Assembly: GCA_034687125.1 (NCBI GenBank)
Contig: JAQGBZ010000076.1
Span: 1 to 64,000, forward strand
Length of the DNA stretch: 64,000 bases
Source: Neelides folsomi
Taxonomy: Eukaryota; Arthropoda; Collembola; Neelipleona; Neelidae
Direction: 5' to 3'
Shown: in pieces, positions 1-64,000 of the stretch
How positions within the stretch are numbered: the first letter of the stretch is position 1
Layout of the letters: every line of letters starts with the position of its first letter
Program-made: the position numbers and the translations under genes
Notes under the pieces: model-generated
Told to the model about the DNA's origin: nothing
Databases searched by the model: none
What the model saw: the letters and a program-made list of their open reading frames with translations, nothing else

Positions 1-364
1 ATATGGAATTAAAGCAACTTTCTGCTAAAGTAATAATTCCGGAATGAAGGCGGAATGGCTTCCGGATTTTCACTCCGGATTTATTCTGTTTAAAAGGCGG
101 ACATCTACGGCGTATATATTCCAGAATCCTTCGATGGAATTCTTATGTTCTCCTGCCTACTTTTTGCTCGTCGGGATATGCCGTTCTGGAATAAGTACTA
201 AGTTTTTGATTAAACTTCTAAAAATAATTTCAATATTTTCCTTATAATTATTTGGCATCTGATCCATGAATCTATTCAAAATTCTTATCTGTGAAGGAAT
301 TTCGCTTTTAGTCGAAACTGCATAAATTAAACGAATGTTTGCTGGTTAAATCTATTAAGAAAAG
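1..364. other. Intergenic, no gene seen
   Basis: I see no homology or splice-consistent exon in this left edge. A short open frame at 44-247 on the plus strand has no recognisable domain and is probably chance. Confidence 0.4.
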
Positions 365-808
365 TCATCGTTTCTTTGAAATGTTTTTTTCGTTTGTTAT
401 CTTTAATTTATTTAAGTCTCCACTAAAAGCAACTAAATTAAATGTTAATATAGAAATCGGTAAATACATATGAATATCACTCATTTTATCTAAAATCTCT
501 AAAATTTGATCATCATTTTTAACAATTTTATTATATATTAAAATTATTACTTTACATTGTAAATGTCTTTTTTGAATGAAAAAGGGATCAATAATTGTTT
601 CTAAATTTTTATTTTCATAAGTGTAATATATTTTATTGGAATTAATGGTAATTGTAGATTGGAGATAGTTTGAATAAAAATTAATATACTGTTTAAATAA
701 TTCAATTTCGTCATTAGAATGAACTTTTGCTAAATGAATTTCACAAATGAATAGAATGTAGATATTTAGAAGTTTTATCAAAATATTTTTGGTTAACTTT
801 AAAATCAA
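365..808 (-). CDS. Hypothetical secreted protein or receptor N-terminal fragment (147 aa)
   Basis: An intact 147-codon frame starts at an ATG at 808 and stops with TGA at 365-367. The first ~27 residues are hydrophobic with an early Lys (MILKLTKNIL then LLNIYILFICEI), which looks like a signal peptide or anchor. The rest is Asn/Ile/Lys-rich with no named domain. It loosely resembles the extracellular N-terminal part of divergent arthropod ionotropic receptors (signal peptide, then an IELF...INFY...L-type stretch), but no pore follows, so it could be a truncated relic or an exon of a gene with unseen introns. I do not recognise a function. AT-driven chance coding is possible. Confidence 0.3.
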   Translation of the reverse strand: MILKLTKNILIKLLNIYILFICEIHLAKVHSNDEIELFKQYINFYSNYLQSTITINSNKIYYTYENKNLETIIDPFFIQKRHLQCKVIILIYNKIVKNDDQILEILDKMSDIHMYLPISILTFNLVAFSGDLNKLKITNEKNISKKR

Positions 809-1317
809 TATTTTTAAACTTTATTTTTAAACTTAAAACAATATATATTATTAAGTGAAGAAAACAATACTGGACGGCAACAAATTTAAATAGCTTTTTG
901 AAATCCATTTTAATATATAATCAAAAAATAGAATGTGATGTATTTCCTTTCTACCTATTATATCATATACCAGTTTTTAAAAAAACAATTAGAATAGGTA
1001 CCTAAAAACTTATTTGTGTTAACGAAGATTAATTATCAATTACAAGTTTCGACAAAGTAATTATTTTAATATGCAATACATCACCATAGAGACGTTGCAT
1101 ATACAAATAAAATTTATTTATTAACAAAAATTATATTTGCCTATTTTATATACAATGTCATAATTTCATAATGCATTTTAGTGGATATGTATAAAGGACT
1201 AATATGCTATATCAGTTCATTTTGTTTAGAAATTATTTCAATTAAATTTATTTTCACATAACATAAAAATAATTTATTCTCAAGCTTAAACATGACAAAT
1301 AAAACCACACATTTACA

Positions 1318-1350
1318 TACTCCCTCCGTTCACAATAGAATAGAAAATCT
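1318..1350 (+). repeat. Stowaway/mariner-like terminal motif
   Basis: TA followed by CTCCCTCCGTTCACAATAG resembles the terminal repeats of Tc1/mariner-type MITEs. No well-matched partner end was found nearby. The GTTTCAAAAG-type right end at about 1715-1730 is only distantly similar, so this is a fragment at best. Confidence 0.3.
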
Positions 1351-1500
1351 TGGTTTGTGCTCCCCTTCCATTTATATATATTTTCAATTATTTTTAACAA
1401 GAATATGAATGTTTAAACATTTAAATGATATAATATATTACTTAAATATTAGCAAAATATACAATTTTAATGGACAGTTTTAAAGTTTAGTTAGTAAATA

Positions 1501-1542
1501 TAATTGCACTGTTAGAGAGATGCAATTCTTACAGTGCAATTA
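1501..1542. repeat. Perfect 12-bp hairpin
   Basis: TAATTGCACTGT at 1501-1512 is the exact reverse complement of ACAGTGCAATTA at 1531-1542, with an 18-bp loop. Its role is unknown. Confidence 0.5.
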
Positions 1543-1613
1543 CAATTATACTAACTGTTGTATAGTAAATATTAAACTGCTCATTAAATTGTATATTTCA
1601 CTTTCAAAAAATA

Positions 1614-1731
1614 ACTTTCAAAAGTTATTTTTTGAGTTCAAAATTTCCGCAAAAAATATATATGTATTCTTTTCTCATGTAAATTTTTTGTGGAAACTAT
1701 GAACTCAGGAAATAACTTTTGAAACAGAGTA
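1614..1731. repeat. Foldback (inverted repeat) pair, MITE-like
   Basis: The arm at about 1614-1657 (CTTTCAAAAGTTATTTTTTG onward) is an imperfect inverted copy of 1683-1724 (ending CAGGAAATAACTTTTGAAA), with about 40 bp per arm and a short spacer. The right end is followed by CAGAG and TA, as expected for a mariner-type MITE terminus. No coding capacity. Confidence 0.45.
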
Positions 1732-2410
1732 TAATTAATTACAGGTAAATACTTAATTAAATAAAATAAAGTTTTACATTAAATTATTATGTAGGGTGTT
1801 GGTGGAAATTTGAAAATGAGGAAGAGATGAAATTACAAATTAATACGATATGTAACACAACACTACAAGGGGCGTTGTAACATTTTAATTATCTTTTGTT
1901 ATATGGAATATTATATGCAATTTGAACAATAATATAAATTCACACTTGATGGTATCCGCTCACTTACAACTAGATCAATGTTAAGATTAGGCATGACTGC
2001 AATGCACACACAACCATATGTATAAGGTAAGGAGATAGGCATCTTTTGAGCATAATAATGGAGGGAGGTAAATGCGAGGAGTGAACCTGACCTTTAGCTT
2101 TCAACTATGTGTTGGATTGGTTATAAAGTCCCTGAATTGCGGGAGTCGTTGAAGGAGGATGATTTGATGGGAACCGCAGGCATGAACCCTTGAAGATACC
2201 AAACGTTTGTTCGGCATTGATCATCATCTCCCTCACACCTTTTTAAACTTCGCCCTCTCCTTCTTCACTCTCATTTGTAAGAAAGATTCCTTGGAAGAGG
2301 ATTGTTCATACAAAAATCCACACGCACATTTTAACAATTGAAGCTATTTTATAAATCTTATTGTTTAACTATAAAATAAACAAGTAAACTAAATTGGATA
2401 AATAAAAAAC

Positions 2411-5400
2411 ATGGATAATTTACAAATCTATCAGTCAAGCTTAAATGGTAAGTTATTTTAAGAATTATTTTTTATACCTATATCCTACAATATTCAATAT
2501 ATTGTTTTATATAAATATAATAAATTATAAGCAATAAAATTAATTATTAATTTAATATTAATAATCTGAATGTATACATTGTTAAAGGGCTTCAAATGTG
2601 GTTTCCAACAATTCTTTATGGATTTATTGGAAGTTTACCGATGTATATTCTCGCATGGTAAGTTTTATTATTTTTTATTTAATTTCAATAAACATGTGCT
2701 ATAAATACTTATCCTATATATGCATTTTATCTAATTAAATCATATTTTTTCAATATTACACAGGTATAACATGGATCAAGTAAGCGATCGCTTCCGCGCT
2801 ACTTATTCAGACACTGCTGACACATTTGACTTCATTGTCGGTATGTTTTATTGCATATTAAGTCAATAATGTTCTAAGCTCATATCATTGTTCAGTAATT
2901 TTTAAATGTTTTAATAGGTTATTAATCAGGAAATTGGAAAAATATCTTACACACCTAGATAATATATATCATACCACATTGATACATCATTCTACATATT
3001 ATATTGTATCACTATAGCTCTTCCTTCTTTTGCATGATTGGCAGGAGGGATTTATCAATAACAGTAGAAAACGGAAAGTGCGTGTTTGTTGAAAAGTTGA
3101 AAACTAGAAATTCAGCACAAACAGCAACAAAGAACCACAAATGCCAAAAATTAAAAGATAGAATTTAATTCTATTTACATTATAAGAAGGAAGAAGTGTC
3201 ATAAAAATGATTTCTTGATTTTCCATGTTTCATTATTACCATTATAATTCCGGAACAAGTTATTGAGAACGAGTTCATTAGATAATGCTAAATAACAATA
3301 AGAGCAAAAGGGTAACATTATTAAATATGCGTAAGGATTTCTTACTATGTAGGAATCTTTAAAAGCATATGTGTAGATACAGATAGAAGTATATATGTAT
3401 GTAAAGTACATGCAAGATATGTAGAGTACATGTAATTTTGCTGATAAAACTACCATTTATGTTTCAAAGGTTTCACAAATTGTAAGATTTTATGATTTAA
3501 TAATATGATTTATGATCATTTGATTTTAATAACCACCTAATAAAATCCCAAGTTCAAAATTAATTAAATCAAGCCGTTCGAGTTTAATGGAATTTTTTTA
3601 GTAATGGAATAATTGCTGCCGTTGGTATAAAGTCATAACTATCTGTATGTTTGTATGTATGTATTCGGCATTCGGTAATGAATTTGAGATTTACTTTCAA
3701 TTGTCAATGAACTTTTAAAACATAAGTTGGACTATAAATTATGTTTATTAGAGCAATTTGCTGCACATTTCTTCTCATGGTGTGAATTGAAGGTGAACAA
3801 ATTGTAGCTATTGGTATAAAGATGATTGGGATGAGAAAGGACGCTGAAAGGTTTAGCCTTAACCAGACCGTGAAGTTTAATTGCCCCGCATTGCAAGGAA
3901 GCCAAAAATTCATGTAAATCAACGATATTAAGAATTTACAGTAAAAGTAAAAGTTCAACACACAAATGCATATTAATGGAAATTTAATGAGTTCAACTTT
4001 CCATCAAGAATTACTGAATTTTGTTTATTCATTTTATGATGCAAGTTTTATTTGTATGAGTTATTTTATAATAGTTTTAAATTCCAAGTGCATAATGGTC
4101 AAGATTTCCTTGACTTAATCCTTAACATTTCTTAAAACTAAAAACGAATCCATTACTCATAATTATATCCTGGATGACAAAGTGATTGTCAGATTATTTG
4201 TGATATAAAGAATAAGTATTCGACTGATAGATAGAGTGCATTCAGGTGTACCTATGTATAACCTAGGTGTAATCTCTACTTAATCTGAAGTGTGTATGAT
4301 ACTTCAAACAATAATTTTAATTGAGTTAAAGTTCTAAGGTAGTTTTAAATTTAATAATTAATTAGTTGGAGCTGGATCTTCAGGAGCCGTCGTTGCAAAT
4401 CGTCTTTCAAGAAACCATAAAGTTCTATTACTTGAAGCTGGCGGAGAACCAAATCCTTTTTCATCTGTTCCTGGTCTTTCTTTCCTTATGCTCAATTATC
4501 CTCAAGTGGATTGGATGCATAAAACGGTCCCTCAGAAACATTGTTGTGGAGCTCTTCCCAATAAAGTGTGTTTCTTGACTATTCTTTATTAATCTGCTAC
4601 TTCATATTGTCTAAAATATTAATAAACAAATCTTTAATAAACTTTGACTATGCATTTTAGCAATCTGGATGGTCGGCTGGTAAAGGTCTTGGAGGAACTT
4701 CCAACTTGAATTTCCTCATTCACTTGCGAGGGCATCGAAAAGACTTTGATTATTGGGCTAATTTGACTGGAGATCCCTCATGGAGTTACGAAGGGCTACT
4801 TCCTTATTTCAAAAGTGTGGAAAATTATCAAGGAGAATTTGATTCTGGTGAGACTAGGTTTATACGATATAATCGGTGTCATTAATTAGCTATATGAAGA
4901 ATTGTCTTACAACTACAACTGCGCTGGTAGATAAAGTGAACCGCTAGAAAGGCTCACACATTAACAATATCTACGTTTAATTTAAATTATTTAATAGAAT
5001 TATTCGATAGTCCTTTAAAATTTAAAAAAATCAGACGCATTTCGGAAGTATCCTACAATTACAATATTATCTACCGTAAATAGTAATTCAAAAATTGCAA
5101 TTAAAAATATTTTTTAGATTTATTGCACGGACATAAGGGAGATATGCCGCTATCTCTCCCGGACTATAAAGGAATGTCTGAATTGTTTGTCCAAGCAGCT
5201 GAAGAACTCGGATATCCAAGAGTGGATCTCAACGGAAATTATTCAGAAGGTGAGAAAAGCTTTAAAACAAAATAAATCTATCAAAAATTGTTCATAAAAC
5301 ACAACTCATTTTGAAAATACGGTCATCGCATCCATAATCTATATCTTATTTTGAAATTACCTATAGGATTTTCACCAGTCTTTAATCCTGTTAAAAATGG

Positions 5401-7560
5401 GAGAAGGCAGGGAACGTTTAGATCCTTCATTGAACCAGTGAGGGGAAATCCAAACTTGATTATTTATAAGTTTTCCCAAGTTAATAAGGTTAGAAAACTT
5501 AAGCATTTACTATAAGTTTTTATGAAGGAATTTTAATACTGCATACTATTAATTAAGGGAAAAGACGAATAAATGAGACGTTTTTTAAATTTAGATTTTG
5601 ATGAGCGGACCTCAAAATGAAGCCTATGGAGTTGAATACGAAAGACATGGAGTTAAGAAATTTGCTTATGCCAAGAAAGAAGTGATTGTCTCCGCCGGTT
5701 CAATCAATTCACCTAAACTTTTAATGCTTTCTGGAATTGGTCCACGAGAACATTTAGAATCTTTAAATGTAAAAAAATGAATTAAAACCGCCTATTTTAA
5801 CTATTATATTTTTACACCAAAATAATAAATAGATTCCGGTCAAATCTGAACTTCCTGTGGGAAAAAACCTTCAAGATCACATTTCAATTTACTTTGGACC
5901 TTTCTTTGTAAATGAGCCGATCACGATGTTATTGGACCGAGACCTCACAGCCACTTCCTTTGTTGAGTTTACACGGAAGGGAACGGGACCTTTGACTTCT
6001 TCAGGATGTCACGCCGCTGGGTTCTTTTCCTCCTCCAAAGCCAAGGAAGTCGGGGAAGGGGATTGGCCAGATATTCAATTCATTCTGCTCGGAACGGCGG
6101 TGTACGAGAAAATGGCCAAGGATTTTTCCCATGCTTTTCACAGTGAGTGGTCTTGGGATTTACAACAATTCCTGTTAACTTAGTAAATATTAATAACTTA
6201 ATAAGGAGAATCATTATGGGTATGAGTTAACTTCGAGTTATACCTTATCACTAAAAATTAAAGCTAATACAATATACATATGAAAACATATTTGGTACGT
6301 ATGCAGATATACAGGTATTATCACATACATGGTTAAATTGTAAAGAATTCCTTAATAACTTTCATTGCTTGTTCGTATACATTGGTTCAATTTACTACAA
6401 TATAATTGTGATTACCTTTGAATATCACTCGAAACTTATCACAATTGCTCTCTAACATGGTTTTATTCTTTATAAAGTTGATGAGAACATAATGCAACGA
6501 TATTTGAGACACGCGAAGGGAAAGGACAGCTTTCAAATCATTACGTCGCTTGCAAGGTGAGTTTAGTTTTTATTGCATTTATAATATAATCTTGAGTACT
6601 CCTAAGTTAAAAAATGGGTTTATGATGTTTTTACATTATAATGATTTATAAGAATCTGGACATAGCATACACTTGTAAAATTGAAGCTTAGATTACTGAT
6701 TCAGTATATCATGTTTTAAAGGTTAATATGCCATTAGAGGTTTTATTTTTTAAAGGTTTATTTAAATAATTTTGAGTGATATTATAACGTAGATGAAATG
6801 TATTTGATTTAAAATGCTTCATATTCCAGGCCATTATCAAGAGGTGACATTCGATTAGAAAGTGCAAATCCCAACGCACCTCTCCTAATTGATCCAAATT
6901 ACTTAGCCGAACCTTCAGATGTTCAAGTTTTAATTGAAGGTATATGTTAATTGACTATCTGTCATTATAATTTTATTCAATATTTAATAACCTTTAATAT
7001 TCCTTTTTTGGATAGTTATCAATTTAGCATTACCTCGCACAAATAATTAATATTGACATTTCTGCATTACTAAAAGGTTTGAGAAAAGCTATCGAGCTTG
7101 TTGAGAACACTACAACATTCCAGAAATATGGTGGGAAATTTACCAATGAACCTTTCCCTGGTTGTGAAGATGTTCCCTTTTTGTCTGATGCCTATCTTGA
7201 ATGTTACATTCGCCAATATTCAATCACACTCCATCACATTGTGGGTAGTTGCTCAATGGGGAAGAAACACTCCAAAGACGCTGTGGTGGATCCTGAACTC
7301 AAAGTCATTGGAACAAAACGGTTAAGAGTTATCGATGCTTCCATAATGCCAAAAGTTCCAATTAGCAATACGAATGCAGCGGTAATTTGAAAAATAAATA
7401 TTTTTTATAAAATTACTTAATACATTAATTATGGTGAGAAAGTGTGCCAATTTAAATATTTTTTGTTTAGTGCATTACGATTGGAGAAAAGGGAGCTCAT
7501 TTGGTGATGAAAACTTGGGAAAATTCAATTGAAAATGAAAATAATGAAATTATTCGCTAG
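2411..7560 (+). CDS. GMC oxidoreductase 1 (glucose dehydrogenase-like flavoenzyme), 630 aa, 13 exons
   Basis: Exons read from the sequence: 2411-2447, 2588-2657, 2764-2840, 4366-4565, 4661-4847, 5118-5249, 5367-5488, 5595-5768, 5833-6142, 6478-6556, 6830-6939, 7077-7381, 7471-7560. All junctions are GT/AG, the phases agree, and the frame gives 630 residues ending in TAG. Residues ~16-36 form a hydrophobic segment (signal peptide or anchor). The FAD-binding loop follows ([18 protein letters not shown]), then the GMC signature around [16 protein letters not shown], a second signature [23 protein letters not shown], and the C-terminal catalytic His region [10 protein letters not shown] with the NTNA pair. 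By family knowledge this is an FAD-dependent alcohol or sugar oxidoreductase. The substrate cannot be told. Intron 3 is unusually long (1.5 kb). Closest relative in the window is GMC 3 at 44.6-47.4 kb. Confidence 0.9.
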
Positions 7561-8579
7561 TCATATCCTTGTACAAAAATATTTTTTAGTTTTATAATGT
7601 AGTTTTTTATGCGAATTATGAATATTATAAGCTTCAAATTACTTTAAAGTAAATATCCTTACTTATAATTTTTAATATTTTGTCAATTAATCTTAAGTTT
7701 AAAATCTTAATATATTTTTCGATAATTACAATTTTATATCGCAGTTTACCTACAAGTACGATGTTTGTATTCATAATATAAATATTAGGTAATAAGCACT
7801 TTAATGACTATTTTGCATATTTATGTAGTATTATGCATGCAAATTATCTTAAAAAATAAATAAGTGCTTAATCTTGATGAAACATTCAATTCTGGGCATT
7901 AGAGGTATGTTAATTAAAATCTCTCCAAGCATCTGCGAATCTGCGATGTACGATAAAAATACGCTTAAACTCTTATCGTGAAGTAAAAGTATTTGAAAGC
8001 GATTTCCCCTCTAGCTTAATTATATTTAAACTAAAGTATTTGCATGTTGAATAAGGAAACGATTGGTAAACAATGCATTAAACATTATAATAAATAACAA
8101 CAGTTATTTAACTGCACCGGACGTTGATTGGAATTAAATGGAAAACTCTCGTGCCAACTTGAAATTCCTTTCCTTCACCAATATTTGATTTAACGACTTT
8201 GATGAGTATCGGCCTTTTAAAATCCCTGATAAGATTCCTCATCGGAAAAACTCTCGCGCTCCGCATAGAAAGCCAAAGTTCACTTTTTATGTAAATAAAC
8301 AAACAATTCAAGTCTGTCGAATTTACGAGGAAAGTTTTTCTATCCTTCTTATATCTTATATAACTATGTAAGTAGTATTTATATTAGAGTAATATATTTA
8401 ATTCCCTTTTTATCTTCAATCAGATTAAATGGGAGTAAATTCCCTTTGCACTCGAATAAACCTTTAGTAGTCGGGAAAATTCCTCACAAGAAGGAAATGC
8501 CCGAGCCAACTGCAACTTAAAGATTTCCCAAAGCCCGGAATCGGAAATTCCATTTTCAAGGCCTTGAGCGAGAGTTGAG
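7561..8579. other. Intergenic between GMC 1 and DUF4291 gene
   Basis: No gene seen. The first ~300 bp are AT-rich 3' flank. The stretch 8100-8579 is less AT-rich and probably upstream sequence of the next gene. The 67-codon minus-strand frame at 8108-8311 shows no domain. Confidence 0.4.
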
Positions 8580-8618
8580 TATTTAAGGGGAAAGGTGAAA
8601 GGAGAAAAGTGTCAGAGA
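8580..8618 (+). promoter_or_regulatory. Candidate TATA/Inr core promoter of the DUF4291 gene
   Basis: TATTTAAG at 8580-8587 is followed at 8611-8616 by GTCAGA, with the initiator A about 34 bp from the TATA start. That is close to the usual arthropod spacing. It would give a 5' UTR of about 105 bp to the ATG at 8719. Confidence 0.4.
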
Positions 8619-8718
8619 GGTGCGAGAAGCGGAAGAGTCATAACAAAAAACCTTACCAAATATTTCTAAACCTTTAAATTAAATCCTTTTAAATAAAAGA
8701 TATTTGTCAAAATTAACA

Positions 8719-9471
8719 ATGGCCATTCACCATATGGAACCAGTTCCATTTAAACCCGTTAATTACGATCAAGTAAATTTGGAATGGCCAGACGACGGTC
8801 GACACATTTTGGCGACCTTTGACGAAGACAAAGTCATCGTTTACCAATCAGTTCGTCAGTCCGTGGCTTTGGCGGCAGTTCGGGCCCAATCATTTCGAAA
8901 TAAATTATACAAAGTTGATTGGTGTCTCCAACCTTCTTTTATTTACGCTGTCAACATGTCCGGCTGGGGAAGGAGGAAAAACCACGATATTTTGTTGGCC
9001 ATTACACTCTGCAGGAAAGGATTCGAAGAGATTTTAAGAGCTGGAGCAAATAAAAACATACCAGAAGTTGAAATTACCTGGGAGCAAGACGTTGACCTTT
9101 ACGGATATTTCCTGGACAGGAAAATTATGAACATTCGAATTAAAGACAAAGCATTGTCGGCATTTAGCAATTTTTACGTGAAAGAGATTGCGGATGTTAC
9201 AGCGTTTGTCTCAGCTCAACGAAGATATTTGTTTCAAAATTCACCTGATCTTGTAAGATGTCCAGAAGAGAAATTCTATCCGTTATTGAACCAAGATTTA
9301 AATGATTTATTGGGACTTGATACCGAGGCTCATATTGAGAAAATTACGAGACGGGAAAGCGAAGTGGAAGAAGAGGAAGAGGAAGAAGTAAAGGAAAAGG
9401 AAGAAGAAAACAAAGAAAATGAAAATAACGAGAAGAAATATGATTCACTATTAGTTGAAAAGAACAAATGA
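8719..9471 (+). CDS. DUF4291 domain protein, intronless, 250 aa
   Basis: I chose the ATG at 8719 (MAIHHMEPVP). The frame ends with TGA at 9469-9471 and has no introns. Residues ~25-180 match the DUF4291 pattern as I know it: ILATFDEDKVIVYQS, then a KVDWCLQPSFIYAVNMSGWG block (family usually W-I-K-P-S-F-L-W-M-M-Y-R-S-G-W-G), then LAITLCRKGFEEIL. The last ~40 residues are a Glu/Lys tail that the bacterial family members lack, to my knowledge. The family is best known from bacteria and fungi and has no firmly assigned biochemical role that I can state. Lack of introns beside a 13-exon gene and the taxonomic bias suggest horizontal acquisition (inference). Base composition is now like its neighbours. 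Confidence 0.8.
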   Translation: MAIHHMEPVPFKPVNYDQVNLEWPDDGRHILATFDEDKVIVYQSVRQSVALAAVRAQSFRNKLYKVDWCLQPSFIYAVNMSGWGRRKNHDILLAITLCRKGFEEILRAGANKNIPEVEITWEQDVDLYGYFLDRKIMNIRIKDKALSAFSNFYVKEIADVTAFVSAQRRYLFQNSPDLVRCPEEKFYPLLNQDLNDLLGLDTEAHIEKITRRESEVEEEEEEEVKEKEEENKENENNEKKYDSLLVEKNK

Positions 9472-9918
9472 ATAGAATTATGATCTTTAAGATATTATTG
9501 TCTAATTTATATATTTATTATAAAATATTACTAAAAATTAAAAACATATTTTTTAGATTAAATATAAATTATTTAAATATGTAGTTATTCTTATATCTGA
9601 TGAGAATAAAATATTGATTTACAATAAAATATTTAAGATATTTCATATTTTATGACTAATTTTACTTTAATTAAACAATCCTTTTAATAATACAAAATAC
9701 GATATAATATTAAAAATTTTGTTGGAATAAAAAATATTGGAATAATTAATGCTAAACTTTGAAATCAATTATTTATGAACCTACCTGGTTTAGGTATGAT
9801 AAACCTATAATTTTTAATTATCATACAATAAAAATACAGAAAAACAAAAATTAATTAACCAAATGTCTCCTTTTATTTTTCATTAATACTTTCTAATTTG
9901 AAACTCAAAGCCAATGTT
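9472..9918. other. Short AT-rich gap between convergent genes
   Basis: This is the 3' flank of the DUF4291 gene and of the minus-strand Tctex1 gene. It has several AATAAA-like strings and nothing else. Confidence 0.4.
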
Positions 9919-10633
9919 TTAATCCATATAAATGCCGTAAACGGTCGCCACGACGTGCATCGTGTCGTTAGAAATCGTTTTTGTCACGTGTCTGTCTCTG
10001 CTCGAATCCCAAAGGGCGCGAAATCCCGAATAAATTCCTTGTCTCTGCCTGGACGTGATCGTGACAAGAACGATGATTTTGTATCTGTCAAATTTCAAGT
10101 TCGCCACTTTCCGCTGGACTCTGTTTGCTGTTTCTTTGGCCCATCCAACAACCTTTGAGGAATTGTACACAGCTCGTCTCATTTGGTCTTCAAGGGCAGT
10201 TTCCAAAATGGCCGCGACGGGATCCACATTGAATTCTTTGAAAGGATTCAGTTGATACGTGTTCCCAAAAATGAGCTGAAATAAAATAATTTGATTAAAA
10301 TTTATAATAATACTTTTAAACATAAAAATTGATTAAAGTTTATAAGAAAAATCCATTGATAAATGAATAGGTATAAGCGATTAATTATTTTTTAGTTAAT
10401 TTAAGTTTGATAATAATAATTGTTTTTTATACCTTTGGACGTCTAATGGGTTTTAAGGCTTCACTCGTGGGTCCTTTTGCAGCTTTATTAAAAAAGTTTT
10501 TAAGTTGTTCTTGAATGAGTTGTTCATTCGCCAAGTCTCCTTTGATGGTACGAATCGAATTTTCTGCAATCTTATTTTCTCCACCATCATTTCCAATCCA
10601 TTTGTTGCTGTCCTTCTTGGTTCCCTTCTTCAT
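9919..10633 (-). CDS. Tctex1-domain dynein light chain (DYNLT family), 185 aa
   Basis: Two exons on the minus strand: 10433-10633 (MKKGTKKDSNKW start) and 9919-10275, joined AAG|CTC in phase 0. The C-terminal ~110 residues are a Tctex1 domain: NTYQLNPFKEFNVDPVAAIL, then RYKIIVLVTIT, then SGFRALWDSSRD, then VVATVYGIYMD, matching the family pattern RYK-I-V-V-I, LWD and VAxVYGxYxE. Such proteins are light chains of cytoplasmic or axonemal dynein, or Tctex1-domain ciliary proteins. The ~70-residue N-terminal extension is basic and lacks a domain, as in the TCTEX1D-type (DYNLT4/5) members rather than the short DYNLT1. The exact orthologue is uncertain. Confidence 0.85.
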
Positions 10634-11193
10634 TGAACTTACAGGTTCGACAAAAAATTACGTTGATTAAAAGAGCCGGAAAGAGATTATTAAACATTCA
10701 GAAACAATTACTTAATTTCAGATATTAACGCTGATAAAAATGTAAAAAATACCAATACGATATACTTACTAGTAACGTGTTATATTTCTATATTATTACT
10801 AAACGTATTATATAATTTGGCCACTATGCAATTTGTGAATGGTCATGAATGATTTTTATAATTTATTAAGTATGTGTCTTACTGTAAGACTAATTAATTA
10901 TATAAATAAAGCTAAATATTCAATTAGACATCACTCACAATTTGCTTATAACATAAGAAAACCAAACTATAAAGACGTTTAATCACTTTAATGGATTTCT
11001 TTTCATCAATTAATTTCACAAAGCTATCCAAATGCTAATCGTGATAATTAAACTTTTGATTTGTTCATTAACTCTAAATTACATAATATTATTAATTCCC
11101 AATAATTTTGCAAACGTTTTTTATAATCCTAAAAATATTTGAGAAAAGAGGTAATAAAGATAATTAATATAATAATAAAGACTTGAGAGTGAA
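10634..11193. other. Intergenic between divergent genes
   Basis: About 560 bp of AT-rich DNA between divergent starts. It must hold promoters for both neighbours, but I see no clear TATA or initiator pair. Confidence 0.35.
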
Positions 11194-13062
11194 ATGAATC
11201 TCACTAAACAATTAAAGTTTAGTAATTCCAATAAGGCAGTTATTTACTCATACATTAAAATTCTCCAAGTTCTCCAAACATTGTTTCATTTCGAGGGAGC
11301 GAAAGAAGCCAACATAAATTACGTCACCTTTTCCCAGAACTTTTCCCCAATTAAATCCTATGCTCTCGACTCATTCAACAGCTTTAATAAAAATAATAAA
11401 ACGGTCATCGTTTATAAAAAGTTTAGTGAAAGTGAGGAAGCCATTTTAATAAACTCTACATCTGCCATGGAAAGCCAAATAGTTGGAATTGCCGGAATTT
11501 CACACAAAGACCATTTTTTATTCTACGAAAGTTTCGCAGTTTTAAGACATTTCCTCCACAATTATGAAAATGTGAAACGTCTCAGATTCAAAACGGGATT
11601 TATTGTCGGCGGTCCGAAAGCCGAAAATTTCAAGTTTTTAATCGAGCCGGAAGAATTTCGCAATGGGGAATTTGACCTCCGTGATCATTTCGCCCAACGT
11701 CCTCCCCACTGGATAAATTTCAGACAAAGGTCCTTGAAAGTTGCAAGCGTCAAAGCCCTGCCGTTCGCCTTTGTAAATTCAATAACAAAATCTCCAGACG
11801 GATTTCATGTAAGGATTTTTATCGAGGCCGAAAAAGTGTACAATACTACGTTTAACTTCCATGGCGATTTAAATCAGTTCATCGGTTTCAAGACGAAGAA
11901 CGGAACTTGGAACGGAATGACTGGAGCGGTCATTTACGGCGTAACCGATTTCGGCGTTGTCCTCGCCCATTCATATTTCAAAAATAAGTTGCTCGACTGG
12001 ACGACGGCCGTTTGCGTCGAGAGCGTTGATTTCGCAACTAGATTGCCCAAAATCCTTGCCGTCAAGTGGAAGGCCATTTTCTACCCGTTGAACATTTGCG
12101 TTTGGATTTTGACGATCATTTCTTTTACTCTCATCGCCATTGTCTACATTTTTACAGTGGGGATGAATGCCGTTGCCAATGGCAATAAAAATGTCAATGG
12201 CAATTGCACTTTCATCTCCTATGGCTGCATTGCATCATTCACAATTTTCTTCGAGCAGGACAAGGGGGAAGTAAAAGGCACGCGGATTTTAGCCATCACA
12301 ACATTAATCTTCTCGCTTATCATCCTTACCGGTTATCGGAGCAATTTGGTTTCCTTCCTCACCTTCCCATTTAAATCAAAAGTCCCCGAGGATTTCGAAC
12401 AGCTTGCGGGAAACAAGGATTTTAAAATCGAGATTATCTACCTTGGCGGAACTCTTTTTGCCCTCTTCAACCAAACCACTAATCCGACTTTAAGAAATAT
12501 TAGGCAAAGGATGCACGTCGAACCCGATTTCGAAAAATGCGTTTTAAATTCCGCGCTCGACGAGTCGACAGTTTGCATCGGATGGAGGAATTCGATTGAA
12601 TCCGCCATTGCGAAAACGCTAACGATTAGTAAAACTTTTGAGCCGATGTTTTATTCAAAAAAACCCTCTCATTGGGTAATCATGTGCATAATTGCGCAAA
12701 AAGGATCGATTTACACGAGCGGAATGAGTCATTTTATTTCCTGGGCACGAGATACGGGACTTATTGGGAAATGGACAAAAAATATCAATGATGACTTGAA
12801 AACAATGGGATATGAAAAGCTGATGGGGAATAAGGAGTCGAAAATATACATAGAACTTAAAAATGCCCTCCAGAGCACTTACACCGGAGTGAAGAAAATG
12901 AAATTGGAGAATTTCGCATCCACGTTTGTGTTCCATATAATTATCCTCATCTTAAGTATTTCAGTATTCGCATATGAAAATGTTAAATTCAATTACTATA
13001 AAATTAAACTCATAATTTCTAATTATTATTTACATTATTTAAAGGGTTATGATTTAACCTAA
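11194..13062 (+). CDS. Divergent ionotropic receptor (iGluR-like channel), intronless, 622 aa
   Basis: A single open frame with no introns. Topology fits the ionotropic glutamate receptor family: a long extracellular region (residues 1-295), membrane segment M1 around 297-320 (NICVWILTIISFTLIAIVYI), a pore-loop region ~337-352 (TFISYGCIASFTIFFEQ), M3 around 365-390 with GYRSNLVSFLTF replacing the family SYTANLAAFLT, a second ligand-binding lobe, and M4 around 572-592. By family knowledge such arthropod IRs are chemosensory receptor subunits in sensory dendrites. The classical glutamate-binding residues are not evident, so glutamate gating is unlikely. No clear N-terminal signal peptide is seen, so the start may lie in an unrecognised upstream exon. 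Confidence 0.8.
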   Translation: MNLTKQLKFSNSNKAVIYSYIKILQVLQTLFHFEGAKEANINYVTFSQNFSPIKSYALDSFNSFNKNNKTVIVYKKFSESEEAILINSTSAMESQIVGIAGISHKDHFLFYESFAVLRHFLHNYENVKRLRFKTGFIVGGPKAENFKFLIEPEEFRNGEFDLRDHFAQRPPHWINFRQRSLKVASVKALPFAFVNSITKSPDGFHVRIFIEAEKVYNTTFNFHGDLNQFIGFKTKNGTWNGMTGAVIYGVTDFGVVLAHSYFKNKLLDWTTAVCVESVDFATRLPKILAVKWKAIFYPLNICVWILTIISFTLIAIVYIFTVGMNAVANGNKNVNGNCTFISYGCIASFTIFFEQDKGEVKGTRILAITTLIFSLIILTGYRSNLVSFLTFPFKSKVPEDFEQLAGNKDFKIEIIYLGGTLFALFNQTTNPTLRNIRQRMHVEPDFEKCVLNSALDESTVCIGWRNSIESAIAKTLTISKTFEPMFYSKKPSHWVIMCIIAQKGSIYTSGMSHFISWARDTGLIGKWTKNINDDLKTMGYEKLMGNKESKIYIELKNALQSTYTGVKKMKLENFASTFVFHIIILILSISVFAYENVKFNYYKIKLIISNYYLHYLKGYDLT

Positions 13063-13109
13063 AAGCATCAGAATCTTTAATACTTTCGTTCAATTCGTAA
13101 AATTCTTAA

Positions 13110-13420
13110 TTAATAATTCGACAAAATTAATAACCCTTCTGTACGACCTTCTTGATTTGACCCTTTTCGCTGCTGAGATCCTTTGCGATCCTGTGATCCA
13201 TTTCTGGAACGTTTCCGCTCATCTTTCTTATCTCCGCCTTCGTCCTCACCATCATCATTGAAACCTTCTTCGCCGTCTGTGGTCAAAACCTCAATTCCCG
13301 CTGTAAAGTCAAATTTTAATTTAATGGAAGGTTAATAAAATAAAGAATAATTTTAAATAGAAATAATAAATAATGAAATGTTTTATTAGATTCATCTTCA
13401 CTTTGGGTTGGCTTCGACAT
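13110..13420 (-). CDS. Small charged protein of unknown function (two exons, ~69 aa)
   Basis: Reading the minus strand, a short first exon 13402-13420 (MSKPTQ) can be spliced through GTGAAG...TTTACAG to 13110-13300. This gives a ~69-residue protein with GIEVLTTDGEEGFNDDGED, then GGDKKDERKRSRNGSQDRKG, and a stop at 13110-13112. An acidic stretch is followed by a basic, Gly/Ser/Gln-rich stretch with QDRKGSQQRKGS-type repetition. No domain is recognised. It starts ~360 bp from the divergent zinc-finger gene, so the two could share a bidirectional promoter. The weak donor and small size make this model tentative. Confidence 0.35.
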
Positions 13421-13778
13421 GGCGTTTCTTATCCAACTTTTTTATAATTAATGTAAACCTAATGGACCCTTGATGGTCAATAATAAAACTAAACAAACGA
13501 ATTAAAACTGAAATCGAAAAAATAAAATCAAAACACAACTGAAAATTCTTCGATATCAAAAGTAAAATTTCATAATAACGCTAGTAATCGTCATATGAAC
13601 AACATTTGATAGGCGCATTGTAATGAAAATAAAATTGAATTAATGAATGCAGGAAAATGAAAATTTCCCTTTCATCATTTTAGTCACATCAATTTCCTAT
13701 CTCAATCTCGATTGTCATTTCATATCTATGAATTCACTCGAATTTTGTCATTACATTTTTTAATTAATAAATTTCAAG

Positions 13779-15173
13779 ATGAAAAGAAGTGAGAGCGAAA
13801 GTTCGACTGAGATAGACAGTGAAAATGAAGAACACAAGAAAGAAATCGAAGCGAGGAAAAAGGAACGAGAAAGAAGGCACTCATTCAAAGAAGCTAAAGA
13901 ACTCGAGAGACGAAGAGTCTTAAGGGAAAAAAGACACCAACAACTTGATTCAGACGAATGGAGAGAATTTTACAGTGACGACGAGAGCCAAATGAAAATT
14001 CTCCAGTTGGAACGAAACGCTCGTGAAAACGCATCCAAAAAACTCTTCAATGAAAAAATTGAACGTCATAGGCAGCCTATTCCAATCTACGGGCCTGAAT
14101 TAATCCCTCGTAATTCAATTAGTGAAGTTGTGATTAAAAGAGAAATTTCTCAACCCTCAACTTCTTTGCCTGACTTGAATGACATTGAAGATCTGATGAG
14201 TTATTTAAAACCTTGTTTATCCAATGATGGTAAGAAAAATAAGATTGATAATAATTTAATAATACAAACTCAATTACTTTAATAAAAGTAAATTTTATAG
14301 CTTATGTAAGTATGTATGTGTTTTAACTTTTATTACATATATACCTGTCCTAGTTAATAATATTTACAAATTTGTTAACTATACATATTGTATCATACTT
14401 GTGCTTAAAATTATAATTGTGGTTTAAAAATTTCAATTGTTTATATAGGAAAAATCATCTCCTACAATTGCACATTGTGCGTTTGTCCAGTTTCAAAAGA
14501 TAAATCTAGCATAAGAACTCATTGCAGTGGACGAAAGCACACCAAAGAACTCTCAAATACCAAGGACATAACAAATGCTTTATTCCCTCTGACCGCTGTT
14601 GATGCAAATTTCGTTCAGATTTTCACAACCCGTGATCGTAATGTCAAAAATATTAAAAAATATTTATTTATAATAAATTATTGTTTACATATTCAAATAA
14701 TATTACTTACATAGTTTAGGTTTATTAATATTTATTAGGTAATCAAATGAAATGTATATTGTGCCTTTGAATTAAAGCTTTTTATTTATTATTTGTTAGG
14801 ACTAGTAAAAGTTTCAAAATGCACCCTTTGCAATGTGAATGTGGCAAATGAACCTGAAGGTCGATATGGTCATTTAAATGGATCAGGTCATTTGAAAAGA
14901 CTGAATCTTCAAAAAACAGCTTCCCAAAATACATCAAATGTTGGCTGCAATGAAGCAATTAAAAATGACAATAGTGAAAGAAAAGAAGATCTAACACATT
15001 GGAAAGGAGGTTGGGGAGCATATTTCTCTGCTTTTGATTCAACAATGACTCCACAAGAAATTCAAGCAATTGGGAAAGCGTGGAAGTTTCTTGGATCCAG
15101 AGAAGGGATTCGGAAGTACATTGGGATCGTGAAATCAGCAAGGGCTAAAATGGAAGATTATGTAAACTTTTAA
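13779..15173 (+). CDS. Two U1/matrin-type C2H2 zinc fingers with charged coiled N-terminus, ~315 aa
   Basis: Three exons with consistent phases: 13779-14229, 14449-14637, 14800-15173. Residues 1-150 are very charged (Glu/Lys/Arg), likely a coiled coil. Exon 2 encodes C-T-L-C...H-C-S-G-R-K-H (residues ~156-180) and exon 3 encodes C-T-L-C-N-V...H-L-N-G-S-G-H. Both fit the CxxC-x(n)-Hx5H spacing of U1/matrin-type fingers, a class that binds dsRNA or RNPs. The C-terminal ~60 residues (HWKGGWGAYFSAFDSTM, then GIRKYIGIVKSARAKM) look folded but are not recognised. A nuclear RNA-related role is inference from the finger type. I do not recognise the specific gene. Confidence 0.7.
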
Positions 15174-15355
15174 TAATTTTATAATAATTATATAATTATT
15201 TTTAATTTAAAATTAAATTACAGTTTGTACATATATATAAATATTAATTATGTACCTATTAAAGAGAAATTAATTTTATATGAATGTAGTGGAGTATAAA
15301 GAAATCAAATGGTGAAACTGTGTCATAAGAAACCCTACGAATTTCCGTATATGCG

Positions 15356-15595
15356 ATGACTCTCAACATGATTGATGATCTTGAGAAGAGTGAGAAGGCT
15401 AGAATGGAGAAAGAGAAGAAAGAGGAAAGAAAAGAGGCAGAACTTCGGAGGAAGCAAAGAATCAAAGAACAAAAACAACACTCCCAGTCTAAACTTGGCC
15501 CCATTACTGATAGCGATCATGATAGCAATGAGAGTGGCAATGATGATCAACCTCCAAAGAAGAAAAATCGAAAAAACAAATTTGATCATAATTAA
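15356..15595 (+). CDS. Small charged hypothetical protein, 79 aa
   Basis: The open frame begins at ATG 15356 (MTLNMIDDLEKSEKARMEK), with an in-frame TAA upstream. Residues ~10-45 are almost continuous Glu/Lys/Arg, predicted as a single charged helix. The rest is Ser/Asp then PPKKKNRKNK, like a nuclear localisation signal. It lies 180 bp after the zinc-finger gene on the same strand. No domain is recognised. The opposite strand is also open over part of this stretch, so coding is possible but not shown. Confidence 0.35.
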   Translation: MTLNMIDDLEKSEKARMEKEKKEERKEAELRRKQRIKEQKQHSQSKLGPITDSDHDSNESGNDDQPPKKKNRKNKFDHN

Positions 15596-15599
15596 TTCT

Positions 15600-16300
15600 A
15601 AAGAGTCTGATGATTAATTTTTGATTTTTATTATTTTGTTGCAGAATGTTGGGAATTTAATTGTAAATTAATTAAATAAGTTGACCTATTTGTGTTTTTA
15701 ATTGTTTGTGAAAATACATTGTGACAAAGTGATCAAGCACTAATGAATTATTAATATTGCAGTAAATTACAGTTTTGGTTGAGTGATTGGATGTTTCTTT
15801 TTTGTTCATTTTTAAGTATTGAAATAAGTATTTAATAGAAAACATTATTTCCTCTTCTTTATACTGATAGGATAAACCACTTGACACCATATTTTTCACC
15901 CTATTTTATTAAACAATAAAAGAACTAACATTAATATAATGTACTGGATTGATAAATAATAAGTACTATAAATTTATTTGGACAGCAAAATATACTTTAT
16001 AATTTATAGGATGAATGACAATGTAAAGGGCAGAACTTTTTTTATATTTTTCAAGGTTTATTAAAAAATTATTTTGAAAGAAACATTCAAATTAAAATTT
16101 ATTAACTACATATTTAGTATAAATATACAATTTTTAAATCATTAATCATTTTTCGATTGACTAATAGATTTTATACTTTTGTTATGTATCAAATATATTA
16201 TTTAAATTATATAATTTATTTGTTTAAGAATAATTTGAAAAACATCATTAATACATTTCATATTATTGAATCGTTATGTAATTTTTTTAGTTACATTTTT
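15600..16300. other. AT-rich intergenic region
   Basis: No gene seen. A 75-codon minus-strand frame at 15672-15899 has no recognisable sequence. Confidence 0.4.
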
Positions 16301-16301
16301 G

Positions 16302-16338
16302 TATAAAAGGGAAATTTTGAATTGATAATATTACAGAG
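16302..16338 (+). promoter_or_regulatory. TATA box and initiator of the subtilase gene
   Basis: TATAAAAG at 16302-16309 is followed ~31 bp later by TTACAGAG (16331-16338), an acceptable initiator. The ATG at 16361 is a short distance downstream, so the 5' UTR would be ~27 nt. Confidence 0.5.
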
Positions 16339-16360
16339 ATAGATAATTGAGTCTTTAAAG

Positions 16361-17806
16361 ATGAAGTCCATTTTTCTTCTTTTTGTGTTGACTTTTACCT
16401 ATGGAGCTGCCGACGAAAGTCTCATCGATCCTTCACTCCTTCGGGAGATGAAGTCAGGAAAGCCGGTGAATGTCTTTGTGGTGATGAATGGAGGAAACGA
16501 CGAAGTAATAGATGACATCAACAGCCAAACGTTTGCATCGAGAGAAGACAAAATCAATGCAATTGTGCAAGCAACAAGGGCCAACTCTGCATTATCCCAA
16601 GCTGGCGTCCTCAACTACATTCGGTCAACTCCACTTTCATTCGAAACTTTACCATTGAGCAATGAAGTCTATGTCAGAAATGCTGGACCTCTTGCAATCA
16701 TGGCATTGGCAGCTCTTCCAAATGTCGCTTCAGTAAGGGAAGAAAAATTAATCCCATTGTCAATTCCAGTTGCCGAAGTCAATACAAAGCAATTTCAAAG
16801 ATGCGACGATTCTAATCGGAAAATTGAATGGGGAGTGGAAGCCATCGGGGCACCTGCTGCTTGGAAAGCTGGTTACAATGGAACTGGAATGGTTGTTGCC
16901 ATCATTGATACTGGGGTGAGCATGAGGCACAAAGACTTGCAAAATTTTCGTGGAGGAAAATACAGTTGGATGGATTTTCCATCGACTTTCCCTATTATGA
17001 CGCGAACCCCAACGGACTATCAAGGTCACGGAACTCACGTTTGTGGATCTGCTGTAGGACAAAATGGAGTTGGAGTCGCTCCAGGAGCCAAGTGGATGGC
17101 ATGTCGAGGATGCGGACTTTTAAATTGTCCAGAATTCAATTTGAAGACCTGTGGTGAATGGGTAGTTTGTCCATATGAAATTGGAGGAACAAGTGCTTCT
17201 TGTCAAGCTTCGCAAGCTCCTCATGTTGTGAACAACAGTTGGGGTGGTGGCAAAAATGATACTTGGTACAATGGAATAATAAGTAAATGGTTATCTGCTG
17301 GAATTGTCCCGGTCTTTGCCGCTGGAAATTCCGGGCCAGAATGTTCAACTCTTGGATCTCCTGGGGATCAACCGAATAATATTGGAGTAGCTGCAACCAA
17401 TTCATCTAATAATGTTGCTAAGTTCAGTAGCCGTGGACCACCATTGGCTTCGGGAAATGGAAATATTCTCAATAAACCAGATTTAGCTGCACCCGGAGAA
17501 GGAATTTGCTCTTGTAGTAACTGGTTTAAAAATTCAAGATTTTATATGAGCGGAACTTCCATGGCTTCTCCGCATGTTGCTGGAGCTGCTGCGCTCGTCG
17601 TCCAAGCTGCTGGGAATAAACTTGCAGCGACTGATGCAAATAGATACAAAAAGGTTATGGATTACCTTCAAAAATCTTCTGTAAAATCAGTCTCAACAGG
17701 TCAAACTTGTGGAGAAGCAAGAAGTGATAATGATTATCCTAATTATCAAGTTGGATCCGGAATCATTGATGTTTATGCTGCGACTGCTGAAGCTGCTCAA
17801 GCATAA
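16361..17806 (+). CDS. Secreted subtilisin-like serine peptidase (S8), intronless, 481 aa
   Basis: A signal peptide (MKSIFLLFVLTFTYGAA) is followed by a ~140-residue propeptide that resembles the I9 inhibitor fold (VNVFVVMNGG onward), then a complete S8 domain. Catalytic residues are visible: Asp183 in VVAIIDTGVS, His223 in GHGTHVCGS, oxyanion Asn323 in FAAGNSGPE, Ser400 in MSGTSMASPHVAGAA. A Cys-rich insertion (ACRGCGLLNCPEF, then CGEWVVCPYE) sits between His and Asn. The layout and insert recall bacillopeptidase F-like enzymes of bacteria, fungi and oomycetes. With no introns, this could be a horizontally acquired digestive or defensive protease (inference). All catalytic residues are intact. 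Confidence 0.92.
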   Translation: MKSIFLLFVLTFTYGAADESLIDPSLLREMKSGKPVNVFVVMNGGNDEVIDDINSQTFASREDKINAIVQATRANSALSQAGVLNYIRSTPLSFETLPLSNEVYVRNAGPLAIMALAALPNVASVREEKLIPLSIPVAEVNTKQFQRCDDSNRKIEWGVEAIGAPAAWKAGYNGTGMVVAIIDTGVSMRHKDLQNFRGGKYSWMDFPSTFPIMTRTPTDYQGHGTHVCGSAVGQNGVGVAPGAKWMACRGCGLLNCPEFNLKTCGEWVVCPYEIGGTSASCQASQAPHVVNNSWGGGKNDTWYNGIISKWLSAGIVPVFAAGNSGPECSTLGSPGDQPNNIGVAATNSSNNVAKFSSRGPPLASGNGNILNKPDLAAPGEGICSCSNWFKNSRFYMSGTSMASPHVAGAAALVVQAAGNKLAATDANRYKKVMDYLQKSSVKSVSTGQTCGEARSDNDYPNYQVGSGIIDVYAATAEAAQA

Positions 17807-18229
17807 TTTGATTTATATATTACAAATGATAAAATTCTATTCATTTAAAATAAAAGTAAATATTTAAAATAATTATATTGAGATTGTTTAACTCAAGACA
17901 AATAATATAAAATTGTTATTTAATTAAAATATTTGTTGACAGTTATAAAACCTCACAAATGGATTATTAATATAACATCTTATTTGAATTTAATCGCATG
18001 ATTTGAAATTTTAAATTCAATTTAACAATGTATCTTAATATTATTATATAAGTATTAAATCAACATAATATAAAATTTTAAAACTTACAAATGAAAAGAA
18101 ATTTTTTTAAAGTTTAAATTGTCTTTATTACATTATTAACACAGGCATTTTACAAATTTCACGAGGCACAGAACAAGCACGACATAACACATTCACAATA
18201 ATAGAGACCACAATTTGTAAAACTGGAGT
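17807..18229. other. AT-rich gap between convergent genes
   Basis: 3' flanks of the subtilase and beta-tubulin genes. No other feature seen. Confidence 0.4.
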
Positions 18230-19983
<1,754 letters not shown>

Positions 19984-20857
19984 GGCGGAGGTCAAAGGTC
20001 AAACCTTTTAAAAAAGTGGGAAAATGAGTGGAGCGAAAATTCACGTCTGTCTTCTTGCCGAATTTTTTGCAAACTGATATGTAGAAATTGGATTAATCCA
20101 AATTGTTTATAGTTGGATTCTACGTTTCCATAAAAATATCGAGCTCACTACCCAATATTTTAAATTCAAAAATTCAAAAACTTTATAAGGATTAATTTAA
20201 TGCATTATTCTTTTTGTTATCATTCACTTATTTTTAGACATGGATTAACCTTTTTTACTTATTTATTGTTAGTACATCATTTGTTTCCTTTTTTAACTTA
20301 ATGAATTATTTCTCTAATAATTATTTTCATGTATTAATGTAATTTTTTGTTTTGCGTAACTCGAATCAAATAGGTAATCATAATATCATGCAATAAAACG
20401 TTAACGAAGAAAAAGTATAGCAATTGATATTAATAAGTGTTATATGTGTATATTATACGAGTATCGGTTACATGATTTAATTACACGGGTGTTCAATATT
20501 CAAAATAAGTTTATCATGGACCTGAATTTAAATAATTTTTTTAATTAAATATTTATTAATCCAATTTACATTTATTACTTTACTCATTAGTACTTTAATG
20601 AGGTTTTATTCAGTTTTATACAAACAAGCGATTAAGTTATACAGATAGGTCATAAAGTCATTATTCTCATTATACTTTGTAAAAATACAAGTTAAATTAT
20701 AATATGTATGTGTATTTATTACATTACAGTATTACAAAAATGTAGAATTCATACAGTAATTCAATAGTTATGGGACATGTGAATTTAATAAATTATTAAA
20801 CTGGTTCTTGGATTATATATTTAACTCCGGAAAATGGTTTAAACTCAAACCGTTTAT
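19984..20857. other. Upstream region of beta-tubulin and 3' flank of unknown gene
   Basis: AT-rich sequence; no gene seen. The ~100 bp next to 19984 are likely 5' UTR or promoter of beta-tubulin. Confidence 0.4.
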
Positions 20858-22515
20858 TTACAAAGGCATAACTCGACCGCCATAGGTGAGGTTTACATTT
20901 TTGGGAGAAGAAATTGGTTTCATTCCGGGTTTCTTTGTAACTTCTTTGGTCTTCATGTGCTTGGACCGATATCCAACAGATTGAAATCCAGAAGTGGTTT
21001 TGTCATCATTGGGAATGTCAATGATCTCTTCTGCAACGGCCGTTTTCTTCCTCTCTCGAGGACTCTTCGCCTCAGGGCTGTGAATCCAAGAAGGAGACCC
21101 AATAAGCTGCGGTGGCGATTTCTTGACAATTTCTTTTTCTTTTGGGGACTTTTTCTCCACAGGTGGTTTTTTGACCATCTTTGTGACATTTGGAGTTAAA
21201 ACTTTCTCCCCTGGCTTTGTTGGTCCTCTTTGTGTCAATCGTGACAATCTATTTGGAACAGTTTGAACCTCTGAGTTGGTGAACCTTTTTGGACGAGACA
21301 AATGCCCTTCAAGATATGCCTTTTGCATGAGTCTGACCTTTGACCCGGAATTTAAGGCCAAATGTGTTACGAAATATTGCTCTTTGCTTACAATCCTGGT
21401 TCTGTCATTGTCAGTGTAAAGATCATCTGGATTATTTTCTCCCCATTCCTTGAGTGTCTGAACAAGATTTTCCAACTTCTCATCCCACTTTGAACTTGTG
21501 TCCTCTATGAAGTTTGGACAAGGGAAAATTCCAGCAAGTTGAGAGAGGTGAATGTAACAAGAGGAATTTTCAGGTCGGGGTGAAGCATATTGAGAAATAT
21601 AATCATTCACGGGTTCGAAGATTTCAAAAACTTCGAATTCTTTTTCTGGTGTTGGGGAGAATTCAACTTCTTGGATATCTTGGGTATCTTGAACTTCTTC
21701 GATTTCTGGAATTTCTTGGACCTCTTCGATATCTAGGATTTCTTTGATTTCTTCAATGGTGATTTCTTTGACTGGTTCTTCATTCTCATCCTCATCGTAA
21801 TCCGATTCACTTTCGTCAAAGATATTGCGACTGTGGCTGCTTTCACTAGCTTTGACCTCTTGTTCTAAATATGAGAAAATTAATACCATTTGAATTAAAT
21901 TATAATTTTTTATTATTCTAATTTATTTAAAAAAATGTCTGAAAATACTCTCGTAAGTTCATGTAAGAAAATATGTATTTTGTGTATCTGAATGGATCTA
22001 TTTATATACTATATTATTCGTACCAATGATGGGAGGATTCTGTTTCTCAGGTTGAATCTCAATTATTTCATGCCGAATTTTCTTTTTGTCAACTGAGGAA
22101 TTGCTGATTCTTTTGATGGGAATTGGAATTCCAGACTGGAGAGAAGAAATCTTGGAAGCAATCTGCAATGAAAGTTCATCATCTGAACATTTCACATTGA
22201 TTTCCCCAACTGATTTCCGAACGATCAAATTCTCGTTCTCGTCAATCTCCAAAAGCGATTCGATTCCTTTGATTGCTGACGAGGTCTTTTTGGAAAGCAA
22301 GATGACTTCTGAAGCTGAAATACGAATTTGTTAATTTTATTCTTTATGTTAATATTTAAGCTAATAATTGATAATTGATTACTATAAAAAATAAATCAAT
22401 ATTATTATATAATTAATCAAATTATTAATTTACTTGATTCTTTTGAAGCTTCTGGGACAATTGCAGGATTGGAGTTAGAATCCGCCAAAACGGTTTTAGA
22501 CAATATAGGATCCAT
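20858..22515 (-). CDS. Unrecognised acidic/basic protein, 459 aa, three exons
   Basis: Minus-strand exons 22434-22515 (MDPILSKTVLADSNSN), 22024-22314 and 20858-21864 join in consistent phase. The middle part is strongly acidic with repeated short units (IEEIKEILDIEEVQEIPEIE and similar, residues ~145-185). A Cys/Trp-containing segment follows (SSCYIHLSQLAGIFPCPNF, SSKWDEKLENLVQTLKEWG) that looks like a small helical domain, then a basic Ser/Pro/Lys tail (KKPPVEKKSPKEKE) and a tidy C-terminus NLTYGGRVMPL. I know no family for it. The helical segment followed by a basic tail is compatible with a cytoskeleton- or nucleic-acid-associated protein, but this is only a guess. Confidence 0.7.
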
Positions 22516-22900
22516 TATGATTTAAAGATTTGTCTCACATTCAAAATTTAGAAAGTCATACAACAATTTTGTGGCTTGTTAAAGTAAACAACCACATTTC
22601 CATTTAAATAATTAAGAAAATTCTGAAATTTTGTAAAATTTTAAGTAGCTTTTAGAAAAAAAATTACTATGGATTATGAATTTTTGATTTCTCTTTTAAT
22701 GAAAAGGTTTTAAATGCATATTTTATAGTACCATGGCATATGGCATGCGGTACCATCGGGGAATTATAAGCTATTGTTGATTAAAAACGCCCGAAAACTT
22801 AAAAGGCCACCCTGAATAATCAATTTATCTATTTGAAAGAGTATATTGGCCATATACTACACTTTTAACCATAAGTATTGGGTCATACGTACAAACGCCT
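22516..22900. other. Short intergenic region with hexamer palindrome run
   Basis: Separates two divergent genes. The only notable feature is the run of four abutting hexameric palindromes at 22731-22754. Confidence 0.4.
22731..22754. repeat. Four abutting 6-bp palindromes
   Basis: CCATGG (22731-22736), CATATG (22737-22742), GCATGC (22743-22748) and GGTACC (22749-22754) lie back to back. Such a run is rare by chance in AT-rich DNA. Confidence 0.7.
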
Positions 22901-22990
22901 ACTCTAAACGCCTGAAATAAATTCAAGGACAAACCTTGATGTTTATAAGTGTATAAAAATCTCTTCAATCTTCCATTGACTCTCACTCAT
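22901..22990 (+). promoter_or_regulatory. Promoter of P450 gene A with block shared with gene B
   Basis: ACTCTAAACGCC (22901-22912) and AATAAATTCAAGGACAAACC (22917-22936) recur almost unchanged upstream of the next P450 gene at 26060-26100. TATAAAAA at 22952-22959 precedes an initiator-like CTCACTC at 22982-22988 by ~31-33 bp. The conserved block just upstream of the TATA box is the best candidate for a shared regulatory site. Confidence 0.5.
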
Positions 22991-23076
22991 TTGTTGAATG
23001 ATGAGTTTAAAAGATTTGGAATCGCTCTATTAACATTGCATTTTTAGAAGTAAATACGTTTAAAATATAATTAAAA

Positions 23077-25372
23077 ATGTTAGAAATATTGGCATATCTT
23101 TTTTTAACATTTCTCATTGGATTATTAACTGTAATATTCATTTATGGACGAAATACCTACGGAAAATTGGAAGAAATGAATATTCCTGTTATTAAGCCAA
23201 GTTTTTTATTTGGTTCAAGACCCATGATGCACAAAATGTTAATCCATGAAGAAGACCAACGTGACACAAAAAGACTCGGGAAAATTTGGGGCGTGAGTTG
23301 TTTTTGACATAATTAGAATAAATTAGAATAAACTTGAAATAATTTTAAATACAATGACATGAATATTTATTCTTTAGATGTACGAAGGAAAAGCACCGTT
23401 TGTTTTCGTCTCAGACATTGAGCTCATAAAATTAATTTTCATAAAGGATTTTGACCACTTTCATGATAAAAGAACTTTTGATCACGAATCACCTACTCTT
23501 ATAAATCAAATACTTGATATGCTTCCTGGTAATGAAACTTCAAGATTAAAACATTAATTATTTCAAAAATACAATTCGTATGAAATATACCTACTCTCGT
23601 TAGAACGTTAGCTCTTGAGTTCCCGCTTTTTTAGAACATCATTTAGATAAGCATAATTTATATCTATCTAAAACTAATGTAAAACTAAATGATGATCTAA
23701 TAGTGGGAACTTAAGAGCTAACTTTCTAACGAGTGTACTTACATTAAATTTTAATTATTTTATAACAATTTTCTTAAAAGGAGAAAAATGGAAAGTGTTA
23801 AGAAATGCACTGACTCCGACGTTTACAACTGGTATTTTGTATAAAAAATTATAAAAATCGAATTATCACAATTTCTGATTAAGAATTTAATAAACAGGTA
23901 AACTGAAACTGATGAGCAAATTGATCATTGATACTTGCAAAGACTCGGCTGATTATTTACATGAAGAATTGAAAGAATGCAACGAAAAAATATTTGATTA
24001 TAATGAGTAAATATAAAAATTTACATATTTAATTTATTTACCTTATACTATACATGATCTGCATGATCACAAATTATTTTTAAGCTTAACCTGTTAAACC
24101 ATAGTACGATGAACAGTATGGTTTAATATTTATGTAGGTAGATTATTTATGTTAATAAAAAATACAAAGAGGCACATTATAATATTTACCATTTACATAA
24201 TAGTAATCTACAATTGACTATTAAGATAATGAGATTTTACTATATTTATCTTAAAGTTAGTGCATATATTTAATTTTTTTAGTTTTTACATTGGAGTCAC
24301 TGCTGACATTATGGCTCGTACCATTTTTGCAACAAAATTTGGCGCATTGAGAGATCCAAACAATCAATTCCTTAAGTACATCAATAAATTGAATTTTGAT
24401 CAAGGAGAAGAAGTGAATTTCATGCTTTCTGTAGCAAGTAATGAAAAACATTAAGCTAAAATCAAATAAAGTATTATTAATTAAATATTTTTAAGCAATC
24501 ATATAATATTAAAAAATGATATTCATTATTGGTTAATAAACAATTTAGTGACATTTCCCATCATGATGAAATGGATCCCTGTGGGGTTTGATGCAAAAAC
24601 AATGGAATTTTGGGGAGAAACTCTCAACAAAATAATAAAAGAACGACAGGAGAGCGGCGTTGTCCAAAACGACTTTGTCGACACAATGGTTGAACTCCTC
24701 AAAGAAGTGAATTCCGCTGAATTCAAAAGACTGGGAATTGTCCGAGAATCCGTTCTCGCCCAGTCGATATTTTTCCTTATTGCTGGATTTGAAACGACCG
24801 CCAGCACCCTCACGCTTCTCTCTTACAATTTAGCTAAAGATGAAAAGATTCAGAGCAAATTGTTAGAAGAAATTGACAAGTTTTATGCAAAGAATTCAGA
24901 AATGACTTATTCAAATTTGGTTGAACTTCCATATTTAAATGCCTGCATTCAAGAAACTCTTCGAATTTATCCCCCGCTTCTACGAGTGGAGAGAAATTGC
25001 ATGAAAGATTGGAGCGATCCCGAAGGGCGGTTTACAATTAAAAAGGGAACCACAATTCAAGTTCCTGTTTATGCAATTCACCATGATCCGGAATTTTATC
25101 CAGATCCGGAAAAATTCAACCCGGAGAGATTTATGCCAGAAAACAAAGATCAACTGACGCCTTATACATTTTTGACTTTTGGATTGGGCCCACACAATTG
25201 CATTGCAGTTAGATTTTCTTTTGAAATGCTCACAATAGCAATGGCGAACATTTTGAGAGATTTTAAATTCCAATCTACGGAGGAGACAAAATTGAAATTT
25301 ATGACCGGACGGACAGTTTTAATGAAACATGAAATAATTAAAGGAAATATTGTGAAAAGAAATAAAAATTAA
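23077..25372 (+). CDS. Cytochrome P450 A (near clan CYP3), 501 aa, six exons
   Basis: Exons 23077-23292, 23378-23528, 23781-23831, 23898-24006, 24283-24437 and 24549-25372 give 501 residues in consistent phase. The N-terminal hydrophobic anchor (YLFLTFLIGLLTVIFIYGR) places it in the endoplasmic reticulum. The I-helix reads FLIAGFETTAST (AGxET oxygen-activation motif), K-helix ETLRIYPP (ExxR), and the PERF motif is FNPERFMPE. The heme loop reads FGLGPHNCIAVRF. Cys is present, but the usual Arg two residues before it is His, and the Gly two residues after it is Ala. Family role: NADPH-P450 reductase-dependent monooxygenation, typically of xenobiotics or endogenous lipids. It is first of three tandem copies with identical exon layout. 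Confidence 0.92.
23594..23735. mobile_element. MITE-like foldback in intron 2 of P450 A
   Basis: Imperfect inverted repeats, CTCTCGTTAGAACGTTAGCT at the left and its reverse-complement-like counterpart ending CTAACTTTCTAACGAGTG at the right, are flanked on both sides by TA (23592-23593, 23736-23737). It is ~142 bp with no coding capacity, as expected of a Tc1/mariner-type non-autonomous element. Confidence 0.55.
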
Positions 25373-26059
25373 ATCAATTTGTCAAATATTTATCAAATTC
25401 ATCTATTATTTTGATTCTTTGATACCTATATTTTTTAACTACTCCCTGGGCAGGAAACAGAAAGGAAAATCGTTTGGTTTGGGCTTGCATTTCTTTTCCT
25501 TGCTGCGCGCAGATTTTCCATTCTCTTTCTTGCCCAGGGAGTATATTGTATAAACACTACTAATATATATATGTATCTTGGTTAGATTGGTTGAGCTATC
25601 ATTAAATTACCACTTTGCATTTGAATGGACACAATAAAAGTATGTACTTTTATAATAAATATTCTTTCATTATTATGCAAAATGCCTTCCTTAGTTGAAT
25701 CTGTAATTAAACTGAAAAATATTTTGAAAAATATTTTATTAATGGTGTAATTATTTTAGGAGCCATAAATTTCTTAATGCTGTTATAAAAGTGTAATGTT
25801 TGTAATCTTTTAAATTTTTTAATGCTTTGATTCCCATTATTCCTAACTTTAAGGAACAATAATATTATTTGTCTTAATAGTATGATAGTAATCAGGATCA
25901 GGATGAATAAACAATTATAAATATTCAACCTCACACATGCTTGATAATTACATAGCAGTTAGCAGATAAGTTCTTAATACAATTAATCAGATTGAAAAAG
26001 CATAAACTATATATGGTGGTAGTATAATATACATACATTGTTTAAGTCATATACCTACC
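25373..26059. other. Intergenic between P450 A and B
   Basis: No gene seen. It contains the hairpin element at 25442-25541. The 75-codon minus frame at 25707-25934 looks like chance. Confidence 0.4.
25442..25541. mobile_element. 100-bp TA-flanked MITE
   Basis: The left terminus CTCCCTGGGCAGGAAACAG and the right terminus (reverse complement CTCCCTGGGCAAGAAAGAG) are ~29 bp inverted repeats, flanked by TA at 25440-25441 and 25542-25543. The CTCCCT start resembles Stowaway/mariner ends. It lies ~70 bp after the P450 A stop codon. Confidence 0.65.
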
Positions 26060-26104
26060 ATACTCTAAACGCCCATTGAGATAAATTCAAGGGCAAACCT
26101 CGTT
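26060..26104 (+). promoter_or_regulatory. Upstream block of P450 B shared with P450 A
   Basis: ATACTCTAAACGCC and ATAAATTCAAGGGCAAACCT nearly repeat 22901-22936. No TATA box as good as that of gene A follows; TTTTTATTTAACTC at ~26126-26139 is a weak candidate. Confidence 0.4.
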
Positions 26105-26294
26105 GTGTGAAAAAATTGAAGTGAATTTTTTATTTAACTCTCGCACCTTTGTTGCGTGAGGAACGAATTTGGAATCTTTTAAGTAAATACATTAAAGCCT
26201 AACTTTTGTTTAATTAATTTAAATAAAAGAATATTAATTATTTAAAATTTTAAGTGAAATAATATTAAAATACAAGTTTGAAAAATAATTAAAA

Positions 26295-28452
26295 ATGTTC
26301 GAATTATTGGCATATATTTTGTTTACGTTGTTCATTGGATTATTAATTATAATATTCATCTATGGACGATCAACCTATGGAATGTTGGAAGAAATGAATA
26401 TTCCTATTATTAAACCATATTTGTTATTTGGCTCAAGACCCATGATGCACAAAATGTTAATCCATGAAGAAGACCAACGTGACACAAAAAGACTCGGGAA
26501 AATTTGGGGCGTGAGTGGTTTTTAACTTATTGTTAATTAGAATAAATAAGAATAAACTTGAAATATTTTTAAATACAATGACATGAATAGTTTATACTAA
26601 TTTGGAACAATTGTGAATCTCATTTTAAACCATAATTAACACGCGTTTTTCTTCTTTAGATGTACGAAGGGAAAACTCCGTTTGTTTTTGTCTCAGACAT
26701 CGAACTTGTTAAACTCATCTTCATCAAGGATTTTGACCACTTCCATGATAAAAGATCTTTTGATATCAAAATTCCTCTTATTAATGAAATGCTGGATATG
26801 CTTCCGGGTAATGAAATGATCCAACCAACATTGTTTATTTAAATTCAAAGATAACTTTAAAAGACAATTTCCATATTTTACCTACCTAAATTATTAAACA
26901 ATATATTTTCATAAGTAAATACCATGTGGCTATTGTAGGTACATTACTTAAATAAATAGATTATACATTTTTTATAAAATTGATTAATTTATTCAAGGGG
27001 AAAAATGGAAAGCTATTAGAAATTCATTGACTCCAACTTTTACAACGGGTGATTTTTATTATGCATTAAAAAGATTATAATGTTATGAGCATTAAATTAT
27101 AGAATTTTTTAAATATTTAAAAAACAGGTAAAATTAAACTGATGAGCAAATTGATCTTTGATGCTTGCAAAGATTCTGCTGATTATTTACATGAAGAATT
27201 GAAAGAAAGCAATGAAAAAACGTTTAATTATAAAGAGTAATGGAATATTTATTTATTTATTTTAAAAATTTATATTTGTATTAAATACAATTTTGCATAT
27301 TTTATTTCAATAGAGAAAGATTAAGAAATTAAGATTTGATAATTTAATTGATTTTAGCTTTTATGTTGGACTGACTGCTGATGTTATTGCACGAACTGTT
27401 TTTGCAATTAAAGTTGACTCAATGAGAGATCCGGACAATCAATTTCTTAAAAACATCAATAAGTTGAATTTTGATCAAGGAGATGAAATGAATTTTTTTC
27501 TAACAGTTGCAAGTAATAACTTAAAACAATACTAATATTAAATCCCATCATATAATTAATTGATAATTGGGATAATTTAATGTTTAAAGTAATAAAAATA
27601 TTAATGATAAAAAAACTTATTTATGAAGTGACATTTCCCATCATGATGGATTGGATGCCCGGCATGATGGATCCAAAAACTATTGAATATTGGGGAGATA
27701 TTCTGAACAGAATTGTGAAAGAACGCCAGGATAGCGGCGTTGTCCAAAATGACTTTGTCGACACGGTGGTTGAACTCCTCAAAGAACTCGATTCACCCGA
27801 ATTCAAAAGGCTTGGAATTGTTCGCGAATCCATTCTCGCCCAATCGTTATTTTTCCTTATTGCTGGATTTGAAACGACCGCCAACACCCTCACGCTTCTT
27901 TCTTACCATTTAGCTAAAGATGAAAAGATTCAGAACAAAGTGTTAGAAGAAGTTGACAAGTTTTATGCAAAGCATTCAGAAACGACTTATTCGAATTTGG
28001 CAGAACTTCCTTATTTAAATGCCTGCATTCATGAAACTCTCCGAATGTATCCGCCGCTCATTCGTGTAGAGAGAAATTGCATGAAAGATTGGAGCGATCC
28101 CGAAGGACGGCTTTCAATTAAAAAAGGAATCACAGTCCAAGTTCCTGTTTATACAATTCACCACGATCCTGAATATTATCCAGATCCATATAAATTCAAC
28201 CCAGAAAGATTCATGCCCGAAAACAAAGATCAACTGACGCCTTATACGTTTTTGACTTTTGGATTGGGCCCTCACAACTGCATTGGAAATCGATTCGCTT
28301 TTGAAGTCCTCAAAATGGCAATGGCGAACATTTTGAGAGATTTTAAATTCCAGCCTACGGACGAAACCAAATTGAAATTTATGAAAGGAAGGATTTTCTT
28401 AACGAAGCATGAAGTTTTTAAAGGAAATATTGTTAAAAGAAATAAAATTTAA
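26295..28452 (+). CDS. Cytochrome P450 B (near clan CYP3), 500 aa, six exons
   Basis: Exons 26295-26510, 26660-26807, 26998-27048, 27128-27236, 27358-27512 and 27629-28452, with the same phases as gene A. Long exon stretches are almost identical to A (for example the exon 1 end and most of exon 6), so this is a recent tandem duplicate. Motifs: ER anchor, LIAGFETTANTLT, ETLRMYPP, FNPERFMPE and the heme loop FGLGPHNCIGNRF, with the usual Gly after Cys retained and His in place of Arg. Catalytic residues look intact, so an active ER monooxygenase is likely; the substrate is unknown. Confidence 0.92.
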
Positions 28453-29298
28453 AACAATAATTTGTATAATTCTGTCATTTTTATGTGTAGGTATGTGATA
28501 TTAAAGTTTCTTTGTTAATTTGATAAGGAATGTAAAAGTTAAAACTAAAAGCTCTTATCTGTTACAAGTGTCCATTGTGTGAATTAATTTTTATCCATGT
28601 AACGCTTTTATTAACAGATTTATTTGATCGTATTGAGCAAGAGTAAGAATGAATGTCATTTAAAATAAGGCTCAATTATTGTTTTACAAAATAAACAAGT
28701 TTGTCATTATTGATAAAAATAATTAAGATAAAAATACACGAATTTCATTTTATAAACTTGAGCATTTTTAGTTGAAATAATCTTTTATGATTTATCTTAT
28801 TACTATACATGTGATTGCCACGTGCTAATTGTTATATACATTATTTTATATGATATATAAGGTACTAACATTGTTATAACATTGTACATAAATACACTAC
28901 TTAGGATTATACAAAGTTTTAGACACAGTGCAGTGTAATTAAATACATAATATTCACACCTACTGTGCTCTATGCTACGTACTATTATTAACAATACACT
29001 TATATATTCATATTGTCATTAATCTCATTAAAGTTGCATATTAATGTTATGTATATTATATTAAAAATAAGAGTATGAATTGCATAAAATACAGACATAT
29101 GTTATTCATCTAATCACTATCATACACCCAAAGGAGTTCCACGACGAAGTAATTGCAAAAAATGAAGGTCACAGAAAGATTCCTATTAAAGAGTGAAACT
29201 CCCTTTATGAAAATAACATTGAATTAATGAGCATAAAATCAAGCTTAATTTTACATGTCCAACCAAATATATGCGGATACATACATAGCATACTTATT
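28453..29298. other. Intergenic between P450 B and C
   Basis: AT-rich; no gene seen. A short less AT-rich patch at ~29125-29220 has no recognised motif. Confidence 0.4.
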
Positions 29299-29342
29299 TA
29301 TAAACCCTAATTTATTCAAATTCTTCTCATTCGAGTTCAGTT
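29299..29342 (+). promoter_or_regulatory. Candidate TATA and initiator of P450 C
   Basis: TATAAA at 29299-29304 and TTCAGTT at 29336-29342 precede the ATG at 29433. Spacing is ~40 bp, longer than ideal. The A/B-shared ACTCTAAACGCC block is not seen here, suggesting different regulation. Confidence 0.3.
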
Positions 29343-29432
29343 GAGTGTGGAACTCGCAAGAACAAAATTTCAATTCATTTACTTTTATTAACTTGATTTT
29401 TCAATTTTTTTCTTTATTTTTGAAAACTCAAA

Positions 29433-31671
29433 ATGATTTTTCTACTAATAGCATATGGGTTGATTACGTTTTTAATTGGTTTGATTACCGTAATGGTTAT
29501 TTACGGACGATGGTATTATGGAGAACTTGAAAAGTTGAATATTCCCGTTATTAAACCAAGTTTTTTATTCGGATCCAGACCAAATATGTACAAAAAGATT
29601 GTTCACGAGGAAGATTCACAATTGACAAATAAACTTGGAACTATTTGGGGTGTAAGTGATAATTTATATCATATCAATATTATAACAACATATTCTAATT
29701 TCTAAATAAATTTTAATTTTAATTAATTTATGGCCAATTTGAATTTTCACAAGATGTTAATTCTTTTCCAATACATTGTTTTAGATGTACGAAGGAAGAG
29801 AGCCCTTTGTTTTTGTGAGTGATTTAGATCTCATTCGACTCATTTTCATTAAGGATTTTGATCACTTTCATGATAAAAGAAGCTTTGACTTAAAAATGCC
29901 TCTTATAAATGAAATGTTGGATATGCAACCAGGTAAAGCGAAATCGTTACTGATATTTTACGATTATCAATCTAAGACATATTTTATATCATAATACGTA
30001 TTATTCGAATTTTACATTATAAGAGTACTAACATGTTGAACCTAAAATATTTTAGGAGATAAATGGAAAGCTTTAAGGAATGCACTAACTCCAACATTTA
30101 CAACAGGTTGAATTTTTAATATAATTTTTTTTATCATACTCGTATTAATAATATCATTATTCTTATGATTATTTTACATTTTACTATGTTTTATAGGAAA
30201 AATCAAATACATGAGCCAAATGATATCAGAAGCTTGTCAAAACACAGTTCAGTTTTTAAGGGAAGAAACAATGGAAGAGGGAGGCAAAAGTTTTGATTTT
30301 AAAAGGTAAGCATAAAATTACAAATTAATACAGGGTGTGTCTAAAGTCGTTTCCGATTTCTAATCTTACTATCTAGAAATCCGATTCCGATTTCTAGATA
30401 GTAAGATTAGAACGACTTTAGACACACCCTGTATATTAATTATTAATTATATTCATTTATTGAATCAATGGTTTTACAAGTATGTATATCTAATTAACTC
30501 ATAATTAATCAAAAATTAGATAACATTATATCATAATATTTATAAAATTTATATAAATATAATACTTATAAGTACTTAAATCATACATATTAATATGTGG
30601 TTTATTAAACAGATTTTACATTGGATTGACTGCCGATTCAATTTCTCGTGCGGTTTTTGCAACAAAGTTCAATGCACTTCGAGATCCTAATAATATTTTT
30701 TTTAAAAACATTGAAAAATTGAATTTTGACAATGGAGATGAAATGAACTTCATGTTTACATTTGTTTGTAAGTCATAGTTAGTAGTGAATTGTAAAAAAT
30801 TATAAATTGAATTAAAAGTTGTAATTGGAAATACATAAATTACGTTTCAGCCACGTTTCCAATTTTTATGGATTTTTTCCCTGGAATAATGGCACCAGAA
30901 GTTGTCGAATTTTGGAGACAAATTTTGGAAAAAATTGTGAAAGAACGACAAGAGAGTGGAATTCCGCATGGCGACTTTGTTGACACGATGGTTGAACTCC
31001 TCAAAGAAGTTAATTCCCCAGAATTCGAAAAATTAGGAATTTCCCGGACCACTATTCTTTCACAATCGCTCCTTTTCTTATTCGCTGGTTATGACACAAC
31101 AGCGATCACTCTAACAATGTTATCATACAATTTGGCAACCAATCCAGACGTTCAAGAAAGGCTTTTAAGCGAAATTGACAATTTTTATGAAGAACATTCC
31201 GAAGCAAATTATTCAAACATTGGAGAAATGCCATTTTTGCACGCGTGTGTTAACGAAACTTTGCGTTTGTGCGCTCCGCTTATTCGGCTTGAGAGGAAAT
31301 GTATGAAAGATTGGAAAGATCCACAAGGACGTTTGGCAATTAAGAAAGGGATGGTTGTTCAAGTTCCAGTTTGGTCAATTCATTTAAATCCTCAATATTA
31401 CCCGGATCCGCTTAAATTCAATCCTGAGCGATTTTTACCCGAAAACAAGGACAAATTGACTCCTTATACTTTTCTCTCATTTGGAGTTGGCCCACACAAT
31501 TGCATTGGGAATCGGTTTGCCCTGGAAGTTGTCAAATTGTCAATGGCAAGCATTTTGAAAGAATTTGAATTCAAAGCAACTGAAGAAACAAAGTTGAAAT
31601 TTCGAACTGGAAGAACTTTCCTGGTTTTGCCTGAACCCATCAAGGGGAAAATTGTAAGACGTAATCATTAA
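29433..31671 (+). CDS. Cytochrome P450 C (near clan CYP3), 500 aa, six exons
   Basis: Exons 29433-29651, 29785-29932, 30056-30106, 30197-30305, 30613-30767 and 30851-31671, again the same layout. It is more diverged from A and B than they are from each other, so it branched earlier. Motifs: N-terminal anchor, LFAGYDTTAITLT (I-helix with Asp rather than Glu before the Thr pair), ETLRLCAPL (ExxR), FNPERFLPE, and the heme loop FGVGPHNCIGNRF with His for the usual Arg. Expected to be an ER monooxygenase; the substrate is unknown. A hairpin MITE sits in intron 4. Confidence 0.92.
30331..30431. mobile_element. 101-bp near-perfect hairpin MITE in intron 4 of P450 C
   Basis: CAGGGTGTGTCTAAAGTCGT at the left is matched exactly by ACGACTTTAGACACACCCTG at the right, and the interior (TCTAATCTTACTATCTAGAA) also pairs, so nearly the whole element folds on itself. 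TA flanks both ends. The CAGGGTG terminus is typical of Tc1/mariner-family elements. Confidence 0.75.
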
Positions 31672-31835
31672 ACGTTTAATTAATTGTTAAACCAATTGCT
31701 ATTTGAGAATAAATCTGAAATAAAAATCAATGATAATTTGTAAGAACATTATAAATAATGTGACTGAATAAAAATTAAATTGTAAATTGGTGACTAAGGT
31801 TATAATTTCATTGTTTTTCTTGAGTACTATCATTA

Positions 31836-32252
31836 CTAAAAAATCATACAATCATTTTTTGGCTGAGTTATTGTTTTCTGGCTAGGATTTCCGGCAACTA
31901 CCCAAGTATTTGGAAGATATAAATTACGGTAGTTACCGGGTGCCGTCACGGTAACTATCGTCAAACATTTAGGCAAACGCCGTCACGGTAGCTGCCGCAA
32001 CGGCACTAGGTAGTTACCTTAATGGCAACTCCAGATTCGATTTATTTCATTTATATTATGCTTAGGTTAGGTTAAGTTAGGTAAAAAGAACTAAAGTCGT
32101 AATTCTCATCAATATTAACCTAACCTATCCTAAATTAATCATAAACAAATAAAATTGAATAACTTTAATACTGAAGACAGATGCCGTCACGGCAACTACC
32201 TAAATTTGCCGGAAATCCCAGCCAGAAAACAATAACTCAGCCATTTTTTTAG
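31836..32252. mobile_element. 417-bp MITE downstream of P450 C
   Basis: The inverted arms (TGGCTGAGTTATTGTTTTCT left, its complement at 32220-32242 right, extending into a GGATTTCCGGCAACTACC-type stretch) are ~50 bp. The outer ends read CTAAAAAA / TTTTTTAG, flanked by TA. The interior has repeated GCCGTCACGG-type units that themselves form inverted repeats. No coding capacity. The left arm has an extra ~15 bp between CTAAAAAA and the main arm. Confidence 0.6.
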
Positions 32253-32353
32253 TATAGTAGAATTAGAAATTGGCAATTTTTAAATTTTTAAACATTTCTT
32301 TAATTTACATTTAATTATATTTTACTTAATAAAAATCAAGTCTGTAACGCATC

Positions 32354-33433
32354 ATGGCTATTGATCTCATTTACTTGGAAAAAATTCCAGGAATTCTGAA
32401 ACTGAATCTTTGTAAGAAATCGATTTAATAGTCAATAATATAAAATATTAATTTCAATTTTTAACTTAAGCTCTTGAACATAATCGTGACATGTTTGGCT
32501 TGTGCTGGCTATTTTGACTCGCCCTTTATAAGAGATCCCGATATATTCAATCGCGAGAAAGGCCGAATTGTAACCTTTGATCCTAATATTCCAATTTCTT
32601 CATTTTGGAATTCGATGCATGAACATGTGCTCTTCATTTCATCCCTCATTGCTAACTTCTTTTTAACTGGATATTTAATTCTTCACATTGTCATGCCCGA
32701 AACCAGACCCAAATTGCCCAACAGGATTATTGTAAGATTTCAAAATTACAAAAATATAAGTTTTTCATTGACAAAAGCATTAAGTTTATTACCATTATTT
32801 GATTTTTATTGACCAACTTACAGGACGCGATTTTTCACTTCATATTTGCCCTTCTTATCTTTTTGGGTAATTATTTTTTACTAATTAAGTTAAGTATTTA
32901 CATGAAGTTTTTTACATGTATTTGTATCTAAGTAAATATAACATTATACATATCATACATACCATGGTATTAATTATAATTATTATAATTATGATACTTA
33001 ATGCTAGTAGGAAACTCACAATTTATTAATTATTCAATGTTTATCTACCATTGACCAAGATGTTATTAAATTACTTTTTGTTATTATAGGAGGGGTCTTC
33101 ATGAGGTTGTCCGTATAAATAGAGAGGCGGCTGACATTTTTGTCTGCAGAACTTTGAGACCTTGTGATGTTAATCCGAACTTTTGTCAACGATACAACGT
33201 TAAACTTGCTGCAGGCGTAAGTACCCACCCATATTCGTTTTTATCTTTTCTTAATACAAACTAAATAAGTTCGAGGTATACATACGCAGAAGCTAAGTAT
33301 TAAAAAGTGTATAAAGTATAAGAAGCTTTAATATTAAATTCTGTAAGTGATGTTTATATTTCAGCCAATCGCATTCATCAATTCGATTCTCTACGTCGTC
33401 ACAGGAGTCATCGTAATTGTAATCAAGACGTAA
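32354..33433 (+). pseudogene. MARVEL-type four-pass membrane protein with two frame breaks
   Basis: Exon-like segments 32354-32411 (MAIDLIYLEKIPGILKL), 32471-32731 (LNIIVTCLACAG, then HVLFISSLIANFFLTGYLIL), 32824-32866 (AIFHFIFALLIFLG), 33090-33216 (INREAADIFVCRTL) and 33365-33433 (INSILYVVTGVIVIVIKT) encode the four membrane helices of a MARVEL (CMTM/occludin-like) protein, with canonical GT/AG borders. But joins 1-2 and 3-4 are out of frame by one base each. Both breaks lie by short homopolymers (TTT at 32409-32411, GGGG at 33092-33095). Either this is a recent pseudogene or the assembly has two indels; the second is quite possible. Family members shape membranes and vesicles or junctions. 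Confidence 0.6.
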
Positions 33434-33763
33434 TTGGAATCCCAGGCTCTCAAAGATGTCAACATGACGCATCAGAAAAATACTTACATTCAGAATCTAA
33501 AATAATTCTAATTCAATCATTCGATAAATTTTCAATGATTTTGTCAACCAAAATTTTAGTAACAATGAATATTTATTATAAAAAATAAAGAATTAAAGAT
33601 CACCATTGATTCTTATACCTATGATATATGATGAGAATGAGTATAATGTAATGAATGTATTTAATTCACATTCTCACATTCGTCGTAATATGATAAAAAT
33701 TATTTGAAATTGGTATTTAGATTTTATTAAAAATATAAATCTAATCACTCCAATCCAAATAGA

Positions 33764-33815
<52 letters not shown>

Positions 33816-34022
33816 CACTCCAATCAGTAAATGCTTGCAACGAAGTTTTTTATTTTTGCTTTGGTATAAATAAATAAATAAATAAGTTATTTCTTTGTAT
33901 CTATTCTTTTCCCATTTTTCCATATTTCTTGAATGCTATATTAATATAAATTGCATAAAAAATTAATAAGTTAATACATTTGTTATAATAATATTTTTAA
34001 TAAAAATTTGAAATATTTGAAA
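33434..34022. other. Intergenic with microsatellite
   Basis: No gene seen. It contains the ATT microsatellite at ~33765-33811. Confidence 0.4.
33765..33811. repeat. (ATT)n microsatellite with duplicated flank
   Basis: About 15 ATT units. TAATCACTCCAATC occurs on both sides (from ~33741 and from ~33812), suggesting the tract arose with, or was duplicated by, a slippage or insertion event. Confidence 0.85.
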
Positions 34023-34502
34023 TTAAACCAAATCATTCATCATTTTAATACCATCATAAATATTAATTAAGATTTGTAAGTTATCTTCGGTCATAAATGG
34101 AAGTTTGAAGTTTGTAAAATCTCTATTTGAAGATTTATCTTTGTCTCCCAAGATCAACACAGCATTATATAATAAAGCTGCTACAACGATGACAAGAAAC
34201 GCGGTCCAAATACAATAAAGAATCGTGGTCCAATCAATTTTAAATCCAGATAGTGCATTTAATTGCCCTCCGCCAATTTCATTCAAAATATTTGGTTTGA
34301 ATGTTGTTGTTTGATTAATTCTATCCAAAAGATTGAAATAACCAAATGTTCTGCTCCCATTTGTTGGAATGTCGAGGTCGAGCGATTTTTTGATAAATGT
34401 ATTTTTCACAATTTGCTCGTTTGGAGGGAAATGTTTAGATTCCGTAAAAGAAGTAATAAATAATAAATAAAATGAAAAATATATAAAAATAATTTTAACC
34501 AT
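34023..34502 (-). CDS. Hypothetical secreted/single-pass membrane protein, 159 aa
   Basis: An intact intronless frame. The N-terminus MVKIIFIYFSFYLLFITSF is a clear signal peptide. An ectodomain of ~70 residues carries one NQT and one NGS sequon. A strong membrane helix lies at ~residues 93-120 (TILYCIWTAFLVIVVAALLY), followed by a ~35-residue cytosolic tail. That is type I topology. No domain or family is recognised. Its hydrophobic signals are well placed, so it is likelier to be real than most small frames here. Confidence 0.5.
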   Translation of the reverse strand: MVKIIFIYFSFYLLFITSFTESKHFPPNEQIVKNTFIKKSLDLDIPTNGSRTFGYFNLLDRINQTTTFKPNILNEIGGGQLNALSGFKIDWTTILYCIWTAFLVIVVAALLYNAVLILGDKDKSSNRDFTNFKLPFMTEDNLQILINIYDGIKMMNDLV

Positions 34503-35274
34503 TATTTTACTTTTGATTTAAAACAAACCCAATTTAAACTAGCTTGGAAAAAAACAAATATTTTTCTATTTAAGACACTTTACCGTCTTTGCATGCACAC
34601 TTGAATTTAAATTACAAATAAGGTTGTTTTCCATAATTTAGTAATTATAAAAGTTCAGTTTATTTGGCTGTCAAAAAGTAGAACAAAATATTAAAAGGGC
34701 GATTATTTCCTTCATTTGTCAAACTTAAACAAATGTTAACATTGACCTTAAAACATCCATTTAACATGTGTACCTTTGTATTGTGTACCTCCACATGTGT
34801 TTTAAAACATGTTTTATTACCACTGAATCTTTTGTCTTTAAAAATTAGTTTACTATAAAATAAATATGTAAGTAATAAAAAAATTTCAAATTGATTTTGT
34901 ATTTGCATTATATATTTATTCATTTTCAACAATTTGTTAAAATAACAATAAAGATCAACAAATGAAATTATCAACAATTAAAAGTTAACATCACATTTCA
35001 TACTTTAAAATTATTATTTAAAAAAGGTAATTAAAGTTATTATCACCACAATCTTTTCAACATCCTTTCCATTTTATTTTAATAATTTGAACAATTTATA
35101 TAAAAAATCAATTTACATTTCAATTTTAATCCGATTATAATTAATTGAATAACTTTTCAATCTTACACTCATCATCAGTCCAAACAAAAGTTAATAAAAT
35201 AACAACGAGAAATTAACAATAAAACAAAAGATCAACCAGACTTAACTCACATAATTTATCTAAATAAAACGATT
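34503..35274. other. AT-rich intergenic region
   Basis: No supportable gene. The 105-codon minus frame at 34660-34977 has no domain. The part next to 35275 is the 3' UTR of the large GMC 2 gene. Confidence 0.4.
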
Positions 35275-38200
35275 TCAAGCGCTCTTATCTTTACCAGTAC
35301 TTTTTGTATCATCAGTACTTTTTGTTTTACTAGCAGTTTTATCACTAGCTTTAACACTAGCTTTATTACTAGTTTTAACACTAGGAATATTGCTAGCATT
35401 ATTATTTGGAGTTTCATCACCTCTTCCGGTCCGTTTGCTCAACATAGGAAATGAATAATAATTAGGAAATGCTGCAGGGTTTTGCATTGCATGCGAAAAC
35501 ATCCCCATGTTATTTTCTTCCCCCTTGGCATTCATATGATGGATTTTCCGATTACTATTTGTTTGAATTTCCCCAGAATCCATCATTTCATATGGCGGCA
35601 ACGAACCAGAAAATTGATCTGGGTGAATTGGAATATGTGGCATGTTGGGCATGAAAATCTCCGAATGCGTGAGAGGATTGAATTTGAAAACATTGTCTTC
35701 GGGAATGGCCGGGTCGTACATTTCTCTCATCATTGGATGGTGTGGACCGTGAATAAATTGTGAATTAATTGGTGGTCCCGGCGGAGGGTTAAGAACCGAA
35801 CTCGGTGGAGGAACTTCAACAATTGGGGAAGTATTTTGACTTTGGATTTCCATTGCACTCACAGGACTCGACGGAGTGGTCAATGGAGCTAATCCCAAAG
35901 TCAAAGGAGGTTCTGTTGGTTTGGTTGGCGAATCCTCAATAGTTTTAATTCTTTCATTTGCTACCTCGTTTAATTTATTCTCCGCTGCGTGTTTGGCCAT
36001 GATGTCTCCAACAATTTGTTTTAATGTCGGTTTATCGAGTTTAATAATGGCAGAATTTTGCTGACTTTCGCTTTTATCTTCATCATTTTTCTCTTCATCG
36101 ACTCTTTTAACGCCGAATTCCGTATGTTTGTAATTTCGCGGTTTGGGGCCACGGGATCTTCCATGTGATCTTCCTCTGCTGCGGCTCCTTGACCTGTTTT
36201 TCCTCTTATTTTTAAATCTCGGTTTCCTCAATGGTTTCCTCCGATGGTGACGAATAACATTAACTCTTGGAGGTCTTGCACTGATCATCTGCATCGGACT
36301 GTCAAAAATAGGCGGAAGTAATGAAGCACTCGAGGCGACGTTTTCTGCAGCACTTTGTAATTGAGTTTGCAAATTGTGTAATTCAAGGTTCGCTTGCATT
36401 TGCTTCATGGCTTTTATTTTATTCAGCATTGCTTTCTTCTTCCTTGGGTTGTTCCCAACCATCCGTTGCAACGTGTTTTTAATTGTTGAGGATCGATCAA
36501 AGAATCCAGAATTGTAAAGGTCTCTGAATGATTGAGACATTTTAGTCGGGCCGTTGGCTGTGGCATAATATTGGCGAACTGCGGGGAAATTGTTCACACT
36601 GCTAATTCCATTGAAGCCATAATACCCTTGGAAAGGATTGCTGAAGCTTGAAGAAGGGCGCGAGTAATAGGAAGACGTTGTACTAGTGGCGGGGAAATTG
36701 TAAGTTTGGGGTTGTTGGAATTGTGGTTGTTGATATTGTGGCTGTTGAGGTTGTTGAAATTGCTGAGGATGTTTTTGGTGATATTGTTGAAGTTTGTGAT
36801 ATTGAGATTGTTTTTGAAATTGAGGTTTGTAATGTTGAGAGGATTGGGATTGAGCTGTGTATTTTTGCTGGAGTTGTCGCAATTCTTCATCGACCGGAGT
36901 GTAAGATGGAAGTTCGTGTTTGAAGTTTGAAAAAGGGAAATTGGCATTATATTGATATTGGTTTAAATGGCGATGAGGAGAAGTTTGCGGATGGCGAGGG
37001 GTTTGAGGAGGCAAACGCTTCTGTGTTGGCGATGGCTGTCGATGAGATCCAAACTGGTCGGGCTGCCTTTGAGGAGCTAAATGCTGCGGTGAACGATTAG
37101 GAGATTGTGGCTGCCGTTGAGGAGCTAATTGCTGCGGAGGGCGCCGTGGTGCTAATTGCTGCGGAGGTCTTTGGGCTAATTGTTGAGGTTGGCGTCCTTG
37201 TGGTGGTGGAGCTCCGTATGAATTTTTTGGTCCTTGTGGTGGTGGAGCTCCATAAGAGTTTGTTGGCCGTTGTGGTGGAGGAGCTCCATACGAATTTGTT
37301 GGCCCTTGAGGAGGCAAATGATGCGGTTGCTGAGGCTTTTGTTGAGATGGGTGTGTTTGTTGTGGTGGAGGTCCGTAAGGTTGCGGAGGGCCCTGCTCTT
37401 GGGGATGATGTGGAGGAGCTTGTGAAGGAGATGCATATGATGATGGCGGACCTTCTTGGGCTTGTTGAGGTTGAGGAGGAGATCCATAAGATTGTGGAGG
37501 ACCCTGAGGAGCTAATTGCTGCGGCTGTGGTGGAGATTGAGGAGCTTGATGAGGTTGTGGAGGAGATGCATATGATTGTGGTTGAGCTTGTGGAGCTAAT
37601 TGTTGAGGTTGTGGTGGTGGTGGATGTTGTGGTCCTTGGATTTGAATTTGAATATTAACTGGGTTAGATGGTTCTCGAGGAGACTGTTGGGGCTGTGGAG
37701 GTGGCTGCTGTTGTGGAGAAGATGCATATGACTGGGGTGGTCCTTGTGGAGCAAATTGTTGGGGTTGGGGTGGAGGCGGAGGAGGAGGAGATCCATAAGA
37801 TTGAGGCTGTGGAGCTTGAGGAGCCAATTGCTGTGGTTGTTGAGGTGGAGGTTGTGGTAAAGGTGCGTTGTATTGTGGTGGTGGTGGACCTTGGGGTTGT
37901 TGTTGCGGTTGTTGCTGTGGTTGTTGTGGTTGTTCTTGTGGCTGTCTTTGTGGCTCTAATTGTTGAGGAGGAGCGGATCCATACCCCTGTGGTTGTTGCT
38001 GAGGTTGAGGAGGATGTGGAGGATGTTGTGGAGGACTGTATCCTTGAGGTGGTTGTTGAGGACCTAAAGGCTGCGGTTGTTGTGGTGGGCCTAAAGCATG
38101 CGGAGAGGATCCATATCCTTGTGGAGGTTGTTGCTGTTGTGGATCCTGAGGTGGAAATGGATGTTCGAACTGCGATGCCAATTCATTATGATGGGAGAAT

Positions 38201-41200
38201 TGTTGTTGAGTGATTGGCTGAGCGTCTGGTGGAATTGGAAGCATTTGGAGCCCAATTTGATGTTGAACCATCAACTGATGTTGAGGATCCAATTGATTGG
38301 TCAACTGGGAAGTAAATGGAGATTGGTGAATTGGTTCTTGTGGTGTAGCTTGCGGGGGCATTTCATTAGGAACAATCATATGCTGAGCCGGTTGCATCAT
38401 ATGAGGAGGGAAATGGGCCGGAGGCATCATGTGAACTTCCGGTTGTTGTTGTTGCTGGAAATTCTCCCTTGGTCTTTGGATCATTTGAATTGTGTGCGGA
38501 AGTGGCTTTACAGCATTTGACTCTGGTGTGTGGGATTGGGATGCAAAGGCCAAAAGAGCTGCTTTGTGTGCGGCCACGTGGTCAGGATCGTTTGAGAATG
38601 TTTGTTCCTCTTCCATCCCGCCAATTTCGTTTAATTTGTTAATGCTAAAACCGGAATTTCTAAGTCCGTTGTGATAACGTTCTTTGGAATCCTCTTCATC
38701 CGAGATTTGATTTTTCCCTTCTTCAAATCCAAAGAAGGAAGTTGAGCCTGGCGGCATTGCTCTAAATGGTGGCAATTCATTTGGAGGGTCTTGTAAGAAA
38801 TTGAACATTTGTTCTTCAGGACTTGGCCTTTTCACTTTGGGTCGAACTCTTGGTCCGGATTCGTCAATTTCTTCAGGTGAGTCTGTTGGAGTTTTTTCTG
38901 TTCTTAAAGGCTCTCCAATGTTGTTTTTATTATTTTGGAATTTCTCTCCTTCTTCACCTTCACTAAAGACGTAAAAGGAAGCTCGGACTTTTTGATCATC
39001 CTCAGCTTCATCTTTGATTCGGTTTGTCACAAATTCCTGAATACTTTGATACAAATTGGATAAATTGTCCTTCCCACGTAGATCTTTAATATTCATAAAA
39101 TCTTCCGGATTCAAACTGTTTTCATTATCAATTGATCCATGTGACGCCATGGCTGAAGCCAAAACAGCGCGCATTTTTGAAAGAAGGGAATTTTCCGAAG
39201 CTGCTGGTTGATGATCCTCGTGATCGATTTTATCATGATGATGGATTAAATTAAGGGCTGATGGCGTGTGGTGGTGAGGTCGACGTGGATGAGGATGGAA
39301 ATGTTTTGGTCGGTGGCGGTGCCAAGTTTTGAGGATCATGTCAGCTCCCTTTTCTGCGATCATAATTACTGCTCCTTGTGGTGAGGAAGAGACGATGGTT
39401 GGCATGATTGAGGCATCGATAACTCTCAGACTTTGTGTTCCAATCACACGAAGGTGAGAATCGACGACGGCATGGGCAGAGTGGGGATGGCCCATTGCAC
39501 ATGTACCGGCAGGATGGTTCAAAGAAATGGTCAAATGGCGAATGTAACATTCCCAATAGTCGTGGCTGCGGAATTCGAGCTTTTGGCAAGGTGGGAAAGG
39601 TTTCCCATGAAGGCGAGAATGAAGTTTGGCAAATCCGGTAGTGTTTTCTGCAATGTCAATACTCCGCTTGACAGCTACAAAACAAATACAATTTTTAGGG
39701 ACAAGGACAAAATATCTAATCAATGAACTCATTATCTAATAATTTAATTTGTGTTCTATAAATTGCACGACTTTAAAATATTTTTTAATTTTAGTTAATT
39801 TTGAATTACCTTCATGCAAAAGGTGGACATCAAATTCGCTCTCAAAATATTTTGGATCGATGATTGGTTTATCAGCCGGGTAAGGAGAAGAAAGTCGAAC
39901 TTCTCCTCTTGAATATGGCCGAGTCACAGCAGCATGAATGAAGAAAGCGTCTTTCCCTCTTGTGTGTTTGTAATACCCGAGTGCAATCCCTTTCTTTACA
40001 TTCTTCTTATCGTACATGTCTTTAGGGAAGGATCGATGGGGAGACTCGGTCCGAAGCGTTAATTGAATGTCTGTCCAGAAGTAAGCGGGTTTTTTCAAAA
40101 CAACATGAGGAAGTGTGACAATTGAAGGATGGAAATAAGTGTCTTCAGCTGCAGTGTCATTTCCATTGGCTTGAGATTTCCCGTCTTGACGAGGACGAAG
40201 TTCCATTTCCAATGTGCCGATGTCGGCCCTTTGGTTTGTCGGATCTTCTTCTAAGGGGTTGAGATCCTCGGCTGTAGTTTCAAAATCTGGTTCGTCTCCT
40301 TCAGGTGTTTCGCCGTTTCTTTTGGCAAAATAATGGTTGAGGGCGTGGTTCTGAGCATGGTGGGAGGTCAAGAGAGCAATGGCATTAGCCCCTGTGGAGG
40401 TCAAAGCTCCTTTGCCTACTGAGAATGCGGAATAAGCCAAGGCGGCGGGGCTAACGTCCCGGTCAAAAAGGAAGGATTTCCCTTTCTTGACAAAGAACGG
40501 TCCTATTAAAGTTCCCACGTGGTCTTGAAGATTTTGTCCAACTGGCAAGTCTTGCAAAACTGGAATCTGAATAAATTATTAAAGTCAATATGATTTAATA
40601 AATATATGATTTATTCAGTTATTTAATTAAAGTGTTATTTCATAAATTATGTTTTAGTTTTACTATTTTAATAATATTTTAAAGTCAAATGAATAAGTTT
40701 TTAAAAATTATTATTTATATTAATGTACTCAAATCATTTAGCTATTAGATTTTTCGGCTGCACCCATTCTACTTAAGAAAGAAAAATTTAAAGTAATAAT
40801 TATAATGTTAAAAATGTTAAATCTTTAATTTTGAAACCAAAAAGTAATGTGTCAAACAGGATGAACAAGAAATGTGAGAAAGTTGAACTTTTTTCACTTT
40901 CATTGCAAATAGATTGTAATGTGACTTATATGATTTCATTTAAACATTACAACTTGATTTGCCTCCATAATGAAAATTAGTGGTTTGTTAAAATAAGCTG
41001 GTTGTTCGAGTTCGCGAATAAACAATTTTAAAAATGTTTATTATCATATGCAATTCATATTAAAATAATAATTATGCATTTAAATGCATTAGATATAAAA
41101 TAATATGAATAGTATTTCATCCAACTACTGGTAATTTCTAATAACTATTCTGATTATTTATTTGCCCAAGTTAACTACACAACTGAATATTAATAGTTGT

Positions 41201-43179
41201 TCTATGATATAATCAATTTTAAATAAATAAATATGCGGATATTTGGAATATTACCGAAAGTGGAATGAGATAACGAGCTGGGCCAATTCCTGACAACATC
41301 AAGAGCTTCGGGGATTCGATTGCTCCTGCAGAAATAACGATTTCTTTTTTCGCAAATGCAACTTTCTTGATTCCGTGTCTTTCGTAAACAACTCCATAAG
41401 CTCTGTGATTTGGTCCCTTCATCAAGATCTAAATAATTTTTAAACACCATAAATATTATAAATGCATATAAGGAGTTTAATTAACTTAGCAATTAACAGT
41501 TAACACCATTTCAAGCTGTGTTTAACACAAATTAATCAAAACTAAAAACTATTAAATACAGTAAAAATCAAACCTTTGTTACAGTTGAATATTTAAAAAT
41601 GCTGAGATTTGGATGAGTGCTATCAAAAACTCGATTTTTTGATTTGTCCAAATATGCCGAATAAGTTGATTGTCTTTTACCCCATTGGATTGGTGAATAA
41701 ACGGTGTCAAAACCTATTAAGAAATGAAGTAATTTTGTATTTGATTAAAATATTTGCAAAATTAATTTTTATAATAAAGCGTCGTAATTTTGCATTATTA
41801 ACTTCTTTTGCAACTGTTCCACTTGATTAATTAATAATTATTTAAAATAAAATATCTGATTTGGATTTATTGATTTAGTTAAAATGTCCATTTTACCTTG
41901 TTTGTACTTTCCATTCAGATCAAAATGCCCAAATCCGAGTTCTTTTCCTCCAAAGATCCATTGTCTTGAGAATCCAACATAGTCAGGTATTTCAACTCTG
42001 AGGGGTCCTCTCATCCCATGCACTTTCGCTATATGAACAGGAATTGATGGATTGAAAATTCTCCTTTTACTTTCAGTTGAAATGACCAATGGAAAGAACT
42101 CGTTATTTTCCCTTTCAAACTTATCTTTGACAAGATTGAGCTTACAACTTTAATTATTATACCTACACTATATAACTAACAATAACGATACAATATGTAA
42201 ATAGGTAGGTTTTTCCACATCACTTAATATCCAATTTCTATTAATGCGGGTCTGGTCAAGTCATGACTTATAATTACCATTTAATAAATAATCAAGTTAT
42301 TTATTAAATTATAATTAAATGTTGATCATGTAATTTCGTTCACGTGATTATCTTTTATACTAAACATTTGTAATTGGTAAGAAAAGAAATATGATTTTTT
42401 ATCAGTTGATAAAATCACTAATTTACTTGTTATTGTTAATATTAAATAAACTTAAATTTTCTTACGTGAAAATCCCGCAAGACCTCGAAAATCTTCACTT
42501 CGTTTGAAGAATCTTAACAATTTTGCATAAGACCATGAAGGGTCTTGTGTTAACAAAGCCCAATGGTCGTAATCTTTTGGATGTCCACGGAGATAAATCA
42601 TTGAATCCAAATTGGAAGTTCCTCCAAGTCCTCGCCCGGCGCTCAAACTTGATTGCTAAAAAACATTTTACAATCAACACCAACGTTAAAATTCAATTAT
42701 ACTTACATATTATATTCTGTAGTTTATAGTAGTACGTATTATAAATAACTACTTACGACGTACACAACTAATAAAATTGATTTAAATATTTTTTATAAAA
42801 TGATTATATTTTAAAGTCTCACATGGTGGTTGAGAGCTAAACATGATTTCTTCTGACTTGTAGTTTTATAGTTCCAATCCACTTGCGGGTGTCGAACAAA
42901 CTTTTCCGACAGTCTCGGGATTGACTGATAGGGATGCGGTTCACCGCCCGACTCCAAAAGCAAAACTTGGTATTTGGCCGACAGCCGCCGGGCCACGACG
43001 CTCCCCGCTGTCCCGCCCCCAACAACGATAAAGTCAAAATACTGTTTTTTCCCAAATGGGAACTGTGACTTGATTTTGTCTTCCGTGCGGTCCAAATGCT
43101 CCCACATGGAAATGAGGAGGGAGACGGAGGCCAAAGCTCCGAAGAGCAGCCTCCGAAATATCAAAGTGGACAACACCAT
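35275..43179 (-). CDS. GMC oxidoreductase 2 fused to a ~1350-residue Pro/Gln-rich tail, 2081 aa
   Basis: Seven minus-strand exons, all in phase: 42823-43179, 42466-42655, 41897-42124, 41574-41713, 41255-41428, 39810-40566, 35275-39674. Residues ~1-733 form a GMC flavoenzyme: an N-terminal hydrophobic anchor or signal, FAD loop [52 protein letters not shown], and catalytic His in LNHPAGTCAMG. The usual NTNAPT is replaced by SSPQGAV, so the second catalytic position is Gln. Exon 6 carries a ~80-residue acidic insertion absent from its two paralogues. The last exon continues without a stop through a His-rich linker (HRHRPKHFHPHPRRPHHH), an acidic region, a long PQ tail with SYGSPP/SYAS/NSYGAPPPQ and QQLAPQ units, an Arg/Ser block and a KASDKTASKT C-terminus. 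The exon 3 acceptor is the least certain. ATG chosen at 43179. Confidence 0.88.
36690..38470 (-). repeat. Low-complexity repeat region coding the PQ tail
   Basis: This part of the last exon of GMC 2 consists of irregular tandem copies of short units coding PQQLAPQ, PPQSYGSP and NSYGAPPPQ. Three successive NSYGAPPPQ units lie at ~37205-37300. The composition leaves long open frames on the plus strand as artefacts. Confidence 0.8.
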
Positions 43180-44553
43180 CGTCCTCACAACTTCACCATG
43201 CTCCAACGACTGAGATCTAAAATTGAAAGACTAATTACATGGAGGTTGGAAAAAGCGATGAGGGGTGGGGAATTGACCCAACGTCCACAAGACAATTCAA
43301 TAAGATCTTTCGTTCAATTGAAGGTGAATGGGAGGGAACTTTCAGAACTTTGAGAGACCGTTGATCTTCTCACTTTCGTTAAAGTGTCATCAATTGAATC
43401 TCGTTCAGACGCTTCTAATAGAAAGTGAAAATGAATCCTTAGGGGGATTCTTACATATAAAAATATATGTGTGTATGTGTGAATTTAAAAGTTGTATTAT
43501 GTTGAAAAGTTGTGTTGTTGTTTTTAATATATGTAGTCGAATTAAATGATAACTGGATTTGTATTTGGATGAGATTCTTGGTGTGGGAAATGTTGATTTT
43601 TGCATAACTTGCAGTGTTATTGGTCAATGTCAATGTCAAGACCAGTTGGACCCAACTGACCTGTTCAGCTCTCCATTAAAGCCAAATGTGTTTCACCTTA
43701 ACCTTTACCAAAGTTGCTCTGCACTTCTTCTTATCGACCCATTCATCCTTTTCATTTTTGTATAATAAACAAAGTTTATTTAACCTTCTTTCTATTTTCC
43801 CCAGCATCTTTTTTATTACCTGAAACTTGACCTGGCCATTGAAATGTTCGAGATTGGCGAAGCATATTCGATCGAGTTAGTGGATGATAAAAGGTCATTG
43901 ATTGTTTGGTGGTCTGAAAGTTTGATGAAACAAGTGAAGCGTAAAGCAATAAAGATTTGAGTACATTTGATCATAAACTTTAAGTTCTTTTGTTGTGGAT
44001 TGGATATCATTTAATCATAGTTAAGTTTAGTTTGCCTTTTATTAGACATCATTATTTAACTTTAAACTTTAACGATGTTTAACTCAAGTATCAGTATGGC
44101 CTGATTGAATAATTAATCAATGATTTAATTAAGTAGATAATGATTTTTATAATTGGTTAATTATCCTTTTAGAAGTCGGATGATTTATTTTCTAAAATGA
44201 TTATTATTGTTAAAATATTTGATATAATTTATAGCTTCTTTTAAAACTTGAAAGAAATTAATTTTTATATAAAAGATTATAAATCCCCTGCTTATAATTC
44301 TTAAGAAAATAAATAAATCATGCATTAGACAGTTTAATTAAAAGTTCATTTTATTTAACTTTAAGATCTTTAACTTAATTAGACAAGTTAAAATTTTATT
44401 AACTTACTTAAATAAAATTAATAAATTATCACATAAAATCAACAAATAAAATAACAATGCAGAGTACACCAATATAAATAAAAACAATTTATTTAAATAA
44501 TTAAATACAAATACTTATTTCAAAACAATTTAAGTTACAATTACAATAAGTAA
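43180..44553. other. Region between two head-to-tail GMC genes
   Basis: No gene seen. It includes the upstream region of GMC 2. On the minus strand an initiator-like CTCAGTCG lies at ~43207-43214, and a 4-codon uORF (start at ~43199) precedes the chosen ATG. Nearer 44553 it is AT-rich 3' flank of GMC 3. Confidence 0.35.
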
Positions 44554-47427
44554 TTATAAAGGAAGCGGACTTTGCCATTTTGCTAAAAGATTGTTTTCGT
44601 TCAAACTCCCAGTACTCCCATTATCCCTCTTGAATTTTCTGACCCATCCATCCCAATTGTCCTCATCATTTGTTGTCCCTTTTTCCCAATCCTTTAAAAT
44701 CATGTCTGCTCCCTTTTCACCAATCATGATCGTTGGCATATTCGTATTTCCCACAGGGACTGTTGGCATAACTGAAGCGTCCACAACCCTCAGGCCTTTG
44801 ACCCCCATGACCCTCAACATTGGGTCAACCACTGCTGAAGGATCTCCATATCTTCCCATCTTACAACTTCCCACAATGTGATGAAGCGTGATTGAATATT
44901 GGCGGGCAAAACATTCCCAGTACAAATCAGTCCTAAATGGAATATCTTCACAACCCGGGAATTTCTCATCCGTAAATCGTCCATTAACATCCCGGAATGA
45001 GGTCGAATTTTCTACTAATTTAACCGCCATTTTCATTCCTTCTACCATGACACGAACATCATGGGGATTTTGGAAATATTTGGGATCGATTAAATGCGAA
45101 ACGTAAGGATCTTTGGAAGCAAGTTTGATATCTCCGCGTTGTTTAGGCCGAGCAACTGAAGTGATAATGGTGAAGGAATCTTTGTAGAGGGAATGTTTGT
45201 AATATTTTTCTAGGATTTCTGGCTTGGCGTGGAAGCCTTTGGCAAAGTCTTTGGCAAAATTTGTGTAAGTGGCACCAGCCATGAGGATCATTTGAATATC
45301 GGGCCAATTTTGTTCTCCAGCCAATGTGGCCAAAGGAGTTGAGACAAAGCCCATGGCCGTTGTTCCGGAGACTGCGAAAGGCCCAGTGCCTTCGGCTTGC
45401 CATTTCAAATACTCGTTAAAGTTTAAGTCGCGGTCGACCAGGGCGGTGATTGGGGCGTCGACGAAAAACGGACCCAAATAAACGGACAAATGATCTTGGA
45501 GATTTTCTCCAACTCCTGGTAAGTCAACTTTAACTGGAATCTGTTTATATTGATAAAATAAATTTTAATATAATAATTAACCTTGCTGGTATTGTAAAAA
45601 CTATTTTAAAATTTGTATTTTTTTAAAATAATAATTACATTTAAAGATTCCAAATGACTTCGTGGCCCAATGCCAGAAAGCATTAAAATTTTGGGGGTTT
45701 GAATGGCTCCTGCTGAAACGATAACTTCTTTGCTTGCATAAGCAATTTTTCTTTCTCCATGTCGATCATATTCGACTCCGATCACTTCACTTTTATCTTC
45801 ATCTTTATAAATAAGCTGTAAATAAAAGTTTACTCTAATTAATGGATTTTTATAACAAAATTAAGTAATTTTGATTAACGCACATTAACACTTATACAAA
45901 AGTAAATGCCCATACTATTAGACTTATCTTATTAATTAAATGTGTATTTAAATAAATGGGCTGAATTACAATTTTAATTAAAAGTAACTTAAAAATTGAT
46001 TTGATTATATAATTAAAATAGATTTTTACATACGAATATATTTATAGGTCGAAAATATTTATACATAATCCAATATGTTATTCATATTACCTTATTCACA
46101 TGTGAAAACTTGTAAATGTACAAATTCTGCCTCGAATACCGAATTGGCTTAATATAAGCCTTGAATGTTCCTGCTCGCCTACCGTTTTTTATGGGATATT
46201 TAATGTGGTCGAAACCTGCAGAGCAAAATATTCATTAAGTCCCACAGTTTCAATCTTGCGATATTGGATAATTTAAATTCAAAAATCAGGATTTACGAAT
46301 GTTTATAAAAAACGAAATATTTTAATACCAGTAGTATATTTTCCATTGAGATCAACTTGTGGAAAACCCATCTCTCCGCCTGCTTTGATGAATATGTTGT
46401 TTAATTTTTCCATTGCTTTTGGACCAGAAATTTCTTCAATGTTGATTTCTCCACCTTTGCCGTGTAATCCTGTCAATGGTTCATTCAATTAATTAAGTAT
46501 GTCCTTGGAACATTTACTTAAATAGCATAGTTTAATAATAAAATTTTCATTTTGTATAAATTATATTCTCCTATAATAATAAATTTTTAATGTATAAAAA
46601 TTAAAATTTTCAATAAAAATTATATTGGATTAGAACATTTATCATGGGTTTATAAAAATGTCATTTTTAAATTTTTAATCACCATCTTTAACCCAATTTG
46701 GCGAAGCGTAGTTTTCGCATTTCTTGAAATATTCCAACACATTGTCATATTTCCAGGAATCATCTCCAGTTAAAGAAGCCCAATGGTCAAAGTCTGTCGG
46801 AGATCCTCTGGAAGTAATGAGGAAATTTGTGTTACTTGTTCCTCCAAGTGATTTTCCTTGTGACCATCCCGATTGTCGATTGGGTAAAGCCAAGCAAACG
46901 TCTTTTTGTGGAACTGTCTTGTGGATCCAGTCAATTTCCGGATAATCGAGGAGGAAAAAGGAGAAGATTGGAATTGCACTAAAAGGATGCGGCTCACCGC
47001 CAGCTTCTAACAACAACACTTTGTACTTTTGAGAAAGTCTGTTAGCCACAACAGCCCCAGCCGAACCTGCTCCAACTATAATTAAATAATTATTAGGATT
47101 CTAAATTTGAATATTAATTATGGTAAAATGTTAGAATTTTTAACTGTAATGATATCTAACCAGAATTTAAGAAAATATTTTTATAAATGATGTTAATTTT
47201 TAAAACTTACCGACAATAAAGTCAAAATTTGTTTCAATGTCTTGGGTAGATTTGATCCGATCAGCCAAAAGGTCAAGTTGATGCCAACTTGTAATGTAAA
47301 TTGACATTGAAGCGACAATGCCAAAGAGGAGATTTATAAACCACAGGGACGGGTTCGAGGTCGGATCGTAAGATCCGTCCCGACGTTGGGCCAAACGGCC
47401 CAAAAGCCGGCTTCTTAATAGGAACAT
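44554..47427 (-). CDS. GMC oxidoreductase 3 (glucose dehydrogenase-like), 679 aa, six exons
   Basis: Minus-strand exons 47211-47427, 46683-47075, 46329-46469, 46091-46215, 45639-45815 and 44554-45540 give 679 residues in consistent phase. A hydrophobic segment (SLWFINLLFGIVASMSIYI) is followed by the FAD loop [59 protein letters not shown], catalytic HHIVGSCKMG and GNTNMPTIMIGEKGAD with the catalytic Asn intact. The C-terminus has a ~45-residue hydrophilic tail ending QSPLPL. It should be an FAD-dependent oxidoreductase in the secretory route. Closest to GMC 1 by motif; it shares several intron positions with it but has fused the last five exons. Confidence 0.93.
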
Positions 47428-48769
47428 TTTATATTAAAGCTCAAGAGTTCAAATGAAGCTCCTCATCAGCTCAAGAACCAAAGTCAACTAAAGTTGGGTT
47501 TGGAAGGTCAAGAACTTGGGAACACGCTTGGAGCCTCCAAGCATGTCTTAAATCTCAAATGAACACTCTTTTTTTCAACATTGTTAAAACCAAGTTGAGC
47601 CAACAATTGTATATGTAATGATGCCAATTGTCTTGTGCGGTCCAAGCACATTAATGCAAAAACTCATCCGTGGGCTGTTGGCAGTTGTGCGTGAAGAAGG
47701 AGAGCATTAACTCCTATGCTCAATGAACCAACCGTTGAGAAAAAATCAAGTTTGGCTTAATTGTTTTTAGGTTCCTGACCTGAACCCCCCAAATTCTTTT
47801 ATAATGATAATAATAATGAAGAGACAGACGAAATTAGCCCGAGTATTTATTTATAAATGAATGAACTAATTGCATTATCAAGTTACATCACATGAATTAT
47901 TAGGTAGATTAGTTAAAAAACTGCTCTTATTTGAAAAATATACAAGAATTTTTTGTGGTTTTTCTCAAGGAAGGATCTTAAGAGTGCATTTACCTCCATT
48001 AATCATAATCATATTACCTGTATTGGATTTTTATCAAACCTGGTACTTCAACTTGAATGCATAAAATAAGTGATAAATTATTTGTACAATTAGACTACAT
48101 TGTTTATACTGATCGTATAATATACCTATGTGTAATAAATAATAATATATGAATCAGTATGCATGAGCTATTCATCTTTATCAAATTGAATTGGGAAAAT
48201 CCAAGTATTGCTTATTTCTAGGTATTAGGTAAATAATTTACTTAATAACTATAATTTATTATTTCTTCATACCAGACTAACTAATTGTAAGTACAAATGT
48301 GTTATTTAAGTTCAATTCAATTCAATGAGAAATGATAATTTATTTCTAAATTAAATAAGAATAAGATTATGTATACAAACTCCCAGTATTTTTAAAAAAT
48401 CACACAATTTTTATATTTATACTAATATTAAAATACACAATCAAATACAATAATTAGATTACTAAGTTCTTCTTGCTATTTATTTATGGTTAGTTTTTTA
48501 TTTTCTGCCTTGTTGACCCGATCCAAATAATCTCTTGTCCTATTTTAGATTGAAACAATTGCCCCTCTGAACCAAATACATGACATTGTGAACAAGACAT
48601 TCTTGAAGTCTGATAATGAATACATTACATAACAGAGATTGATTGAAGATCATCCAAAGTTTACTCAATAAAGAGTCTACACAAGTTTTTAGTAATTGTA
48701 TGAGTAGTTTACATTTAAGTGTTAGTACGAGTAGCGAATGAGTAGTAACTCCACTCCATGTATTCATTT

Positions 48770-48930
48770 GGAGTGTTTATAAAGCTCTCAAGTGTCTCAA
48801 AGTAAGGAATTGGTGATGGAAGGAGATGAAAGAAGATAATGGAATTCCAAAGTGGATTTTCGAGTTCTTCCCTTCCTGTTCTCGTTTCAAATCCGCATGG
48901 TGAGGATCATTAAGACAATAGTTCAAACTT
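48770..48930. promoter_or_regulatory. Less AT-rich island (possible regulatory element)
   Basis: A composition shift only. No motif is assigned. Confidence 0.2.
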
Positions 48931-49769
48931 GGTTCACTCAACTTGTAAATATATTTAGAAACACATATAAGTTAAATAACAGTACATGTTAAATACACTA
49001 CCATAATTAACTCTAGTTCAACTATCTAAAATAATCTATATTGATTAGTTTCAATACTCACATATCATACTTATACATGATACATGATGAGTGACAATGA
49101 TTTGATAAAAGTAATCAGCATTTATTATTAATAATTACAATTATATGCCATTGATTTTTTGTGTGAATCCAATAAATAAAAAAAATATTAAATTCAAATT
49201 GCAACATTTTTAATTGTTTATTCCCATTTTCAATTTACAGGTTGATGAACTTTGTGCTAAATTCCATAATGATTACCTACTTAAACTTTGAATAAATCAA
49301 TAAATGTAAATTCTTGATTAGAGTAAATTCTATAAGAATGATTAACTTTATTTAAAAATACAGTGGGTAAAGGATATGGGAAAGCTTGAAGAGAAATAGA
49401 AATAACGTTTTATCTTCAATTTTCAACTGGAGAGGGAGCGTGAGACTTTGAAAACTTTCACCGGATCCGAATTCCGGTTCGGGTTTTACTCCAAATAACT
49501 ATGTGATTATTTTACCAAAATAGATAAAATTAAACCGCGGCTATTATATTTTAAAATCATAATTATTAATTGTAGTACTATCAAATAACATATTTATTAA
49601 AATTTTCTAGCTTGGTATACGAGTTACTCGGACTCGTGCACATAAAAGTTGCAGAAATAATATTTTATTTCTATTCAAAAAGTTTTCGACTGTCAGTTTC
49701 ATTTTAACACGCAGTTTTTACTTAAAAATAAAATCGTAAATAAAAAAATGTTTAGTTTAATGCTCATTG

Positions 49770-50800
49770 GACCTTTTAAACATTGAGCCTCCACGCATAA
49801 AGGTGAAGCGATTGAGAGGAATGGAAGAGATTGTGAAGGCTTATTGGGAAGTTTGGAATAAAAAGGGAATTTTGAATTGGCTCAAGAATGAATTGTAAGA
49901 GGGCAAGATGATAGCCAGGTGGCCTTTGAGATACGATTATCGGCTTCGGGCGAGCGAGCAGAAATTGGAGTTTCGAATCTTCAAGGAAATCCGCTTTTCC
50001 ACACTCTGGATAAATATATTCGCCAGAGATTTGCGAGATGGTGATTGAGTCAAGGGTTTCTAATCCGCCATCTAATTCCCAAACACTTCTTACTCAAATC
50101 TCTTAAACCTGGAAAAACCCGTTCCTGAGCTTCAGCTGAACTGAGCTTCAATTCATTGTAAATTTGGTCCATGCTTACCCTTAGTTGGGTTCGTCTTTAG
50201 ATTCATACTCAGGTTTATACTTAGGTTCGTCTTTAGATTCTTAGGTTTATACTTATCGTCAAGTTAGTTTTTTGTTTCTTTTTGGGGACATGATTTAGTT
50301 GATCTCATCGATCATTACTATGATTGGGAGAGTTTGAATTTGTCCCACGAGCTGAGTCACCTCCTTGAAGTCCACAACACTTGTGAGTGAGGAAGGGAAG
50401 AGAAGGGTAATAAAATAAAATAAATTCCCACTCTCAAACTTTTGTTTAAGGCTCCTCCAATTTATTGGACTCGCAGAGTGGAAATGTATAAATCAATCCA
50501 AGAAGAAACATACGCTCCTGTCTTCATAAAGGAGGAATTGAGCGCCTTCCCACACAAGTTATCCAATTTCCTCGTCCCCTATCTCCCATATTCATATTTA
50601 CTTCTTCCTCACCAACTCTTTGAAGGGACGATCGAGTGGAAAATAGCCCTAAGAGTCAAATTCTCTCCCTCTCTTCTTTTTCATCCTTATTTTCTTCTTT
50701 TCCCTTATTACGCCAAGTTCCACTCACTCAGACCATTCAGACTCGACGACAAGGGAAAAAAGACTCAAAAGTTTTCAAATAACGAGACTCATTCACAAAC
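49770..50800. promoter_or_regulatory. Less AT-rich island with short tandem repeat
   Basis: The longest early island of the desert. It contains two copies of GGTTCGTCTTTAGATTC (from 50188 and from 50224) with GGTTTATACTTA-type flanks. No coding evidence. Confidence 0.25.
50188..50260. repeat. Two-copy tandem repeat, ~36 bp period
   Basis: GGTTCGTCTTTAGATTC occurs at 50188-50204 and 50224-50240, followed each time by AGGTTTATACTTA. Confidence 0.7.
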
Positions 50801-51179
50801 GGAAAAATAATATGACTACACATATAATGTTCAGCTCTGATAAGAATAAAACCCAAGGTACAATAATGATCAAAAATGCTTAAAAACCAATTGCCAATTA
50901 TAAACATCGTCTCAAACCTCAATGCCTACCAAATATGTATAAAAATAAAAACTCTATTGTACGATTAAGCATGTGAATTTATTTACAATATTATTGTAAT
51001 TAAAACTAAAATGGAACAATTTAAAAAAAGTCAAATCCTTTTTATAAAGAAAATTTAACAATAAAATGTTTTCTTAATAATTTGTAGTATAATTATAAAT
51101 TGTTGAGGTTAATCTTATTTTGACTAAAAAGTGCGATAGTCAACAGTTTAGTAAATAAAAGAAAGCGGAAATTATCTAA

Positions 51180-51740
51180 ATTCTGACAATGAGCCGTTGG
51201 TTGTTTGGGAAGCTTAGGGATTTGGAGGAACTCGGGTTTGATCTCATTATTTTTTCAGTTCTCCTCTCCATTTCCTGTCACTTTCATTTACCTTTTAACT
51301 CCTCGGTCGCGGAGAGCGGAGGAAGTTTGGAGGAGTCCCCATACGTATTTAATGGATTTATTTACTCCGCGTCCCCACAAAGGAATCTCCATTTCCACTC
51401 TCCACGACGCAATAATACTTTATCTCCCTCTACATTGGTGAATGGTCGGGGTCTCGGCGGACGCCAGACGAAACATCCACAAGGTTTCAACACACTCCAA
51501 AGAGAAAAACCTTCAAGTGGAGAAAAAGGTTGAGGGGGAAGAAAAAGCTTGAGAAAAAGGTTCAAGTCAAAGAAAGCAATTAGAGAGGGGAAAGGAGAAG
51601 AACGGCGGAAATGGAGATTTTCCAATGCACGTGTGAGTTTGTCGACAAAGTCCATTGTCTCTCAAACTTCTTTTTCTTCCCTGCCACGGCCAGACTTCCT
51701 TCTCGCTCCAAAACTTCACTGAATCTCTGAGTGAGGGAAA
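51180..51740. promoter_or_regulatory. Less AT-rich island
   Basis: Pyrimidine/purine-biased sequence with overlapping open frames on both strands but no recognisable protein. Candidate conserved non-coding element. Confidence 0.2.
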
Positions 51741-52009
51741 TCAAAATCTTTCATTTTCTTATTCAAATCCTCATACATCGATGATCAAAAACCTTATAAA
51801 TTTTTAAATCAAAAATACAGAGGCTTTTTGAACAACATTTGTAATATTTATGATTATAAAAAATTTAAATATGTAAAAATATATTATAGCATAGGTATAT
51901 TTTATTTTCCAATTTCAATCCATGTATAATATACTTATTCTCATAAAATTTTTTGGTTTAATAAAAAAACATGAGAGTAATAATGTATAGGAAAAAAGAC
52001 AAATGTGGT

Positions 52010-52480
52010 TTGTAATAACACGTGTGAGGGAAGGAGAAATTAATGCCCTGAGTGGATCGAGGATTGATGAACTTTCCAAGCCCTGATGAAATAAATAAGA
52101 AGTGAATATAATAAAATGAGTTTTTCGTCCCCATGTCCTCCTCGATGTCTCCTCCGATCCGAGCAGGGCCGAGGAGTGTCGGCCCGACCGTTGGATTTAT
52201 TAGCGACCGGCCGACGTGGAAGGATGGGCTAATGGCTTCCATCCTGTGTCCACCCTTCGGACACAATTTCTATGGCCGACTCTGGCCATGATTTATCCCC
52301 CATTTACAGATCCCTTCTTCCCAACCCAAAGGCCCTCATTGATAAGGAGGAGACACTTATGGAAATTTATCCCCGCCTAATGCCATCCCGCTTATTGCAA
52401 TGCGGAATTGATTCCTGATACAGGGCATTTCAAAACCAAACTACTCCTCTCATATCCAGGAGACCTCTTTGGTGTTATTA
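52010..52480. promoter_or_regulatory. Less AT-rich island with GATA-like sites
   Basis: Contains ATTTATCCCCCATTTACAG and TTGATAAGGAGG. The GATAAG string fits a GATA-factor site. The island is richer in GC (GGCCGAGGAGTGTCGGCCCG) than its surroundings. Confidence 0.25.
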
Positions 52481-52899
52481 GGGGCCAAATTCACTTTTTC
52501 AATTTTATTGCAAGAATCTCTCTATCAGTGTGTATAATATTTACATCACTTTTGAGTAGTTTCTTTTGCACATTCACAATTGATACATTTTGTGTAATAT
52601 TGACAATATTTAGATATGTCGTACTATACAGTATAAAACATATCTAAATTTTACTGTTAGAAATATGCTCGTACTTACCCCTAGCATACTTATACAAATA
52701 GTTAACAGATCAAAATGTTATATAAAATATGTAGGTATTTGTTCTATACTAAACTTTGGTATATTTGTGCATTTTATATGTATTTATAGTACTAAAAGTA
52801 TAGTAGATTGTATGATATATGTTCATTAATATTTATAAGGCATAGATGTATGGAGTGGCGAGGCACGTGTAGTATTAGTCATATATTTCAATATGTTTG

Positions 52900-53400
52900 A
52901 GTTTTGCGAATGTGTGGACAATTTTTGTAAGTGTGGCGTTCCCCTTCAGGGGCAAGCGGGGTGTGGACGGAGGGGGATTATTTGTGGGCCAAAGAGGAAA
53001 CTCCAACTTGGTCGGTCCATAAATTCCCAACTTCTGACGCTTTGAGCTTCTCCCTTCAAAATTCCATAAAGGGAGCGAAAGGCTGAAACAGATCTCGTAC
53101 ATTTTTGTTCACAACTTTCCTCCTCCAACGTGGTTGAAGCCCCTTCAGCTCCCGCCCAAGTTCTCCACTTATGAAAAGGGGCATTCTTCTCCCGGGAGGT
53201 TATTTTTCTTCCGGTGGTCCTTTCTTCCCCGTTGGCCATCGGCCAAATACCCGCTTCCATGCATTCACTCACAATTACCCGGATCGGATTTGAGGAGATG
53301 ATTTCTTTATAAAACATGACCTTTCCCAGCAGGTAATTGGGAATCAATTCAATACATGATGAAACCTTGATGAACGAAATGGCGAGCATAATAATAAAAT
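52900..53400. promoter_or_regulatory. Less AT-rich island
   Basis: GC-richer stretch (for example GAGGGGGATTATTTGTGGGC and TCTTCTCCCGGGAGGTTATT). No coding support. Confidence 0.2.
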
Positions 53401-53969
53401 CCTTTGTTTAAAATTTTAAAATTTCTGCTTATTAGCCTTACATAATGAAATGTCTATGGCTACCTTAAGCATCGTCTTTGGAATAGACGAGCCAAAAGTC
53501 TTTCAAGTGTTTGGAAAGTTTTAAAACATGAATGAAGTAAGATTGATTTACAAAGGACAAGGAGGGTATACGACGCTTGGAAAAGAAAGTGCCGGCAGGT
53601 CGTCAAACAAAGTGGACAACATATTGAGAATGTTAAAGACATCCATTCGCGGCGAATTTAGATTAAAAACAGAATTTTGAAAGTGTTTTTTTCTTTATCC
53701 ACCCTCTGTAATTATTATATGATTGTCTACATGTTTACGTATTTATGCCAAAAAACATTTTGTTTTTCAATTAAAAAATTACCAATCTCTCTGATACATC
53801 GTTGATAGTGCGAAGAAGTAAATTTTATACAGATATCGAAATTTAAAATCTTCATTTGACTTTGTATTTACATATAATAGAAAGATTATTGATACACTAT
53901 ATACCAATAAGAAAGCAAAACAGGAAAGGTTAATTTAAGATATGGAAAGATAGACAAAATAATTAATAA

Positions 53970-54294
53970 AAAGTTTTGTATTTGTTTATTTTGTAATAAA
54001 GAAAAGGAATACTACAGTAATTTAACGCGACATACCAGATCTCAAATAAAAGAACCTTATCCATGTGAAAGATGTGACAAAGCCTTTTCTCAGGAAGATT
54101 TAATAACATTGGGCATTTAATAAAACAGGTAAAAAACATTTAAATGTAAAATATGCAACAAGGCATTTTCAGAAAATGGACATTTAATAACCCACACAAG
54201 AATACACACAGGTAAAAAACCATTTAAATGTAAAATATGCAGCAAAGCATTTTCAACCAGTGGAAATTTAATATCCCACACAAAAATTTCATAA
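53970..54294 (+). pseudogene. Broken C2H2 zinc-finger gene relic
   Basis: Translated pieces show several fingers: CLFCNKEKEYYSNLTRHTRS, then YPCERCDKAFSQEDL followed by a stop (frame lost), then, in another frame, [20 protein letters not shown], the linker [12 protein letters not shown] and a last finger [19 protein letters not shown] before TAA. A finger is internally truncated and stops interrupt the array. No start or upstream exons are seen. This is a decayed fragment of a poly-zinc-finger transcription-factor gene, or of one carried by a transposable element. Confidence 0.75.
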
Positions 54295-54989
54295 AAACAA
54301 ATAAAAATCCATTTACATAAATGTAAATGATTTAAGCCGTTAGTTCAAACTCACGAGCGCGAATGAAGTATAGTTATAAATTATTGGCATTAACCGTTCA
54401 TTGGTTTATTTTGATATTTATTTATAAAATCTATTTAACAATTCAATTGGAAAATCAAGTAGATGTTTTATATTCTGACTTAATATTTCCTATTAATTAA
54501 AATTTGACTCTTTCCATTTGTCTTGTGTATCCCACATAAGTTGAAAAACAAGAATCTTATATTATGTTACTATTATTATAAACTCTGTTTATGTACTTGT
54601 TTATTATTTTATTACAGATGTGTTAATTTATTTTATAAAATATTCTCTGTAATAAATTATTACATCCTTAAAATAAATTGTACTATATACATATTTATGT
54701 ATAAGTATTTAGATTTAAAATATTTCTATATTCATAAATAATGGTTATAAATATGTAAATTACAACCTGTATTTATAATTTATAAACTGCATAATGTACA
54801 TACATAATATATATACCCAAATTTAAATACTGTTTAAATATGTATGTATATTGCGGAGGGTAAAAATAAAATAAATATCAATAATTTTAACATATAGTAT
54901 ATTTCATCTATTTATTTTCATACTTATTCTACATACATTAATTCATATGTTCACATTATGTACTACTAAAATTATCAAATACATACAGA

Positions 54990-55650
54990 TTCAAGTCAGA
55001 ATGAGTGATGGGAAAGAGTAAAATATATAAAGTTATAGGAATGGATTCTTTTACTATTTCCCTTCATCTGCATCTCCCATTTAAAGAAAATTCGAGTCAG
55101 CAGTGTCGGAGTGTCGTAACAAGGCCATTTTGGACAAAAGGTGTCTCACAAATCACAGCGGTCAGACACAGATCGAGTCGAAGGGTTTTTACACGCGAGG
55201 TGTGGAGAGAGTTATTGAAAAATTGTAACCATTCAATCACTCCCTCCTTGTTCCTTTGAAAAACTGTTACGGACTTTCATCTTACAACCCTCCTAAAAAT
55301 TGAGTTTGGGAGTCAGCGAAAAGCAGGGAGATGAAAACAGCTTGAGCTCCCTTAATACTCCTCTTAACCCCTAGATATTTTATGAGAAATTCAACATTTT
55401 CCTACCAAACATTTCAACCTTATTGCGCTCCTTTCTTTCACCAACCTCCCAAAACCTATCCCTTTTCAATACTTGCCCTATATATTTCCTAAAACACTTC
55501 CCCAGAAAGCTCAAACTTTTACCCCGTAAGTGGACACTTCAACTTTCCAAACTTACCCGAATTTCCCCTCATTTATTATTGTCTATTGGAAATCTTTCCA
55601 ATCTCCACATATTATGCGAAATTTCCGCCATACCCTCGCCATTTTCTTTT
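54990..55650. promoter_or_regulatory. Less AT-rich island
   Basis: Composition shift with no repeat or protein signal. Candidate regulatory element. Confidence 0.2.
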
Positions 55651-56029
55651 AAATAACTCTTCCTGGTTAAATTACTTAAAATACATTGCACGTTTAAATG
55701 GTTAAATAACATTTAAATTATTAAAAAAATAAATGTTTAAAGCTCGCTTGTTTTTAAGCTTATTGTGTAAGTTTTGGAAGTTATTTGTTCAAAAGATTTG
55801 TTTTATTTAGGCTTTTGTGTATGCGAAAATTAACTTTTAAAATGATAAAATGAATATTTAAAAATTAGTTTTGCAGAATTCATTCATGGGATTAATATGA
55901 GGATTAAAATATTTAGTTTGATATTTATTAGCAACTTTTCCCCAACTTTCTTTTTCTTTTTCAATTGAGTGCGTGCCATTTTGAATTAAAGGTCCAAATG
56001 AGGAAGTCTCCTAACAAATGCATAATTTT

Positions 56030-57480
56030 ACATTAGAATGCGAGCATGGAATAAATGGGAAAGTAATTTTATGAAACTGAACCTTGAGCATTTAATAAGA
56101 TGGGACAATTTGGGAGATCGAAGGAAGGAGGCCAAAGTTTGAGAGAAAAATAAACAGGGAAATGCATTTGATAAATTTTGATTGGAGTTTCGGAGCCGTT
56201 GGAAGAACTTTGTGAAGCAATATCGGAAGGGAAATGAAAAGATAGCACTAGGAGAATTAATGAAACTCTGTCGATTTGGGAAGATAGGACAGAGGGAGTT
56301 TATGATCTTCCTCCCTTTGTGCATCTCTCGCTATTGATCCTTCGAGAGTATTTGTATAAAGTGGAGAGTAATTTGATGATGATGATCCGTTGCCAGGGGA
56401 GGAGTCGCCCGGAACAAATACATTTCACGGATTCTTCACATCTCTTCCCAAAACCGATTCATCGACTTTACCAACTTACTCAAAACACTCAAATTCAAAG
56501 CTCGACGTTATTCACAAAATTCACAATACTCCTGTTGAGTAGCTTAAAAAGAATCTGGAAATTATTCTCAGAACATAATGGTTATTATTTAATCAGGATT
56601 TATTTTTCAAGTTTATTCATCTTGCTCAAATAACCAGCTTTAATTTCTCAAGGGCTATAAATTAAAAATTAATGATTTTCCAAAGCAGCTTAAATACAAA
56701 CTTAACTTAAACAAATCCTCCACTTAAGAAATCATACATTTTTCATAGAAAATTAAATACAACATTGTAAATCCGCATTATTTGTTCAATATGAATACTT
56801 TATCTTTAATTTAATCATTATAATATTGTATTCCACATTGTAATTTTAAATGGAATTTCGGTGTTTGAATTAAGTTTATTTAATTTATTGTACTCGTGAG
56901 TATATTATTTTAAATTAAGGCGGTGAAGGGATCGTTGCAGGTGGTCCGTGTCGTAATGGAGGCGGAAGTGTTGTTGATGAGACGGCCAATTCCTCCGGTT
57001 GCTTCTCAAGAGGAGGAAATGAGAAGGAGGCCAATGCTCCCGGGAAACTCTCCAATTACAAACATTGGGATGGAGCTAATTAAAATCTCCCCTTCCAAGG
57101 GTCGTAATTTCATTTGCCAGGCACACGGAAAAGTCGGGGAATGCGGTGAAATAAAAATCTCCTTTGCATTTAGATTGACTTGGAAATTTATCCCTTTTTA
57201 TGTTTGCACCCTCGCAGACATCCAGGTCGGGTTTTGATTTGTGGAGCGGGAAGATGAAGGTTAATTGCCAAAGTTGGAGCCGCTTACGGGGCCAATCTCA
57301 AATGTTGGACAAACTCGCTTGGTCATCAAAATAATCCAAATTTTCCCCCATTCCCGAATTTCATCTTGGGATCGAACAATTCAGAACTTAATAATGTTGG
57401 AGCACCAATGTCAAACAAAATTGTCCCATTTTTAAGCACACGCAACGCTCGAAGTTTAGATAAATAAAACTCGCATGTGG
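56030..57480. promoter_or_regulatory. Pair of less AT-rich islands
   Basis: Islands at ~56030-56640 and ~56920-57480 are separated by ~280 bp of AT-rich DNA. The 104-codon frame at 56923-57237 looks like chance. Confidence 0.2.
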
Positions 57481-58139
57481 ACATAAAAATCTTATTACTT
57501 CCATTTTATACACTTTAGTTTTATTTATATAAAACCGGATTAACTCCGTTACATTTAAGCATAAGTATGAGAATCTATGTATGTATATGAGATTAGATTT
57601 TATACAAGCTAATATTTACATACATATTAGCCTTAATATACGAGTATCCTACAATAAAAATATTTACTTGTATGATACATATAACACTACAGTATTGAGT
57701 ACTGTAAATAAACCTTATACTACCTTATAAGATTTTACACTTCAATAATGTTCTACGATAAATTTTTCTACGGTATATTTAATATCATATTAAAATATTA
57801 TATGAGTTTTGAGGTTCAAATACCAAAGTTTGATATTTGAAACGAATTCAAGGGAAGTTCGGGGAATTAAATTTCAATTCAATTAATGTTTTATACTGAA
57901 TGGCCAGTGAAGTATTTGTAATATCACATATCTGTATAATATAAATCCTTGATTAGTTCCCATTCTAACTTTAGATATTACTTTATGTAGTAAAGTCCAA
58001 TAATAGGTATACTGATAGTGGTAATGACTCTAAAATATAAGGAAAATTTGAAATTATACTGTACATAGCATATATTTATAAGTAATACAGTAGTCCGTAG
58101 TAAGTATAAGAAGCATAAGGGAATTATTTGAAGTATATT

Positions 58140-59800
58140 GTGGGATATTAAATGGGAGATCACCATCGTTTGATTCGGGTTCGGATGAATGTTTGAGGCG
58201 AAAGTGGAACATGAAGATTTTTATGGAGGTTTTGTCGGAATTGGAGAGGAAATGGGATTTGCCTGACCTTTGGGCTTCCCAACCGCCGTCGACCGAGACC
58301 TCCATCCATCACTCAAATACCACACATATGAATCTAATATAATTCAAAGAATATCCTCTTAAAATACTCGTAAAAAATAATTTACGATCACCACGCTTTT
58401 TAATTTCATTTTCAGTTCGAACCTTCAAAATGGTTGCAGTTTGCAAAACTGCCAAATCTCATTTTGACTTTCCCATTTTGACTCCCAATTTTGGCCTCCA
58501 ATTTTGACTCCCCATTTTGACTCGTTTTATTTCTTGCTCTCATGCAAGTGATTATTAAAAATGTTTTTGAATGTTTACACTATTAACTGCCCTGCCTTTA
58601 ACAAATAACACTTAAAATTTTCAGCACGAGTGTAATTCAAAAGCTTCCTGCCTTTCCCATTTTACATTTTACAACTATGAAGTACAACACCACCAAAGTC
58701 AAATTTGTGTTAACTCATTGTCAGAAATTTAATTCCCCCAGAATTGTGCTAAAAATAAATTTTAATTACATCATGTGTAAACGATGAGATGAGGACTGGG
58801 AGTGAAAGAGCAGGATTTAGTATGTCTACGTGCAGATATGGTTAATGACCTTAGGAAAAAAGGAGTCGTAATTCGAGTGAAGATAAACAATTTTCAGGGG
58901 AGATAAGGAGAAGAAGGCGGAATTAAAATCCGCTCATTGGTTTTTAACTCCTTTCGGGTGTGAAGGGGAATTGGGGGAAGATTAAGAAACTGAGCGAGGT
59001 AATTTGCCATTAAAAATGTAAATGAGTCGCTGGTGGGTTGAGGAAGGGAGGGTTGATGGCCGTCCGGGCGTCATTAAGCGACCCGAAGAATTTTGTTTCT
59101 CCATTTGCATCTCGCTTCCCCGACCCCTTGTTTTATTGTATTGGGACGAGAGTGTGAGTCTCTGTTCTGAGAATGCATAAGTGAGTGTGGAGCCTTAACG
59201 ACTCACCTGAGGCCTATTCAACAACCACTCTTGGATCCAACGCCATTTCAACCCAAAATTCCCCTTCTGAGGACAAAGACAAGCTCAAAAGACAACCTTC
59301 TAAAAACACAAAGATTTCAACCTTCAAAAAACCACAAGAGTTCAACTTTCCAAAAACCTCAAGGTTTACCAAAAAGCTTAAAATTTCAAACTCAAAATCT
59401 CAAGATTTTCCTTAAAATTGAGAGTTTTTCTTGGAATGGAAATTCAGGAGGAAGGAAGGGGGAAAAGAACGAGGAAGAATAGGGGAGAAAAAGAAAGAGG
59501 GCGGAAACGACTAACGGTAATGTTGAAATCTTCTGGTGACAAGCGGGAAATTTAAGATGGTCATAATCGTCGTAATGGGCGGGGTCGTCGAGAGACAGCT
59601 GGAAGACGCAGGCCGTCACCTCCACCATCTCAAACCATCTGAAACCATCTCACCCCACGCACAATTATCCAATGGAAAGAACCATTCCAAGAGACCGATT
59701 GCCTCCATTTACATACATTTACAATTTTCTCCCGCTTTCTCCCCTCCATTCAATTCCCCCTTTTATTCAAAAGATGTGCACAAGAATGGAATTTGACCAT
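58140..59800. promoter_or_regulatory. Long less AT-rich island
   Basis: The largest island. It contains a short tandem pattern CCAATTTTGACTCCCCATTT at ~58470-58520, where CATTTTGACT-type units repeat four times. No coding support. Confidence 0.25.
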
Positions 59801-60059
59801 AATTAAACATTTAATTCCACTGTCACAAAATTAATTGTAATTAAAATAAAAAATATGTTTTGTCTGTCAATATAAATTTTTAAAATCAAAAAATCAAAAA
59901 AAATCATTTACATTATTAAAGAACAGTGGTCGATGTGTTCCATCAGATTTTGTAGATTTATAGTAGTACACGATTTCATCTGTGTATTATAGTATTATTA
60001 CATTATTCAATATAGATTTCTTTTCCGAATAAATTCTAAATTGTGAGTTAGAGCTAAAT

Positions 60060-60610
60060 TGTGGATTGAGCTGATGGAGAGAAATTCTTGATTTAATTAT
60101 GAGATCTGTAAGGAGTCAGGAGCAGATGGACGTCCAGATTGGATGGTTTCTCTCAATTTGGTCGATCATCTTCCTTCACTTCTCTTCCTTGACATCATCA
60201 CAATCAGATTCCATTGGGTCGGTCATGCAAATGAACCAAATATCCTTCCCTTCAAACTGCTCAAGTGGGCGGAGGGAAAAATCGAAGGATTCTAATCAAA
60301 CCAAATGAAGGTTGAAGGCGGAAATGAGAAAGAAAGTTGGTTGAGGTTAATTAGCAACTCAAAGGGTTTGACTCTTCGAAAGCTCCTAATTGTAATTGCG
60401 GACCTTTTTCCTCCCTCCTCCTATGTCGATGACCCAAATAGAGATCCAAAGTCTGGTGCTAATTCTTCTCCTTTTAATTCTTTTCAAATCACTTTCCCTC
60501 AATTCCCGCAACTTCCCTTCACAAAAACTTTCCGACCTCCGGCACTAATTGAGAATTATCGGCCAGATGCATTTCCTTTTTATTCTTTAATTGAAACAAA
60601 CTAGCGTCAA
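60060..60610. promoter_or_regulatory. Less AT-rich island
   Basis: Composition shift only. Confidence 0.2.
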
Positions 60611-61489
60611 ATAATTATCGATAATGAATCAATTGGTTTTTAGATTTTAATGAATAGGAAAGGTTTTTTTAATTATTAATAAAAGAAAATTTTCATAAAA
60701 GAAATGCTGATATATGGATTTCAATAGAAAAGCAATTTTCCCGATTTTTAATTATTTTTCAAACATCAAAAATAATTAATTGGAGCGTGTGAATCAAGTT
60801 CCCATTTTTTCCTTATTGAGTTCCAAACTTTTATTTTAAATGAATCTGTGTGACATAAAAAAGATTCATTAATATAACCTCTAGTGTAATTTAAGAACCA
60901 TTAAAAACTAAACTCAATTCCAAGAGAAAAATTATATTATTCACCATTTGGGCCTAACTTGTGGAAAAAAAGGGGAAATAATGGGTCCATCAAATTTCCT
61001 CAACAACTTTTCATCCGTGTGCCGTGAAAAAGGTCAAACTCATTATTTCCAAACTTTTATTCTCGAGATTGTATTCATTAGGTAAAGTTTTATCTTTTCC
61101 TCCCCTCTCAAATGGCTAATAGCAAAAAATATATTTGGCAGAAAATGGAGCCTAAAAACTTAAATTTATTCCCCAATGCTTTTTGCAACTACGCAGAAAT
61201 ATTGAAAAGTTTTTTCATAAAAGGAGTCAACATTAACTTATTCAATACATAACTTATAATAAGTATTTTAATCTTACTTCTTATCATTCAAAAGCACCTG
61301 AAAATATCAAAATTGCCCAATGAACCAAATAAAAAATTATAAATTATAAGTAAATAAAATAATTGGGAATATAAATCATTAGGTACGTTCTACTATTAGG
61401 ACTATTACTATTACAGATACATTAAATTAAAGTTCGAAAAAGCCAAATAAGTCAGTTATAATTTTTCGTTAAGTGATCATTTCTGAATT

Positions 61490-62140
61490 TACTCCATTTA
61501 GGATTAGCTGGAATTAGAGAAGGAGTCTAGACGAAAGATTTAAACACGATCCTGATCATATTGTAAGTTGAAAAGTAAAGGAGTTCTTTGTTGTCGGGTT
61601 TGAAACGAAACACCTTCGGGAGGTTCGGGATGAAACTCAGGGCGGTGAATGTGAGACTTTGAATGAAATTGGATATTTCTGAGTTCCATAATGAGACTTT
61701 CTCATCCTCCGATTCTTTGGGTCGAGAACGGTCGAGAAACTCGGCTTAGCCTCAATTCGTCTTTTTACAAAGGAGGTCTCTTTATCCTTCCACTCACACC
61801 GTTACATCGCTTGCTTTACTTACACAAGTTGAATATTGTGGAGGTTTCTTTCTCACAATTCCTCATTCGTCATTCTGTTTTTATAAGCTCCTTTCCCCAT
61901 TTTGGGCATTTGTAAGAGCACCAACAGATTTTTCGCGTGTTGCACCTTCACACTTTCCCCACCTTCAAAAATGGCACATGAACTCAAGTGGGCCGGTTAA
62001 GTATGATCGATCACCCGCCCCCGTTCAACAATGAGGGAATTGAAATAAAAAATATAACTCCCATTGTCGCGTCGTAAATATTAAATTTCATTTCAACCAA
62101 TTTTCCCATCTCACTCTTTTTTCATTGGCCTTTCTCGTTA
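61490..62140. promoter_or_regulatory. Less AT-rich island
   Basis: Composition shift only; ends in AT-rich repeats of TAGTATACCAT type at ~62180-62240. Confidence 0.2.
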
Positions 62141-62159
62141 TTTTGATACATTTTCTTCA

Positions 62160-62250
62160 ATTTCTCTATTTTCGCATATAGTATACCATCCATACTTACA
62201 TATATAGTAGTATACCATACTTACTTACATATACCTAGTATAATAAATAT
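62160..62250. repeat. Degenerate tandem repeat of TAGTATACCAT(ACTTACATATA)
   Basis: The strings TAGTATACCATCCATACTT and TAGTATACCATACTTACTT recur with ~30 bp spacing, a simple degenerate tandem array. Confidence 0.5.
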
Positions 62251-62869
62251 GTTACTTTCAATCTTATAAAATGTTATAAATATATCATATATTACCTCTC
62301 TTTAGCTTATCGCAAGCTATAGTCAAATTAACTTTTACATTATGACACGCGCATTTCGATAATATCCTTTTTGATTAAGGCAATAATGTACACATTGCGA
62401 TATCCTAATGATCCACATTTGAGATATTGCCACTTTTAATAGACATTTTATTAAGGACCTTGATAGAGGTTTTAACAGTGAGGATATTGTGCTCAAAATT
62501 TATTGGGGGAAATTTTGTTCTTTATCTCAATGGAGGTGCTGGACATTTGTTTCAGACTTTCGCTACATTCGAACATTATACTCAATATACCAAATCTACC
62601 ATAGGTACATAATATAGGTAGACCATTTACATTATACAGCACAGATCTATACATTTATATCCAGATAGTTTTATAAGAAAACTCAATGTATTCGATACTA
62701 CTGAATGTAACTATCAAGATATTATCCAATGTATTTCATATTACTAAATGTTCTTGATATTACATAATGTATTAGACTACTCTTATAAAAAGTATGAGGT
62801 CATAAATAGGAATGAGTTCTTGGAATGAGTTTGGCGAAAGATTGAGTATAGGTTTAAATAGCGGAGTTT

Positions 62870-63480
62870 GGATTACATAGCGATATGATGATGATGATGA
62901 TTACTCTGCAATCATGTCCATCCACCAAGGACCTTTGAAAGAGTCAATAAAGTGATGGAATCCGAATTTTCGCTCCACCTCTAATCTCATCCTTCCTCAT
63001 TTGTCAATATTGGTCCTGGGCTGAAAGGAGCCAGAGAATGTCTGATGGGATTTGAGGAGTTTGGACGTAATCAATCCCATCATTTTTTCATCCCGCCTTC
63101 ATCTTCCAAGAAGGGAAACAACAATGGGGATCGAATTCTCCCCCGGGGACGACCAATCTCAAAGAATTCCTCCCCGCACAATTCTCATATAAAGGCAGAG
63201 GGAAATTACGGAATTAATCCGCGACTTCCATCTCTCTCCGAATCTCCTCACATGGAGGATTACACGCCCTCGGAATGGTGGTCAATTACAAAAGGACTCC
63301 CAGAGCAATTAATCTCACAACTATTTGCATCTCCCACTCACGTACAAACTCATATGCATACAAACAATGCACATAAATAGTTATCCCTCATAAAAGGTCA
63401 TGTTGAGGAGGAATTAGTCAAAGGGGTTTAACGTTTAATGAACTCTTTTAATGAATTTCCAGGAGTTGACTACAAAATTA
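62870..63480. promoter_or_regulatory. Less AT-rich island
   Basis: Begins with a short GATGATGATGATGAT tract at ~62886. The 111-codon frame at 63045-63380 has no domain. Confidence 0.2.
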
Positions 63481-64000
63481 ATAAATTAATTTCTTATGAG
63501 AGATGGATCGTTTAATTAGCCAACCCGACCAATTTCAAAATATATTGGATGATATTTAATATAGTATTTCTATTTATTACATAAAATGTTATTTTTTTCC
63601 AGAATTAATATTGATCAATGGATGAGATTTCATTATTATATTTATATGGAATTGATGAGCCTTGGGAGATATCTTACTTAATGTATTTCATGATTTATTA
63701 GACAAAGTGGAAATGATTAAATAACTCAAATATCGATATAAAATTCCTTTATCCGAAGTTTGGAAGGTTCGTGTGGATTGAAGGGTTGGATGAATTCATG
63801 TCTGAACAAAGTTGAGCTTGGCGGGGATTGTGTTCATATTCCATTAAGTGGAATGGAATCATTTCTCCGCAAATGTTTCTTCTTTAATGGTTTGCAATCT
63901 CGGGATTCTCGGGCGTGTGTGTGTGGATGTGGAGGGATCGGGCGGGAGGACTCAGATCAAAAAGTTTGCTCTCCGCTCGGAATGGAATTAGGAACAATTC

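Follow-up and report, generated by a model that had tools for sequence, protein, structure and literature searches.

Gene B, a GMC-family gene in the analyzed window (the whole stretch of 64,000 nucleotides from Neelides folsomi), continues in frame from its flavoenzyme domain into a long C-terminal tail, and the fusion proposed in a sequence-only reading of this DNA is confirmed at the DNA level. Since the active sites are altered in most of the tailed genes, gene B and most of its tailed sisters in the same genome resemble, judged by their sequences, scaffold proteins on a tether rather than oxidases of the usual active kind. The common view of GMC enzymes is that of metabolic oxidases, all fairly similar in size. 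A GMC clade in which disordered tails reach 1,348 residues and the catalytic pair has been lost repeatedly would show that enzymes have been recruited as structural or scaffold proteins. Moreover, working oxidases may be fewer than GMC gene counts suggest, and the five paralogues of the clade form a ready set for testing the evolution of disordered tails.

Structure of gene B and its tail

Gene B lies on the minus strand at 43179-35275 and has seven exons (Table 1). Its hand-built spliced model is free of stops and yields a product of 2,081 residues, comprised of a hydrophobic N-terminal segment, the GMC fold and then 1,348 residues without a stop. The last exon has the acceptor tttgttttgtag and a TGA stop at 35277-35275, its open frame spanning 1,486 codons from stop to stop. 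As had been claimed, this exon (39674-35275) carries the C-terminal GMC segment, with both LNHPAGTCAMG and AEKGADMIL, and runs on for about 4 kb (1,351 residues after AEKGADMIL, 1,348 beyond the domain's last Trp), no stop separating the domain from the tail. The length of the product is indeed unusual, compared with 679 amino acids in paralogue A and 568 in paralogue C, the latter in a model without the first exon.

Table 1. Positions of gene B features and of paralogues A and C in the window
Feature	Positions	Strand	Remarks
Gene B exon 1 (start codon, hydrophobic N-terminal segment, first FAD motif)	42823..43179	-	ATG at 43179, GT donor
Gene B exon 2	42466..42655	-	GT-AG, in phase
Gene B exon 3	41897..42124	-	GT-AG, in phase; its acceptor is less certain than any other junction
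Gene B exon 4	41574..41713	-	GT-AG, in phase
Gene B exon 5	41255..41428	-	GT-AG, in phase
Gene B exon 6	39810..40566	-	insertions of 13 and 72 columns, not in A or C
Gene B exon 7 (end of GMC_oxred_C, whole tail, stop codon)	35275..39674	-	single open frame, 4,400 b
Hydrophobic segment, residues 11-26, preceded by FRR	43102..43149	-	best 19-residue hydropathy 1.76 (residues 5-23)
Codon of His669, first residue of the catalytic pair (kept)	39514..39516	-	aligned with His of aryl-alcohol oxidase (AAO), A and C
Codon of Ser713, second residue of the pair	39382..39384	-	gapless alignments; AAO has His here, A and C have Asn
Tail, residues 734-2081 (1,348 aa)	35278..39321	-	no cysteine; FoldIndex <0 in 87% of windows
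His-rich start of tail	39208..39321	-	tail composition
Acidic part of tail (residues 831-1030)	38431..39030	-	36 Asp/Glu
Pro/Gln-rich part with [GS]Y[GAS] repeats	36955..38157	-	repeat and composition analysis
Three [TK]NSYGAP repeats	37207..37299	-	36-bp tandem unit
Arg/Ser-rich basic stretch	36127..36240	-	tail composition
Lys/Ser/Thr-rich C-terminal end	35278..35382	-	tail composition
Paralogue A, 679 aa	44554..47427	-	47 residues after IGEKGADMI motif; His/Asn pair intact
Paralogue C, 568 aa (model without first exon)	4366..7560	+	17 residues after motif; His/Asn pair intact

All of the tail regions named in the earlier reading (His-rich, acidic, PQ/SYG, Arg/Ser and Lys/Ser/Thr) are present and have been assigned coordinates, and the tail is repetitive and tyrosine-containing, as described there, with 37 Tyr and 11 [GS]Y[GAS] motifs (mean 0.9, maximum 5 in 1,000 shuffles). 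Comparison of the tail with Pfam gave no family up to E = 1, the Rebers-Riddiford chitin-binding domain thus being absent at this level, and comparison with PDB sequences gave no match.

The tail looks coding, because it contains no in-frame stops, its repeats differ mostly synonymously in the frame of gene B alone, and its composition is not intron-like. The other sense frames of the tail stretch have 42 and 86 stops, and the antisense frames 48, 95 and 53. Among repeat copies (windows similar at the DNA level), 266 of 553 single-base codon changes are synonymous in the frame of gene B (expected share 0.23), compared with 68/641 (expected 0.18) and 140/643 (expected 0.30) in the other two frames of the same windows. 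An excess of synonymous changes is also seen among repeat copies in the tails of L021, L023 and L030, the copies being not independent of each other. The GC content of the gene B tail is 0.45, and 0.32 in its lowest 150-bp window, compared with 0.19-0.23 in the six introns of the gene.

The tailed clade and the catalytic pair

C-termini are readable in frame for 23 GMC genes of the genome (A, B, C and 20 others), with tails of 138-1,348 residues in six of them and at most 47 residues in the remaining 17. The 22 genes counted as untailed include five less resolved ones (L031, L035, L042, L043 and L047). L031 seems to end four residues past the domain, beyond an intron, and within 2.5 kb downstream of the other four there is no ORF of at least 100 residues, save for a 163-residue ORF at L047 that may not belong to the gene. 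L050 was dropped, as too little of it matched, and L048 is counted among the 22 but stands outside the 27-row tree. The genome search gives lower bounds, and apart from A, B and C the tree rows consist of exon pieces that were anchored to A and are unfinished as gene models. On the mitochondrial contig, a sequence resembling trnL(UUR), recognized by eye (ARAGORN with the bacterial code detected no tRNA in this stretch), lies between cox1 and cox2; this order marks Pancrustacea and is compatible with a springtail, without being proof of one.

Five tailed genes (B, L021, L022, L023 and L024p) form one clade in this tree, with support 100/99, and hence the fusion is, according to the tree, a trait of one paralogue clade. 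The sixth, L030, falls outside it; two changes are needed, and a single clade of all six was rejected at p-AU 0.0475, for a group named after the tree had been seen. Cysteine is absent from all 4,211 tail residues of the six genes, and the overall FoldIndex is negative in five of the six tails. Tail lengths vary tenfold and compositions are very different; in particular, the tail of L024p has no tyrosines and that of L030 has four. The five tails other than that of B produced a single weak match to Pfam (E = 0.33).

None of the 10 pairs of clade tails shows alignable homology beyond local shuffles, 11 to 100 of 100 of which reach the observed score. Words of five different letters are shared by the L021/L022 pair alone (EMARN and GHELS; equalled in 1 of 200 shuffles), which is a weak sign that the tails of these neighbours may be related. 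A search of the same genome for a donor gene, with the tails of L022 and L023 and with that of B (in full and as a 160-residue piece), returned only the queries themselves and weak matches with E = 0.37 and 0.03. Two candidates for homology with the B tail were rejected: the short C-terminal end of A, compared with the tail start (SENSLL/NENNLL; score 30, with a mean of 25.5 and values up to 43 in 500 shuffles), and the neighbouring small ORF 34023-34517 (38, with a mean of 31.8 and a maximum of 53 in 200 shuffles). No relatives of exon 7 were found in viral contigs.

The GMC domain of gene B is recognized by both Pfam profiles, GMC_oxred_N (PF00732) from residue 48 with 133.9 bits (cut-off 23) and GMC_oxred_C (PF05199) with 128 bits (cut-off 24.6). 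The Rossmann-type GxGxxG FAD motif reads GGGTAG, the following Glu is present, and 89 of 101 conserved positions are retained. The first catalytic His, described as conserved throughout the GMC family (PMC3541233), is kept as well, and the combination of His669 and Ser713 is neither a His-His nor a His-Asn pair. Given the retained motif, His and conserved positions, some flavin chemistry is possible for this domain. In NPEO-DH, another His/Asn GMC enzyme, replacement of Asn by Ala at the second position abolished both activity and flavin reduction (PMC3565318).

The residues of the pair in the other tailed genes are Asn/Asn in L022, Asn/Pro in L023, Asp/Gly in L024p and L030, and His/Asn in L021. 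Thus, the His/Asn pair is intact in one of the six tailed genes compared with 15 of the 22 untailed ones, a weak association (Fisher p = 0.057, phylogeny ignored), and is missing in seven untailed genes as well. As L021 combines an intact pair with a tail of 1,280 residues, the tail and the loss of catalysis are separable.

Possible role of the gene B product

Our leading interpretation, itself tentative, is that gene B encodes a membrane-tethered extracellular scaffold whose GMC domain is weak or dead. The hydrophobic segment, which follows FRR in B, is common to six paralogues (B, A, L021, L022, L023 and L024p), all of which have FG..A[ST] followed by W near the N-terminus. It is compatible with the secretion or anchoring supposed in the sequence-only reading; we read it as a signal-anchor, which would make B a type II membrane protein, although it could be a cleaved signal peptide instead. 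Three other GMC genes of the genome end in GPI-like hydrophobic tails (identified by eye), which would fit an extracellular setting.

As a signal-anchor, the conserved segment would make both the GMC fold and the tail extracellular. The tail, with its His-rich, acidic, Pro/Gln (bearing the SYG/NSYGAP tyrosines), basic RS and Lys/Ser/Thr parts, would then act as a flexible polymer, either bound to the apical matrix or cuticle or crosslinked into it by other enzymes. The GMC fold would serve as a folded, possibly FAD-holding base at the membrane, no longer being an efficient alcohol oxidase, and the paralogues would have evolved into a variety of matrix polymers, most of them with decaying catalysis. 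It is possible, but doubtful, that a whole GMC lineage has turned into membrane-rooted matrix polymers in this way, with the flavin fold as the base, a decaying catalytic pair and a giant cysteine-free disordered tail of its own in each paralogue. As precedents, Drosophila GLD is reported to be essential to the metabolism of the exoskeleton (PMC1891103), and GMC domains have been found in oyster shell proteins (PMC10543319).

Alternatively, the tails could be largely neutral, if the clade ancestor had lost its stop codon and slippage-prone disordered extensions had drifted since then with little function. The near absence of alignable sequence between the tails, their tenfold length variation and the loss of catalytic residues in several genes, as if under relaxation, agree with this; still, we consider it unlikely, given a frame that is open for 138-1,348 codons without Cys in all five clade genes and the synonymous excess among the (not independent) repeat copies of B, L021 and L023.

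Somewhat less probable again is the matrix-anchored self-crosslinking oxidase of the sequence-only reading, of which the scaffold or matrix role is still plausible, while a working self-crosslinking enzyme is not supported. Such an oxidase, secreted or anchored, would produce H2O2 or a reactive carbonyl beside its own Tyr/Gln/Lys-rich tail and crosslink it where it is deposited. The FAD motif and first His of B, the 37 Tyr and 11 [GS]Y[GAS] motifs of its tail, and the full His/Asn pair of L021 favor this model, but it is weakened by the inactivity of the NPEO-DH Asn-to-Ala mutant (PMC3565318) and because B has Ser713 and only one of six tailed genes keeps His/Asn: one or both residues are gone in four of the other five (L022, L023, L024p and L030). 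Moreover, tyrosines are few or absent in the L030 and L024p tails.

The SYG/SYA repeats and the RS-rich stretch may resemble features of FUS-type proteins, and a PQ, SYG, RS and KS/T tail might form condensates or bind RNA in an intracellular or nuclear low-complexity protein, whose N-terminus would then be no export signal. This is improbable, as the hydrophobic segment precedes the FAD motif in six paralogues and three other GMC genes have the GPI-like ends (by eye). The RS- and KS-rich parts of the tail, which would fit a nuclear protein too, are a point against the extracellular scaffold. An artefact, that is, two genes, or a GMC transcript ending or spliced near 39300 with a separate PQ transcript, is hardly credible, given the stop-free passage from domain to tail, the composition unlike that of introns, the same layout in four sister genes and the synonymous excess in the same frame of the tail.

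Comparison with known systems

Insect GMC members are about 600-700 amino acids long, and paralogue A falls within this range. Gene B resembles the insect GMC oxidoreductases (GLD, GOX and the flotillin-2 intron cluster; Iida et al. 2007, PMC1891103) in its Pfam domains, FAD motif and clustered paralogues, and differs from them in the 1,348-residue tail, the in-domain insertions and a second catalytic position occupied by Ser. The family size here is of the same order as in Apis (21) and Drosophila (16) (PMC1847477).

C-terminal extensions, as in B, have been described for the GMC paralogue Hi-like of Manduca sexta, where the authors suggest altered activity and an effect on substrate binding (PMC10307781), and for fungal class III cellobiose dehydrogenase and alcohol oxidase. 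The extension of the former matches no known domain, and those of the latter form extended loops at subunit interfaces (PMC6509819); unlike B, these two enzymes are fungal, and the available part of that source notes no extension of more than 1,000 residues. Tails are not mentioned in the available part of a paper on spider GMC expansion (PMC10354039). In the open-licence literature, searched by titles and abstract starts, no tailed arthropod GMC protein was among the matches listed, which is not proof of its being unpublished, and nothing combined springtails with GMC oxidoreductases.

SYGAP is a motif of resilin, and the NSYGAP repeats of B recall it. Unlike resilin, the B tail has just three NSYGAP units, no chitin-binding domain was found in it with Pfam, and it is rich in Pro and Gln rather than in Gly.

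Structure and coding status of gene B

In the hand-built model, gene B, the tailed GMC gene of the window, encodes 2,081 residues with no internal stops. Both of its GMC domains match Pfam profiles far over the cut-off (GMC_oxred_N at residues 48-380, GMC_oxred_C at residues 580-722), and the top PDB sequence matches are GMC-type enzymes, including aryl-alcohol oxidase; B is a member of the GMC family. The tail, 1,348 residues between the last Trp of the GMC domain and the stop, has no match in Pfam up to E = 1 and none among PDB sequences. Inside the GMC domain there are insertions, absent from the untailed paralogues A and C of the window, of 5 and 27 columns in exons 2-3 and of 13 and 72 columns in exon 6. 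An ORF of 164 residues with two hydrophobic segments and no Pfam match lies directly downstream of B.

Four tests agree in pointing to a coding tail. The three sense frames of the tail contain 0, 42 and 86 stops, and the antisense frames 48, 95 and 53; GC content at the codon positions is 0.60/0.44/0.30; and overall GC is 0.45 (0.32 in the lowest 150-bp window), compared to 0.19-0.23 in the six introns of B. Among single-base codon changes between repeat copies, 266/553 are synonymous in frame (expected share 0.23), and 68/641 (expected 0.18) and 140/643 (expected 0.30) in the two remaining sense frames, the copies being picked by DNA identity and the windows non-independent, as they have copies in common.

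Coordinates of tailed GMC genes and of neighboring features
Feature	Location	Strand	Description
Gene B	window, 43179 to 35275	minus	seven exons, GT-AG borders
L021	C374:6000-15999		GMC gene with in-frame tail
L022	C374:16000-25999		GMC gene with in-frame tail
L023 and L024	C216		GMC genes with in-frame tails
L030	C819		GMC gene with in-frame tail
ORF downstream of B	window, 34026-34517	minus	164 residues
P450 genes	window, 24485-31668	plus	three genes
P450 gene	L022:1543-2367 (contig C374)	minus	near a GMC gene

Tailed GMC genes in the genome

In the window's own assembly (75.1 Mb, 840 contigs), the B domain matches at least 89 exon-sized places and the GMC_oxred_C profile at least 42. Twenty-five regions around matches outside the window were taken for reading, and 23 genes (A, B, C and 20 others) have a C-terminus readable in frame. 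Six of the 23 are tailed, with 1,348 (B), 1,280 (L021), 806 (L023), 386 (L022), 253 (L030) and 138 (L024p) residues past the last domain Trp, while the remaining 17 have at most 47 residues past the conserved motif. By eye, hydrophobic short C-termini resembling GPI-anchor signals are seen in two genes at L045 (ends near 2900 and 8500) and in L048 (near 4975). Cytochrome P450 genes sit close to GMC genes in the window and again on contig C374, a possible sign of a shared metabolic cluster.

The tails differ in composition, being rich in Pro/Gln in B, Gln in L021, Glu/Ser/Arg/Tyr in L022, Thr in L030, and Glu/Arg with RERVREESKS repeats in L023. No cysteine occurs in the 4,211 residues of the six tails, while the GMC part of B has four, and the overall FoldIndex is negative for all tails except L024p (0.07).

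In the maximum-likelihood tree (27 genes, 569 columns), B, L021, L022, L023 and L024p form a single clade (100/99), and L030 groups with the untailed L025 (98/95). Forcing all six tailed genes together is narrowly rejected (p-AU 0.0475, for a group picked after the tree was seen). The simplest reading is that tails arose once in the clade of B and separately in L030. Aligned in pairs, the tails of the five clade members show no signal past local shuffles; the words EMARN and GHELS are common to L021 and L022, adjoining genes.

Active site and proposed role

The catalytic pair of GMC enzymes is described as His-His or His-Asn (PMC3541233). In B, the first residue is intact (His669), while the second position is occupied by Ser713, with no gaps there in alignments to aryl-alcohol oxidase, A and C; at this one defining residue B departs from a competent GMC enzyme. 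Of 101 columns at least 90% uniform among 14 untailed genes that retain the full pair, B matches 89, and its 12 changes include substitutions of two further conserved Asn (N156D and N618Q, A numbering), N618 being altered in L021 and L022 as well. In NPEO-DH, according to PMC3565318, Asn507Ala abolishes activity and flavin reduction, His465Ala lowers kcat to about 1/20, and Asn90Ala and Asn509Ala have little effect; the latter two positions may be the counterparts of the other two Asn changes in B.

The His/Asn pair is kept in one of six tailed genes (L021), compared to 15 of 22 untailed ones (Fisher p = 0.057, phylogeny ignored), and its state changes at least five times on the 27-gene tree. 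The reading of tailed genes as proteins with decayed catalysis is argued against by L021, in which the pair is intact despite the long tail, and by the lack of the pair in seven untailed genes (L034, L035, L046 and L049, forming one clade, 100/100, and L042, L043, L025), where Glu, Lys, Leu or Asp replaces His, and Ser, Ile or Gly replaces Asn, the latter retained in L043.

Given the doubtful active site, an extracellular scaffold on a membrane tether is the likeliest role for B. An N-terminal hydrophobic segment (FG..A[ST], then Trp) is common to A and all five clade members; its conservation and the preceding basic residues suggest a signal-anchor, which would hold B in the membrane so that its GMC domain and its tail face the extracellular space, where other enzymes might bind or crosslink the tail into apical matrix or cuticle. 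Comparable matrix-type settings are described for Drosophila GLD, reported to be essential for exoskeleton metabolism (PMC1891103), and for oyster shell proteins containing GMC domains (PMC10543319). The active oxidase crosslinking its own tail, proposed for B in the sequence-only reading, is possible, and likelier for L021 than for B. In the open-licence literature, partly among the matches listed, we found no GMC paralogue clade with giant disordered tails.

As a side observation, 401 bases of mitochondrial contig C742 contain, by eye, the cox1 end, a tRNA-like sequence (TTTAAGA anticodon loop) and the cox2 start, an order that would be compatible with a springtail; trnL(UUR) between cox1 and cox2 is a marker of Pancrustacea.
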